In this document: piece after piece, positions 1 to 64,000 of the stretch
How the letters are laid out: the number at the start of each line of letters is the position of its first letter
How positions within the stretch are numbered: position 1 is the first letter of the stretch
Assembly: GCF_003073045.1 (NCBI RefSeq)
Contig: NC_037597.1
Span: forward strand, 3,224,190-3,288,189
Direction: 5' to 3'
DNA: 64,000 bases
Source of the DNA: Pomacea canaliculata
Taxonomy: Eukaryota > Mollusca > Gastropoda > Architaenioglossa > Ampullariidae
Position numbers and translations under genes: made by a program
The notes under the pieces: generated by a model
The model's input: only the letters and a program-made list of their open reading frames with translations
Told to the model about the DNA's origin: nothing
The model's database searches: none

Positions 1-274
1 CGAATCAGTGTCGTCATGGAAACAGTCGTCGCTCTCTGACGTGGTTGGCAAATCGAGCGGAAAGTGACGACGAACAGTAAGACAAACACTTCGAGAAGGT
101 CATCGGCGTGTCGTGACTGTCTACTGTAACACTGCTCCTCACCTCTCTACAAGCGAGAATATACTATGGCAGTACAACAACAGCTGTAACAACCGAGAGC
201 TAAGTGTACATGTGTACACCTGACACCGAATGGTAGATATAAAGGGCAGCAACAGCACTGTAATATTGGACATC
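1..274. other. Unassigned sequence at window edge
   Basis: No open frame, splice pair or repeat end that I can defend is visible. It has somewhat more CpG than its surroundings and could be a 5' untranslated or promoter segment of a gene outside the window. Confidence 0.3.
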
Positions 275-282
275 CTTTAGAT

Positions 283-731
283 CAGGGATGCACAACCTAC
301 GGCCCGCGGGCCATATCCGGCCCGCGACGCGGTGCCATCCGGCCCGCGAAACTTCTGCCCACAGTGCAGGAAATCGGCATGTTAGTAATAAAAGAAGACT
401 TTAAAGAAACGAAAAAAAAAAGGAAGAAGTATTTATCCCCACGTAGGGGCGTCTCTCAATCTTTTTTTTTCGATGGACGAACATTTCGATTCAGTGCTCC
501 GACTTGGTGTCTCTACGATGCAGCCGGACATTCAGAAGTTGGTTTCGGGAAAACAACTTCAAATATCCCACTAATTACTACATAATTAATGGTAAGTACA
601 ACTTGTTTCTAATAAAAAATGGTATCTGCTCTATTTTTTTTTCCTTTTTGTATTTTTGCGGTGAAGTGGCCCGCGGCACGGCTGTCCGAAATGGATATGG
701 CCCGCAGGCCGAAAAAGGTTGGGCATCACTG
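283..731. mobile_element. hAT-type MITE with 8-bp target duplication
   Basis: The element starts CAGGGATGCACAACC and ends in GGTTGGGCATCACTG, which are 15-bp terminal inverted repeats matching at 13 positions. It is flanked on both sides by the 8-bp duplication CTTTAGAT (275-282 and 732-739). An 8-bp duplication and CAG...CTG ends are the hAT signature. Subterminal stretches are rich in GGCCCGC, as in many animal hAT MITEs. It is 449 bp long with no transposase frame, so it is non-autonomous. The clean duplication suggests a fairly young insertion. Confidence 0.88.
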
Positions 732-739
732 CTTTAGAT

Positions 740-1400
740 GACTCATATTATTGTATGTACATTTTCGCATGTTTTGTCTGTTAAATAAATCCTTATAAGT
801 TAAGTCACACATCTTTAAGTCCTTTGTTCGGCGAGCGACTGACGTGTTATTATTGTAATATTGTCTCCCTGTAATATTAGGTTGACGTGGGTGGCAGGAC
901 TGATTGCTATTCACAAGCCCAGTTTCTCCGGGGCAGAGTCAGTGTTTGTGGTAAAACTCATGAACATTGTAACAAGCATAATGAACGCTACATAGCCCGA
1001 ATTTAAAAATATATTCTCCTTGGGAATTTCTCACCTTTCGCCTGAAACCAGAAAGAGGAAAGAACTGACACCAGGCCATGAAAACAGTTTTAGGGACGAC
1101 GATGAACCGTCTCGCCAGGTACTGAATTCAATCTTAGTAATGCTGAGATGTGAGAATACAAATATTCTTTGGCATCGGTACGTTGAATAGTACGGAACAC
1201 TGAATTAGTGAATTACCCAATAAATCTTATCTTTAGTTTAGATGAATCAATGTAAAGAAAAATGTCCTTTCATAATTTTCAATTAAAAGCAAGTAATGTT
1301 CATAGAATAATTTAAAATTACGTAACTTACGTTTATCGTTCGTAGTTTATTTATTTATTTATTTCTATGAGTTATTTTAGTCGTAAACAGCGTCCCCCTG
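740..1400. other. AT-rich intergenic sequence
   Basis: Downstream flank of the reverse-strand GPCR. It contains a short TTTA run near 1350 and no gene or repeat that I can support. Confidence 0.4.
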
Positions 1401-2396
1401 TCAGATTTGGATCCTTCGTCGGCAGAACATCTTGACAACTTCACATCTGTATTTACTGCCAGTCAGACAGTACACGTAGAAATTAATAGCATAATTAGTT
1501 AAGAAGAGAACTACAGTGATCGAGAACAATAACTCATTCACTTCGGTCATTTCACAATTATTGTCTTCTCCTAAGAAAAACCTGGTCACATAAACGGCGA
1601 TAATGGACACAGGAAGAGATAGCAAACAAAATGTAATAGATGTTGCAATCAGCATTAAAGTCAACGAAGAAGACTGCTTGTGGCGAGTACAAAGTTGAGA
1701 GGAGTGTCCTGAGGACAATTTTTGTTTGGTTTCCTTCAGAGACTTTCTCAGTTCCCCAATGAGTACACAGTTGGCCGCCAGCAGAAGACAGAAAGGTATC
1801 AGGGATAAGACACCTGTAGATATCCAACCAAACGCGTCTCGATAAAAGATTTCATAATCTTTACTGACAAAACTGAAAAAGCACTCAGCTGTTTTATTTT
1901 CAGTGTTGTTGAGAAGAGTGTGTCCATACAAAGTGTGAGAATTCAATAAAATAAAAAATGCAAAGATGGCGCTCACCATTGCACGTGCAAACCGTTTGTT
2001 ACAATAAAGATTGACTTTGAGAGGAAAAAGAATTGCCGCTGTTCGTTGCCAAGTCATAGTCACCAGAATCATTGGTGATGTTTGCGCGGTAACACAGCTC
2101 AAAAACACTCGAAGCTTACATAACACATCGAAATTCAAAAACACATTGAAAGCACTGAGGAACCAGAAGAAGGGATCACACCATAAGGCGATGAGGTCAG
2201 AGACGGCCAGACAGCTGAAGTACAAGGACAGACTGGACACCGAGGTATCTTTTAATCTGTGCTGCATCACCAACACCATGATGTTTCAGAAAGTTCCAGG
2301 AATGACTGTGGCCGGAATTCCAATTTTGGAGATGAGGTCAGCGGCTTCTAGAAGCCCTGTATATGTCCTGTCGCATTCAGAAGAGTTTATTGTCAT
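1401..2396 (-). pseudogene. Class A (rhodopsin-type) GPCR, neuropeptide-receptor-like, with in-frame stop
   Basis: A seven-transmembrane receptor read on the reverse strand. From the ATG at 2396 the frame gives a short extracellular N-terminus with an N-S-S glycosylation site. The first membrane segment is then interrupted by TGA at 2286-2288, exactly where class A receptors have the Gly of the TM1 Gly-Asn motif (GGA to TGA would be one base). After the stop the frame is open for 292 residues: TM2 with L-A-V-S-D-L, TM3 ending W-Q-R-T in place of D-R-Y, an extracellular loop with N-x-T sites and a Cys, a long third loop, TM6 with F-C-L-L-S-L-P, TM7 with N-Y-A-I-N-F-Y-V-Y, and a Cys/Arg-rich tail. 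This resembles the large lophotrochozoan families related to FMRFamide and other peptide receptors. It is either a young pseudogene, a null allele or a base error. A receptor starting at the internal Met 2279 would lack TM1. Confidence 0.75.
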
Positions 2397-3765
2397 AGTG
2401 TATTAACTAAGCTCAATCCTTGGTTTTGACATAAAAAAAGATTTCAAAAGTATTTTGAACTTTTGTTAAACTTAAAGAATTCATTTTGAGTCATTGTGAA
2501 CTCCCGAAGTTCCAAGAATGTGCTTCGTTAGTAACTTTAGTCTTGATGAATTTACTGAGTATTACGATGAACAGAGCTTAAATTCTGCCAAACTTGAATC
2601 GTGAGACTTTTGTTTAAAAAAAAATCGATTAATACTGTCACAGGGAACTATTCCTTCAATAAATAAAAAATACATACTGACATTTTTCCTTCTATCCACA
2701 CCCATGTGATTTATTTTTAAAAGCTTCAAAAACTTTTATTTCTTGACATATTTCAACAGCAATTCAGGCTCCCAGGAAATCTGTGCATCGTTAAATAATT
2801 TTTCCTTGTAAAGAAAGACATAATTATTCTTCAATAATTTTTTACGACTTATTATGTACTCCACTAAAGTTAATAAAAGGCTTTGCGCATAAAGAAACAT
2901 CAATATCGAAATAGACCAATAGATGGGAACACAAACTTAAAAACAAATTGGCTGACAGCACTTTATATTTTGTTTTTGTAATTTGTCTTTCAGTATTTGT
3001 TTTATTTTACCTTCGAACAGAACCATCTCCTACTCTGACTGCTAATTCTTGTGCATGTGAATGTAACAAGAAATGTACAAAAAAAAATGATTCTACTTCA
3101 CAGAAAATGAGAGACAGAGAGAAGAGCAAACTAAATGTTGCGACTAATGTGGCGTAAATGTGCAGAAGAAGACGGGTGACACAAGTTTCAACGGGGTGTG
3201 ACGGTTCGTAATAAAAAAAAATTCCTTTTATTTTCAGATATCTTTATTCGATGATAAAAAAATAATAAAGTATCTACACATTGAATACATGTGCGGCTCA
3301 CATTCTATGCAACGTTGCATGATGGCCCAGCCCTGTCCAGGCAGCGAATCGGCATGAAAAGGCGGGGTGGGGAGTCGGACTATAGCTTCACCACTGGGCA
3401 AGAGCACCACCACGGTGTACTTGTACACTCAATGAACAAAATCAATGAAAATTAATTATCCTATCAATTCATGACTGCTGCTGATGTGGTAAACGTATTT
3501 AAAAATCTTGTTATTGACACCAAAAATGAAAAGCGCAGCCTATAGGTCATAAAAATTATTTCTAGCACCACTTGCACCATCACATTCTTAGACATTTACA
3601 TACTGCGATATTGCACGTCATCATCATTATAATTAAAACATAAATAGCACTTATTTTAGTTTAACTGTTGTGGCCAACATTCAAACATTTTGTTGGTCAC
3701 AGAGGTCGGGGCTATCATGCAGTGTCTTGGGGTGGGCTTCATCAATGACGACATCAATTTTTGTT
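2397..3765. other. AT-rich intergenic sequence, possible 3' exon remnant
   Basis: Mostly AT-rich. Two short open stretches, 2948-3157 (+) and 3234-3428 (-), lack supporting splice sites or recognisable domains. The reverse-strand stretch is followed by AATAAA near 3245, so it may be the end of an unrecognised transcript. Confidence 0.3.
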
Positions 3766-3869
3766 CAGCTCTCGCCCAGACGGAAGTATAAGTGATGTGA
3801 CGTCATCATTTTTTGCGCAGCCTTCACCCAGACGGAAGTACAGTTATTGTGACGTCAGTGCAGGAAGCT
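3766..3869 (+). promoter_or_regulatory. Duplicated ETS + CRE promoter of MAD2L1BP
   Basis: A 52-bp unit occurs twice in tandem just upstream of the p31comet start codon. Each copy carries CCCAGACGGAAGTA, an ETS-type site, followed by the palindromic CRE TGACGTCA. CGGAAGT lies at 3781-3787 and 3833-3839. The CREs lie at 3798-3805 and 3850-3857. Both site pairs are spaced by exactly 52 bp, showing one duplication of a whole regulatory unit. ETS plus CRE sites are typical of TATA-less promoters of widely expressed genes. Confidence 0.7.
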
Positions 3870-3885
3870 GCGGAAACTAAGCAGC

Positions 3886-6800
3886 ATGGCGGGCCGTTCG
3901 AAACAGTATGATTTTATCTTTGATGGAGGTCTTAACTCTCATACTCGTGCATCTCTGGTTATTGAATTGATCAAGTATCTTCTGTACGAAAGAAACCAGA
4001 TTCCACTTCACTTTGATGGTTTGAAGCAGCAAACGCAGATTGAGGAGGTAACTAACGTTTTCTTCTCCGTTTTACTTCGTGATTCTACTGTCATGATTCA
4101 ATTTGAGTTTCAAGTTTACACAACAGTGTTACATAATTTTTAAAAACTCAGTATATCTTAAAATTTCACAATCGATATTTTCGTAAATGAAAGAAAAGTT
4201 TTCTGTCGAAGTCTGGAGGGTCGCAGACAGCAGTGGATAGATCAGGTGTGGGCAAAGTTTTCTTTTTTGCGGTCCGGTCTCAAAATTCTAAGTTATGCGG
4301 CGGCCCGGTAAAATACGAAAAATCCACGCCAGATAACAACACAACAAACCTAGTGATAATGGAATCGACCTGTACTTTGCGTCAGTTGTGCAATAAAGTA
4401 ATTTCCGGATTCTAATGCATTCTTAATTAATCTCAGCTCACAGGAGAATCAAAATAATTATTACAATTATTTTAGAATTAAAAATAATAATAATAAATGC
4501 AAATTTGTAAAGTGCATACTCACACTCATAAGAAGTAGGCTCTTAGTGCTTAAGAACATATGAGATATTAAAGAATAAACAACCTACTAAGCAAATACAG
4601 GAAACACAAAGAGGAACCAAATAGCAAGAACAAGAGCTGAGAGTAACATGATATTGAAAAGAAGGATTTGAAAAAGGACTAGCATTATGGAAAAGGTTAT
4701 TGTTAATAAGAATAAGTGGGAATTTATAAAGTACAATATCTCAGCCAAAGGCAAACTTATTGCGCTGAACAAGATCAAAACAGTAACAAAGATGTAGAAC
4801 AAAATCATCAAATAGTAACGAAAATGTAGAAGGAAGAACAATGCAAGCACTCGCTGCATTCCGACAGTAAAGGACGATGATTGTACAGTAATCCCTCACC
4901 ACTTTGTGTTTCACCCTTGCGGCTTTGCTATTTCATGGGTTTTTTTATCAGAAATAAATGGGAAAAATTATTTGATCAACGCTTCTTCTTGGATTTTCTG
5001 AGAAATTCAATCAGATCCCAGCTCCCGATTGGTTCAGTACAGTAGCACCTTGTGTACTTTTTCGTTTTTCGTTCTATAACAGGTACTGTATTACTCTACA
5101 GTACATATGTGTTTGCTCTTTTATTTTATGTAAAGGTATAATAATGCGCAAAACAGTGTGGGAATGGTTATTATGGAAATGGAAAAGGTTCATGTAGAGT
5201 AAAAGTATGGAGGAGGGTTTATAAAGTCATAATATAGTGTATAAATATATAAATAAATATGCAGTATCTTTTTCGCAGATTTTCGTTTATCGCGTGTGGT
5301 TCTGGAATACATCTCCCACAATAAACGAGGGATTACTGTAGATGTAATTGCAATGACTCTAGAGAATTAGGTTAGTGACATCAGGAAAATACTGGGACGA
5401 TGTTGAGTTTTCTTGAGAATGTGAAGAAATGTTATCACATGAAACTCCTTTGGGGTGATCACTTCAGTTTATTCAATGTAGCTGAAGGTCGCTGCCAAGC
5501 TAGTGAAGCGGGCAGAATGGAATTCAGCCAATAGATCCAAACAGTTCTCACTTCAAAATAACATTATATACATTGTATACAGTCCTGTTGCAAACCAGAA
5601 GAGAAAGAAAACGCAGAAGAAGTACATATAAACATGAAGATCCAACAATTTTATCCAAGTCAAATTACAACAACAAAACATAAACAATATCAAGGAGAGC
5701 CAATCCCCTCAGCCTGTTAGGCGAAGGGACAGAACTACTCTTGATTTAACTTTGTACTTGCTAAACATCAAAGAAATGACTGAAAGGTAGGCAACAGCAC
5801 TGTAAATGTAACTAAGAAGTCGCACGAAAAGCAAAGATAATAAAAAGTTAATTTATATAGCTCCCACTGTAAAAGGCAAAATCAAAGCGCTTGACAATAT
5901 ATCCAGCAATATGATATTTACAAGAAGTTCAAATTGTTATCATCTATAATGAGTCACAAATCTAGAGGTGTTCAGATATCATTTTGATCTGGTGCTTCAT
6001 GAATAAGATAACACTTTATTTACCTCAGAGGGCTTTTCAGGGCAGCTCAATATGGAAGCACAAAACAATACCACAACATGTCCATATCAAACATACTTAT
6101 ACATTCATGTTTCAGACAGCTGCATTCATTCACGCTTAGTAACATTCGAACATCGCACAGTTGAAACAATCTGTTGGTCCTGCATGCAGGTACACAGAAT
6201 CAGTGGACCGATAGGCGGTGGAAAAACTCTTCTGCCTTTTGTCGTGAAGGTTTTCAAATACTTTCAGAAGTGTCTGCCTGTTATACAAGGAGTATTCTGG
6301 GCTGTTCCAATGAATTTGGAATGGGTCAGTACAACACAATGTAAGCTGCTCATCCTTCACCAATACATTGTTGTAAAGAAGATAAATAAGAAAGACAGCA
6401 CACTTCTATGTGCAATCTATAAAGCTGAAGAAATTGCTGGGGAGCAGAAAAATTCTTTGGCTTCCAGAGAATGAAGAGGCGCTGTTGAGCCTTCTTCAAG
6501 GCAGCTTAAGTAATGGGATCCCAGCAAAGTCTCTTATCAAAGATGGTGGCCAGGTATTTAAAAGAAGAGACGGTTTCTGCCTCCTTGTCGTGGATGACAC
6601 TTACAGGACATGGTGGAGAATTCTGATGGAAATCGAAGACTCTTTGGTCTTACATTAAGTCCTAAGATATTGTCATTGCACCAGGCAATAAATTCATCTA
6701 AAGCTATACCATCGGTATCTACTAGCCTGCTAAAAGGTGTCATCAGAAAATTTGACGAGATATTGACCCTCATGGTTATTGCAACAACTGTTGGATGCAG

Positions 6801-8403
6801 AATTAACAGAAGCGGAGATAAAATATTGCCTTGGGGTGGGCTTCTGCAGAGAAGAACAATATCATGGATTACTAGTGGTTTCTTGCTAGAGCACCAAATC
6901 AACAAAAAGTTGATGGAGGGGTGTAGCATCTGGTCACAAATTTTTCTAGTGCAGATCTACAAAGTCATTAATCTTTGACAAAAGCAGATCAATTTGGATT
7001 CATAAAATAGTCTTGTCTGTGAAGTAAATCATCCCTTTATCACTAGGATAAACATGACATAGGATGATTGTTATGGCTGGAAAGCCGGATGTTTGCCATG
7101 TTTTGTTAATAATGTACATGGCTGAATAAGTAATTAGTACCTAGGGAAAAAGCTCACCATAAATAAAAGTCAATTTTAATGGTAAATATTAGACAAACCA
7201 TAGAAGATGATGTCACATAAATGGGGCTTACATGTGGTGTTAAAAAGCCATCAGTTAGGCTTAAAACAACCAAAATAATTTAATTTGTGTATATAAGATG
7301 CATATATTGTGGAACCTATCCTAAAAGAACCAAAAACTGTTTTTGTTTGGTGAGTTTAAGAAATAGCAAACTGCATCTTCAGAGATTAATTATTTACGTT
7401 TTTTTTTTCAAATGATGGTTTTTGCTCAAATTCATACGCAGATGAGGAAGTGCTGTTTCTTTTCCGTGACAAATATAAATTGGCTTTGAAACTAGGTAAC
7501 TAGCAAAATATTTTGTTTACACATCATAGAAGTCAATGAACTTTTTTTATTTTTCAGGTACAAAATTCGCACATCAACAGCAAATATCTCCAGACAGAAA
7601 GAAAAGCACAGGCGATACTCTCAAGCCTCGAGGATTTATTTGTAAACATTTTAAAGGCTTTTGAGACATGTCCTGAAATTCAGCAGGCTCTTGTGCTGCT
7701 TGGAAGTACCACTGCAACCCCAAAAGAAGTGTATGTTGTAAATCTCCCAAGCCTGTGTCCAGAAGCAAACCATGTTTCACTTAAGTCATGTAAACAAGCT
7801 TTCTTCCGCCACATTGTAGCAGAGCAGATTTTGGCCAACGAAGCTGCCCTTGGGCCAACTAATGTGATGGTGATGCTTCTTGCACCTACAACAGCTATTC
7901 TGAAAGGGTTCGTGCCAAAGATGTCATTCAAGGTACCTTCCAGAGGGATCTGTTTAACTCTGAACATGATTTGCATGCAGCCACATTCTTGCCAGGAACT
8001 CACCTTTGATGGTTCAGAAGTCGAGATATCAGGTATTGAACCACTTAATATTTCTTCTGCTGAAACCTTGGACCATTCACTCAGTGCTACACCTTTGTCT
8101 TCATGTTCAAGGCAGCACAGACATACATTTTTAAAATTTCCCGTGGTAAAAATGGAAAGAAATCATTTGTCCACACCTGGTAGTGTCAAAGCTGAGGATT
8201 TTAATCATGTTCTAACTAATGATTGTGAAATCACTGGTTCGGTTAAAGAATTGATGCTTCCTCATACAGCTAGCACCCCTAAGCCTGGACATTGCCAACA
8301 GCCTCCAAATAGCAACTGTGCGCAGCAGAGCAGTAGTACAGAGATACAACACCAGTGTATTTGGTTTCAATATGCTACTGCAATTAAAGGCTATAGTGTG
8401 TAG
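3886..8403 (+). CDS. MAD2L1BP: MAD2L1-binding protein (p31comet), two exons
   Basis: Exons 3886-4047 and 7558-8403, joined in phase 0 (GAG|GTAACT ... TTTTCAG|GTA), give 335 residues. p31comet binds closed MAD2 and, with TRIP13, dismantles the mitotic checkpoint complex so that cells can leave metaphase. Exon 1 encodes the first helix (S-L-V-I-E-L-I-K-Y-L-L-Y-E-R-N-Q-I-P, matching the vertebrate Y-Q-R-Q-Q-L-P block). Exon 2 has S-S-L-E-D-L-F, the A-L-V-L-L-G-S...P-K-E-V-Y block, F-K-V-P-S-R-G, and the C-terminal I-W-F-Q-Y-A-T-A-I-K-G-Y-S-V that corresponds to human I-W-F-Q-A-P-V-T-F-K-G-F. Relative to the human protein there is an insertion of roughly 100 Ser/Thr-rich residues before that last strand. 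A possible poly(A) signal, AATAAA, is at 8921. The 3.5-kb intron carries several mobile-element relics. Confidence 0.93.
4244..4420 (+). mobile_element. hAT-like element end fragment
   Basis: The sequence CAGGTGTGGGCAAAGTTTTC followed by GCGGTCCGG and GGCGGCCCGG is the usual terminal and subterminal composition of animal hAT elements. I find no matching opposite end or target duplication, so it is probably a truncated copy. It lies inside the MAD2L1BP intron. Confidence 0.45.
4486..4720 (-). repeat. SINE-like dispersed repeat, family A, copy 1
   Basis: Starts with an (AAT)n run, then AAATGCAAATTTGTAAAG and a block shared with 46690-46940, including GAGCTGAGAGTAACATGATA and GGACTAGCATTATGGAAAAG. 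The trinucleotide run marks the 3' tail of a SINE inserted in reverse orientation. Confidence 0.6.
4886..5338. mobile_element. Tc1/mariner (Tigger-type) MITE
   Basis: Ends CAGTAATCCCTC and GAGGGATTACTG are perfect inverted repeats, flanked by the TA duplication (4884-4885, 5339-5340). The interior has the TTTCGTTTATCGCG...GGTTCTGGAA composition typical of Tigger MITEs. It is 453 bp long with no coding frame and lies in the MAD2L1BP intron. Confidence 0.85.
5836..5905. repeat. SINE-like fragment
   Basis: The stretch TTTATATAGCTCCCACTGTA ... TCAAAGCGCTTGACAA resembles the conserved subterminal block of gastropod SINE-like repeats. It is short and of uncertain family. Confidence 0.35.
6136..6929 (-). 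mobile_element. LINE (non-LTR retrotransposon) reverse-transcriptase relic
   Basis: Reverse-strand frames carry the 3' half of a LINE reverse transcriptase. S-P-P-Q-G-N-I-L-S-P-L matches the conserved P-Q-G-(S)-V-L-S-P-L motif, followed by E-F-I-A-W-C-N-D-N-I-L-G-L-N-V, which matches the family's F-x-x-W-C-x-x-N-x-L-x-L-N block. Downstream, in shifted frames, come S-F-K-Y-L-A-T-I-F-D and a K-K-A-Q-Q-R-L-F-I-L connection-like helix. The catalytic F-A-D-D block is not intact. Several frame changes show an old dead copy. It sits antisense in the MAD2L1BP intron and probably belongs to the CR1/L2/Rex-like group. Confidence 0.75.
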
Positions 8404-10833
8404 GGGTTTCAGCAGAGTAGGTATGAATGTCTGCACAGTTAAGAAATTGGTTATGATGACTGGAAACTTTAACCATATCAGATAGTTTTACAGTGTTTTG
8501 TTTTAGTTGCATGTATATAAAAGGTGCACATGTTCCTGTTAGTGCCAGACATCTTGATTTTCAAAATTTGAAACTTAAGGAGATACTTGTCAACAGTGGA
8601 CATAGAATAAACACAAGCTCTCAGTCTGCAGCTTGATCTTGCACATAATCCAACACATATATCCTTGTTTTGCATGCTTGAACTCAACAAGACTGTATAT
8701 CCGGTAATTACCTATCTGGACTGTGATCTTAATTATAAATTTAATGAGGATGAAATTGAATGATGATGATAATGAAATTGAATGATGATAATAATGAAAT
8801 TGAATGATGAATGAAAATAGTTCGTGATAAAGGTAAATACGGTGTGGCTTTGTTCATGAAGAAAGTATGTGTGCTCACAAATATATCATACTAAACTCAT
8901 TTGAACTGTAAGTCTACCTGAATAAAATTAAAACTAATGACATGGTGCCTGTAAAGTGTCACCACCAGTAGTTTTTCATGACAATGGTTTGTTTTAAGCT
9001 TAGGAAAGCCAGCCTACAACCGACTATAAGTAGGAAAAAGTTTGCTTTTCAAAAAATATGCACTTTTTTTTTTCAAATCAAGGCTAATGCAAAATGAATG
9101 TCACAGCACTAACGAGTGTAATGAGTGCTTACATTGTCCTCTCTTGTGTTTGTTCAACCTGCAATATCATTACTGTTACTCACCAAAGTGCTTGTTTATT
9201 TTATATAACAATATGCTTGCGTAACAAGCACATTTTCTTCAGGAGCAATTTTTTATGTTTATACACATTTCTTGTGAGCAATCTTTCTTAAATATTATGA
9301 CCCAGAGTAAAACCTGTGATGCTTTGTTATCTCTTGTTACACCATCACGTTCTCTTTGCCAGACATTAATTTCCAGAGTACACAATGCATATTTATATGT
9401 ATGTGTATGGGAATAAAAATAGATTTACAGAATGTTCATTTTGTTTCTTCTTTCTCTGCATTATCTACAGATTAATAATTGTCCTGGTTATGTATGGCCA
9501 TGGCCTTTTCATTCTTCAACCATTGTATGGTGGGGCAGCTAATGTCAATTAAATAAAATGATGATGTAATCATTTTCATACTTGTGTTCTTTCAGGTAAA
9601 GATCACAGTTGAACATTGACAATTTACTGCAGGATAATAGCAAAGATATGTATTACAATAGAAACTTCTTGAAGAGAACAAATCAATTTAATTAAATGGA
9701 TAAATCTTTTGGATTTATAATTTATCAGTTTGTAAAGCTTATATGCAATAGGAGGCTGTTCAAAATATTTTGGAAACAAACATCTAAAGAACAACAAATC
9801 ATTATGTGTACTCTGTGAGCTTTCATTTCGTTTTAAGCCATGCTTTTCAAAACTTGTCAAAAAGTGCAGTTCATTTTATGGCTTTTCAATATAGGGCAAT
9901 TAAGCAGTGGTGATTGGGGTCCAAACTGCTTAACCGCAGCTTAAATATTTTTCGATAATGCATAAATTAAAATAATTTTTTATCACAATCTTTTCTCTTA
10001 ACTTTGTCGCATTGAAAGGTGTGAATCCATTACAATAGCAGCCTCCATAACACTGACACACAGCATGGATAAAACAGAATAATATTTGAATTTCATTGTA
10101 AGTTATTTTATTGTTTATTGATAAATAAAAGACTAATCTTTTATAAATACCTCTTTGAAGTTATAAGCCAACATTTAAATATTTAATCCGCGATAGTGCA
10201 TAGCATGTCAATCACAGACATTTGAAATGACAGCTGTCGACCACTATTGTTCTGACCTCCTGTTATTTTGTGACACTCCAGTCTGCCAATCACTTCAAAA
10301 ATTTTGAAGACTTATCTGCTTAAAAAATATTCTGCTCCCCCTGTTACGCTATTTCTGAAATGGAGATTTTCTTAATGGCGATTGCCTAGGCTCTTGGTAC
10401 CCATCCAATATTGACCTTCTGCACAGATCTTGCTCCGTGAGTGCATTCTAGATGTTCTCATTCCTAGTTTTTATTTTGTGAGGCTAGCTTTGACTCCATC
10501 TCCTAACAAGCACGTTTTGAGATTATTGCACAGAGGCCAGTGGTAAAATAACTCCTCTCTGATTCCCAATTTTTAAAATGTACCTACCACTAACATTAAA
10601 CATCAAGAACTATTTTATCGCTTCTCTTTCGTCTCAATATGTTGATGCTCCTAAACTGTTGGCCATAGCTCATTCACACCTAGTGCATCATTCATAATCT
10701 TTAGCCAAGGGTCACACAAAGGAAAACATTATGCCATAATAGTTCAATATGGTCAGCGTGCACTTTTACATTGCACATTTGACATCTCTTCATAAATAAA
10801 CCACAAAACAGATATTTATCTCCAAATTTTACT
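8404..10833. other. 3' regions of MAD2L1BP (+) and PNO1 (-), convergent
   Basis: AT-rich sequence between two converging genes. AATAAA at 8921 serves the + strand, and the reverse-strand AATAAA (TTTATT at 10470-10475) may serve PNO1. Around 8750-8815 there is a small minisatellite with a unit close to ATGAAATTGAATGATGATAA, three copies. No coding signal is seen. Confidence 0.5.
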
Positions 10834-13800
10834 TCAAATAACAGCAGCATGAACACTTCTAAGTTTTCCATAGACTTTAGCTGGGGGACTCCCTGCAAAA
10901 GACCAACAACAAATCTTTAGCATGCATCCCTAAACAAAATTGATAAATAAATTAGGATCACAATCTAGAACATGTAAGTTGCATTAAACTAAAGATTTCT
11001 TAAAATGAAATAAACGATCTGCTGCATTATCAGTCAAGCTATAAAGAAAACAATGCCGAACGTATAAATAAAATGGCAAATAATCAACAGGGCATAGCAT
11101 TGGAAAACTTGAGTTCCGCTTACAGGGTCGGGGTCCAGGGGCCGACGTACCCCTGGTGGGGTGTAGGGGCAAAACCCCTACTGGGGGGTCAGCTGAAAGA
11201 TTTTCAGTTTTTGAAGCATTAATTTCACCCTTTTCCTGCAATGTTTTGCAAATATTTTCATTCACAATAACATTAACAAGACACACACACACATGTATAC
11301 CAAACATAAATCCATTGGGACCAATGAAACACACACACACAAATTATACTTATATAATTATTTACTTGGCTGTCAATAAAACTAGCAGGAATTGTCACAA
11401 TATCAGCTTGCGTTGGTTTTTTTTTCTATGCACTGTCAAAACTAAAGAATGAAGACAGCTTTGTTTGCTTCTTTGGTTTGTCTGCGACAACTGTCACAAT
11501 GTTCAACTACTTGGTCAGCGTTTTGAATATCCTCCCCAGCACCCTTCTGGCTGCTGACAACATTCACTCCTTGGTTAGCATCTTCATTATCCTTGACACT
11601 TTACTAGGCTGTCAATAAAAACTAGCAGGAATTGTCACAATATCAGTTTGCATTGTTTTCTTTTCTATGCACAGTCAAATCTAAAGAATGAAGACAGCTT
11701 TGCTTGCTTCTTTGGTTTGTCTGCGACAACTGCCACATCAACTAATTGGTCAGATATATCCTCCCCAGCATCCTCCTGGCTGTTGACAACATTATCCTTG
11801 ACAGCATCTGCTTTCTGGCCGTTGACAACCCTTTCTTGGTCAGGATTGTCATTCTGGCTGTTTGTTTTCTGCTTCTTGCTAGATTTTCTTTCGAGCACTG
11901 CTTCATCCAGTATTTTCCTTTTTCTTTTGCTTTAGACGGCAGTTTCTGATCAGGTTCCAAGCCCATTTCATGGCAAAGTTTGTTCCTGGTTTCCTGGTTT
12001 GTGGCTTTTCTTTCTTCATTGTCAATCCAAGCATTCCTCATGTTCTCAACTAGCTGCTTGCTCACAGGTTCTTTGATGGGGTCTGCCTTAGCAAAGTACT
12101 CCACTGCTGTTTTCTTGGCTGTAGCCAGTCTTGACTTCACAGTCTGCATGGCCATGTATGTGTCAACATCCATGTTGGTCTTTTCCTTGGACAGGATCTT
12201 TCCCATCTCGCTGAAGGTGGATTCCACAATTGGCCATGGAAGCAACTGAGCAAGGCTTTTGCTGCTGCACACAGGAGAGGAAACCTGTCCAAAGTTGCAA
12301 CTAAGAGTTAAAGTCTATTCAAACTTACAATCTAAATTACTTACCAGGCAGATGATTCTTCTCTGATCGGCAGATTATTTTCTCCTTGTGAGAAGATGTG
12401 TCACAATGGACTTTGATGGCAGTGAACCCTTTATTCCCGTAGGCTACTTCTTTTCTGCATACATCACAATATGCCTTGCCCACTGCTGCGAGTTTTTTAA
12501 TGCAATGATCGTAGCACAAGATCATAATCTTGGTCTGTTTTCCTTTCTTCCCCTCCTTTTCCGACACGGTAACACTGTATTCTTTTCAAGCCATTCCCAA
12601 TTCCACGAATAACGGGAACCCTTATCGCTGAATAGCTCACCGCGCCGTACGATGTCAGATCTTGCCATCGTCGAACGTACCACAAGCTTTTTCTTTGTAC
12701 TCGCAAATGCCGCGCAGCGTAAGAACTGACTAAAGCCAACACGTGTGGCGCGCAAAGGAAGTAACACAAAATGCAAGAATCGGAGACCGTTTGGGAACCG
12801 GAGACCGTTTGAGTACAAAATGTGCTACTGACGAGGCGAGCGCGATCGGCGTACGCTACTTCGAAATCGGCGTAAGTCAGAAGTCAAGTCGGCGTAAATG
12901 CGCCGAACGGCGTACAATGCTATGCCCTGAATCAAAGTTGTGTTGTTGATCTGCATAAATAACATTAAACAAGTGACTACAAACAACAACAGGTATAAAA
13001 CCCTTACCAAGAATGAGTTTAGAAATTGCCCGTCTGGCACTCAGGATGTTTTGATATGACCCCATGATGTGTACTTTACTGAAATATACAAATACAAATC
13101 ATTGAACATCATAGCACCTTATTCAAGTCCTACAGGAAAACTTGCTGCTTTACAAATTCTATAATTAAAATAGTCACAGCTGACGACAAATGAAGAGCAA
13201 GGATGAAGACGAGCAGCACAGGATTAAACCAAACTAAGATGACAATATAACAAACCAACCGAAGTATGTGGTTGACCATATACACTACTTCAAACGATAG
13301 TATCCACATACATCAGGGGTGGGAACCTTTTCTCCTACAAGAGTCATTTGGATATTCATAACATCATTTGTGGGCCACACAAAAATATCAACTTGAAAAT
13401 TAGCCAGCATTAGGTCAAGCAGTTGTTTTGCAACATGTACACCTCCAGACTGTCTGGCACTGTCTTCAATACAAGCTGCAGACAGCTGATAACAACAAAG
13501 GAACCAGTCACCAAAACAGAAGGGGCACCACATTCCAAATGCACAGAGGCAAGCATGTCGAAAACACACCATCCTCAAGATGTGCACATAAAACAAACTT
13601 CTATACATCATGCTCACATATTAATTTATAACAGCTATCTGAGCTTCACAAAAATTGAAAATAACAGCAATAGAATTCAGGTCTTGCACAACTCACCTCC
13701 CTGCCAACACAATCCTTGTTTTTGTGATGTTTTCTATCATATACCTGGTCTTTCCACTTTTTCCTGCTAACCTGCCAATGGCTCGAGACAAGTGATCTCC

Positions 13801-16800
13801 TTTGAGAGTTTTGACTGAGACCAACAGCAAAGAAAAATTGCATTTTAATTCAATTGCCAAGAATATATATGCAGATCTTATTTGATACTGCAATACTGCC
13901 AAGAAATTTCATATTCTGATCCTGCTTCAAGCATGTAATACGGTTCCCAGTCACTTAATCCCCAGACACTTCATCCCCAACGCTTCATCCTTAAAATGAA
14001 ATTTTAACTATAAAAATTATGAAGCCGGCGAAAAATTTAACTGAAATTCAAATAATTATCTTCATATAAACATCACAATAAGTTTTACAATTAAAATAAA
14101 TATTGAAATACATTAATAATATTCAAATCATGCTATTAACTTCAACGTCATTTGAACCTCTACAACATTAGTTAAAGTATTTTAATTGTAAAACTTATTG
14201 TGATGTTTATATGAAGATAATTATTTGAATTTCAATTAAATTTTTCGCTGGCTTCATAATTTTTATAGTTAAAATTTCATTTTAAGGATGAAGCGTTGGG
14301 GATGAAGTGTGTGGACACCATGTAATACATATCCTGCTGATGTTACGACAATCAAATTTCCCACACAGGTGGAATTATTCAATTCAGGCAATAAATCTAA
14401 TAATTGTATTAAGATCACAAAGCAACTTTATTGCATCAAGTCATACAAAAGTAAAATGCAAAGAATCATCATATACGATCTTTTAAAACCAATTTTTATA
14501 AACAAGAACACACTTCGCTGCATATTATTTATTGGAAATATCTATGCTAATAACTTTTATATGATTTAACTTGCAACAAACAGGCTAATCATAAAGATAG
14601 AAAATAAGCACAGATGTATTTGATCGAAAAATTTGTAAAACGAAGTAGGAAAACCTATTTCAGCTAAAACTCACCATCTTTGATGTCAAAAGATTCTAGA
14701 TAAAGATCATCTAGCCTGATGAGGGCAACTGCATCCTAAGAAAACAAAATAATCAAAACTGCTGGTAACATTTATATAAAATAAAAACTATGTACAGGGG
14801 TGTCTAACATTTTATATCAAGCACATTTCAACTTGATACACACCAATGTAACTTGTAACAAAAAGCAACAAGTATATATGAATTTTCTAGATTATGAACT
14901 ACTCTAATTATCTACAAGAACATAAATTAATAATCCCTTACCTACATGTTTTATAGACTGAGTATATCAGACATCATTGCTAGCTTAGGAACACAAGCGC
15001 CAAAAAATAATAGTTGACAGAATCAAAAGCATGCAAAAATACAGCTCATTTTATCTCCACAAATCAACAGAAAACCACTTACATCAACCTCAAAACCCAG
15101 TGTGAATGCTTTCACAAAATCTGCTGCTTTTTGCAAAGCATTTGCATTTGTTGTGTCTGTACATGTCTGCAAAATAAAGTGAAAGATGAAAATGCTATTA
15201 AAGCTTATGCTAACAATAAAAAGGATACAAAACACCAGCATTGAAACAATTCAGTGTCAATAGTATTAGATGTAATCTGCATCTTCTGCTCTTGGTTATA
15301 AAATACATAATGTTGTAAACTGAATAAAGAGGCCCTGCACAATTAAGGTCAAGCTTTCATGTCTGCTTTGTTTTGTCAAATATTCTCTAATTAACAGCAG
15401 ATGAAAATATCAAATTCTGACACATAAATGGCAAGTTCTGACATATATTGCTGAGAAGTCTGTTAGTTAAATGGTTGGTTCTGTCTAGATAACATCTTTG
15501 TTCAGTGTTGGATACAGACACACAAAAAATAACAAAGAAGACATCACTAAAGGTGTGAAAAGAGGAAAAATACATTGCAAACTGGCAGAAAATATGAAAA
15601 AAGTACTTTCTGTTTTTTTATTTTATAAAAAGAAAAGATATTACCTACCCTTATTTCAACTGTTTTTGTCTTTAAGTTAAAGCGGATCTGCAGTTTAAGA
15701 TGATCCACAACAGGTGTAAATATTTTCATCCATTGATCACGAAGTGGAGTATAACGATGTGGAGGCACTGGAACCTTTCTTACCTCCGTTTTTCTTTCCT
15801 GCACAGAGAAAAACCACAATAAACGAAAGGCAAGTGTATTCCTGTCATATGTCATGGCATGTAATAGTATTTATCTTGCATCCAGTCTCACAACATTTCT
15901 CATCAATCATGTGGTGATGATACGCAGCTGTATTGCTCCACTCCACCGCCTGAGTCTCACTCTGCTACCAGCACCATAGAAGGATGGTGTCAAACAAGCT
16001 TAAACTCAATGATGATAGGAGTGTGAGTATGCTCTTTACAAATTTTGCATTTATTATTATTTATTATTATTATTATATATCATTGTTTTCTCAACTGTAG
16101 CTGTTTAGCATGTGTGTGTACAATATGACACATTTATCAACACAAATTGATCTGTTAGACCATGAGGGAAATAAGTTTGAAAGTCTTCAGAGCTTCTCAT
16201 CACAGCCCTCTAAAAATGGCGTCAAGTAACTGTACACATGCCAAGTCCTATAAAGCACAGGAATCTTTTAGGTCTCTTTGGGATGCTTACTGTTGACAAC
16301 AAACTGAAAAGAAAAGAAGTCAGCAGCACTGGCAAGCCTTTGTCTTTATCGTCAGAAGATTTAGATCATCAGATGAAAAAATTCACTATAAATAGTGGAT
16401 GAAAAGCACATCACTAATGGTAAGGGTGGGGAGGTGAAAATGGAAATAAAAAATCCTGATCAACCTATTTCTCACCAAGCCTGACAAAATAGAGATTTTG
16501 ACAGCAGACGGGGTAGAAATCTCTTAAGATTTCCCTTTAATTCACTTGGACTACACAGCCCACTCAAGCTACCACCTTGGGAGAGAGCACAGATCTGTTC
16601 ATATATACTGGCTGTTTATAGATAACAAAATGATCAAATCTATAAAACAAGAGACTAATCTATAAAAGTATATGCCAAGAAGGTTGCAGAGAAGGGGGAA
16701 ATATTCAATTTTGTGTTGCACAATGATCCCTAATCTACATTGGAAACCTGACAATGTCAGTGAACTGAAAAATTTACTGGTAATCACTGCAAAGATGAGT

Positions 16801-17552
16801 GTTGTGCACAAGCCAAAACTTGTGGACTACTGCATATTTCACTCGCTACAGTTTATGTGCCCCATCCTGCATAATATAATACTCAGTTAAGTAGCTGTTT
16901 TTCGTCACCATGAGTAATGGTGATTACTTTATAATTGATCAGATATGTGACCATTTCAATTAACGCTTGAAGGAGAAGGCTATCAGAGGATGACATAGTT
17001 TGTGTTCCGCTGCGTGTAACAAACGTTTCATGATACCGTTGGACTTGCTTCATACTTTTTGTATTTACTAAAAAAGTACATTCTCAGGATGCTCTGAAGT
17101 TGCAAATGATAATTCCTGACGATTTTGTACTTCTTGTGTGTCTGTTTTATCCTTCTCCCTTTGGTTTAATAATCGTTTTTAGAAAATATCTACATCTATC
17201 AGTCACACTACTACCCAATGACAGTATGTGTGAGGTTCACTAACATTACATCTTTGCCTAAATAATGATTATAATCTAATACATGTAAAATATCTAATAT
17301 ATACTATACTATAATAACTCTTCCATCATTTTTTATATAATCAAATGTTTAAAATTTACATTGAAACTTACAGACATCTAATTACATGTATATAAAGACT
17401 GACAGATGAGAGTTACGAAAAAAGCCATTAATCGTTTAGTTCAGTTTTATAACTGCTCTCACCGTTGCTGACACTGTGACAGGAGGAAAGGAAGGTCGGA
17501 TGGATTCTGTTCCAGTGTTTGCGGTTTGATCCATTTTTTCATCCGAAGCCAT
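10834..17552 (-). CDS. PNO1: PNO1, RNA-binding ribosome assembly factor (Dim2/Rrp20), seven exons
   Basis: Exons 17552-17463, 15798-15649, 15166-15083, 14735-14675, 13814-13697, 13078-13008 and 10892-10834 sum to 633 nt, with phase kept at every GT-AG junction: 210 residues. PNO1 is a KH-domain protein that holds the 3' end of 18S rRNA and partners the NOB1 nuclease in 40S maturation. Diagnostic blocks are R-Y-T-P-L-R-D-Q-W-M-K-I-F-T-P, I-R-F-N-L-K, K-A-A-D-F-V-K-A-F, L-I-R-L-D-D-L-Y-L-E-S-F, K-G-D-H-L-S-R-A-I-G-R-L-A-G-K, T-R-I-V-L-A and G-S-Y-Q-N-I. The fifth block includes the KH G-x-x-G-like loop. The N-terminus is shorter than in vertebrates. The extreme C-terminus reads K-V-Y-G-K-L-R-S-V-H-A-A-V-I and stops, lacking the usual S-R-S-A-D-R-F ending. 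It shares a divergent promoter with KPTN. Confidence 0.95.
11088..12929 (-). mobile_element. DNA transposon with zinc-finger and hAT-like C-terminal coding, in PNO1 intron 6
   Basis: Both ends carry the identical 15-bp inverted repeat CAGGGCATAGCATTG, flanked by the direct repeat AATCAA (11082-11087, 12930-12935). A 6-bp duplication is unlike canonical hAT (8 bp), so the superfamily is open. Reverse-strand coding: 12337-12567 encodes a Cys2-His2 finger (Y-C-D-V-C ... H-C-D-T-S-S-H). 11742-12272 encodes a hAT-like dimerisation segment (P-W-P-I-V-E-S-T-F-S-E-M-G...A-V-E-Y-F). The catalytic core that should lie between them is absent, and the GTAAGT after the finger and the acceptor before the second part are out of phase. 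The copy is therefore an internally deleted derivative. At least one further frame change lies near 11890. The 1842-bp copy is not autonomous. Confidence 0.75.
11378..11835 (-). repeat. Tandem duplication of the transposon's 3' coding end
   Basis: A segment of about 229 bp beginning GGCTGTCAATAAAA occurs at 11378-11606 and again at 11607-11835. Both copies encode, on the reverse strand, the same tail: V-V-A-D-K-P-K-K-Q-(A/T)-K-L-S-S-F-F, ending at a stop. The Q-x-x-L-x-x-F-F core is a canonical PCNA-interacting (PIP) box. Confidence 0.8.
13941..14318. mobile_element. Long-TIR MITE (MULE-type), in PNO1 intron 4
   Basis: A nearly complete palindrome. The left arm runs from GGTTCCCAGTCACTTAATCC and the right arm ends GGATGAAGTGTGTGGACAC, with arms of more than 100 bp pairing through AAATTTTTCGC and AATTATCTTCATATAAACAT. 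It is flanked by the direct repeat CATGTAATA (13932-13940, 14319-14327), possibly 10 bp with a following C. Long inverted repeats and a 9-10-bp duplication are typical of Mutator-like elements. The left end has one extra CACTTAATCCCCAGA unit. A related copy begins at about 63387, next to a MULE transposase relic. Confidence 0.8.
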
Positions 17553-17914
17553 AACAGAATGCCTAAGTCTCACAAAAATGAACAATATTTCATCTCAATC
17601 CAAACAAGGACACGTGAAGCAACACTTCCGGTTGTTCCCCAGTAGCAACAAGCATCAAGATAAAATATTAAATTTTTTATAATTCATTAAAGTATAATAG
17701 TACAAGAAGTCTAAAAATCTTATTGAATTTTTGAAGGATATATTTTAGTATTTTTAAATAATTTTATTTTTAAAGACATGACTGCTGCTTACATTTGTAA
17801 GAGTAGTCTCCCCTGCATGCTTCGAAGTATGACCCACTGATTTGTAGCAGACTGCACTAAGGGCACTGATTTCGCTCTCTGCGATTATTCGTGCACTTTT
17901 GCAAACAACTCACA
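17553..17914. promoter_or_regulatory. Bidirectional promoter of PNO1 (-) and KPTN (+)
   Basis: The two start codons face away from each other across 362 bp. Near 17626-17634 lies ACTTCCGGT, an ETS-type site usable in either direction. There is no TATA box at a plausible distance from either start. This arrangement would tie a ribosome-assembly factor to an mTORC1 regulator, though co-regulation is an inference. Confidence 0.6.
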
Positions 17915-20900
17915 ATGAACACGACAAAGATTTTTAAGTGGAATGACGCCCATTTCTGTTCGCTATCGTCACAAACTAATGTTTATGGAATGTCAAAAAT
18001 AAGAACTGAAAATAATACAAACAAATTACTAGTGTCCACCATTCACAGGAACTTCTTATCGATAGAATACCAAAAAACTGGTGACAAACTCACTCCACTG
18101 ACTAAAGATATCTTGTTCACATACATTCCAGGTCGGAAAATAAGGTCATATATGCCTAGAAAATAGTTGTAAATATCGATGGTTTAATTTTGAAAATAAA
18201 GATTTTACACATGGACGTGGAAGTTTTAGAGGCTTAAGTTTTAGGCAAGCAGTATAAGTTAATTTTTATTCTGCTTTTCAGGAGATGCAGAGATTGTGTC
18301 CATGGATGCAATGACAAGACTACCTCCGAACAGAGGTCTTGTTGTTGGCATCACTTTTATCAAGGTATCTGTAAATAATGCATAACACATAAGAAATAAA
18401 TTTCAGTTATGTTGAAGAAACTTGTTAACGGATATCTCCAGTGCATCAGATCTTACTTAAACATCAGGACATTTATTAATATGCATTAATCCATACATTA
18501 ATGAGTTTTGTGTACATGAGGCTAATAAAGAATTCTTTAGCAATTTCTGTCCGTACAGCCAGAAGACCAAGAAAATCGACCCATCAGTCAGATGCTTATT
18601 TACTCTGGAGCACCTTTAGGTGAAGAAAATGTGGAGGAAAGCATTGCAGGAGAAAGCAAATTAGAAGTTATGACAGGTAAAGTCTTACTATCCTAATTTT
18701 TTTTTTAGATGAAGAAATTTTAAAATATATATAATTGTTCAGATCTGAGCTTTTGATGTTATGATAGTAATTGCTATCCACTGGAGTTTTGTCCTTCAGT
18801 ATTGGTGTTGCATAAGTAGAAATGTTTCACATTCTTGTGAGGGCTTTTTGTTGGTTTTTTTATGTGTGTTTCTGTATGTGCAGATGGATGCCAACACATT
18901 CATCTGGAGTTCAGACCATTCTTGTTGACACATACTGCGTACGTAATAGAAACACACATTTTTAAGGCTGTGAGCTGTTGTTTAACATATCACTAGTACT
19001 TTTTTATTTGTTAGTGTTGAGTAGTTTGCTATGTGTAAGTTTAGTTTATTCCTTATTGCTCCTTTGAGGAGCATAAGGCCGCAACAACACCTCACTATGT
19101 AGAAGAGTAAACTTGAATGTTTTAGGTTTTTGACCAGAAACTTCTTTAAAATGCTGTCATTGGCAGCTGAGATACCAGTTAAAGATTAACTGAAAAGGAC
19201 ATGTTATATATAAAAATAACTATCTGACTATCTGCTCTTGCAGTAGAATGGTTTTGCAGGTTAACAGTTGCCTTGAATGATTTCTTTCACTCTGGTCAGG
19301 ATGGTAATGAACAGTTTTGATCACAGGTTGAAAATACAGCAGAATACTGAACCCGAGGCTGTCTTTTTACTCAGCGGCTCAGACTGCAAAGTCCACATGT
19401 ATCAAGAGGTGATATTAAAGATTGCTTTTCTTCTGTGTACACCACGGATGTTTCAGATAGGTATTGTAACCGGACTGACCGGCACCCTATCGCTACTAAC
19501 ACCCTAGCGCCAAATCAGTCCGTTCCTCTTTTGTCGGTACAGGGAAGAGGACGGGAGTTCCCTAGGAGAATTTTCCTGTCTAACAAAAATTCTGGCTCTC
19601 GTTAGTCGGGTGCGTCGCCTAGTTCTAACCTGCCTCGCGTTGTGTTCTTTTCTTTTTCCTTCTAAACCTATTTCCATACGCACCCGAGCTACAGCCGACC
19701 TAGGAGCCCACAAAAGACCCTGCTTTACTAACTGCACGTAAAGTGTCCTTTCCGGTTGGTGTGTCAGTTTCGCCGGACCTTCTCGTGTGTTCTCTTCTGC
19801 TGCGTCACGCCTTACTTACACAGGGACAGTACACACACTAGCACTCGCTGACACTACACGCTCACACAAGTACTAAGGTTTAAGACATAGATTTATTTAC
19901 AAAACATACACCTAACAGCAAAACAACTACCAAACTTATACTACCCTATCCTACCTACAGAGAACCTAACACCTAGCTCAACACCCAAGGGAGGGAAAAG
20001 GAAAGAGACTGAGCGTCGCGAGCCGCTTTTACCAGCGGACCAGATGCATATTTCAGCGCCTTGGTACTTCTCGCTAACTCAAGTCTCCAACCGTTCTAAC
20101 TGCCATGCCGGCAGGACCAATTCTCGTCTCTAGAGAAAAGGCGCGGACGCTGCTGTGCGCCCGCATTTTGTACAGGGCAGCTTGGGTTCTACGTCACCCG
20201 CAGTTGCTGCCCTGTCTCGCGCTGCGCGCCGCTCGCGCGACCACGCGTGGGGTGGGAGGGGATGTGGGGTGGAGGGACTAGACACTGTCAGCAGTACCGC
20301 TGACCGAAACTAGCGCTCCCGCTACACTATCAAGGCCATATGGAAAGTCATTTAGGTTAGAGCTGCATTACTTCACAACTGAAACCTCAATATCCTGTTC
20401 AAAATTGTGTCTGTTGCTTCATGACAATTTAACCAAAAACAAACCAAAAAACTTCAAAAACTTGATGTTACTTTTTTTTTCACAACAGTCTTTTTTTATC
20501 CTCACAAAGTGTGTGATTATCTGTTTATGGCATGATATAATTTATCATTTTCTTTATCAGATTCCTGCAGAGCATGGATTCAGAGAGGAACCATGCGAGT
20601 GCTACTTTCCTGAATTTGTTAATTTAAATAACAGGTAAGTTTTTGAAAAGTATGTGCAGGACACATTTATTTACCTATTTAAAAACTACACCAGATATAA
20701 GTAATTAATTTTAAAAAATCATACATTAAGACTAGTTGCTGCAGTGGATGTTTTATCAAATCCTTGCAGATATTCTGGTGAAATCTGGCTTTTTTTGTTC
20801 TTAAACCAGTGTACTTCAGCTGGTCATAAAGACAACTGATTGCAGTCACAGATTAACCGCCATAGGACTACAAGATGGAGAAGTCAGGGTTACTTTAGTT

Positions 20901-23575
20901 GACACTGATAAAAAAGGTATCGTTGTATTAAGTGATCAATTAGCAATATCTGAAGTAGAAATATTTGAAGTGAAATCAACAGTATATAGCAAAATAAAAA
21001 AACAGAACGTATTCATTTTCAAAAAATATATATTTTTTTAAACTTTGCCATTCTACATCATGTTGGAGCAGTGCCTGCATACATACACTCATGTCTGTAC
21101 ATGCATGTCTTTTCAGAAATAATTAAAGTGTGGACTGCTGAAATGGACAGTCCAGTCACAAGTCTCAGTTTTTTCTCCCATTTGAAGTGTGTGCCCTGTC
21201 CTTCATTTCTTGAAGCCTTCAAAATAAGTATGTCAAATAAATCGCTCCATAATTTTTGCTCTAAGTGCAGTTACAGTTGTCTTTTTTTCTAATACATAAG
21301 GATTAAACCTTATCTTCCTTTTAAGGCTTTTATTTTTGAGGGGACCAAGGGTTGTTTTGGAGATAGTAGATGAGTAAAACAAAAAAGCAGATTGAGAGAT
21401 ATGCTTTTTTGTTATCAGTGGAACATGAAAAATGTAGACTGCATAAACCCTTTCATATTGATTAATATTTTGAATGATGAGATTAGACTTTCACATAGGT
21501 CATTTTCACCATACAATGGCTGAGGAGAGTCTTTAACTGGGTTTCTTTCTTGTTATCTTATTACATCAGGTAACAGTTGCCAGAATAGTCCTGCAGCTGA
21601 TTCGGTAGAATCATTGGAGATTAACCTTCTGATGAGTAGTGCTTTAGGACAAGCTGCTGTATACAGGTACTGTACATTGCACAGATTTCAGCTTTACTTA
21701 TAAGTTTCTTTGTTATGTGTTATGGGGTTGTGGTATTATTTTTTTTTTTTTCCAGTTGGGAAGAAAAGTAAACACTCCACAATCCATAGAAAGTAAATAA
21801 ACACTTGCTTAAAGCTTTCGGCATACATCTGCATGCTTTCATCAGCAACTATAGGCTGTGTCTGAACAATGCTGGCAGTTAGTCTAAGTCTCTATTAAGA
21901 CTATAGGTTTTGCATCCACAATGTCAACGGCTTCCTTCACCCCTCTCTGGATTCCCCTACCAGTTCTTGCTGTCATGGATGCTGACATCATGTTAAAAGA
22001 ACCTTATAGCTGGCTTTTTGTAAATTCATCAAAGTAATGGAAAAATATTTATATTCAGTTTTATACTAATGCAACTCTACAGAGATGTCATCGGACATGG
22101 ATTGTCAGAAGTCTTATGGCTACCAGACAGCGACCGATATGATGTAGCACTCTGTAGTCTTGCAGCTGATATTGACTTTGATGGGCAGAATGAAATTCTT
22201 ATAGGAACATATGGACAGGTATGCATTATTATTTTCCATTTTAAAACTAGTTTTGATACATCATCTATATGCAATAAACTTGTAACATCTTGTCTTGCTA
22301 TTTTCTTTTCTATCTGGTTTGCTTTTAATCCATATCAGTTTTTGGCAGGGCTGGAAGTTATTGCTTCTTGTTTACCTTAAATCTGATTTAATGCAGCATT
22401 GCTGTTTAATCCATCTCTTAGAGTATGCTTTTTTAGGTTAAATTTTGTAATATACTTTCCCAATTTATTGCCATTATGTAACATACATGAATAATTTATT
22501 GCCATTTTAGGAGGTACTGGTGTACAAGTACTTCCCCACTAAGGAAAAATCTGTGCCTGTTGAATCTGATGAAATGTCCAGTTGGGGTGTGGATGTTGTT
22601 GCTGACTTACGAAACACAAGACCATACAGCATGGGTGACCAGGCGGATGACTCAAGTAAACATCGGCACAAGTCTGATGAAGGAAGTGCAACTGAGAAGA
22701 CTCTACCACAAAGAAAAGTCAAGTCTGAAGAAGATTTGTCCCTGTTAAAGTTAGTTGATTTGGTTCAGAGTGCTGTTGCTTGAGAGTGTGTGCCTGCGTT
22801 AGATTTTAAGGTGTGCTGTTCTTTTCTCACCAAACACCTTCAACATAAAATATATCTTGTTTTAAGTTATTAAATTGATTTTAAGAATGTTTACAGGAAA
22901 AATCCTTCATTTTCTTTCATCCTTCCTCTTGAAAGTGACTTCAACATAGACTTAAGTAAAAAAGCTGCAGTGAACACTGGTCACCAGATGCAAGTGAGGA
23001 CAGTCCAAGAGCCTCATTACAAGCTGCTGTGGCAGCGCAGTTTTCCGTGCCCCGTCATGAAGCTAGACTGTGCAGATATGATGGGAGATGGTCTTGAGAA
23101 CTTGATTGTCTTAACATTGCACGGCGTCCACATAATGCAGGTGAATACTATAGTAGCAGATTTGACACAGTAGCATATTTGTTAGCATTAACTTTTTGGA
23201 CCTTCTAGCAATGTCAAGTAATGTTTCAGCACTCTTAGAGTCCCAGCTGAAGAATGCAAGAAAGAGGAAAAAAGAATAAATAAACAAGAGCTTGATGAAT
23301 ATTTAATAGGGGATTGTTCTGTTAATTAATTCTTATTCTCACCTCTGTTATAGTGTGGCAAAAAGAATAAAGATCTTGAAATAACAAATTAGAAGAAGGT
23401 CCATTTGGTGACATAAGATCTATTTAATATTCAGTCTACTAAAGTATTGTTTGCATTAAGTTACCACAACTGATCTAATTGTCTGTTACAGCCTGATTTG
23501 AATGAAGTGTCAGCACTCTTGAGCAGCCGTCTGCAGCAGCTTTGTCTTTCCAAACCAGAAGCTGCTGCTGTGTGA
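17915..23575 (+). CDS. KPTN: Kaptin, KICSTOR complex subunit, thirteen exons
   Basis: Exons 17915-18131, 18282-18364, 18559-18676, 18884-18938, 19300-19408, 20561-20634, 20810-20916, 21117-21227, 21570-21666, 22083-22218, 22511-22749, 22897-23140 and 23492-23575 sum to 1674 nt, giving 557 residues with phase kept at all twelve junctions. Kaptin is a beta-propeller-type protein. Within KICSTOR it anchors GATOR1 at lysosomes and restrains mTORC1. Diagnostic blocks are A-V-F-L-L-S-G-S-D (exon 5), Y-F-P-E-F-V-N-L (exon 6), [14 protein letters not shown] (exon 7), [12 protein letters not shown] with an FG-GAP-like acidic loop (exon 10), and [10 protein letters not shown]...[17 protein letters not shown] (exon 12). 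It is longer than human kaptin (436 residues), mainly through an insertion of charged, low-complexity sequence in exons 11-12. AATAAA lies at 24023. Confidence 0.95.
19465..20326 (+). mobile_element. Solo-LTR-like fossil in KPTN intron 5
   Basis: A GC-richer block of about 860 bp, bounded by TGTAAC and GCTACA, replaces ordinary AT-rich intron sequence. Its first 200 bp are repeated in reverse at 53240-53492. TG...CA ends and the absence of any coding frame suggest a solitary LTR of a retrotransposon. The flanking 4-bp repeats are imperfect, so the family is unresolved and the copy is probably old. Confidence 0.5.
21752..22000 (-). repeat. Penelope-like or similar retroelement fragment in KPTN intron 9
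   Basis: Read on the reverse strand, the block GCTGATGAAAGCATGC ... GCCGAAAGCTTTAAGC with following GTGTTTATTTACTTTC has the look of Penelope-like element terminal sequence, where CTGATGA...GAAA hammerhead-related motifs are known. There is no coding remnant. The assignment rests on this resemblance only. Confidence 0.35.
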
Positions 23576-26500
23576 CAAACTTAATCTTACATGTTCATCT
23601 TAACCCTTTTAAAGGGCATTCCTATTTGTGCAATAGAAAGGTCTGGTTGAAAGACTTTGCATTTACTGACATAAGCAAGGCTGGACGTTTCATGCCATCA
23701 TTGTTTAATGCCTTATTGTGTATGACAAAAGATGATTGTATGTGCCAAAAGGTAAAAGAGAAGAAAGCTTTTTTCTTTTCTTGGATGAAGTGTTGGTTAT
23801 TTTCTCCCTTACCTTTCTTTTGACTGACTGTAATCTTTATCTCCTCCTCCAGTCACTGAGCCCTAATTGGTTGTAAGCACACCCTGATAACACCAGTTCT
23901 TACCATTTTGTTTTGGTCCTGTGGCATTTCTAGGACCTAATAGGCATGATATTCTTGGACAATATTGTGACAGATTAGTATGACAATTGACTGATATCAA
24001 ACTTAATTGTTTATCCAGATGAAATAAAATCATGTGTAAATGCAAGTGTGTAGAATTGTTTTGCACTGGTGCACACATTTTTATGCATGTACACCCCATG
24101 AACCACCACCAGTTGGTGCAACATAACTTGCAGTGGTATGGTGGCTTGCACGCATTGTCGATCCACAGAGCTATGTCGGCAGGAGCCTTATGCTTCTGGC
24201 AGGTCTAACTAAGCTGAATAGGTCTGTCAAGGGAGAGGCCAGACTAAAATGTTGCACCCTGGCCCTCCAGGTTGGGGGTTTTGCTTTGGGCTAATTACCC
24301 ACTCATTAAAAAAAAGCTGTTACAGAAACCGCAACAGTAACACAAAAGCAAGGGCCTGACCACAAATAGTGCTAATCCACACTCATAATGTGTCCCTGAG
24401 CAGAAGAGCAGCGAATATGGCTAATGGAATTTTGTCGAGGCTGGTTCAATCGTAGCATTTTGTGTTTGATATTAAAAAAAAAAAAAAAAAAAAGACACCT
24501 GGCAAGGAAGTGCTTTTTATCAAGCATTTTAACTCAATACATTGTAGTTTAACAAAGTTAATGTCGATACATGATTGTGATCTTTCACAAAATCTGATAT
24601 TCAAGTAAATTTTAGATTGGAAAGTTGCCTTTAAACTCATTTGTGTTGGAAAAAGAAAATAGTCAAGGGGGTCAAAAACAACTGTTTGCTATGTGATCTC
24701 ACCTATGTATAAAAAAAATATGGAGTGAGGTTTTTAAAAATTTCTCCAGGGTATCAAAACAAGTGGGTCATCCAAAAAAAAAAGCCTCATAAATCTCATA
24801 ATGCAAATTTTTATTTTGGTATCAAGTGTCAGTTAACTTGATAGAATATGTATAAAGGTGAAAAGAGTGATTCTAAGACTGAACAGTTTTCCAATCTTGA
24901 AAAAAGAAACTTGGCTTTAAAATGGTGAGACATTGGTGAATACAGTAAACCTAGTAGTTTATTTTACCCTATTATTTAAAATATAGAAGATTACAAGAAG
25001 AACCAGATCCCTTGGTTTCCCAGATATGTCAATGCATAAAATTTTAAAGTGCAAACTGGTCTCATTCTCTAACAGAAACAATACTGTATCACCACCTTTT
25101 TTAAAATATTAAATACTTAGAAGTTATTCATTAAGTAATGCAAGAGCGTTACAATTTCAGAGCAGACTACAAGTATGTCTACAGTGTATCCAAAAAAAAA
25201 AAAAAAAAAATGATACCATGTTTGAAGTCCACACTGATTTAAAATACACAAACAGCTAAATTAAAACATGCAGAGAAAAAGAACTTTGTGTAAATACAAA
25301 TATTACTACTTACACTTTCAGCACATTGGGTACAGTAGTAATGCTGAACATAGGCAGGAAACAAGTTCAAGTGTACAAGATAATGCTTTAGAAATTTGTC
25401 ATTCTTTCTATTCATATCAGAAATGACAATATTGAAATTTTTCAGCTCAGGACACAGCTTCTGCCTTAAATTTGTTTTTGTTTTGTATTTTTGGCATTTT
25501 GGAAATCTGGACATGAACAGACTTTGCCAAGCATGACTTCTGCCTAATACTGTACAAACGAAAATTGGCTGCCAATAAGAATTTTCCTAAATGATTTATA
25601 AGAATAATATTTTGACTGCCAGATAGCTAACTTTTTATTAAAAAAAAGACAACCTAATATTATGCGATTCTCAGGAATAGTTGTCTTACAGAAAACATGA
25701 CACACAGTCTTGTCATAAATCAGCCTCTGGAAGTGTGAGGCATGCAACATGTTTCACAGCTAAAACATAAGGCAGCTATACTGACCAAAGGTTTTCCTAA
25801 TTTCTAGGGTAATGAAAATGCTCCACATTTAACATTCAACCGCATAAGACAACATTCAAATTAGCAAGGTCAAATGTTTGTGAATGATCAGTTCACAAAT
25901 TACAGCTTGTTAAAATTTACTGCATGAAGAAGTAATTGTTAAACTGAGTAATTAAGGCTCCTCTGTGAAGTAACTTTTTTCTCCACTTCCAAATATCTGT
26001 GCCAAGAGTGTATGAAGAATTTTATTTATCATTCAGATAAAAATAATGTAAAAACTTTTAAGTTCTCTATCCTTGGAGAAAATTTGATATTTATAATTTT
26101 GTTAAAGGGTTGCACAAATTCAAATTATCAAACAGAATTCAATTGGTATGTAATGCATATGAAGAATACTGTGAAGCACACCTGAATGCCAAAAACAAAA
26201 ATTTTTTTTCCGCTGCGTTCTTAAGTTCAAAGGCTTACTGATCAGTAAAGCGATCAGCAATGTCCACAAAACTTTTTCATCAAGAAGACTAAAATGTTCT
26301 TATCACATCAATAAATATAATTGGCACCCAATAAGTTTCCGCACAGAACACAGTCACTGATAACTATAAAATAATGAAATACATTTTTTCATGCTCCAAA
26401 ACAAGCTTTGTACAACATAAACAATCCAAGATTAAACATTAAAAAGGCTTGTATCCAGATTTTCTAAATTACTCATTTCTAAATCAGTTTCTATTCAAAA

Positions 26501-28423
26501 CAATGGAAGTTATGTTTTGGGGTGAAATGTTTTGTTTTTTAACCCAAGCATTTTACTAAAGTTATATCGTAGGTTTACTAAACCAAATTTTTCTAAAATA
26601 GTGAAAATATGATGGTCCCAATACTTCATCTGCAACAATCATGCCTTAAAGCATCAACCTTAAAATAGGCAATAAAGGGAATATTTTTAACAGACCAAAA
26701 TAATTTGGTATATGGAATATAGTCGTACAGTACTCATGTACAAAAAAGAATAAACTAGAATTTCAAACAATTTGCAATACTGAGCATTTGAAAGCACCAA
26801 CAATGAAAGGAAAAAAATTCTTATGCCATTGCACCCCTTGACTTGGTTTCAGCAGGAAACAATACAGTTCTGTAAATTCCTGTAATATTTGCTCGACAAG
26901 AAAAGACTACACAATATAACCACTCTATATCAGGGCAATGCAACCTCCTCCATAGGCTTTATCTCGCATGCAATTATACGAAGGGAAAACTTTTAAAGAA
27001 GTTTTTTTTCATTCAAGTTCATTAATTTTACACAGGTGGCATAAGAAAGCATTTATTAGCAAGGACAAACCTGAGTTTCAGGCCTACCAAATAAAGTAAA
27101 AATTGTGGTGGGAAACATGGGAGGTTTATAATCTTGGATAATACTCAAAACAGCTGCAGACCAATGGAATTCAAGAAAGCAAAAGAGATGAAAAAGAATA
27201 ATCAGATATTGGACAAACTATATTATAACACAATCCCAAGTACAATGCCTGAAAATAACCTCAAAACAAAGCAAAGCATAAACTATTGATGAAAGTACTC
27301 ATAAATCTCCAATACAGGAATTTCAGGGACATTTTAGGAAGGGTAAACAAAACACAAATGCTTACACTGTCTAGCCTTGGACCAAACAGAACAAAAGTGC
27401 AGACTTTTATCAAACTCCCTTTTATGTTTCCTAGACTAACAGACATCTACAGGCAACACAGAATTAACACATTTTTGATGCATGATTCAGTCAAAATCAA
27501 TAGCTTCAAAACAAAATGGTGCACAGGTCAGATGTGGTGGATATGTTGCATATGTACTAGATTGTAATGGAGAATATAACGCAGTTGTCTTCATGAGCTT
27601 CTAGCCTCAACAAAAATTTTGTCTAGATGTTGGATCTTCTATTTTCACTTTTAGGTCAGAAAAGTATTCATATTAGTATGTAGTTATGCCAGCCTTCTCC
27701 AATACCAGAACTTTCTCCACACCTTATATAAAAACTTGACTTCTCTTGGATAATTTTTCCTTGACTCTTTCGGACATTTAAAACTCTATGCAGCCTGGTA
27801 TATGACCTGTGACTATCATGGTAAATGCTAAACTCCTTGTGACTTGATGGTGAGTACATTACATATTGTTTAAATTGCTATTACACTAAAATTTGATAAC
27901 TAAATCTCATTTGTTTCTATCATTCAAAATCTTAAAAATTAGTTCAGCAATTATATTTTATCTGGACAGATTGTGCAATACTGAATACACTACACAGTTG
28001 CTAAACATGCAGTCTGGTATGTACCAGAAAAACATTAAAAGACAAACTGCAACAACTTTGCAAGGACTTGTTCTTTTCCACATTCAGCAAGTCAATTTAC
28101 AACAGTTATATACAGTTTTAATAACTATTAAAAAAAAAAATAGCTTCCACATTGACGGAAAAGTTTCTTTTTCCCAATTCCATCATTCCTCGCAAACAAC
28201 CATCTAAATCAAGAATGTGAATACACAAACTCAAACACACCCAAACACATACAATCACACACACACACATACAATCACACAAATCCTTTAAGAAAATAAA
28301 TATCCATGACAGGACTCTGGCAGTTAGGCGCTTTGAGCATGAAAAGAAACAAATTTTCATGTTTACATAGGAAATACTTTCTCACTTTGAAGTACTGTCA
28401 CCTGTAACACACTTCATCAAACA
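23576..28423. other. 3' flanks of KPTN (+) and RCE1 (-), convergent
   Basis: About 4.8 kb of AT-rich sequence without a convincing gene. It holds the KPTN 3' UTR, a dispersed repeat at 24110-24440, homopolymer runs near 24475 and 25190, and probably the RCE1 3' UTR with a CA-rich run at 28215-28280. Confidence 0.5.
24110..24440 (+). repeat. LINE-like 5'-region repeat
   Basis: The stretch containing GTTGCACCCTGGCCCTCCAG, GGGGGTTTTGCTTTGGGCTA and AATTACCCACTCATTAAAAA differs in GC content from its flanks. It resembles untranslated leader sequence shared by dispersed non-LTR retrotransposons of marine invertebrates. No frame survives. The assignment is tentative. Confidence 0.35.
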
Positions 28424-30397
28424 TTAAGCCTGGTAGACATAATTTGAATACAACCAGGAAGATGTCATAGGAAATAGTAGGATGCTCCAAAGGATAAGTC
28501 CTAATGTGAAAATGGCAATAAGTTTTGAGCGAGTAGGCTGCGGGTACCCCAGCACCTCATTGAAAGCTGGAAATCCCATGTGGTTACAGAATGCATGTGC
28601 CATCACTGGTGCGATCAGGTGACCTGCACATCATAAAAGAGCACAATTCTAAAAACACAATGCTAAATGTAACTATCAAATATATTTCTCTTTTGCCTGT
28701 CATAAGCATATCCTGGTAATGCAATTACAAAGTGATAGTTGTCACAGTCAGGTGACATAGGTGCAACTATTTCTGGTGCAAAAGGTATCAGCACATTAGA
28801 ACTGCGGACAGATTGGGGTGCACGTAATAGATGAGACAGTGTGGAAGCACAAGTGTCAAATTTTTAAAAGAACATGGGGAAAGTTTTAAAAGGGATAACT
28901 GAGCTATACAATCTGAACACCCGCCAGTTTTTCCCTCTCCATGAGATATGACAGTCACCTATGTGTTATGTATGGGGAGTGAGAAATGTATCTTCCTAGT
29001 AAGATATCGTTTAATAGTTAGAAATGAGGAGGCAGTGCAGATGAGTTTGAGCAACAGACTTCGCTGCTTTATTATCTTCTTAGAGAAGGGACAACTGGCC
29101 AGGGAGTCAGCACATGTATTACTTTGAGGACATCTATCCGCAAGAGTTGGGTGGCACCTTCAAAATCAAAGGAAAAAAGCAACTCTAGTTGTGCTTAACA
29201 GGAGTTGACTTGTTTGTGAAGAAATAAATGCTGATATATCAACTTCTTCCAGTGCATCATTGTTGCATGCAGGTTGATATTATGTGGGAGTAAGAAATTT
29301 TTTGCAGATAGTTCGGAAAACAAATATGAAGTACTGTATAGCAGTTTTCTTTTCTAGGTAATATTTTTGTGTGGGTGTACATATTAAAAATGGACAGGGC
29401 CTGCAAAGGCAGATGTAGTTTGTCTTCATTTGAATGCAAGAACATGCAGATGTCTGGATGCATGAATGATTATGTACAGGCACATGTATGTGCCATGACA
29501 ATACCTAAAGCACTAACTAAAATTACGTTAAAAGATTTTTTTAATATTTATTGTTAATAATCTAATCAAGATTTGACAGTCTGGACAAAAGCAAGTTGCT
29601 GTGCTTGACACCAAATTAGACCTTCACCTGTTCGAAGGAAAAGGAACGCTGAATAGGCTCCAAACACTGTTGTGTAAAATAATTGAAACACTGCAAATAA
29701 AAACAAAACAAAAAACAATATTATTATTATTACAAGATACATATGCAAAAAAGACATGACATGCTACTAAGAAAAGCTGCTGATGTCTTGAGATTCAAAG
29801 CACTATCACATAAACTGTATAAATTACGTTTTCTGTAATGACATCAAACACACATCTCTAGTAACACATATTATCAAATTTACATTTGAGAATATGGTAA
29901 GTTACTTACTTGACTGTCTGAATGCATCAATTACTTCTGCCTGCTTGTGTATAACTTTCTCGATCATGTGATGAAAATGAGCTAAAATAAAACAAAGACA
30001 AAACTTATGATCACCTTTTATCTTACATACAGAGCAAGAAGTATTGAGATAATATAATTATAATACTAACTTATTTTATTTGATGTTTATAATGCGTAAA
30101 AAAAATTTCTACATATAACAAAAATGTCATTTATTCAAAATAATTTCTTCTAGGATTCTGGAAATTATTTCAAATAACTTAATTCAAATCTTTAACAGAG
30201 ACACAGGGACACTCACCTACTCCAAAGAAAAGAGGACACAAGAAAACAGACCAGCCAATACCAAAAGCTGGCACAAGGAGAGGTAGCATGCATGCACGGA
30301 AGATGAATTCTTCAGACAATGGAGCCTGAAAAATCAAATTATGTAACTATGCAATCATTGTTATGTCTTGTACAATGGATTATTCTTGCTAACTAGA

Positions 30398-30468
<71 letters not shown>

Positions 30469-32675
30469 CAACAACATGTGATTTATATTACATATTCACG
30501 ATTATGCTCGCAAAGGAGCAACTAAGGCTGTATCACGGCAAGACACCCAGCCCTGTAAACAGATGCCACATGCAGAGAAAGAACAATGTGAGATCTGAGC
30601 CAAGGACAGCCAACCTTCACAGTATGGGTAATAGGCACTAACTGTTGCACCACTGGACCCTCTCATATAAAGGACAGGAGAAACAGCCATGCACACAAAC
30701 ACAGAAGATGCAAAGAGGGATCAGAGAACAACAGTAAGAATGGAGAGTATCATTAATCTGCAGAAAAAGATAAGCAGGTGGACTCGTCAATAGATTATAA
30801 TCACAACTGTTGACAACTAATCAGTAGACAAAAATAGTAAAAGAAAGGGTTAGAAAATAGACTAGCATTTTGTTGATTGGTGTAAGGAGTAATGCTCATG
30901 GAACAGATGTTTAATGTACATATTTAAAGAATTAGATGGTGTTAGATGGCAGATATGGAAGGGAAGAGAGTTCCATTGTTTTGTAGCACAGTAACTAAAA
31001 GTCCAGTGAAAACATTTTAGTGACACAGATAGTGAGGGTAGTCATCAGACGAAGAGCAGAAATGTCTGGCTAAGATGTAGGGAAAGAGAAGTTGAGAGAA
31101 ATAATCAAATATAAATAAAACTCAAATATAAAAAATAATCAAAGTATTATGAGACAAGAGGAAAAAACGTCACAAACCCCCCCCCTTTTTTTTTTTACTT
31201 TTTATTGCAAGCACATACAATAAATCAGCCTTTGCCAATAGCACCAATGAGTTCTTTATTTTTTCCTTTTTTTGAAGAGTAGGGGCTAAAGTGGTTATTT
31301 TTAAACATTTTTTTTTTTGTTAGACAACTGTTATTAAAACTATGCTGTAAAATTAATTCATTCATGCTTTGGCAATTTAGAGCAGAAAATAGCACCCACA
31401 ACTGTTGTTTCGTTTGCTTGTTTTTTTTAACTAGACATGCATTATCTGTTATTAAGACAAAAAGATAATGTCTTTGTTAGCCACAAAAAAAATACAGCAT
31501 GCACATTAAAATCATATATGGTACTTCACTCACAACAATATGATTGCGCAGCCAGATAAAGTTCTGCAATGAGGTGGTCCAGTACCTTGGCTCTGGCATA
31601 AAACAAAACAGACCTTAATTTCAGACAAGATTTTAAAACACATTTATATTACTATTAAAGTAAATAAGAAAATTATAAAACAGATTATATATTCTAGAAG
31701 GAACAGACTAAAATTCAATAAATCTTAGCATAACTTTGAAATCCACAATGGTCCAAATGTGAAATACCTCACATGCTTCCTTTTAAGTGTATACTATTTC
31801 TAGCAGCATGAATTAGTGGCACATCAAGGCAAGATTCAACTGCAGTCTGTATATTTAGCCTTCTCACTGATGGGAAGAATATTCCCACAAATTTGATTAA
31901 GATGGGACAAACAAAGTGGATATGCATGAATATGAACTTGAACCACACATACATTGCCGCAATTTGGTTTATTTATAAGATCAGAACTGTGCAGCATCCA
32001 AAATAATAAACACAATTATTATATAATCTTTAATCTGTAAAATTTACCATAGTAAGTAAGAAAACGTAATCAATACTAACCAAGATACAGTCTGAAGACT
32101 CCATCCATGTAATGAAGATAAAGTGGACCCAGGAACAAAATCTATAACAAAGAGCCATTTGATAATTTCCCATTTTCAGCTATGAATTTATATAAATATT
32201 TATTTTGTGGTTTGCTTGTATAAATTAGAGACTTAAGTCTCAGTGGCTTTGCCCAAATGTTTTCGAGTTTTAACAAACTTTTAATAAGATCATAATAATA
32301 ATGCATGCCATAAACTGAGGAAGAAAGTAGTTCATTTAAAATGCAAGCATACTTGAAAAGTATAAAGTAGTTACTCTGCCATACCATTGTCAGGATAAGT
32401 GGAAGGACCACAGCAGGTATGAGTCCAAAGAAACGAATTCCCAACCATTCCAAAATTGAATAAGCCTGTGCAACACAAGAAATGTCAAAATGCTTTTGAC
32501 TCAGCAAACGAACAAGAAATATTACACTTAACAAGGACTTTATGTAAAATATTCCCAAAACTAAACAAAATGCATGATGATAACTATAACACATGGAAGA
32601 CGTTTTGTAGTAACTGTCAACTGTGGCAGTTCTATGATGTATATAGAAATCATAAATTGTAATGTGAGGACTGAG

Positions 32676-32718
<43 letters not shown>

Positions 32719-33209
32719 CATAGATAGCGCATAGTTTTATGTATGATTACAAGTTCCTCTGTCATTTTAACAAGTAAGAACAATAATGTTAACAAAGATT
32801 TTATTAAGACTGGATCGTGTGTCTAAAGCACCTCTGTATTTTCGCTTTTCTCGCTGATCATCCAAAGAATCGGCAGAACAATGACGGCTGTAGCTCCTAC
32901 GCTCATAAAACGCCGTTTTATGACATCGGGATGATCTCTGGAAGTTTAAAAAGGATCACTTTTGTTTATAAATTTAGCAACCAATAGGCAGTCAAAGAAC
33001 AGTGGTTGAACTTAGCAGCAACGACATCCAAATATTTATTCTGTTACCGAGCAAAATAATAATAAAACATTTAATTCATAAAAAGGCAACAACCTGTCTT
33101 TATCATTAGAACCACTCCAGACATAGAGGCCGCCGACATAAAGCACCGAAAAAAACAAACACAATAAAACCGCCTGCCATGCAGCCACAGCGAATACGAT
33201 CGCCACCAT
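28424..33209 (-). CDS. RCE1: RCE1, CAAX prenyl protease 2, nine exons
   Basis: Exons 33209-33094, 32937-32832, 32465-32385, 32141-32081, 31592-31534, 30325-30217, 29981-29910, 29690-29628 and 28623-28424 sum to 867 nt (288 residues) with phase kept throughout. RCE1 is a multipass ER-membrane protease that removes the last three residues of prenylated CAAX proteins such as Ras and Rho. The N-terminus is a signal-anchor-like helix, followed by [11 protein letters not shown]. The catalytic motifs of the ABI/CAAX family are all present: E146-E147 in S-E-E-F-I-F-R, the A178-H179-F-H-H block, and H232-A-F-C-N236 in the last exon. [17 protein letters not shown] matches the human protein closely. The start ATG has a good context (AAGATGG). 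No damage is visible. Confidence 0.95.
30398..30470. repeat. (AAT)n microsatellite in RCE1 intron 5
   Basis: More than 20 AAT/ATA units with one interruption. It directly precedes a SINE-like block and is probably that element's tail. Confidence 0.85.
30475..31060 (-). repeat. SINE-like dispersed repeat, family A, copy 2
   Basis: Contains AATAGACTAGCATTTTG, CATTTAAAG-like sequence and GGCAGATATGGAAGGGAAGA, which match blocks in the copies at 4486 and 46690. The region before it, with GCTCGCAAAGGAGCAACTAA, resembles another repeat fragment also seen near 19045-19085. Confidence 0.5.
32673..32716. repeat. (CA)n microsatellite in RCE1 intron 2
   Basis: An uninterrupted CA run of about 20 units followed by TATATA. 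A simple repeat with no other role suggested. Confidence 0.9.
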
Positions 33210-34950
33210 CTTGCTAGAGTAAAGCTAACTTTCAGTCAGAAGAGTTCAGGGCACGGATATGGAGGTCTGGAACGGACGCTGGAGCTGGGGGAGAACGTTG
33301 CACCCCAAGTTCGTGGTTGCAATCCCCATGTGACTGACCTCTCCATTCTGAAATAAACGATCTTCTGCGTATGAAGAACTCATCGAGTTCTATAAGGCTC
33401 AAAACTCTAAATAAGAATACAGTGTATCTCATTCTTCCTGTGAGCGTCAGTATATTTTATAGAGTACTATCACGAACTAACATCCATATATATATATACG
33501 TCCGTGGTACTATCTTGATTATAGCGTCTCTCTGTCTCTTCTCAGTACTTTTGGTCTAAAATTCGCGTTTACTGCCTTCCATGTCTTGTTCTTGCTTCTC
33601 TGTTTGATATCTTTTAAACTCCTCGATTATCCTAATGGGCTCCGCAGATTAAAGTGGACATTACCTTCGAGGATTGAAAATCATTTAGTTGAGGGAGTGG
33701 ATTAGAAAAAAAGTAGAGTCGGTAATTCATCAAACGACAATATGTGTTAGCGACTGTAACATCTTGCTGGACTGCTGACATTGACATCAATCTTTTAATC
33801 TACCTATACTCGTGCAGTCGGTCATGGCAGTAATTGCGATCGCCGTTGCTGTATGGAAAAACAAAATTGTCTGATGCCAGACTCAAAATGCTGCTACAGC
33901 AGACCATTGTGTTTAAAGGTACTGTGCAAGCATACTTCACCATCCAGATCACTATATAAGCATGCGCGAGTCGCTCGACATTAAAGACCACATCACGTGT
34001 CGAATTGCTCACCATTTTATGTTTGTTTTGTATTTTGTCGCTATATAGATATTGATTGGCAAAATATACGTTTTCTGTATAAATACAATCTTTGTGAGAT
34101 ATCCGATTACAGAGTATAGGCGTTTTGTACCTGATTTAACGTGCGGTGCAGACGTTGGTCAGCGCACATATAGAGTGCAATTCCTACTTTTGTTGTGATG
34201 CTGCTCGATAAAAGTGCTCAGTTAAATTAAACAGACTTTCTTCAGGAGTTAAATTAGTTAGCGACCTTTTTTTCAGTCTATGTTTACGTGTAATCTGTCC
34301 TACATATGATTTTAAACATCCAGCTATGATTTTTTTTTTTCTGTCGCTCTTTGGCCCTTTAATTTGCCCGTCTTCTGTGATTTTATTTTCAACGTTGGAG
34401 CTACTACTTCATTGCGTCTCATTCAAATCAGTAACTGATGTAAGTGGCATAAAGTAGCGAAATAGATGTGATGATGTGTAATCAAGTATTACTGCAGGTT
34501 CACCGTGTCTACACACGAAAAAAAAAAAAAAGCACTAAAAGAGTGGATGTCCATGAAATGAACTGTACTAGACTCCCCATCAGCCCGCAGTTCCAGTGTC
34601 AATAGGTTTGGTCAGCGCGGCCCTTTGAAGTGTCCACCGACCAATAGAAAGTGGAAAGTGGTCAACAAGAAGACAGAACGCCTACATTTGGGTACTAAAG
34701 TCTCGGGTTTAGTCAGAAATCTTCGGATATTTTTACAGCTAAATCTTACTAACACTGATACCCGATCGTACATCATTAAGCTTGGGGCCATGCACCGACT
34801 GTCTTCTCAGTGACGCACAAAATGTGCAAAGTACTTGAAAACCAAATTGTCTACTTTCAGCAACAGTGAAATTATTTTCCACACAGTTCCATTTTCTACA
34901 GCTGACATTTTCTGGCCTCGTTTGCCAGAGATTTGCTCAGACATGCTACT
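33210..34950. other. Intergenic sequence upstream of RCE1
   Basis: Holds the RCE1 promoter side and then about 1.7 kb with no gene that I can support. A (TA)n run sits near 33488 and poly(T)/poly(A) tracts near 34330 and 34520. Confidence 0.4.
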
Positions 34951-34984
34951 TCATAAGACGCAGGCGATTGGCTGCACACCAAGC

Positions 34985-35027
34985 TGACGTCAGTTCCAGT
35001 ACTTCGGCCAGGCCAGGGACCAGACAG
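34985..35027 (+). promoter_or_regulatory. CRE and probable 5' UTR exon donor of the 38.5-kb gene
   Basis: A palindromic CRE TGACGTCA (34985-34992) lies just before GACCAGACAG|GTAAGC, a strong donor at 35027. Together with the acceptor TTTCTCGCAG before the coding exon at 38470, this suggests a non-coding first exon and a first intron of about 3.4 kb. A second CRE with a possible alternative first exon lies at 37265-37295 (CCCAG|GTACGC, then TGACGTCA). Confidence 0.4.
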
Positions 35028-38000
35028 GTAAGCCGCAGTGTATTTATAACATTTATCGAAAACCGCTTTTCTTTCAAACAGTTCTGAGTTCGAGGTGTAA
35101 ATAAGTGCTGCGAATGTAGTCTTTAGCGCGAATTACTCTTTTGTATTCGGTTTGGCCTTTAAACGAAAGCCACTATTGATCAGTTGCCGTGGAAACGTTC
35201 GATACGCACTTGTTTTTCTTGTCAGTGTTTTGGTGGATTTAACGGTGTTTTCACGATATTTCCCCATCGCTCGTTCAAGCACATTACACATCTACAGGTG
35301 AATGCGCGTGAAATATAATACTGCGGCCAGCACCAGGTAAATCGGAGTTTGTTGCTCATACTTTTCTGTACCGTTATTTGGCGTTCCTGTTGTTATAACT
35401 ATGCTGTGTATCATGTTCGTCAGCGAGTGTAGCATTTATTACAAGAAAAGTAAGTTTGCTAATGTTGAAATAAATGTAAGCTGTCATTTACTTCATAGTA
35501 CTTCATCAGAGGAATGATAACATTTCGCTGGCGTCACCCAGTTAATTTAAAATAATTTATAATTATTAACATCAAAGCAAAAATCAAGATTTTTTCCTAT
35601 TGTAATAATCCACAGGAAGCCAAGTGAAGCAAGCATTTAGTCAACTAAGAACTTATTGTTGTGGTATTTTGTTTTGTTGTTGTGCTTCCATATAGAGCTG
35701 CCTCTCATTGCCCTCTGCGATAACAAAAAAGGGCTTCTCTTACGAATAGGAAAACAATGTTTTTACGAAAAGTATGTTTTACCTGATGTTACTTAAATAA
35801 TGCCCCGGGTCTTCCACAAGGCGATCGACCGTAGGTGTCAAATACTGAAATGAGGTTTTTTTTCTTCGTAAGGTCTTCAGAGACTGTTCTATTTACTGTC
35901 CTTGGTGCCATCAGTTCTTACTTTTTGTTTTCTCCATGTTTCCTTGTTTTCTGCCCCACTCTCGTTCTCTCAAACACACATACACGCACGTGCACACACA
36001 CACACACACGGCTTAATCAACTATCCTACACAGAACGACAAAAATAACGAAGCAAGAGAAAGCATCCAATAGAATATTTATCCCCCAAGAAGGAAGGCTT
36101 TCATGGGCCTAAAGCTATGTCATCTTTCTTTCTGACTAAGATGTGTTTCAGATGGATCTACACTTTGAAGAGTAAAAGGCTATGTTCACTGATTTTTTTT
36201 TTCTTTTTTTAAAGACGATCGTTTTTATGCGAAGAGATAGAGGAAGGGCTCTCACGATACACCATATCCGGCAAAATATCCCCATTCTCCCAACGAAGTG
36301 CACAACATAGCTGTCATTATAAATCTGTACAATAAGGGAAGCAATAATGGGGAGGAGGAGGAATGAAAGTGTTTTTAACGCTACCAGACAGGTTAATTTT
36401 TAAAACTCAAGACAGGAAAGTGACTTAAGCTAATCTCCATCATAGTTAATAGCAAAATGAAGAAACGAGATACTGTGGGTGTGTGCGTGTGTTTGTGTGT
36501 ATTAGAGGAAGGGAGGGGGATAACTATGAAGACTGGAGATGCCACAGAAAACCCCAGAATCTCTGCCCACCGCTGAGCAGATGTCACACATCCCTACATG
36601 TTAGAAATGTTCGTGGCCATAGCCAATGGACAGGGTTGAAGGCTCAAAAAGTCAGGACCCTGTGTTTTAGTGAGATGGGAGTTTACCTTGACACTACCGA
36701 GATACCCTGTTCGCCTGACACACACACAAGCATAGCTTCTGCTATCATTGTGGGTCAAGACCTTCCACAGTACCATCAGCCATCAGCGTACCGACAGCAG
36801 CGATTCGAATCAATGATAGAAGTTATTAAAAGGCCACACCGCCATCTTTGTCAAACGTGTCTTTAATACACACATCCACACATGATCATTGTATATATAA
36901 TAATATATGTTCTTACCCGGTAATTTGCACAAAGTCTACACCATCTAGCTGCTGAAGGAGGGGCAGGGGTTAAGTTGTGTTGTGCGCGCGTCTTTGAAAG
37001 TGAAAACGATCACAATATTACACAGAAATGCACCTTATCTGATCGTTATAAACAAAAGATCATAACCCACCAATATTATTACTATTATTTCCAACAGGCA
37101 AAAAATAAGAGAGACCTAGAAAAGCACAGAGAGCAGTGGTAGTTAGGCACGAAAAAGGTGCGGTATTGATGGTGGCTTTCACGAACTACAAATATCTCTA
37201 ATGGGCAGACGTGGGGATGCGTCAACATCAGTTAGCAGGTCGTGGCCGCCATTAGCAGACCCCAGGTACGCATTGATTTTTCCATTCTGACGTCACGGAT
37301 CATGCGCTTTCCTCACGTGACGGCAAGATGCACGCGGAGGCTCGAGCCATAGCTACCTGTGGGTCACAAACATCGCATTTAAAGGTGATGGTTCTCTGCT
37401 ACAATGTATGCCGACTGCATAGGGGGTGACATCGTCTGAATTATTGTATCTGATTTCTAAGTTTAAGTGATTTCCAAGTCCGACTAATCTTGTAATTATT
37501 CCACCTGATCCGAGACAGTTGAATCATCTCCTGAATAACTGAATCACCTCCGAGATAACAAATTGGTTCATTATCCTAAGACCAGCAGCAAAATGAGCTG
37601 ACATATATCTCTACTACACATTCCATGGGTACGTTATGTGACTGGCTAAATCATATTGGGGCCAATAAATTTACTTATGTTTTATTGCTATTGTTTTCAG
37701 CTATTTTTTGGAATTACTTTTGCAACTCATTACTTATGGTATCAGTGTTGCGAAAAGTTTTTTCCTCTCTTTTTATCCAGTTTTCTTTTGTTGTCAGCAA
37801 GGCTTAATTTTAAATCATTTTTTTTTTTAATTCTAGAGCATTCTCATGTTTAACTCTAGGATTGTTCTTTGGCTTCAACTCTCAGTTAAAATTAAGAAGA
37901 AGTGCCTCGGTGTAATTTTCCATGGGTTACTGAGAATGATCAGAGAGGAAAATACAGCAGACATCTGAGTTTTTGCCTTTTAAAATAAGAGAGTGTTTTA

Positions 38001-38469
38001 CAAATGCGTGTTTATATTCACGACAATAAACGGACAAGTTCTTCATCTGTACCTACTAATTATCATCATCGTAACTAACATATCACTTGCAGATATCTGA
38101 TTGAGACACTGAGCTGAAACTAGTTTTACATTAGGAGATTGAGTGTCTGCACCACTGGAACTTCTTGTTTGCCAACGTATACATGTATCTGTAACCTAGG
38201 GAACGCTTCACAGGCCGAAACACACCATTTGCTAATTCAGACCATCTAGATGTTTGCGTCACCAAGGCAACTGATTTTGCTCTCTGCTTAAAAAAAAAAT
38301 GCGGCAAACATACCGCACACTTCGTACATACCGCCTTTATACGTTGTGTGCGTGTAAGGACGGAGGATTTTATTATACAGCCTCGATCCTTGTTTAGCAG
38401 AGGTCCCATCCATGATCAGTGCATTTTAGAGACACTTAATTTTCCGCTGGTGTTAACTTTCTCGCAGAC
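35028..38469. other. Probable first intron of the ARM/TIR-like gene
   Basis: No coding sequence is supported. It contains CA/GT runs at 35970-36010 and 36480-36500 and a CpG-containing segment at 37200-37350 with CRE and E-box (CACGTG) motifs, which may be an alternative promoter. Confidence 0.35.
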
Positions 38470-38475
38470 TGCACC

Positions 38476-41101
38476 ATGAACCATCGCCAGCGAAATCAAA
38501 ACCCTCGACAATGGAGACGTCTACCGCACGTGCAACGACCACACAGGTCGCGGCCTATGACCTTTTGGCTCTCTCAGCAAGGAGCTGCCAAATGGCTTCG
38601 AAAGCATCAATCTGTAATTGAGGTAACAGAAAGTTGTAAAATAAGCTATATTGGAGGGCATGAATAAATAATTAAATAATGGTTCGTAATATATGCCGAT
38701 ATGTGTATATATACAAATCTTGTGGGTTTTTATGTTGGTTACTTCGCGCTTACTGCATTTAAAAACCTCTCTCTAGTATTATTTCTTCAAGTTTTACGCT
38801 TTTTCATTGGTATAAGAACCTCGTAATATTTACTAGTGTTTGCGCATAATAATTATGTAATAACACTTTACTTCATTTTGAACTGCACATAATGTTACTA
38901 AAGATTTAAGGACAAGATGTACCACAGTATGATTGTACTACAGGAAGCGTATGTATTTTCTAATATTTAAGACGGTAATTCATCTAAGTTACTTCAGTCA
39001 GTAATGCTAGCAATACAATACATTCAAGTGGTTGGTGCGAAGAAGGTTGGCAAGTTTGACTCTGACCTGAAGCTACTCATTTATTTCACTGTTTTATATA
39101 TTAACTATAAGAAACTGCTCAATGATTCATACAGGACTGATTTTGTTCATCTTTGCTTTGCTTTTATTTATTTTTTGGGGAAGACGGCTGTTGGGCTTCT
39201 AGAAATGTACCCTGGCCTAGTCCAAATAACTGCTCTCGATGCACTCTGGAACTTCATGGCGCCATTTGTAAACATCTATACTGAAAAGAAGGAAAGTTCT
39301 CGACAGGAGCAGCCAGTCAAAGGAAGGTCGGTAACCAAGCGACCCAGTCAAGTACTCTAGTGTCTTTTGCGCATCTTCCAAAGTCCCCCATCTCTCTCTC
39401 TCACAAACAAACAAAATGTTAAAGCGTGCAGCAAAGGCTTTTTGAATGGCACGTTTCTCAACATTCATGATAATATGTATTCAACAGAGAAAACAAACAG
39501 CGTAAGACTGGAGGCGCCAGCCTTCCCAAGCTCTTATCTGTTGGGCCAGTTCCTGCCATCTCCATCACGCACGACGCAAACGAAGACGAGAACGACCTGG
39601 AGGAGGAACTGCTTGGTCGTCATCTACAAGGCGGTCTAGACGATGACGACGATGATGAGGAAGAAACTGAGACGCGAACGCCACACATTTATGTCTGCAT
39701 CCACGCGGACACAGTTGGACACGACAGACAGCTCTATGTTCGCGTCATCGACGCCCTTATCTGTGACTTCTTCGTGATGAGCGGCCCCCGGGTGGAGTCT
39801 GGAGAGCTGTTCAGTCACGACTCTGTCCGCGAGAAGAACCTCAGTCAGGCCAACGCGTGCGTCTTCGTCTTGGACGGCGCTAGCCTCAACGACCCGGAGT
39901 GCTTCCGTGACCTCTCCGCGGCGTGGGCGATGAACCTGCCCATGGTCTTCGTCAAGAACTCCAGCTTTTCCCTCCCGTCTCCGCTGCCGGACTTCGTGCT
40001 GCAGCATAGCTTGGGGATGGAGTCGCCCGCTGTATCCCGAGCCTTCACGCCTGCTTTCCCAATGCGCCACAGCAGCGTTACGCCCACGTCTGACGTCACG
40101 CCTGATGCGCGGCCTGGCCAGCTGAGGAGGCGGCGCTCTTTCTCGTCCATGCGCTCGGCTTCCCCCAGATGTCACGTGACTGGCAACAGCAGGCGCTCAG
40201 AGAAGCGAGGCCAGCAGGATTTTCGTGAAGCAGACGTAGTCCTGACGCTGCTCGACGGCTATCGTCACGCGCTGGTCTTCGAGGACACGGCAGGTGACGA
40301 TTGCGCTTTGGCTCTCCGGCGGCGCCTCCAGTCGCTGCTGGACGCCAGAACACGAAGCGTCATCGCAACGCCTGCTATGTCATCAAACTCTAACTTGCAT
40401 CAGGTAGATGCTAATGAGTTCAGACACAAAGAAAGTTCGAAATTTCTCAGAGTACCCGAGTTTTTTTCTGGTGATCTTTCACCTATGACCGAATTTCCTA
40501 AAAATAGTGTCGCGTTACACAAAAGCGCCAACGACAGCCGCAGCAGCAGCAGCTGTTTGGCCTTAGCATCCAAATCAGTCACGAGTCTTCCCCGCGAATC
40601 CAACACACCTTTGCGTGGTCCTGAACTCTCCACTGGCTGCGGCCTTGTCGATCAGAGATCTCGAGGTCAAGCCTATTGCACCAGCCATTCCATCAGCCGA
40701 CAGCCCCATTCAAATTCTCATCCTATTTCCCTCCAAGGCACACCGACCCTGTTCATCTGTCCAGACGCTCTTTCACCAACTTGCAGCAGATTCAGAAACG
40801 CTTACAAGAAGATCGGGTCAAGTTCCTGACCTCCATGGCAGGCGACAGTCTCGACCCGCCACCTCGCGAGACCATCTACCTGGTGTGCGAAAAAGCCAAG
40901 TACTCTGCTAGCTGCGAACCTCGTCTAGTGAAGTGGCCCCCGGTGAACGGCCAGCAGGATGTCGACCGGGAGCTTCAGGATGTAGACACCCTCTCAGATT
41001 TGTTCTTGGACTCGCCGACAAGTTTTCCAGACCTCGATCTCTCTCTTCCATTGAACACACGAAACGGGACACCAGACAGCGAAAGCTCAACAGTTGTGTG
41101 A
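38476..41101 (+). CDS. Uncharacterised ARM-repeat/TIR-like protein
   Basis: I do not recognise this gene. A phase-0 model with exons 38476-38622, 39184-39330, 39501-40403 and 40697-41101 gives 533 residues. Residues about 30-85 (K-W-L-R-K-H-Q-S-V-I-E...G-L-L-E-M-Y-P...A-L-D-A-L-W-N-F-M) look like one armadillo-type repeat. An acidic linker (D6E3) follows. From about residue 160, H-I-Y-V-C-I-H-A-D resembles TIR box 1. A-C-V-F-V-L-D-G-A-S-L-N-D-P-E-C-F-R-D-L-S-A-A-W-A followed by L-P-M-V-F-V-K resembles the TIR strand-helix with S-x-x-C-x-x-E, but with Asp where the NADase Glu would be. G-Y-R-H-A-L-V-F-E-D could be the last strand and helix. The remainder is Ser-rich, ending in an acidic tail. 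The exon at 38476 has no upstream in-frame stop back to its acceptor, so further ARM exons upstream are possible. The last intron (CAG|GTAGAT ... CATCAG|CCG) is inferred from phase. Confidence 0.6.
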
Positions 41102-44100
41102 CCAGTCAAAATACGCGATTGTTGATTTATTTCAAGGAAGACATTTCTGTGGCAACGTCTATGAGCACCATACAAAGTCTCTAAAGATACTATGTGTCAC
41201 ATGTTCACAAACGATACAGATGTGTATCGTAAACTGATAATGATGAATGTCCTGAACACCGTTCAACAGGATTAGTATTGCTGAGTGGACTGGACTGTAA
41301 CTTGGTAACATCATTTAGAGTAAATGGCTTTGGCTCAGACATGTGAAATAAGAATAAGAATGTGAAAGACCACTTGGGTAGCACAGTAACAAGACTTGGA
41401 GAGACTTGTCAACAATTTTTTAAAAAATCATTTTAACAGGTAGATATGTAGATTTAAAATAAGGGGAAAACAAAAATTCCGAGACTTAGGAGGGTATTCA
41501 GTCTCTTTGATTGTGAGATGGTTACTGTTCATCGTCGTATCCTAGAGAAATGGCTATTTATAGTCTAGAAAAACCCTGACCATGAGTGGTCTTGGCAGAC
41601 AGCAGTCCACCTACACACAATGCTTTCTGGATTGCATGACAAAACGCTCTGTAACGGGTACTGAGAAGGACAAGCAAATTCACTGTAAAAGTGAATTTTT
41701 CCATATGAAAAGAGATGAGGGAAAACAGACACAACATAACTATCCAGCAGTTACTAGAGAATTAGAGCAACCTTAAGCAGAATCCCAATGGCCTATCAAA
41801 GTAGCAGATAAAGATCCAAGAACCAGAGGCCATAACCTGATACTAAAAGAAAATAAATAAATAAAAGTCCATAAAAATATTCATCAGAATTTCTTCCCTC
41901 AGTGACAAGGCTTGCACAGGGAACACCAGCCCTCAATATATTCCAGAATAGTCTGGATAAGCAATAGCATAAATTTAAATCACAGAGCAGAGAGAGGGCT
42001 TATTTGATATGCTTTTCAACGTGTCAATATTTTTAGTGCTCTCCATTTTCAACATGCAATTAAAGATATTTAACTTCAGTTGTTTGTTTAAAAACTACTT
42101 AAATCATGTGTTGAAGCTCTCTTGCAGACCAGCTCTAAATTCGAAAGGTCGAGCACAATGCCTTATTTCATGTAAAGTCATATATCTAAGAAAAAAAGAA
42201 TGACTTGTAATTGCATTCACATCAGCATCAATATTCTGTGAAAGGTTCTATACTTCCCATGTTCTTAGTCTGACAGTTTTTTTTCAAGCTTCAGAACCTC
42301 TCATATAAAATCTACTATTTGTATATGTTCAAAAAAAAAAAAAAAAAAAACAACGTAATTTTCACCCTCTCTAGCATGCATTCATCAATCAACAAAATAT
42401 CCTAAGCCTCTTAAATTGATATACTACTTTACTGAGATGACAAAGAAACAGTGAACCTCTTTTCTCGAAATGGTGACATTGTGGAATAAAACATCAAGGG
42501 AGGGCTGGGTGGGGGACTTAACATGCAAAACATAACTTGTACCTACTACATTCAGTGTCAACTGAAAACATTCCACCTATCAGCAAAAGTAAACGTCGCA
42601 AGGAAAAGACTGATTGAGCTACTGGGCACCAAACAAGAAGGCATTGCTGAAAGGTTTATTACACTTATTTATATATCCCTATACAACAGGTTTGAACACT
42701 GTGGATCACTTTTTTAAAATCTATATTAGAGTATGTTTCTGTATGTGACTGATAATCTCCAAAATAAACCAAAGATAACATATCAAAACAAGCCTCGGTG
42801 ACAGTTATTACCTTAGCCATGGCCCCTTTTATAGCAGTACTGTGATGCAGTTTCTTTTCAGTTTTGTATTAAGAAAATAGGAAATTGCAGACCAACAAAC
42901 AGTCCTTACTGAAACTGGAAGACTGTATATAACATGATGTAAAGGGACATAAGCTTGTAAAAAATCAGATACGTTTCTGACTGAAACAATGATTCATGTT
43001 ATTTGTCAATAAGAATGGCAAAGTAAAGAAAGACTCCCATAAGGGAAATTTCTCCTATTTTGCCTAGGTATTAGAGGTTGACAGTGAGAGTTTTTAAAAT
43101 AAATAACATGGAAAACTTAAAACAAAGGCAACAAATTTAGCAAATAGAATGCATTGCAAAAATAATTTTTCTTTCAAAATATTTGTTCTCCGACAGCTTG
43201 AGCTCCAGATGTCATGTGCTGAAAAAAAAATGAATGCCATGTAAATACTAAGCACTCAGAAATGCTGAACCATAATTTTGTTTACCTTGCAAGAAACATA
43301 TTTGCAGGTCAAAAAAGTGCCTTTAAACCTGGAAAACATCAATACATTATAGAAGTACAAAGCTAGGACCTGAGAGCAGTTAAATCTGAAACTGATAAGA
43401 AGAGATGCCAAAAGTCTGAAATATCAGCTGTTCAGCCTCATTTGAACAGTTGACAAATGCAGATACTGATCCAAGATTTTTTATCCATCAAAAAAGGGCA
43501 TGCAGTTTCACTGTATCAGCTGCAAATGCCTAGATTAGAAATATAGCTTACCCATTTATCACTTTCTTAACACTTATTAACCAATGTTAGAATTATTCAG
43601 ACTGTTCACCTCACCTATCAACAGTTCCAACAAAACCTGCAGACTGGTTTGTGGACCAAATATATGCATTAGCAGACTGTTACATATTATTTCTTCCGTT
43701 CTAATTTCTTTCCTATTATAAATCAATGCAAGCCCATGATTTAAGACAAGTACATAGCTTGGAAAATAGAATCTTCATTTATGTCGCTAGCAAGATCTGA
43801 TGTACTATGCAACAGAGCAGCATACAATCTTTTCATCTTCTCTTTTTTGTAATAATAGCATGTGAGCATAGATAAAAAAGAAAGTTTAAATGCAGTTAGT
43901 ATGGCCAGATATCGTTAATATGAAGCGAAATTCACAAGTTGTATTTTTAGAATTACTGCTGCCCCACAATGGAGAATTGCACATGCACAAACATTTCAAA
44001 AAAAGTCTTCGTGAACTATGCATTAACAAAACTAAGTGGAAAGATAAATATTCAGTATTTAGCAATATCACTCTATTCAACATAGTTGAAAAATGTAAGA

Positions 44101-44894
44101 GAAAAGAATATCATCCAACCAACTCTCAATTTTAAAAACGAAATTGGGAGTAAAATATGCACGGTTAAAATTGGTAATTATTTGAATAACCATTTATGAA
44201 AATATATTAAAATATTACAATAAACAAGCATGATGATGCCTTATAAAGTTTAATAACTTATCTATGCTTTTCTTTCACCAATTATTTTAATGAGAATCAG
44301 CATGAAGAAATTTTGAGGAACTACTTTGTCTTTTGGGTTTAGGTTTTTTAATATGGTAAAAATATGACTTGAAAATCATTTTAAACTTCCCCACAATTCA
44401 AAATATTTACACCGTCAGTATAAAATCAATGTTAAACTGGATGTTTATCTTACTATAAAAGAGATTTAACCCTAATTTCTTATTCCTTGTTATAAATAAA
44501 ATGCCAGAGATTGATCACATATGTTCATTAAGTTTGCTTCTAATGCTCCAATTTAACTATATTATCATAACTCTATTTCTATAATATATTCTTTCCCACA
44601 CCCCAAACAACTCCACTTTCTCTGAACAAAACTTTTCCAGTCAATATCAAACTGGTCTAAGATGCATGAAACAGACTGATAACTAGTAATAGGGCTATAG
44701 TGTGCGTTTTACACCTTTGTTCTATCCACGAGACGGGCAGACGCGCGGGTAAGCTGACGGGCAGAAGGTGGAATAGAGCCTCTGGCTTATACCACCTAAA
44801 ATCACTGGACCACGCGCCGCTTACGTCACGATGGTCACACAACATCACCAAAGCTTTCGAGGTCTGTTACCAACCAATTGAACACATTGAAGTC
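41102..44894. other. AT-rich intergenic sequence between convergent genes
   Basis: Carries the 3' end of the ARM/TIR-like gene (AATAAA repeats near 41850) and probably the long 3' UTR of the reverse-strand gene that follows. A poly(A) tract of about 20 bases lies near 42330. No coding frame is supported. Confidence 0.4.
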
Positions 44895-46115
44895 CTAGCA
44901 ATAATGGCTGCCATGCATGTAGGAATAGTCAAATTCCTGGGTGGGTGTCGAGTATGATGGTGAATTGTGGTACTGACTGTAGGAAGAACTCATCTGGTTG
45001 TACTGCTGGAAATGGGTCTCTCCCACAGTACCGTACCCACCACCATAGCCATATTGCTGACAACTGCCCCAACTGTTCCAATCCCCATATACTGGTCCAG
45101 ATGTAGGCCGATCCACCTGAGACCAACCATGTGGTCTCTGCCAATCGCCAGCAGGCTGCTGTAAGTTTCGGTGATCTCCAGGACCTTTTGTTCCTTGCAT
45201 GGAACTACAAGCTACTGCCATGTCACCTGGCATCCTCGAATAACCCAACTCCGGCAGTGGACTGGTTGAAGTTCCATATGATCTGTTATTTGGTCTTGGA
45301 GCATCAGCGGGCCCACCCATATGTCTATGTCCCACTGGACGTGGTCCTTCAAACCTTGGTGATCGACCTAGTGCACCCACAGTCTCGATTTGCCGGTGAT
45401 CATCTAGCTCATTCATGTCATTTGTTAAACTGCTGTATCTTGCAGGATTGTCAATGCCTGACAATTTCCCATCGGGACCGTGAGATCTTTGATCGCCATA
45501 CCCTCCCTGACTATTCATGCCACCAAGTGGTTTAGGAATCACTTCAAGTTCGGAATTGGCTGAAATGCTATGTTGACCACCTATGCTGGGCATTCTCCCT
45601 GGTGCATTATTGGGCACATTAACCATTAGGCCTCCTTTCCCTGAATCTTGGATCACACCTCTTCCTCTTCCAAGATCTGGTCCTTCTGAATTCTTAACCA
45701 CTCCTCCTCTTCCAACTGGAAGATTCTCTTGCTTGCCAAGCAGACTTCCATCATTTTTTTCAAGCATTTTGCCTGGATGCATCTTTTTCAAGATAGCCTC
45801 ACGCTCTCTCCTTAGCTTTTCCTGGGCAAAAGAAATCATTTCTAAAAGCTCTTTCTTGACTATGGGAAGAGGCACAGGTTTGTTAGCTGCTTCCACAGGG
45901 ACACTTGGTCTAATTGGTCCATTCTGATTAGGTCGTTCAGGCCTCTGATAGGGTTTCTGCAGATCTGCTGAAATTTGTGCTGCTCGATTAAACAATCCCA
46001 TGGCAGTCTGATTGGATGGTAAACTATGTTCTGGTACTCCAAGTTTTCTCTGCCATACAGGAATTCGAGGCCGTGGAGGGCGAAACAATGGCTGGTTTAA
46101 AGGCGGTGTGTCCAT
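44895..46115 (-). CDS. Uncharacterised protein with prion-like Tyr/Gly/Ser/Gln-rich tail
   Basis: A single open frame of 406 residues. The ATG at 46115 is preceded by in-frame stops, and a splice acceptor (TTTTCAG|GAG, exon start 46167) indicates an upstream non-coding exon. Residues about 1-60 are Pro/Arg-rich (F-R-P-P-R-P-R-I-P-V-W-Q-R-K). Residues about 85-112 form a charged helix (K-K-E-L-L-E-M-I-S-F-A-Q-E-K-L-R-R-E-R-E). The middle is Gly/Pro/Asn-rich with R-G-R-G-like pieces. The last 70 residues are dense in Tyr, Gly, Ser and Gln (Q-Y-G-Y-G-G-G-Y-G, S-S-S-Y-S-Q-Y) like phase-separating RNA-binding proteins. There is no RRM, KH or zinc finger, so RNA binding is only an analogy. The open frame's length and composition make chance unlikely. 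Confidence 0.65.
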   Translation of the reverse strand: MDTPPLNQPLFRPPRPRIPVWQRKLGVPEHSLPSNQTAMGLFNRAAQISADLQKPYQRPERPNQNGPIRPSVPVEAANKPVPLPIVKKELLEMISFAQEKLRREREAILKKMHPGKMLEKNDGSLLGKQENLPVGRGGVVKNSEGPDLGRGRGVIQDSGKGGLMVNVPNNAPGRMPSIGGQHSISANSELEVIPKPLGGMNSQGGYGDQRSHGPDGKLSGIDNPARYSSLTNDMNELDDHRQIETVGALGRSPRFEGPRPVGHRHMGGPADAPRPNNRSYGTSTSPLPELGYSRMPGDMAVACSSMQGTKGPGDHRNLQQPAGDWQRPHGWSQVDRPTSGPVYGDWNSWGSCQQYGYGGGYGTVGETHFQQYNQMSSSYSQYHNSPSYSTPTQEFDYSYMHGSHYC

Positions 46116-48130
46116 TTGTCAGCATTAACTGTCACGGCTGAGATAACGAGGACCACTCCACCAACTCCTGAAAACATAAATAATCATTGTGTCTCTAAAA
46201 TATGCACACAGTAAACTTACTTCACATCTATGAAAACGAATGCAAACACAATAGAAACAGTAAGTAAGCGTCAAGCGGTGGAACTACTAATTTACTAATA
46301 TACTTATTCAAGTGTTAATAGAAGAAATCAATTAAAAACATAGCACATTGTAACATTACTTAGTCCTGATTGTTTTCACTACTACAATTAGCAAGTCAAA
46401 CATGATTTTTTTTTTTCAAAACTATCTACTGAAGCACAAAAATCGATACACTGCACAAACCACGAATAATTGTACCCACTCTGTTACCAACAATAATCGT
46501 TCCAACCTTGACCTTTCACAGCTGGCGTTTCTCTGTATTGTTAAAAAGCATCTGAAAAATGAAATTATTAGTACTTAACTAAATATTTTATTTTTCATCA
46601 AAGTAAGTCTTATGAACCTGGGAAACAGTTAAGAGGACTCGGCGACCGATGTTCACTAAGTACTGCCACAATACTGATTTCTCCACTTTCATAAGAATAA
46701 TAATAATAAATGCAAAATTTGTAAAGCCCACACTCACACTCCTAAAGAGTATGCTTTTAGCGCTTAAGAACAAGAACGAAACATGGACAGCATACGTGGG
46801 GCAGGAAAACAAATAGCATATGAACTATAAAAGAATAAACAACCGTACTAAACGAAGAAATCAAATACAGAAAACACACAGATGAACCAAGAGCTGAGAG
46901 TAACATGATATTGCAAAACGGTGTGAAAAAGGACTAGCATTATGGAAAAGGTTGTTTATGTAATGTTTACAGAAGAGGTGTGTTTTCAGTGCACATTTAA
47001 AGGATTCAAAAGTTGGTAGGTAGCAGATATGGAAAGTTTCCTAGCTTTGAGTGCCAGACGTGCAGCAGAGCTCTGTATCAATCGAAGAGATGAAAAAAAA
47101 ATACGTGGAAAAATTTGAATAAAAATGACAGAGGATCAATTGTTAGTTATTTCAATTAAGTGCGCTTTTGGTGCATACCTGTTAATTTGTAGATCTCTGT
47201 TGGGGGGAAAGTACACATTTTATAAAATTTTTCACATGGTCGCCATTACAGCTTCCGAGTTGACCTCGACCTCGCAAGTTCACATCCGGTTTTCGAGGAC
47301 CTTCGCTGTTGATCGACCGCAGGTGTAGATGATGTTGTCTCGTTGTAGTGCGTCGGGGTGCAAGCAAAAATCTGTCGTTGGCGGTCGATAAATTTAATTG
47401 GATGTTTCCAGATATTGCAGGTATTGTTAAAAAGGAAATGTATTCAAATGGAGAAAAGGATACTAGGCTATTACCCCTGGGGCCCTATGTTTAAATTAGT
47501 GACGAAGATGCCCTGATGTAAAGTAAATCAACATCTACAAACTGTTCGTCACAAGACGATTTTTCCTTGGTCTCTCCATTTGTAAAGCGATTTAGTTAGG
47601 TGGTAGATTTTACTAGGCTAGGTAGGTAGGATATATACATAATAGTTGTGTGTGTATATTATGTTATGTAAATAAATATGTCTGAAGATATTTACCTGTG
47701 TGAGCGTGTCAGTGCCAACGAATTGTAGTATGTCGTACGTATGTCCCCGTCGTGTGAATGAGGTGTACTAGAGAGATTTGTTGTCCATGTAGTCGTGACT
47801 CATCTGCAGAACACACGTGAAGATCCGTGGAATTGATGCACCGATAGAAGAGAACTGAGCAAGTAAAGCAGGGTCGTTTGTGGACTCCAACCCCAGCAGC
47901 AAAGGAATATTGGCTACAGGTGGGGGACATGTCTTGAGTATCCGGGGGCCATGTGGCAAAATGGCGTCCGACCCATAGCGAAAGTGAAACCGGGCCGTAA
48001 CAACGGGGTCATGTCGGTTTTACCTGTGAAACAAGCGTGGGACGCTTCTCTCCCCTTGTGACCGCTAGTCAACCCTGATGGCTCATGGGTACGTCCATCT
48101 TTTTTTTTTTATATATCCCACTATTTATAT
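46116..48130. other. Upstream region of the 46.1-kb gene
   Basis: AT-rich with a SINE-like copy at 46690-47060. CpG-richer segments at 47230-47360 and 47860-48080 may be promoter or first-exon sequence for the reverse-strand gene. The second contains GAAAGTGAAAC at 47980-47990, an IRF/ISRE-like motif. Confidence 0.35.
46690..47060 (-). repeat. SINE-like dispersed repeat, family A, copy 3
   Basis: Begins (AAT)n then AAATGCAAAATTTGTAAAG. Shares GAGCTGAGAGTAACATGATA and GGACTAGCATTATGGAAAAG with the copy at 4486, and continues with a segment (TTTAAAGGATTC...GGTAGCAGATATGGAAAG) shared with the copy at about 30900. It is the most complete of the three. Confidence 0.65.
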
Positions 48131-48139
48131 CTTCAGATT

Positions 48140-48222
48140 ATTGGTATTTTTAGGGATTTCGGCATATCCTGATTTACATATTTCTAAATCAAGACATGCC
48201 AAAATTCCTAAAAAATACCAAT
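48140..48222. repeat. Short perfect-like hairpin (about 37-bp arms)
   Basis: TTGGTATTTTTAGGGATTTC...GATTTA pairs with TAAATCAAGACATGCC...AATACCAA around a loop of about 8 bases, with few mismatches. It may be a tiny fold-back MITE. A hairpin RNA is less likely, given its AT-rich repeat surroundings. Confidence 0.6.
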
Positions 48223-48329
48223 ATCAAATGGATTAATAATTTGTGTATTTTGCAATAATTATATATATATAACAAGCAGCAAAAGAGTGCACAAAAGTGC
48301 AAAATGTTATAAAAAAAACAAACAAACAT

Positions 48330-48690
48330 GATTTGTCATTTATTGGCGTTTATTGAGGTAAAATAAGGATAAAAAGCAAACTAAAAAAATTTTTTTTAAT
48401 ATAAAATTTTTTTTAAAGCATTGTCTCATTTGTATACATAAACAATTTATCATTTATCAAGGTAAAAATATTATCACAAATAAGGATAAAAAGCAAACTA
48501 ATAAAAAATAATGTTAAAAATATACAATTTTTTTTAAAGGCATTGTCTCATTTGTATACATAAACAATTTATCATTTATCAAGGTAAAAATGTTATCATA
48601 AATAAGGATAAAAAGCAAACTGATAAAAAATAATTTTAAAAATATATAAAAATTTTTTTAAAGCATTGTCTGTTTGCATACATAAAAGAT
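48330..48690. repeat. Tandem repeat, unit about 116-122 bp, nearly three copies
   Basis: The phrase TAAGGATAAAAAGCAAACT recurs at 48365, 48481 and 48603, and GCATTGTCTCATTTGTATAC recurs between them. The units are AT-rich and slightly diverged, with no coding potential. A minisatellite-like array. Confidence 0.85.
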
Positions 48691-49327
48691 GTTTCCTCTT
48701 GATATATTAATGCAACATTCGTTATTTAATTATAAGTTGTAGAACGATGCAAAACCATGTATCCATTGACAAAACAATTAAAATTAAATTGCAGTTTCCT
48801 TAACACTAATTACATTTTCCCAAAGAAAAGGTTCAAAGATCTATGACAATATATCAAATGATAAGTATGAACTGAATTGCTGTCAAAAAGAGTGATGCTT
48901 TAATAGACATTTCTAAAAATAAATCAAAGTCATGAAATTAACTATAAAAGGTTCTAGGTTGGATTGCAGCTTATGGTATTAACTACAATCTTTTAAAACA
49001 GATTAAAAATTTTAAATTGCACCTTTATCACTAGAAAAGGAAACCATCAAACACATGTTTGAAACACAATTATGTTCAAGAATTTTAGAAGGTATTAGAA
49101 AAGAACTGTAAACATATAAATGATTCTGAATTTACCACAACACATCTCTTATTGGATCGGGTGAAAATATCCTCATTGATAATTAATGGGTTAGAGTAAA
49201 TAATAATCACAGCACAGTTTTATATAATTATATAAATCCAGATTTAGTATATGCAGGTTTATGTACAAGAATTTTACAACTGTAGGTAGAAAGTTGCACA
49301 GCTTTACTTGTCCTCCACCCAGAACAA
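48691..49327. other. AT-rich sequence, probable 3' flank
   Basis: No gene is visible. It lies downstream of the reverse-strand coding exon at 49328 and probably includes its 3' UTR. Confidence 0.35.
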
Positions 49328-51624
49328 TTAACTGACGTATAGGCTGTGCTCAACCCTTTCCCTTCTGCCATTCTGTTGATCCCTAGCACCAGCTAACCAA
49401 GTTGATGCATGCAAGTCAGCATCCGTAGCTTCAGGATAACTTTTTCTTGCAGCATCTAAAATAGAACAAATATAAGAATATGAGGTCTGCATAAAAAAGT
49501 AATCACTTAATTGTAGGTTACTGACCTAAAATCCAGAATATAATGTGAAACAAAAAGAGGTACAAGCAAATTATACTGATATGTAAAGTGGCATAAAAAT
49601 TTAAAGCGTTTATAACAGAAAGGAACTACAAGTGGAACTGCATTTGAATTTCAGTTAGAATTTCTATAGGCAGAAAAACTCTGGAAATTCTAATTTCAAA
49701 AACAATCCCAATACATGGGAACTGTAAGATGTCTATAAACTGTCATTTTAATTCCTTTCTACACAGTGTTAACCAGCTGATTAAAGGACTACAGTCACTA
49801 GAAATTGTGTAAACATGTGTCCATATTTTATTTTGGCAATGTAATTCAATCACAATAAAATGAGGTAGGGACAGTTCTCCAGGCTGATTTATCTTCCTGT
49901 CATGTTTTTTTTTTTATGACTCATGAAAATTCTTGTCTGCACCTAGCAGAGTCAAAGGTTAAGGTTCATAACTAAAAGATAAGAAACAATCCAAACAGTC
50001 CTATTTTATGACAGGCATGTATTAATGTACCGTATACACACACACACACAGAGTCAAATATTTAAATCCTTACCCTGAACTGTTTGTAAAATGAAGGGGT
50101 GGTTCTTGAGTCCCATTGAAGTTGTAAGATCAGGCCAACTCAGTTGAAAATAGCACAGATAGAATGCCCCTCACTACATGCTTTAATGTGAAGCCCGACG
50201 CATCACCGAATGGCATTCCTGAAAACAGACAAAAATAAATACACATCATTTAAAAAAAATTGCAGTGGGCAACATTATAATACCTGTTATGACAACTAGT
50301 ATTTAAAGACACCCCCCCCCCCCAAAAAAAAAAGACAGCAACAATTCAGGAAGTTTCATACAACCAAGCAAAAGTGGGTACAGAAAATTTACTATCTGCT
50401 CTAATCAATGCCACATAACAATGCCTTTATTACTTTTTAGTACTGCAAACATGTCATTAGTTTTATACAATGAATGGTATGGTATGGAAACCTTTAAAGG
50501 GAATCAGATAAAAAGATTTGACTCCTCCTACTAACAAATCAGAATAAAGCACATACCAAGCATGTCCTTTTTTATGGGTCTGTCTTCATATCTCCCTCAA
50601 GACTCTCTACATCTTCTGCTGATTGTTAAGCGAGACTGGAACCCTCTGGCAGATTTCCCGTGTCATTTGCCTTTCCTGTTCTTGTTCCTCCATCCATGTA
50701 AACATCCTTTTAAGGTTGTTTGTATCATTCTTCATCTCTTCCAGAAGAGACAGTTGTTGCATCCAACTTTCTCTAGTTTAGTTCTAACCTAAGAACACAA
50801 TAGCAGAAAACATGTTAAATAATGATCTTTTCTAGCTTTGCTATAGTTCACAATGCCTGGAAAATACCATTAATTTTGGTTAATCTTTACCATTTGTCAT
50901 ATCTATCTGATATGTGATCCATATTTGTTTCAAATTTTTTCACTATGGCAAAAGGCTGGGATTTTCCGCTTCCAGTTTAACTCATAAAAGCACTGTTCAT
51001 AACTCTTGGCCAAGGGTAAGAAGAAAAAAAAGCTAAAATGATTATAAACAAAATGGCTTTAAATTACCTTCCAAGGGGTTATGGGTCTTTATGCTGGCAG
51101 GCTGAAAACCAGACAATGGAATCGGAAGGCGCTGGGGGTGTGAAGGCAAAGGTGAAACAGTCCTTTTTTGAAAGCTGCTACTTGGGGACACCTTGAGATG
51201 GTGCCAACCACTAGTGGCAAAGAGTATGGCAATGGTGGTGGACATTGCTGCATAACTGAATGGTCAGCATATAGTGATTCCTCGGCATCCTTCTCTCCTT
51301 CGCTGTTAGCTGTGCATCCCTGTGTCAAATGAATACATTTGCATAAACTTTTTTCAGCTTAGTACATTTAAAACTGTCAGCTGCTGATAGGTTGTTAAAA
51401 TTTTTTTAAAGAACATTTTATTGTTATTGTACAAAACTTGTTTATCACTGTATGCTATTTTACCAGAAAGAGGACACAGCCTTGTGTCCCTATATGATGT
51501 CCACCAAAAAAAATTCCCTAAAATTAAGCAGAGGAAATGAAAACAGACCGAAATCTAATCGAGTTATCCGTATCCTTTTTGGTTGAGTGGGAGCATTTTT
51601 GTCATCACTCTCCACCTCCGACAT
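49328..51624 (-). CDS. Uncharacterised multi-exon gene, partly resolved, possibly decaying
   Basis: Four reverse-strand pieces look coding. Piece 1 starts at the ATG at 51624 (M-S-E-V-E-S-D-D-K...K-R-I-R-I-T-R-L). Piece 2, exon 51319-51068, encodes a Ser/Pro-rich segment (V-S-P-S-S-S-F-Q-K-R-T-V-S-P-L) but changes frame once near 51180. Piece 3, exon 50771-50608, joins piece 2 in phase and encodes a coiled coil (Q-Q-L-S-L-L-E-E-M-K-N-D). It reaches a stop before any good donor. Piece 4, exons 50218-50074 and 49455-49328, is joined in phase (CAG G|AT GCT) and encodes W-P-D-L-T-T-S-M...H-P-F-I-L-Q-T-V-Q-D-A-A...S-T-W-L-A-G-A-R-D. I cannot connect pieces 3 and 4 or 1 and 2 in one frame. Exon-like segments also occur at 51950-52090 and 52640-52750. 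It is either a pseudogene, a mis-sequenced gene or two transcripts. No family is recognised. Confidence 0.4.
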
Positions 51625-54218
51625 TTTTGTCCCTTGCAGATTCAGCTAGATTCTTGGTAGTTACCTGCATGGAAATAAATATAGAAGGCAAATAAGATTT
51701 CACAAATCAAGATCAAAAGTATAATAATAACACACTCTTATAGTGCAGCATCACAACAAAAGCTACACTATCTGTGGTGTAATGACTGTGTTCAAACAGT
51801 TCAGGTATTATCTTTTTCTCCTTCCTTAAATCTGCAGCACACAATAACATAGAAGTCATTTTGACCATTAATGGTCACATGCTTCATAAATTTTCTTTCT
51901 GCACAAGGATTATGAATATTATGAATCAAAAAGTAAATTGCACTTACTTAATGACTTGTGCAGGAGAACTGGAAGCATAGGACATGAGGAATCAGCTTTA
52001 TAGCTCTAATTAATGAAGCTTGCATCTGGTTCAATAGATTGTAGTGGGAAGTTGCACACCCTGTGACCACTTTCATCTTAAAATGCCAGCAGCCAGCTAT
52101 CTAGAATAACAGTAAAATAAATTATTGACCATTATGCAGTTATTATGATTTGTTGTTGAAAAAGACCATTAAAGTTGTCTGAAATGATACTTCCAGTCAC
52201 AATCAGTTGTCAATGGGCTATCTATATAAGTTTTTTTTTTTGGTTCACCACTGGGAACACAATCCTTATGCTGCTCTTTGACAAATATTCTTAATTAGCT
52301 GCTGCAGTGGAAAGTTTGGTGTTTGAAAAAGTCGTTTAAGCTAGCCTAAAAAAATATAAAATTGAGAGGCAGAGTTAAGAGTCCAAAGGACCAAATCTGT
52401 CAACATTATCAGCAATATGTGACAAAGCAAGTACATTTTACACCAAAAATCCTTTACCATACAAACACTGCTTCTTGAACAAATAAACATGAAAGGTTAT
52501 GAGCCTAATAATCAGCATAGTTCACACACAGCCCAGGACTTGCAAGACAAAAAAAAAACAAACCCACAATAAATAAGAGAAAAAAATATTATACTGCCGA
52601 AGAAACCTGGCATTTTAACGCTATCGTACCAGTAAACAGACGGAACTGTCGAAGCTCTGTTACGTTCCACTTTCGTAATCGCAATTTGAGGAAATTCTGA
52701 CAGCTCCAAATTCTCTCCATTGCTAACGGCTAAAGAATTATCAAATGCAAGCGTTCAGAACTGCTGAGCACGATTTCTACCTCTGTCTGGAAAACTTGTG
52801 CATTTATTGCGTTAATGTGTACTCTTAATCTTTTTTCTCTTAGAATGATATTCTGCATTAAATTTGGACATTTCTGTAGTTAAAATCTCAATAACTATGT
52901 TAATATAGAGTATAAAAATTATACGTACTGTTATCGAAGCGTCGAACACATGTATCAGTATAGAAATTGACCGCTTGAGAAGCTTTTCTGTTGGGAAAAG
53001 TGTAGACTCACACATTTGAAAATGGCGGCTTTGCCTGCACGCATGTGGTCGTATGTAGCACGCCATGGCGAAGAGTCATTGCCATTGTTAGGGGTCACGA
53101 CCCTATATGTGGGCATGATCTCCCGCACTCTGTTTTCGCCTCGGCGAGCGTGGAGCTTGGCTTATGTGCGCATGCGCTGACAGCGCCATGCAAGACGAGT
53201 CAAGTATTGCGATAGATTGACCCCCTGTATCACAGTCGGATCAAGACAAACTTGGTGGACCCCTTGAGCTTATGGTTTCCGATGCTGCTAGGGAAGGTCG
53301 GCTGAGTGCGGGTGTGTGGTGGATAGGAATAAAAAGAACACAACGCACCCGACACCAGAGAGCTAGAATTTCTCTAGTGGAAAATTCTCCTTGGGAACTT
53401 CGTCCTCTTTCCTGGAACACCAAAGAGGAACTGACTGATTTGGCGCTAGGGGCCGCGGTGTTGGCCTTTTAGCGAGGGTCAGTCCGGCTACAAATGCAAA
53501 GGAGATAATTTACGCAAGACTTGTCCATTTTCCAGACTTACATTGTACACACACTTGTCAAACTGAAAAATTACAAAAAAAATTTATTTGTCTATTTGTA
53601 ATCATATCGCCCTCTCGATCTGTTCAAACCACAACATTGACTTTCTCTAAAGCAAAACATAATGTCTTAACGAACGAAAACTGTGTATTCAAAGCGACTA
53701 AACCAACATCGATGACCAACATATCTCGCCTACTATACTGGCAGTATGAAAGCGTCAGGTCTGCGAGTGATAAGGCAAACATTTTAAACGAAGCAAAAAC
53801 TTGACTAATAATGAAATGGTCAATCTGCAAATCGCACAACAGCAGAATATGATTTGACAATATTATCTCAAAAGAAATCAAAATAGTCGACTTTACAACT
53901 ATAATTGCCACTATAAAAAGCACACACATTTAGTAGCCTTTATGTTGTTGTTTTTTTTTCCTAAAGAATTTTCGACCCTGTATTACTCTGGAGGCAGCTG
54001 CTTTCGGTATCGACTCTAGCAAGAGTGCTTTACAATGGTTTTAGGTGTCCAGTCAATTCAATCAACAAAATCTACTTAAGCTGCTTTTGGTATAATGCAA
54101 AAGGAGCCAATTTCATCGAATAGACAATGAACGTTCCCTTTCTTTATCCGCAGTTATCACAAATGAAGAGATTTCACACCTATCCTTTTCAGTACATTGT
54201 TTCACAATTGAGCCTCAA
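51625..54218. other. Upstream region of the 49-51 kb gene and 3' flank of the 54-59 kb gene
   Basis: Possible 5' untranslated exons at about 51950-52090 and 52640-52750 (donor TTTACTG|GTACGA). A CpG-rich segment at 53000-53220 may be a promoter. An LTR-like fragment lies at 53240-53492. The rest is AT-rich with nothing I can support. Confidence 0.35.
53240..53492 (-). mobile_element. Partial LTR-like fossil related to the KPTN intron copy
   Basis: Read on the reverse strand it begins TGTAGCCGGACTGACC and contains GCGCCAAATCAGTC and GGAGAATTTTCC, matching the first 200 bp of the element at 19465. Only one end is present. Confidence 0.5.
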
Positions 54219-57200
54219 TCAAGCTGATTTTTTATCGTTCTCGGAAGTCTGAATTTTGACCTCAACGGATTCATTAGAAATAGCATCCTCTTGGGCAGTG
54301 TTTCGAGCAACGGTGTCCACATCAGTATTACAACTGCTGACCGTTTCTGGCTGGAGCGTAGACGAAGCCATTCTTAACCTCTGACCCGTCTCGTACAGTA
54401 CGGAACTCATAGAACTTAAACACTGTTCTTCCCCTTTCCCGTATTCTTCTTCCGCGGATGATGACGATAGAAGGGCAAAACGAACCCGCCTTGGAGACTT
54501 GGCAGCAGACTTTGGACGTTCAGGGCCCACCGCCAAGACTCCTACCGTCTCACCAAGGGATTCTTTTTCCATCGATGTCCCCAGGATGGACGCCATGGCG
54601 ACCTCTTTCTTGTGATCTACCAGCAGCAAATTATTTTCTTTGCTCGTGAAATCTGGCGCACAAGATATATGTGAGTCTTCGCACCTTGACACTGTTTCAG
54701 CCGTACCATGGATTTGGAGGTCAGAGAGCGTGTCATCATTCCCCGGCAGGTCACCTGTTTGCGTTACGGTGTCACCGCCATACAAGATGTCAACAGCGTT
54801 CTGACTAGCGGTGGGAACTTCTCGGGGATTCTCATTGCCTCCTCGGTGCGCCTTTCCCATTGTTGCATCGTTGTGACCGCCGGCATCCTGATTTTGTAAA
54901 CTGCTTGATATGGATATACTTAAGTCCTTACTTGGTACTGTCCCGACGTCTGTCCGCTTGGTAGTAAACAAGTTTCGTTTTCTGTGGCATCCCGAGGGTG
55001 AAATTCAAAGACGATCTGTTTCACAAAGAAACTTTCTACTTTATGCTGGGCAGTTGGCGGCGGCAAAGGAGCCAGCATCTCGCCGCTGGATGGGGATCCG
55101 TTTTCTGCAGTTCTCTCCCTTTCATCCGCCCTCCATGACCCGCCATGTGTTCCCATGTCCTCGGGGGCAGCCGCATCCAACATCCTTGCACAAGAATCTC
55201 TTGCGATTTCCGTGATTTGCGAGGCTGCTTCGAGCTCGTTGTCTGGTACAGCACTTGCTACAGGGGCGGTTTTCATCAGTTCAGAGTCAGAAATATACTC
55301 CCCATCTTGCTGGCTGTTCTCCGAAGGGACCAGATTACTAGCAGAAGTGCACTCTGGCTCAGATTTCTGGAAACAAAGAACAAATCTTCCGAGATTTCAG
55401 CAGTCAATGAAAAGTATTACTAACGCACGTTACTGAACATTGAAGTTTTAACTGACACAAGATAAGACTTTTACATTAAAAGGTATTTTCTACTACGCGC
55501 CGATTACATTGCTCAGCAATCAACCATGTTTAGGCCGATATTTGTCTTTGCTCATTACTTTTATTTGCAAAGTTTTCTGATTGCTTCATGTTCTTCCAGA
55601 GATTGTTTACAGTGTTCTTTTGTGTATTGTTTGCAGTACTGTCAGCTGCTGGTAGGCTAAAGATCTGTCGATACCTCAAATTTTCACATTGCGAACATTC
55701 AGATAAAGGGATAGTTGCAAAAGGAATTCGTTTAACGTGTGGCCGAGGACAGCAGCAAGAATCTTGCATACAAGTGTTTCAATGGGGTTAAAAACTGTAA
55801 CAATGACTTATGGTTACAGAGTTTTGACTAACAGACTACATTGGTTTAACAGCGTATGCTTACTTTCAAAGGAGCCTGTGTTTGCTCAGTCTTATTGCCA
55901 TTAGAAATTTAGTCTTATGGCTTCAACAATGTCCTTATTTTCATGGCATGTTTGAACGGTCATGCTAAAAATTCTAAATGATGGCTTTACCTTATCACGT
56001 ATGTTATCATCCATGGCAATGCAACCAGTACTGTCTGATGTTCCGTCTTGCCGTCTGACGCTTGCGGGATTCAAGTTCTCGTCCAAAGTACCACCGATGT
56101 ATTCATCTTCGACATCCCCTATAAAAAAATGGGAAATACTTACATTTTTTTCAGAATGATATTTCTGCATTGACACTGTTTCGAGCTGATGCAGATCTTA
56201 GAATTAAGAAAAATGCTTCACTAAAATGTTCACAAAAATGGTGATTTCCCTACCACCCACGCTTTTAGGTTTAAGCTGGCGATGGGTAAATGGCTCTTCA
56301 AAATTATGGTCTCAAACATTGAACGACGGTTGGTGGGAAAGGTGCGAGAGTTGAGTGTGATGGAAATGTTTGCCTTTACATACATTTGAGAGAAACGATT
56401 CATAGCACATTCTTTTTTTTAAAAAAACTCTCACTGCACCCTCCCCCCTGCCCCCTACTTAATCTTGACATCGGCATCATGAAATACAGATGACGAATAC
56501 TTGCGGAGCACATTAGGTTCACGACAGGCAATGTGGATGATTTCCTTTTAATAGTTGCGGTCATCTTGTATTTGATTAAGTTATCGCACCGTCAAATGGC
56601 AATACTTACCTGCTTCTTCGTTTTCAATCTTTTCCGTGGTTAGTACCTCCGAGGTGACGTCATATCCTATCACTTCGTGCTCGATCGACACTAGACGCGC
56701 AGAGTTTTCGGCGCTAATCCTTCCCTCTTCTGTTTCGCTGACCTCTGACCTCTTAGCCGTCGTCGTTTCCTGTTGTTGCTGCTGCACATCTTCCTGCTGG
56801 TTCAGTTTGCTGGAGACCATCTGCTGTTGTTGAGTTTCAAACTGCTCTTCTTGCAAGTGCACGGGCGAGACAAAAATGTCCTCGCCTTCAGTCGTGGTTT
56901 TCTCCATTTCTTCTCCCTTGGAAGCTTTCGCATCCTCCTCCTCCTCGACACTCAGATTTTCCGCGTTCCTTCTATGCTGCGAAGACCTAAGAGCATGCTG
57001 ATTGCAGCGACGTACTTGAGGTTTTCCCCAGCTCTCTGCGCGACTTTCTCTCCCTCTGGCGCTGGACCGGAAGTACCTTTGCTGACCTTTCATCAACCCC
57101 CAGCGCCGACGAGGAGGCTGAGCTCTCCCTTCGAGATCCTCCTGACCCTCACTTCGGTTGCGAGGTTCCCTCCGGCGTGGGTACGGCTGCGTCCTTTCCT

Positions 57201-59175
57201 GCTGCCTGTGCGCCTGCGTATTGGTCATCTTCCGCTCGAAGGGCTGCAATGCTGCAGTGGCGTCATCAGCAGCTGCATCGTGCTGCTGTCGGTCGTCCAA
57301 AGAGTGACGGGACGCTGCAGCAGTCCTTTGCTGTCGACGGCTGTTGTACTTGTTGCGAGACCGCTGCTCCTTCGGATCAGTCGCCCTGACGTCCTCTTGC
57401 GCACGTGTCTGTGTTTCGACATGGCCGTTGTGTGTGGTTCCACTCGCCTTCTCTTTTTGTTTCTTGCTGGAACGGCGTTTGTTCTGCCTGTCGTCTGGCG
57501 TCCTTTCGCTGGACTCTTGTGACGATGGACATTGTTTGAGATCTGATGTCTCGGTGAAAGAATCCTGCTTGCTCCTGGTTGTATCTGACTGGATTGAATC
57601 CGCTTCCGCTCTGACATCTTCGCGCTTTCCCTTCCTCAGAAGAGAAAGAACATGTTCTAAATTATCTTGTTTAGAACCGTCTTGTTCTATGGAGACACTT
57701 TTGCCCTGAATTAAATTCTCATTTAGGCCCGAGCTCTGTTCACCAGCGAGACATTTGTTCTCGACTTCGTAACCATTCTGAAGGAAATCAGGCTGTTCAG
57801 ACTTGGCACTACTTTTTTCAGTGTCCCATTTTATCTGGCTGGCTATATCTTTACCATCAGTATGCTCGTCAGCCTGTGGGTGACCTACAGTGTTTGACTG
57901 AAGGAAGCATTCTGAGTCTTTCCTCTCTTCACCGTCAGGGTCCGCCATCTTGTCCCGATCTGTCCATGGCCTTGGCTCGGAGTCTGTTGCGTTAAACTCC
58001 ACGAACTCTGAGATTGACGAACTTCGCCCTTCCCGCGGCGAGGAGTGCTGCGGCTTCACCGTGCTCTTGCGCAGAGGTCGAATCTTGTCTTTATTCCTCC
58101 ACGGAAACTGCTGCGTCATATCCTGTTTGGGCATGGTGTAATGCACTGCCCTCTCTTGTGCATCCTTTCTACCTTGCCCGCCTGCGCTATGATAATGAAT
58201 CGTTGTTTCTTTCGGGTACGTTGAAGGTCGAAGGTGCAGCTCCTTCCGTCGACAGTCCAAGTCTAGGCTGGTGTTCTGACGTAGAATCTGCTCGTACTGC
58301 TGTAGAAGCTGCTCTCGGAAACTCTCGGATCCCGATCGAAAGCTCTCGGAATTTGTCCGGGCGCCTGTGTCTTGCCCATGTCGGTAAATCGGAGAGTGCT
58401 GACAGTAAGTGGGCGAGCGACGAGAACCTTCCACATTATAAGGACTGGCAAACGCCGCGTGGTACAGGTTCTGACCGTGACCCTTAGCCAGGAGAGCTTC
58501 CTGCATCTGTTTCTGAGCTGCCTGGTGATCATGCGCCTGCGACATCTCCACGAGGCGGGATTTCACGCGCTCTTTCAGTTGTAGGAGTTGCTCCAGCTCT
58601 CTCTGAAGCCGGACAGCTTGCGCCGCTTTGTCTATGGCCTCTTGTTCTCTCATCTTTTCCAGATTCAGCTCTTTATCGTAACACCGAGTCCCCAAGCTCT
58701 CCCAGGCTCGCAGCCCCTCCGCGATCTGCTGGTAAGGATGCAGAACGTCATTTGCTTGTGAGCTCAGAGAGATATTTTGTCGCTGCTGCTGCTGCTGCTG
58801 TTGGTGCAGCTGCGGGGACCAAAACGTCTGATTCATGGTGCCCACTGGAACATATAGCTGTTGGGGAGGCTTGACCCACGAGTCATCGCTGTCGTTTGAG
58901 AAGAGGTGCAGCGAGTCGCACCGCGTTGCTGTTTGAGGCGACGGCCCCCACTTGGTCCACCAGTCTTGTCTGGAGTTCTTCTGCTTTTCTATCAGCAATC
59001 GGTACTTCTCCTGCAGCTGCAGTTGTAGTTGCTGTGGTGAGGATGGTGAGCAGGAGGTGAACGACCAGCCGGCGTTCTGATGGTGCTGAAGCAACTTTTT
59101 GTACCATGGCTGGTATTGATTCTGGACCTGTGAAATGGGCACCTGAAGGACACCGCTGGCGAATAGGGTTGACAT
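54219..59175 (-). CDS. Large uncharacterised Gln-rich coiled-coil protein with PP1-docking-like motif
   Basis: Coding exons 59175-56610, 56118-55991, 55366-54932 and 54887-54219 are in phase and give about 1265 residues. A 5' untranslated exon probably ends at about 59951 (TTTGTCAAG|GTAAAT), and the acceptor ATTCCAG at 59190 sits just before the chosen Met (M-S-T-L-F-A-S). The N-terminal third has Gln-rich coiled coils (Q-L-Q-L-Q-L-Q-E-K-Y, then A-V-R-L-Q-R-E-L-E-Q-L-L-Q-L-K-E-R-V). The middle is highly charged, with basic runs (K-R-R-S-S-K-K-Q-K-E-K) suggesting nuclear location and RG/RE-rich stretches. The last exon has S-P-R-R-V-R-F (54477-54488), a canonical R-V-x-F docking motif for protein phosphatase 1. 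No enzymatic domain or named family is recognised. The last intron would be only 44 nt. If it is retained, translation ends after V-R-T and the docking motif is lost. Confidence 0.7.
58784..58804 (-). repeat. Poly-Gln CAG-type repeat in the coiled-coil gene
   Basis: CTGCTGCTGCTGCTGCTG on the + strand encodes Q-Q-Q-Q-Q-Q-Q in the reverse-strand protein. It is a short trinucleotide repeat and likely length-polymorphic. Confidence 0.8.
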
Positions 59176-60904
59176 CCTCTGCAGAAATTCTGGAATCGAT
59201 GACAACCAGAACAGTATTGTTATTGACATTAATGCAACATCGCTTAGCTTTTAGGTACAAAGGTGTTTCTCAGGGACAGAAGAGAGTAGAGCACACTGAA
59301 CAGAGGAAGCGAAGCATGCAGTTGTGTGCCATTAATGAATTGCCCATAAATAACTAGGTGATAAAGATGTTTTAGGACGGTGTTTTTGTTTGTTTGTTTT
59401 TTGTTTTGTTTTGTTGTTTTTTGGTTTTTTTTAACGGTTAAAATTAGGCCAGTTAGGAAATTAGGCATAGCTTTTTTATAATCGACAGCCATTACAAAAG
59501 TGGCGTACCGGAAGGCGGAGCTATGAGATACTGTCGTCTGCTTACCCCAGTCGGACAAATTTTAATCGATACACAAAAAACCCTCAAATATCCCTATCAC
59601 CTGGTTCATTAACGGTACACAACTCTACGGCCCACTCCCCTATGACAATGGATCATGCCCCTCTGTTCAAAAGGATCGATCGATCGACCGACCTATGACG
59701 TACTTCCGTTACTCGATAAAGTTCTATCAGAAAGAATTCAGACGTACACGCCCTAGGCAGATGAGGCATCTGCCTGCCCATAAGCACGGCCCTTATTATA
59801 ATATACAATAAAATGTTGATTTGTGCAGCGCTTTTCCCCACCGTGAAAGCCGGGTTCAAAGCAAACATACTTAAAGACTTCGTCTGGGGGCGTGAAAATG
59901 TTCTACAAACTGCTAAATTCTTCCACAGTACAAGAAAAATAAATTTACCTTGACAAATATTCCGCGGAAGATCTAGTATATCTCCACGAGCGTCAACAAA
60001 GTTCTTATTGACACAACAAAGTAGACGAACAAAAGAAGTGCACGAGACCGTGTTTCCCCGCACGCTTCCACCTGCGAAATGCAAAGCTGGTGAATTGTGC
60101 TCACGGTTCGTTAACACAACGTGAAGAGAACGTGAAGAGCGTGAAAACTCTTGTTCAGTCGGGGCGCGTGCTGGACCATCGATAGGGGTGCGTAAACCTA
60201 GAGAGGATGTCATTAATGAATTGAGGGCTGCATTACACCAAAGCCTCATCCTCAAATTACTCAACTTAAAAAAAAAAATTATATTTTTATAAATAAGATG
60301 GAGTTTATTTGAAAAACGAGTGACAGAGAAATATCAGAAGCTGTAACAGTTTGCGATGACGTTTTCATCAACAGAGGTGAACAGGTAACCTACAGTAGCA
60401 AATGAGGGTGACTTACAACACGGATGAATGCATTACTGAAGCTGTAAACATGTGTTTTAATGTCTTTATTATAGACATTCGTTAATTAAAAAATTTTAAA
60501 AAAATCACTTGAGGTCGCCATCAAAACGAACTCAGCGTTCGCCGGCCAGTGTTCTTCGGAGTTGCGTAACACACACCATGCTGAATTCTCACCTCTGACC
60601 TGCATGAGAGAAACAAGTGACATGGTTTTCATGTGCTTTCTACAAGTACTGTCTGCTGAAAGGGGAGGGACGGCTCCACCCTACTGTCCTTGTTTGTTTG
60701 TTTGTTTTTGTATGGGGAGGGGGGCGGATTTGGAAGGGATTGGTTATCGCTTATGATTTTCGTCTTATAAGCAAGGTGTTATGTTTGATATGTGGGCTGC
60801 GGGTTGTGGTTCGTGCTGTATGAGGACGCTAACCTTTGGCCTGGAGTACAGTCCGCTAAACATCGACATTTTGTCGTCACCTTATTTTGACGTCACATCA
60901 CCTT

Positions 60905-61008
60905 CTGTAATTTGTGAAGCGCCTTGAGCTTGTCTATAAGGGCGGGATAAGGCGCTATACAAGCCAACGTTTTTGTTGTTGTTATTATTATTATTATTTT
61001 CTGCCCTG
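60905..61008 (+). repeat. SINE 3' tail, family B
   Basis: TGTGAAGCGCCTTGAGCTTG ... GGATAAGGCGCTATACAAGC followed by (TTG)n(TTA)n. This is the common 3' block of invertebrate SINEs mobilised by LINEs. Only the tail is recognisable. Confidence 0.65.
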
Positions 61009-61595
61009 TGCTCCACTGGGGGTGATTAGGAACAACTCTCTCCCTCTCTCCCTCACACACACACACACGCACGAACGTGCATGTAGACGGAGCAGACGAA
61101 ATAGTTTAATCTTAAAATGTGACGTTTTTTATGACGTCTTTTTTGTTGTTTATATTCTTGCCTGTCGTCACTTCCGATTCTTTCTTTCGCCAGAAGCCAT
61201 CTTGTCATCGCTGGTTCCTCCTCCCGGGCTGAAAGCGGCACCGCTCGCAGACTTTACTTGTTCTGAGCCAGGCTCATAGGAGGAGTCCTCAACCGCCCTT
61301 ATCCTGACACGCGGTGACCTGAATTATGCTTTCTTTGTGTGCCTCCATCATCATTGTCAGTCTTCCTTCAGTCGCAGCACTCATACTCTTTGGCTTGAAC
61401 TAGGTGTTACTATGGCCAGGCAAGAGTGATTTATTTCCTGAAATTTTTATTTTGAGCATTTACTGCATTTATGATTGCATTATCAAGGATACTCTCTACT
61501 GCTTGCTACAAATGTATGTGAAGTGCAGTAAGTAAATAAGCGTCTCCCGTTCAGCAGAATTAAAGTCTATTCTTGCACGCCCATTCTTCGTCCCG

Positions 61596-61699
61596 TATCT
61601 ATCCACCTGGACAGCCATATCTATCCACCTCGACAGCCATATCTATCCACCTGGACAGCCATATCTATCCATCTGGACAGCCATATCTATCCATCTGAA
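61596..61699. repeat. 22-bp minisatellite
   Basis: The unit TATCTATCCACCTGGACAGC CA recurs about 4.7 times with single-base variants. It lies about 140 bp upstream of the CARD start codon, so it falls in promoter or 5' UTR sequence. Confidence 0.9.
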
Positions 61700-61839
61700 G
61701 TCGTTCCTGTTGCCGTGCTAAATGACAGCGAAGGATAGAGAGTTCTTCAATCCTTTTAAACGTTTCTTGCTCAGCAGACTTTAGTTTGGTTCCCTGACTT
61801 ACATCCCGGACGTCGCAAGCCTGAAGCATCTGCCGCGTG

Positions 61840-62097
61840 ATGGCGCTCCAGCGGTATCCCGCGTACTCTGCCGGCTTCAATGCACGCGGCAAGAGTCCGG
61901 GGATGAACACCATTCATCGGGAGGTCATCGACATTCATCAGAATGAGCTTGTCGAGACTATGGAGACGCGCACCGTTGTGCGGGAGCTGCTGACGCAGGG
62001 CATGCTGGGAGATTTTCACTGTCAGCAGCTGGAGTACGTGTACCCAGAAGGACGAATAGTGGCTAATCGTCTTCTTCTGGCCTTTGTCCGCAAGCAG
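61840..62097 (+). CDS. First coding exon of a CARD-containing protein (partial)
   Basis: The ATG at 61840 opens an 86-codon exon ending CGCAAGCAG|GTACTG in phase 0. Residues about 24-86 fit a caspase-recruitment domain, a six-helix death-fold module: H-R-E-V-I-D-I-H-Q-N-E-L-V-E-T-M, then V-V-R-E-L-L-T-Q-G-M-L, then C-Q-Q-L-E-Y-V, and R-L-L-L-A-F-V-R-K-Q. The spacing L-V-E ... L-x-x-x-G-x-L ... L-L-x-x-V matches CARDs of initiator caspases (caspase-2/9 type) and adaptors. The CARD ends almost exactly at the exon border, which is common for such genes. No later exon (protease, kinase or repeat domain) is found up to 64 kb, so whether this is a caspase or an adaptor cannot be told here. The stretch after the donor is intron filled with transposons. 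Confidence 0.7.
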
Positions 62098-62280
62098 GTA
62101 CTGTACTTAGTACGACATCACGGTTATAGCCTCATGAGATCGGGATCGTTGGGGAGGGAGATATAGATCCATGCACTTACACCAGGGTCCAGCATTTTTG
62201 TGAGGGCGGTGTCCATCCTCTTCCTCACAGCTTCACCTTCTCTAAGAGTTTAGCTGTTTGTAGGTTGAGAGATTTATATA

Positions 62281-63095
62281 CAATGGAACCTCGGCTAACG
62301 AACTTAATCCGTTCTGAAAAGCTGTTCGTTATCCGAAACATTTTTTTCCATAAGAAATAAAGGAAATAGATTTAATTGGTTCCCAGCCCCTGTTGACTCG
62401 TTAATATTTGAAAGTTACAGGCTATACAGGTATTTGTTTTAATGAGAACAGTTATAACGCAGTATAAATGGAGTTAAATAAACATAGAAACATTAACGAA
62501 AGCATTTAAACATCAGAAAACTTGCTGTTTTGACGGCGTGGTTGGATGGAGGTGTGGGGAGGAAGGGGTGGAATTACTGCTTGGATTCCCCCTCCATGAG
62601 CACACGTGACATTATAAAATCGGGGGGGACTTCCCTTTTCTGTAGCTTTGAGGTTAAAGGAAAAAATTTGTCCAGTGTCTGCTCCTTCTTCCTTTCTTGT
62701 AAAACTCTTCGGTAATACGACATCACATATCCGACAGACGCATGCCACCTTCATACTTTGACATCATTTCCTTTTTCAATTCATTTGTTGGCCGCTTCCT
62801 TGTCCTTACCTCACTACTATTGATCTTGATCTTCTTTGGAGCCATGATTGAGGATTATCTTATTAAAATAAAGCACAACAATCACTAAATAAGAAGGATG
62901 CGCATAGATAAGTAACGACCGATCGTAACTGTGTCTCGAGCGCGAATGATGACATGCTGGTCGGTCACGTGTGGTTCACGTGGCTGTTCGTTATCCGAAA
63001 TTTTGTTCGCTATCCGAGACAAACTTTTAACGAAATTTTTGTTCGTTAACCGAAATATTCGCTATCCGAGGCGTTCGCTAACTGAGGTTCCACTG
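62281..63095 (-). mobile_element. Tigger/pogo-type DNA transposon, internally deleted
   Basis: Ends CAATGGAACCTCGGCTAACG and CGCTAACTGAGGTTCCACTG are inverted repeats, flanked by TA (62279-62280, 63096-63097). Subterminal TTCGTTATCCGAAA repeats occur at both ends. On the reverse strand the ATG at 62845 starts M-A-P-K-K-I-K-I-N, then K-R-P-T-N-E-L-K-K-E-M-M-S-K-Y-E-G-G-M-R-L-S-D. This is the beginning of the CENP-B-type DNA-binding helix-turn-helix of Tigger transposases, and a stop follows soon after. At 815 bp the copy lacks the DDE domain. It lies in the first intron of the CARD gene. Confidence 0.85.
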
Positions 63096-63197
63096 TAAAT
63101 ATATACATATTCTCGATCTAGTTTTGGATCTCCCCCACTCCTTCTGTCGACCACCCTAGCCTCCGCTCTTGTTAACTGTATCGGTGCAGATGTGCAT

Positions 63198-63240
63198 GCG
63201 TGCGTGCGTGCGAGTGTAAGTGTGAGAGAGAAAGAAGAGG
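63198..63240. repeat. Short GCGTGC/GA-rich simple repeat
   Basis: GCATGCGTGCGTGCGTGCGA followed by GAGAGAGAAAGAAGAGG. A simple-sequence tract with no suggested role. Confidence 0.7.
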
Positions 63241-63386
63241 TGGTGGCTAGCGAGAGTGTTTTATCAGAAAACTAGTGGTTCGTTTCTAAATGCTCATTGG
63301 TACGTAGAATCCCTAGCAGTATACAGCTAGTATATATCCGTACATTTATAAACCTGTGTTACAGTCTTGTATCTCAGTAACATTAG

Positions 63387-64000
63387 CGGTTCCCAGTCAC
63401 TTAATCCCCAGACACTTCATCCCGGACATTTAATCCCCGACACCTCATCCCCTAGACTTTTAATCCCTAAGCACTTAATCCCCAGACACTTAATCCTTAA
63501 ACTAAATCCTTAACTAAAAAAATTATGAAGTCAGCGAAAAATTTAATTGAAATTCAAATTCAAATCATGCTTTTAACTTCAACGTCATTTGAACATCTAC
63601 AACATTAGTTAAAGTTTATATAAGCTAGTAAATTTAATGTTCTTCAACAATGTATACAGTATATACGTATGGTTGAAGTAGGATAGAAGTTCCGGCATGC
63701 GATCATGTTGTGGCATTGACTCTGCAAGCAATTCGAAGGAATCAACAATGTCTTCCTCACGTACATAGGCCAGTGCTGGGAGGCATCTGACCATTCCACG
63801 TCACTCGTCGTCTTCATCGTCACTTCTCATCCCCAGTTCAGTGACTTTGCATAATACCGCTTGACTTCAGCGAAAGTAACAGCCCGTTACTCTACATGAC
63901 TAAAAGCGGTCATCGCAGCTTTCTCAAAGTCTGTTACTATATATAGTCTCTGGAGCTGCATTAGGCATTAGCTCTCTAACTGCATCCAACAATCTAATAT
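63387..64000 (-). mobile_element. Mutator-like (MULE) element, partial, with transposase relic
   Basis: The left end GGTTCCCAGTCACTTAATCC is followed by several variants of CACTTAATCCCCAGA, and then AAAAATTTAATTGAAATTCA and CTTCAACGTCATTTGAAC, which also occur in the MITE at 13941. Inside, the reverse strand encodes V-T-D-F-E-K-A-A-M-T-A-F (about 63920) and C-L-P-A-L-A-Y-V ... D-I-V-D-S-F-E-L-L ... L-L-S-Y-F-N-H-T-Y-I (63630-63790). These fit the D-F-E catalytic block and the following helical region of MULE transposases. Stops interrupt it, so this copy is dead. It runs off the window. Confidence 0.7.

Follow-up and report, generated by a model that had tools for sequence, protein, structure and literature searches.

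Positions 38476-41101 of the plus strand of the Pomacea canaliculata stretch analysed here (the window, 64,000 nt) very probably hold an uncharacterised, animal protein-coding gene, since they include a 451-codon open frame with a matching GC pattern. Our tentative reading of its product is an orphan animal protein with a divergent Rossmann-like, possibly TIR-type, domain that would be non-enzymatic, and a length of about 460–510 residues or more is the best explanation of the exon data. At its N-terminus, the protein would have a short stretch of helix, followed by an acidic linker and then the divergent Rossmann-like alpha/beta domain, which resembles TIR most and is split by a long disordered insert; a disordered tail would form the C-terminus. 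The coding exon and its sequence are established, and the fold of the alpha/beta domain is inferred.

Gene model and coding evidence

The model comprises four plus-strand exons, with proposed exon 1 running from an ATG at 38476..38622 in a doubtful reading frame, exon 2 at 39184..39326, the main coding exon 3 at 39488..40403, and exon 4, which encodes the C-terminal tail, at 40787..41101, closing with a TGA stop codon at 41099-41101. The three joins are in phase (0, 2, 0) and give 506 residues plus the stop, as the preliminary description of this DNA had stated. At the junction of exons 3 and 4, the proposed donor/acceptor pair was third of 311 phase-consistent pairs in the range tested, and phase-keeping is therefore weak evidence for the model.

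Exon 3 lies within the open frame at 39474-40826, which at its base composition would be expected to contain about 16 stop codons (probability of remaining open 9.7e-8). The GC content is 0.55–0.63 across 39500-40399 (whole window 0.386), dips to 0.43 early in the proposed last intron (40400-40549) and recovers to 0.51–0.59 across 40550-40999; near and past the stop codon it drops to 0.45 and then to 0.40. Codon usage was scored with the other long ORFs of the window as training set, leaving out the candidate gene. The proposed frame scored best for exon 2 (0.082 vs −0.064 and 0.001) and for exon 4 (0.069 vs −0.014 and −0.011). The TIR-like stretch within exon 3 showed no frame preference (0.015 vs −0.042 and 0.013), and its other two frames hold 7 and 9 stop codons. 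The exon 3 frame stays open for 141 codons beyond its donor (40404-40826, plus strand), and part of the proposed last intron may therefore be coding in some transcripts.

The 5′ part of the model is less certain. The proposed frame of exon 1 is the sole one of three that is open to the donor; its codon score of −0.028 is at the off-frame level (off-frame mean about −0.045, SD 0.06–0.07; in-frame mean 0.138, SD 0.07) and a stop-bearing frame reached 0.096 when the training set included exons 3 and 4 of the candidate gene, and all three frames were alike (0.018, 0.025 and 0.003) with the candidate gene left out of training. Splice sites were ranked with a generic score, its weights taken from general knowledge, among 154 donors and 183 acceptors. 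The donors of exons 1 (GAG|GTAACA), 2 and 3 ranked 4/154, 6/154 and 3/154, and the acceptors of exons 2, 3 and 4 ranked 34/183, 50/183 and 7/183, the first two being weak. Exon 1 is itself preceded by a strong acceptor (38468, rank 6/183), so this exon may be internal, starting at 38468, or untranslated. Within exon 2, an in-frame ATG at 39205 offers a plausible alternative start. Another frame of exon 1 (METSTARATTTQVAAYDLLALSARS...), by eye more armadillo (ARM)-like, was rejected, as it runs into a TGA before the only strong donor and gave no matches.

Sequence and predicted fold of the alpha/beta domain

An acidic run of Asp and Glu (residues 148–156; 39639..39665, plus strand) directly precedes the alpha/beta, possibly TIR-like, core (residues 161–271; 39678..40010, plus strand), the strands of which were assigned by eye and from low-confidence predicted secondary structure. 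Its four strand-like elements, IYVCIH (residue 164), FFVMSG (191), ACVFVLDG (220) and PMVFVKN (248), are spaced by 27, 29 and 28 residues, with 27, 27 and 35 in the human SARM1 TIR domain by hand count, and the sequence RVESG at residue 198 resembles a BB-loop. The string V-F-V-L-D-G-A-S-L-N-D-P-E-C-F-R-D-L, on which the TIR assignment had originally been based, is present at residues 222–239. A Ser/Pro/Arg-rich insert (residues 272–345; 40011..40232, plus strand) follows the core and is probably disordered, as indicated by its sequence and a mean pLDDT of 26–32 per block. Behind it, sequence and a low-confidence model delineate a second alpha/beta piece (40233..40373, plus strand) with DVVLTLLDG (346), HALVFED (357) and the helix DDCALALRRRLQSLLDA, which would be the C-terminal strand and helix of a TIR domain if the fold is right. 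The two strands ending in LDG look alike (QANACVFVLDG, 39846-39878, and READVVLTLLDG, 40224-40259, both plus strand), and the stretches around them gave sub-cut-off matches to overlapping parts of the Pfam family DO-GTPase2 in two versions of the protein; self-BLAST did not detect a repeat between them.

Profile searches with TIR, TIR_2 and ARM families, suggested in the preliminary description as a check, gave no significant family match: neither Pfam TIR nor TIR_2 matched the model or the long ORF up to E 10 (HMMER filters on), and searches of NCBIfam, PADLOC and PDB sequences returned no TIR match. The Box 1 consensus Y-D-V-F-I-S-Y, as given in PMC7075850, is replaced by HIYVCIH, and a relaxed version of the pattern did not match either. 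A PDB phmmer match to a chain naming RB1CC1 (E 1.4) was taken as chance.

A TIR_2 profile of our own, built from 35 of 39 bacterial loci and scored unfiltered on a 118-residue core, aligned ungapped with residues 212–246 at 4.8 bits, a score reached by 5 of 5000 shuffled sequences. In this register the catalytic Glu column is occupied by Asp238 (39909..39911, plus strand), the consensus Trp of helix C by Glu234 and the Ser after strand C by Asp226, so that the Asp proposed earlier for the NADase glutamate position is indeed found there, provided that the TIR register is right. An MMR_HSR1 GTPase profile (30 of 30 loci) reached 4.9 bits on a stretch that overlaps this one, 2/5000 shuffles being as high, the score with a nucleoside deoxyribosyltransferase profile (6 of 8 loci) was reached by 210/5000 shuffles, and the response-regulator and SIS profiles (30 of 30 loci each) reported no score for the core. 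These profiles replaced a first set, in which DO-GTPase2 was represented by three sequences and some members of the DO-GTPase2, nucleoside deoxyribosyltransferase, response-regulator and SIS profiles were apparently on the wrong strand; DO-GTPase2 was dropped from the rebuilt set. With that first set, the numbers of shuffles (per 5000) scoring at least as high as the core were 11 and 22 for two TIR profiles, 10 for the GTPase profile, 15 for DO-GTPase2, 125 for nucleoside deoxyribosyltransferases, 2887 for response regulators and 2019 for SIS. The earliest TIR test, on a 117-residue core, gave 5/2000 and 10/2000 shuffles as high, and with the 45-domain profile, one of the two TIR profiles used, the core ranked below two other ORFs in the window. 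TIR scores of the core were 2–5 bits across all profile versions. Since the GTPase profile performed equally well on an overlapping stretch, the signal, as far as sequence profiles can tell, is that of a Rossmann-like strand-helix unit and not of TIR in particular. A good-looking hand alignment of the core to human SARM1 TIR was discarded after shuffle tests, which placed the similarity at chance level (266/1000 shuffles as high in local and 659/1000 in semi-global alignment).

Structure prediction, by AlphaFold in single-sequence mode only, was done for constructs of 234 and 117 residues, with mean pLDDT values of 37.9 and 46.4, respectively. From strand B onwards, both low-confidence models contain helix B, strand C, helix C and strand D in the order of a TIR domain, and past the disordered insert the 234-residue model also has one late strand and one long helix. 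TIR helix A is missing in both, with a strand at its place in the 234-residue model and neither strand A nor helix A in the 117-residue model. Foldseek searches of the PDB gave no match at E ≤ 0.001 for either model. For the 234-residue model, IF2 and phosphosugar isomerases came ahead of the MyD88 TIR domain (rank 22, E 0.25), whose TM-score of 0.44 by target length was the highest target-normalised value among the 50 matches listed. The 117-residue model matched Ran, translation GTPases and nucleotide N-glycosidases (MilB, DNPH1), with no TIR domain among the 50 matches listed. At such model confidence, these lists are no evidence. The TIR fold proposed at the outset is thus possible but unproven, and these data do not separate it from other Rossmann-like folds: the strand spacing fits and the models follow the TIR order of elements from strand B, but these models are too poor to decide and lack helix A, no TIR family is significant, a GTPase profile does equally well and similarity to SARM1 is at chance.

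The helical stretch, upstream sequence and neighbouring genes

The armadillo segment of the preliminary description found no support: at most one helical stretch is present, a hydrophobic run of about 30 residues in exon 2 (TAVGLLEMYPGLVQITALDALWNFMAPFV) that appears helical by eye and is all that remains of the ARM assignment. Pfam ARM and HEAT families did not match the model, exon 2 or either reading of exon 1 (to E 10, HMMER filters on), a PDB sequence search with the joined exon 1/exon 2 test sequence gave nothing below E 0.6, and self-BLAST of the protein, searching for tandem ARM repeats, returned solely the full-length self match. As described earlier, no SAM pair is found in the model by Pfam. 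Reading the three plus-strand frames through stop codons in the 14.7 kb upstream (24.0–38.7 kb) identified no Pfam domain and neither ARM nor SAM, in a search that recovered a split p31comet gene as positive control (E 6.8e-15); diverged upstream ARM exons could have escaped detection. As the armadillo half is unsupported, the comparison with the architecture of SARM1 is unproven.

The genes recognised in the window are animal-like. A rhodopsin-family GPCR exon is located at 1404-2285 (minus strand), with ghrelin, motilin and cholecystokinin receptors as its best PDB sequence matches, and is followed by p31comet (MAD2L1BP)-type exons at 3853-4140 and 7540-8400 (plus strand; Pfam E 0.00036, below the cut-off, and 5.9e-13, which together gave the E-value of the positive control). 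A kaptin (KICSTOR subunit) exon lies at 22024-22377 (plus strand; PDB match E 2.8e-12), and by eye we take 22874-23170 and, probably, 17870-18163 (both plus strand) to be further exons of kaptin. The candidate gene has kaptin on one side and a minus-strand ORF, itself uncharacterised, on the other. Two long minus-strand ORFs, 44898-46118 (407 codons) and 56584-59250 (889 codons), have no Pfam family above cut-off, and 61825-62163 (plus strand) matches Pfam CARD_2 below cut-off (E 0.03, 14.8 bits vs 28.2), with no CARD found in a PDB search up to E 1. A second copy of the candidate gene was not found within the window (best off-locus tblastn E 0.12), nor were relatives of the TIR-like stretch detected in IMG/VR viral contigs (2 stretches with the pattern), GTDB genome contigs (48 stretches with the pattern) or phage records.

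Competing readings and possible function

Besides a divergent Rossmann-like, possibly TIR-type, domain, the data can be read in several other ways. A rather less probable reading dispenses with any TIR or GTPase fold and takes the product to be lineage-specific and disordered for the most part, with short hydrophobic strands in a few places and an over-read motif; the low pLDDT throughout, the acidic and Ser/Arg-rich composition, the TIR scores of only a few bits and the absence of any family above its curated cut-off are all consistent with this, whereas the regular spacing of hydrophobic strands over about 95 residues argues for a fold, and single-sequence models are often poor for well-folded proteins too. 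We consider it unlikely, to a slightly greater degree, that the domain is a member of a different Rossmann-like superfamily, such as a degenerate P-loop GTPase-like domain that no longer binds nucleotide, and resembles TIR by convergence. The segment ...A-N-A-C-V-F-V-L-D-G scores as well with GTPase as with TIR profiles, Pfam DO-GTPase2 matches residues 335–415 below cut-off (E 0.0008, 19.6 bits vs 27; with the long ORF as query, E 0.0047), both Foldseek lists have GTPases within their first three matches (IF2, Ran, RF3), and a DTAG motif is present at residue 363. A pattern search for the P-loop GxxxxGK[ST] and the G4 motif [NT]KxD, however, found neither in the model or the long ORF, making a whole GTPase unlikely, and DTAG is C-terminal to the LDG strand, which does not fit the position of G3 in GTPases.

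Two further readings concern the gene as a whole. Decay or mis-assembly, with exon 3 as old coding sequence and a broken 5′ part, would account for the three frames without a clear winner in exon 1 and for weak acceptors at two of the three junctions between exons, but seems improbable given 451 stop-free codons, the codon preference for the exon 4 frame and the GC drop around the stop codon. Least probable of all, on present sequence very much so, is a true ARM-SAM-TIR (SARM1) relative or active NADase with other exons upstream. The strong acceptor before exon 1 hints at 5′ exons, the BB-loop consensus given for SARM1 in PMC7075850, (E)(R/K)LEAG, is similar to RVESG, and the candidate shares with this NAD+ hydrolase (ARM-SAM-SAM-TIR) a similar spacing of the first three strands and a TIR-like part C-terminal to a helical stretch. 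The candidate differs from SARM1 in lacking SAM domains, a detectable ARM region and the Box 1 consensus, with the catalytic Glu replaced by Asp and pairwise similarity at chance, and the upstream search was negative with a working control.

Should the favoured Rossmann-like domain indeed be of TIR type, a non-enzymatic scaffold would be its most likely role. NAD+ cleavage would not be expected of the protein, since other residues appear to stand in place of the catalytic Glu, the helix C consensus Trp and the Box 1 consensus, and for a TIR domain the loss of this Glu makes a scaffold or adaptor role a reasonable proposal. Weak contacts between TIR domains may let it self-associate or bind other TIR proteins, and the acidic linker and the Ser/Arg-rich insert would be potential regulatory sites. 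According to PMC7075850, over 90% of SARM1-group TIR domains carry the catalytic Glu, against under 10% in the MyD88, TIRAP and endosomal TLR groups, although its frequency does not always track enzymatic activity. The candidate resembles MyD88/TIRAP-type adaptors in its apparently replaced Glu and through the non-significant MyD88 TIR match in one Foldseek list, but differs from them in that no death domain and no sequence match were found. A more specific version would be a long shot: a lineage-specific TIR pseudoenzyme with Asp for the catalytic Glu, its domain interrupted before the last strand by a disordered Ser/Arg-rich insert of about 74–91 residues, that serves TIR signalling as a decoy or scaffold under the control of phosphorylation.

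An ARM-TIR architecture is not new even if both domain assignments were right, because it is known from Aplysia and oyster. In the Aplysia immunome, an armadillo-type fold accompanies TIR in 10 proteins according to the text and in 11 according to Table 5 (PMC9334734), ARM-TIR is a named class in the Pacific oyster (Crassostrea gigas, PMC4346834), and PMC6321704 deals with those invertebrate TIR proteins that are evolutionarily conserved. As far as these sources describe them, such genes of Aplysia californica and C. gigas, predicted to encode an armadillo-type fold plus TIR or TIR alone and mostly without assigned function, are the animal genes to which the candidate can be likened, but the mollusc ARM-TIR proteins have a recognisable TIR domain (InterPro signatures in Aplysia), whereas the candidate matches the profiles of neither domain. 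If the TIR reading is wrong, the locus is a warning that the short V-F-V-L-D-G motif suits TIR and GTPase profiles equally. If it is true, the protein would be one more highly diverged, probably non-catalytic member of the large and mostly unstudied set of invertebrate TIR proteins, and routine domain scans would miss such members.
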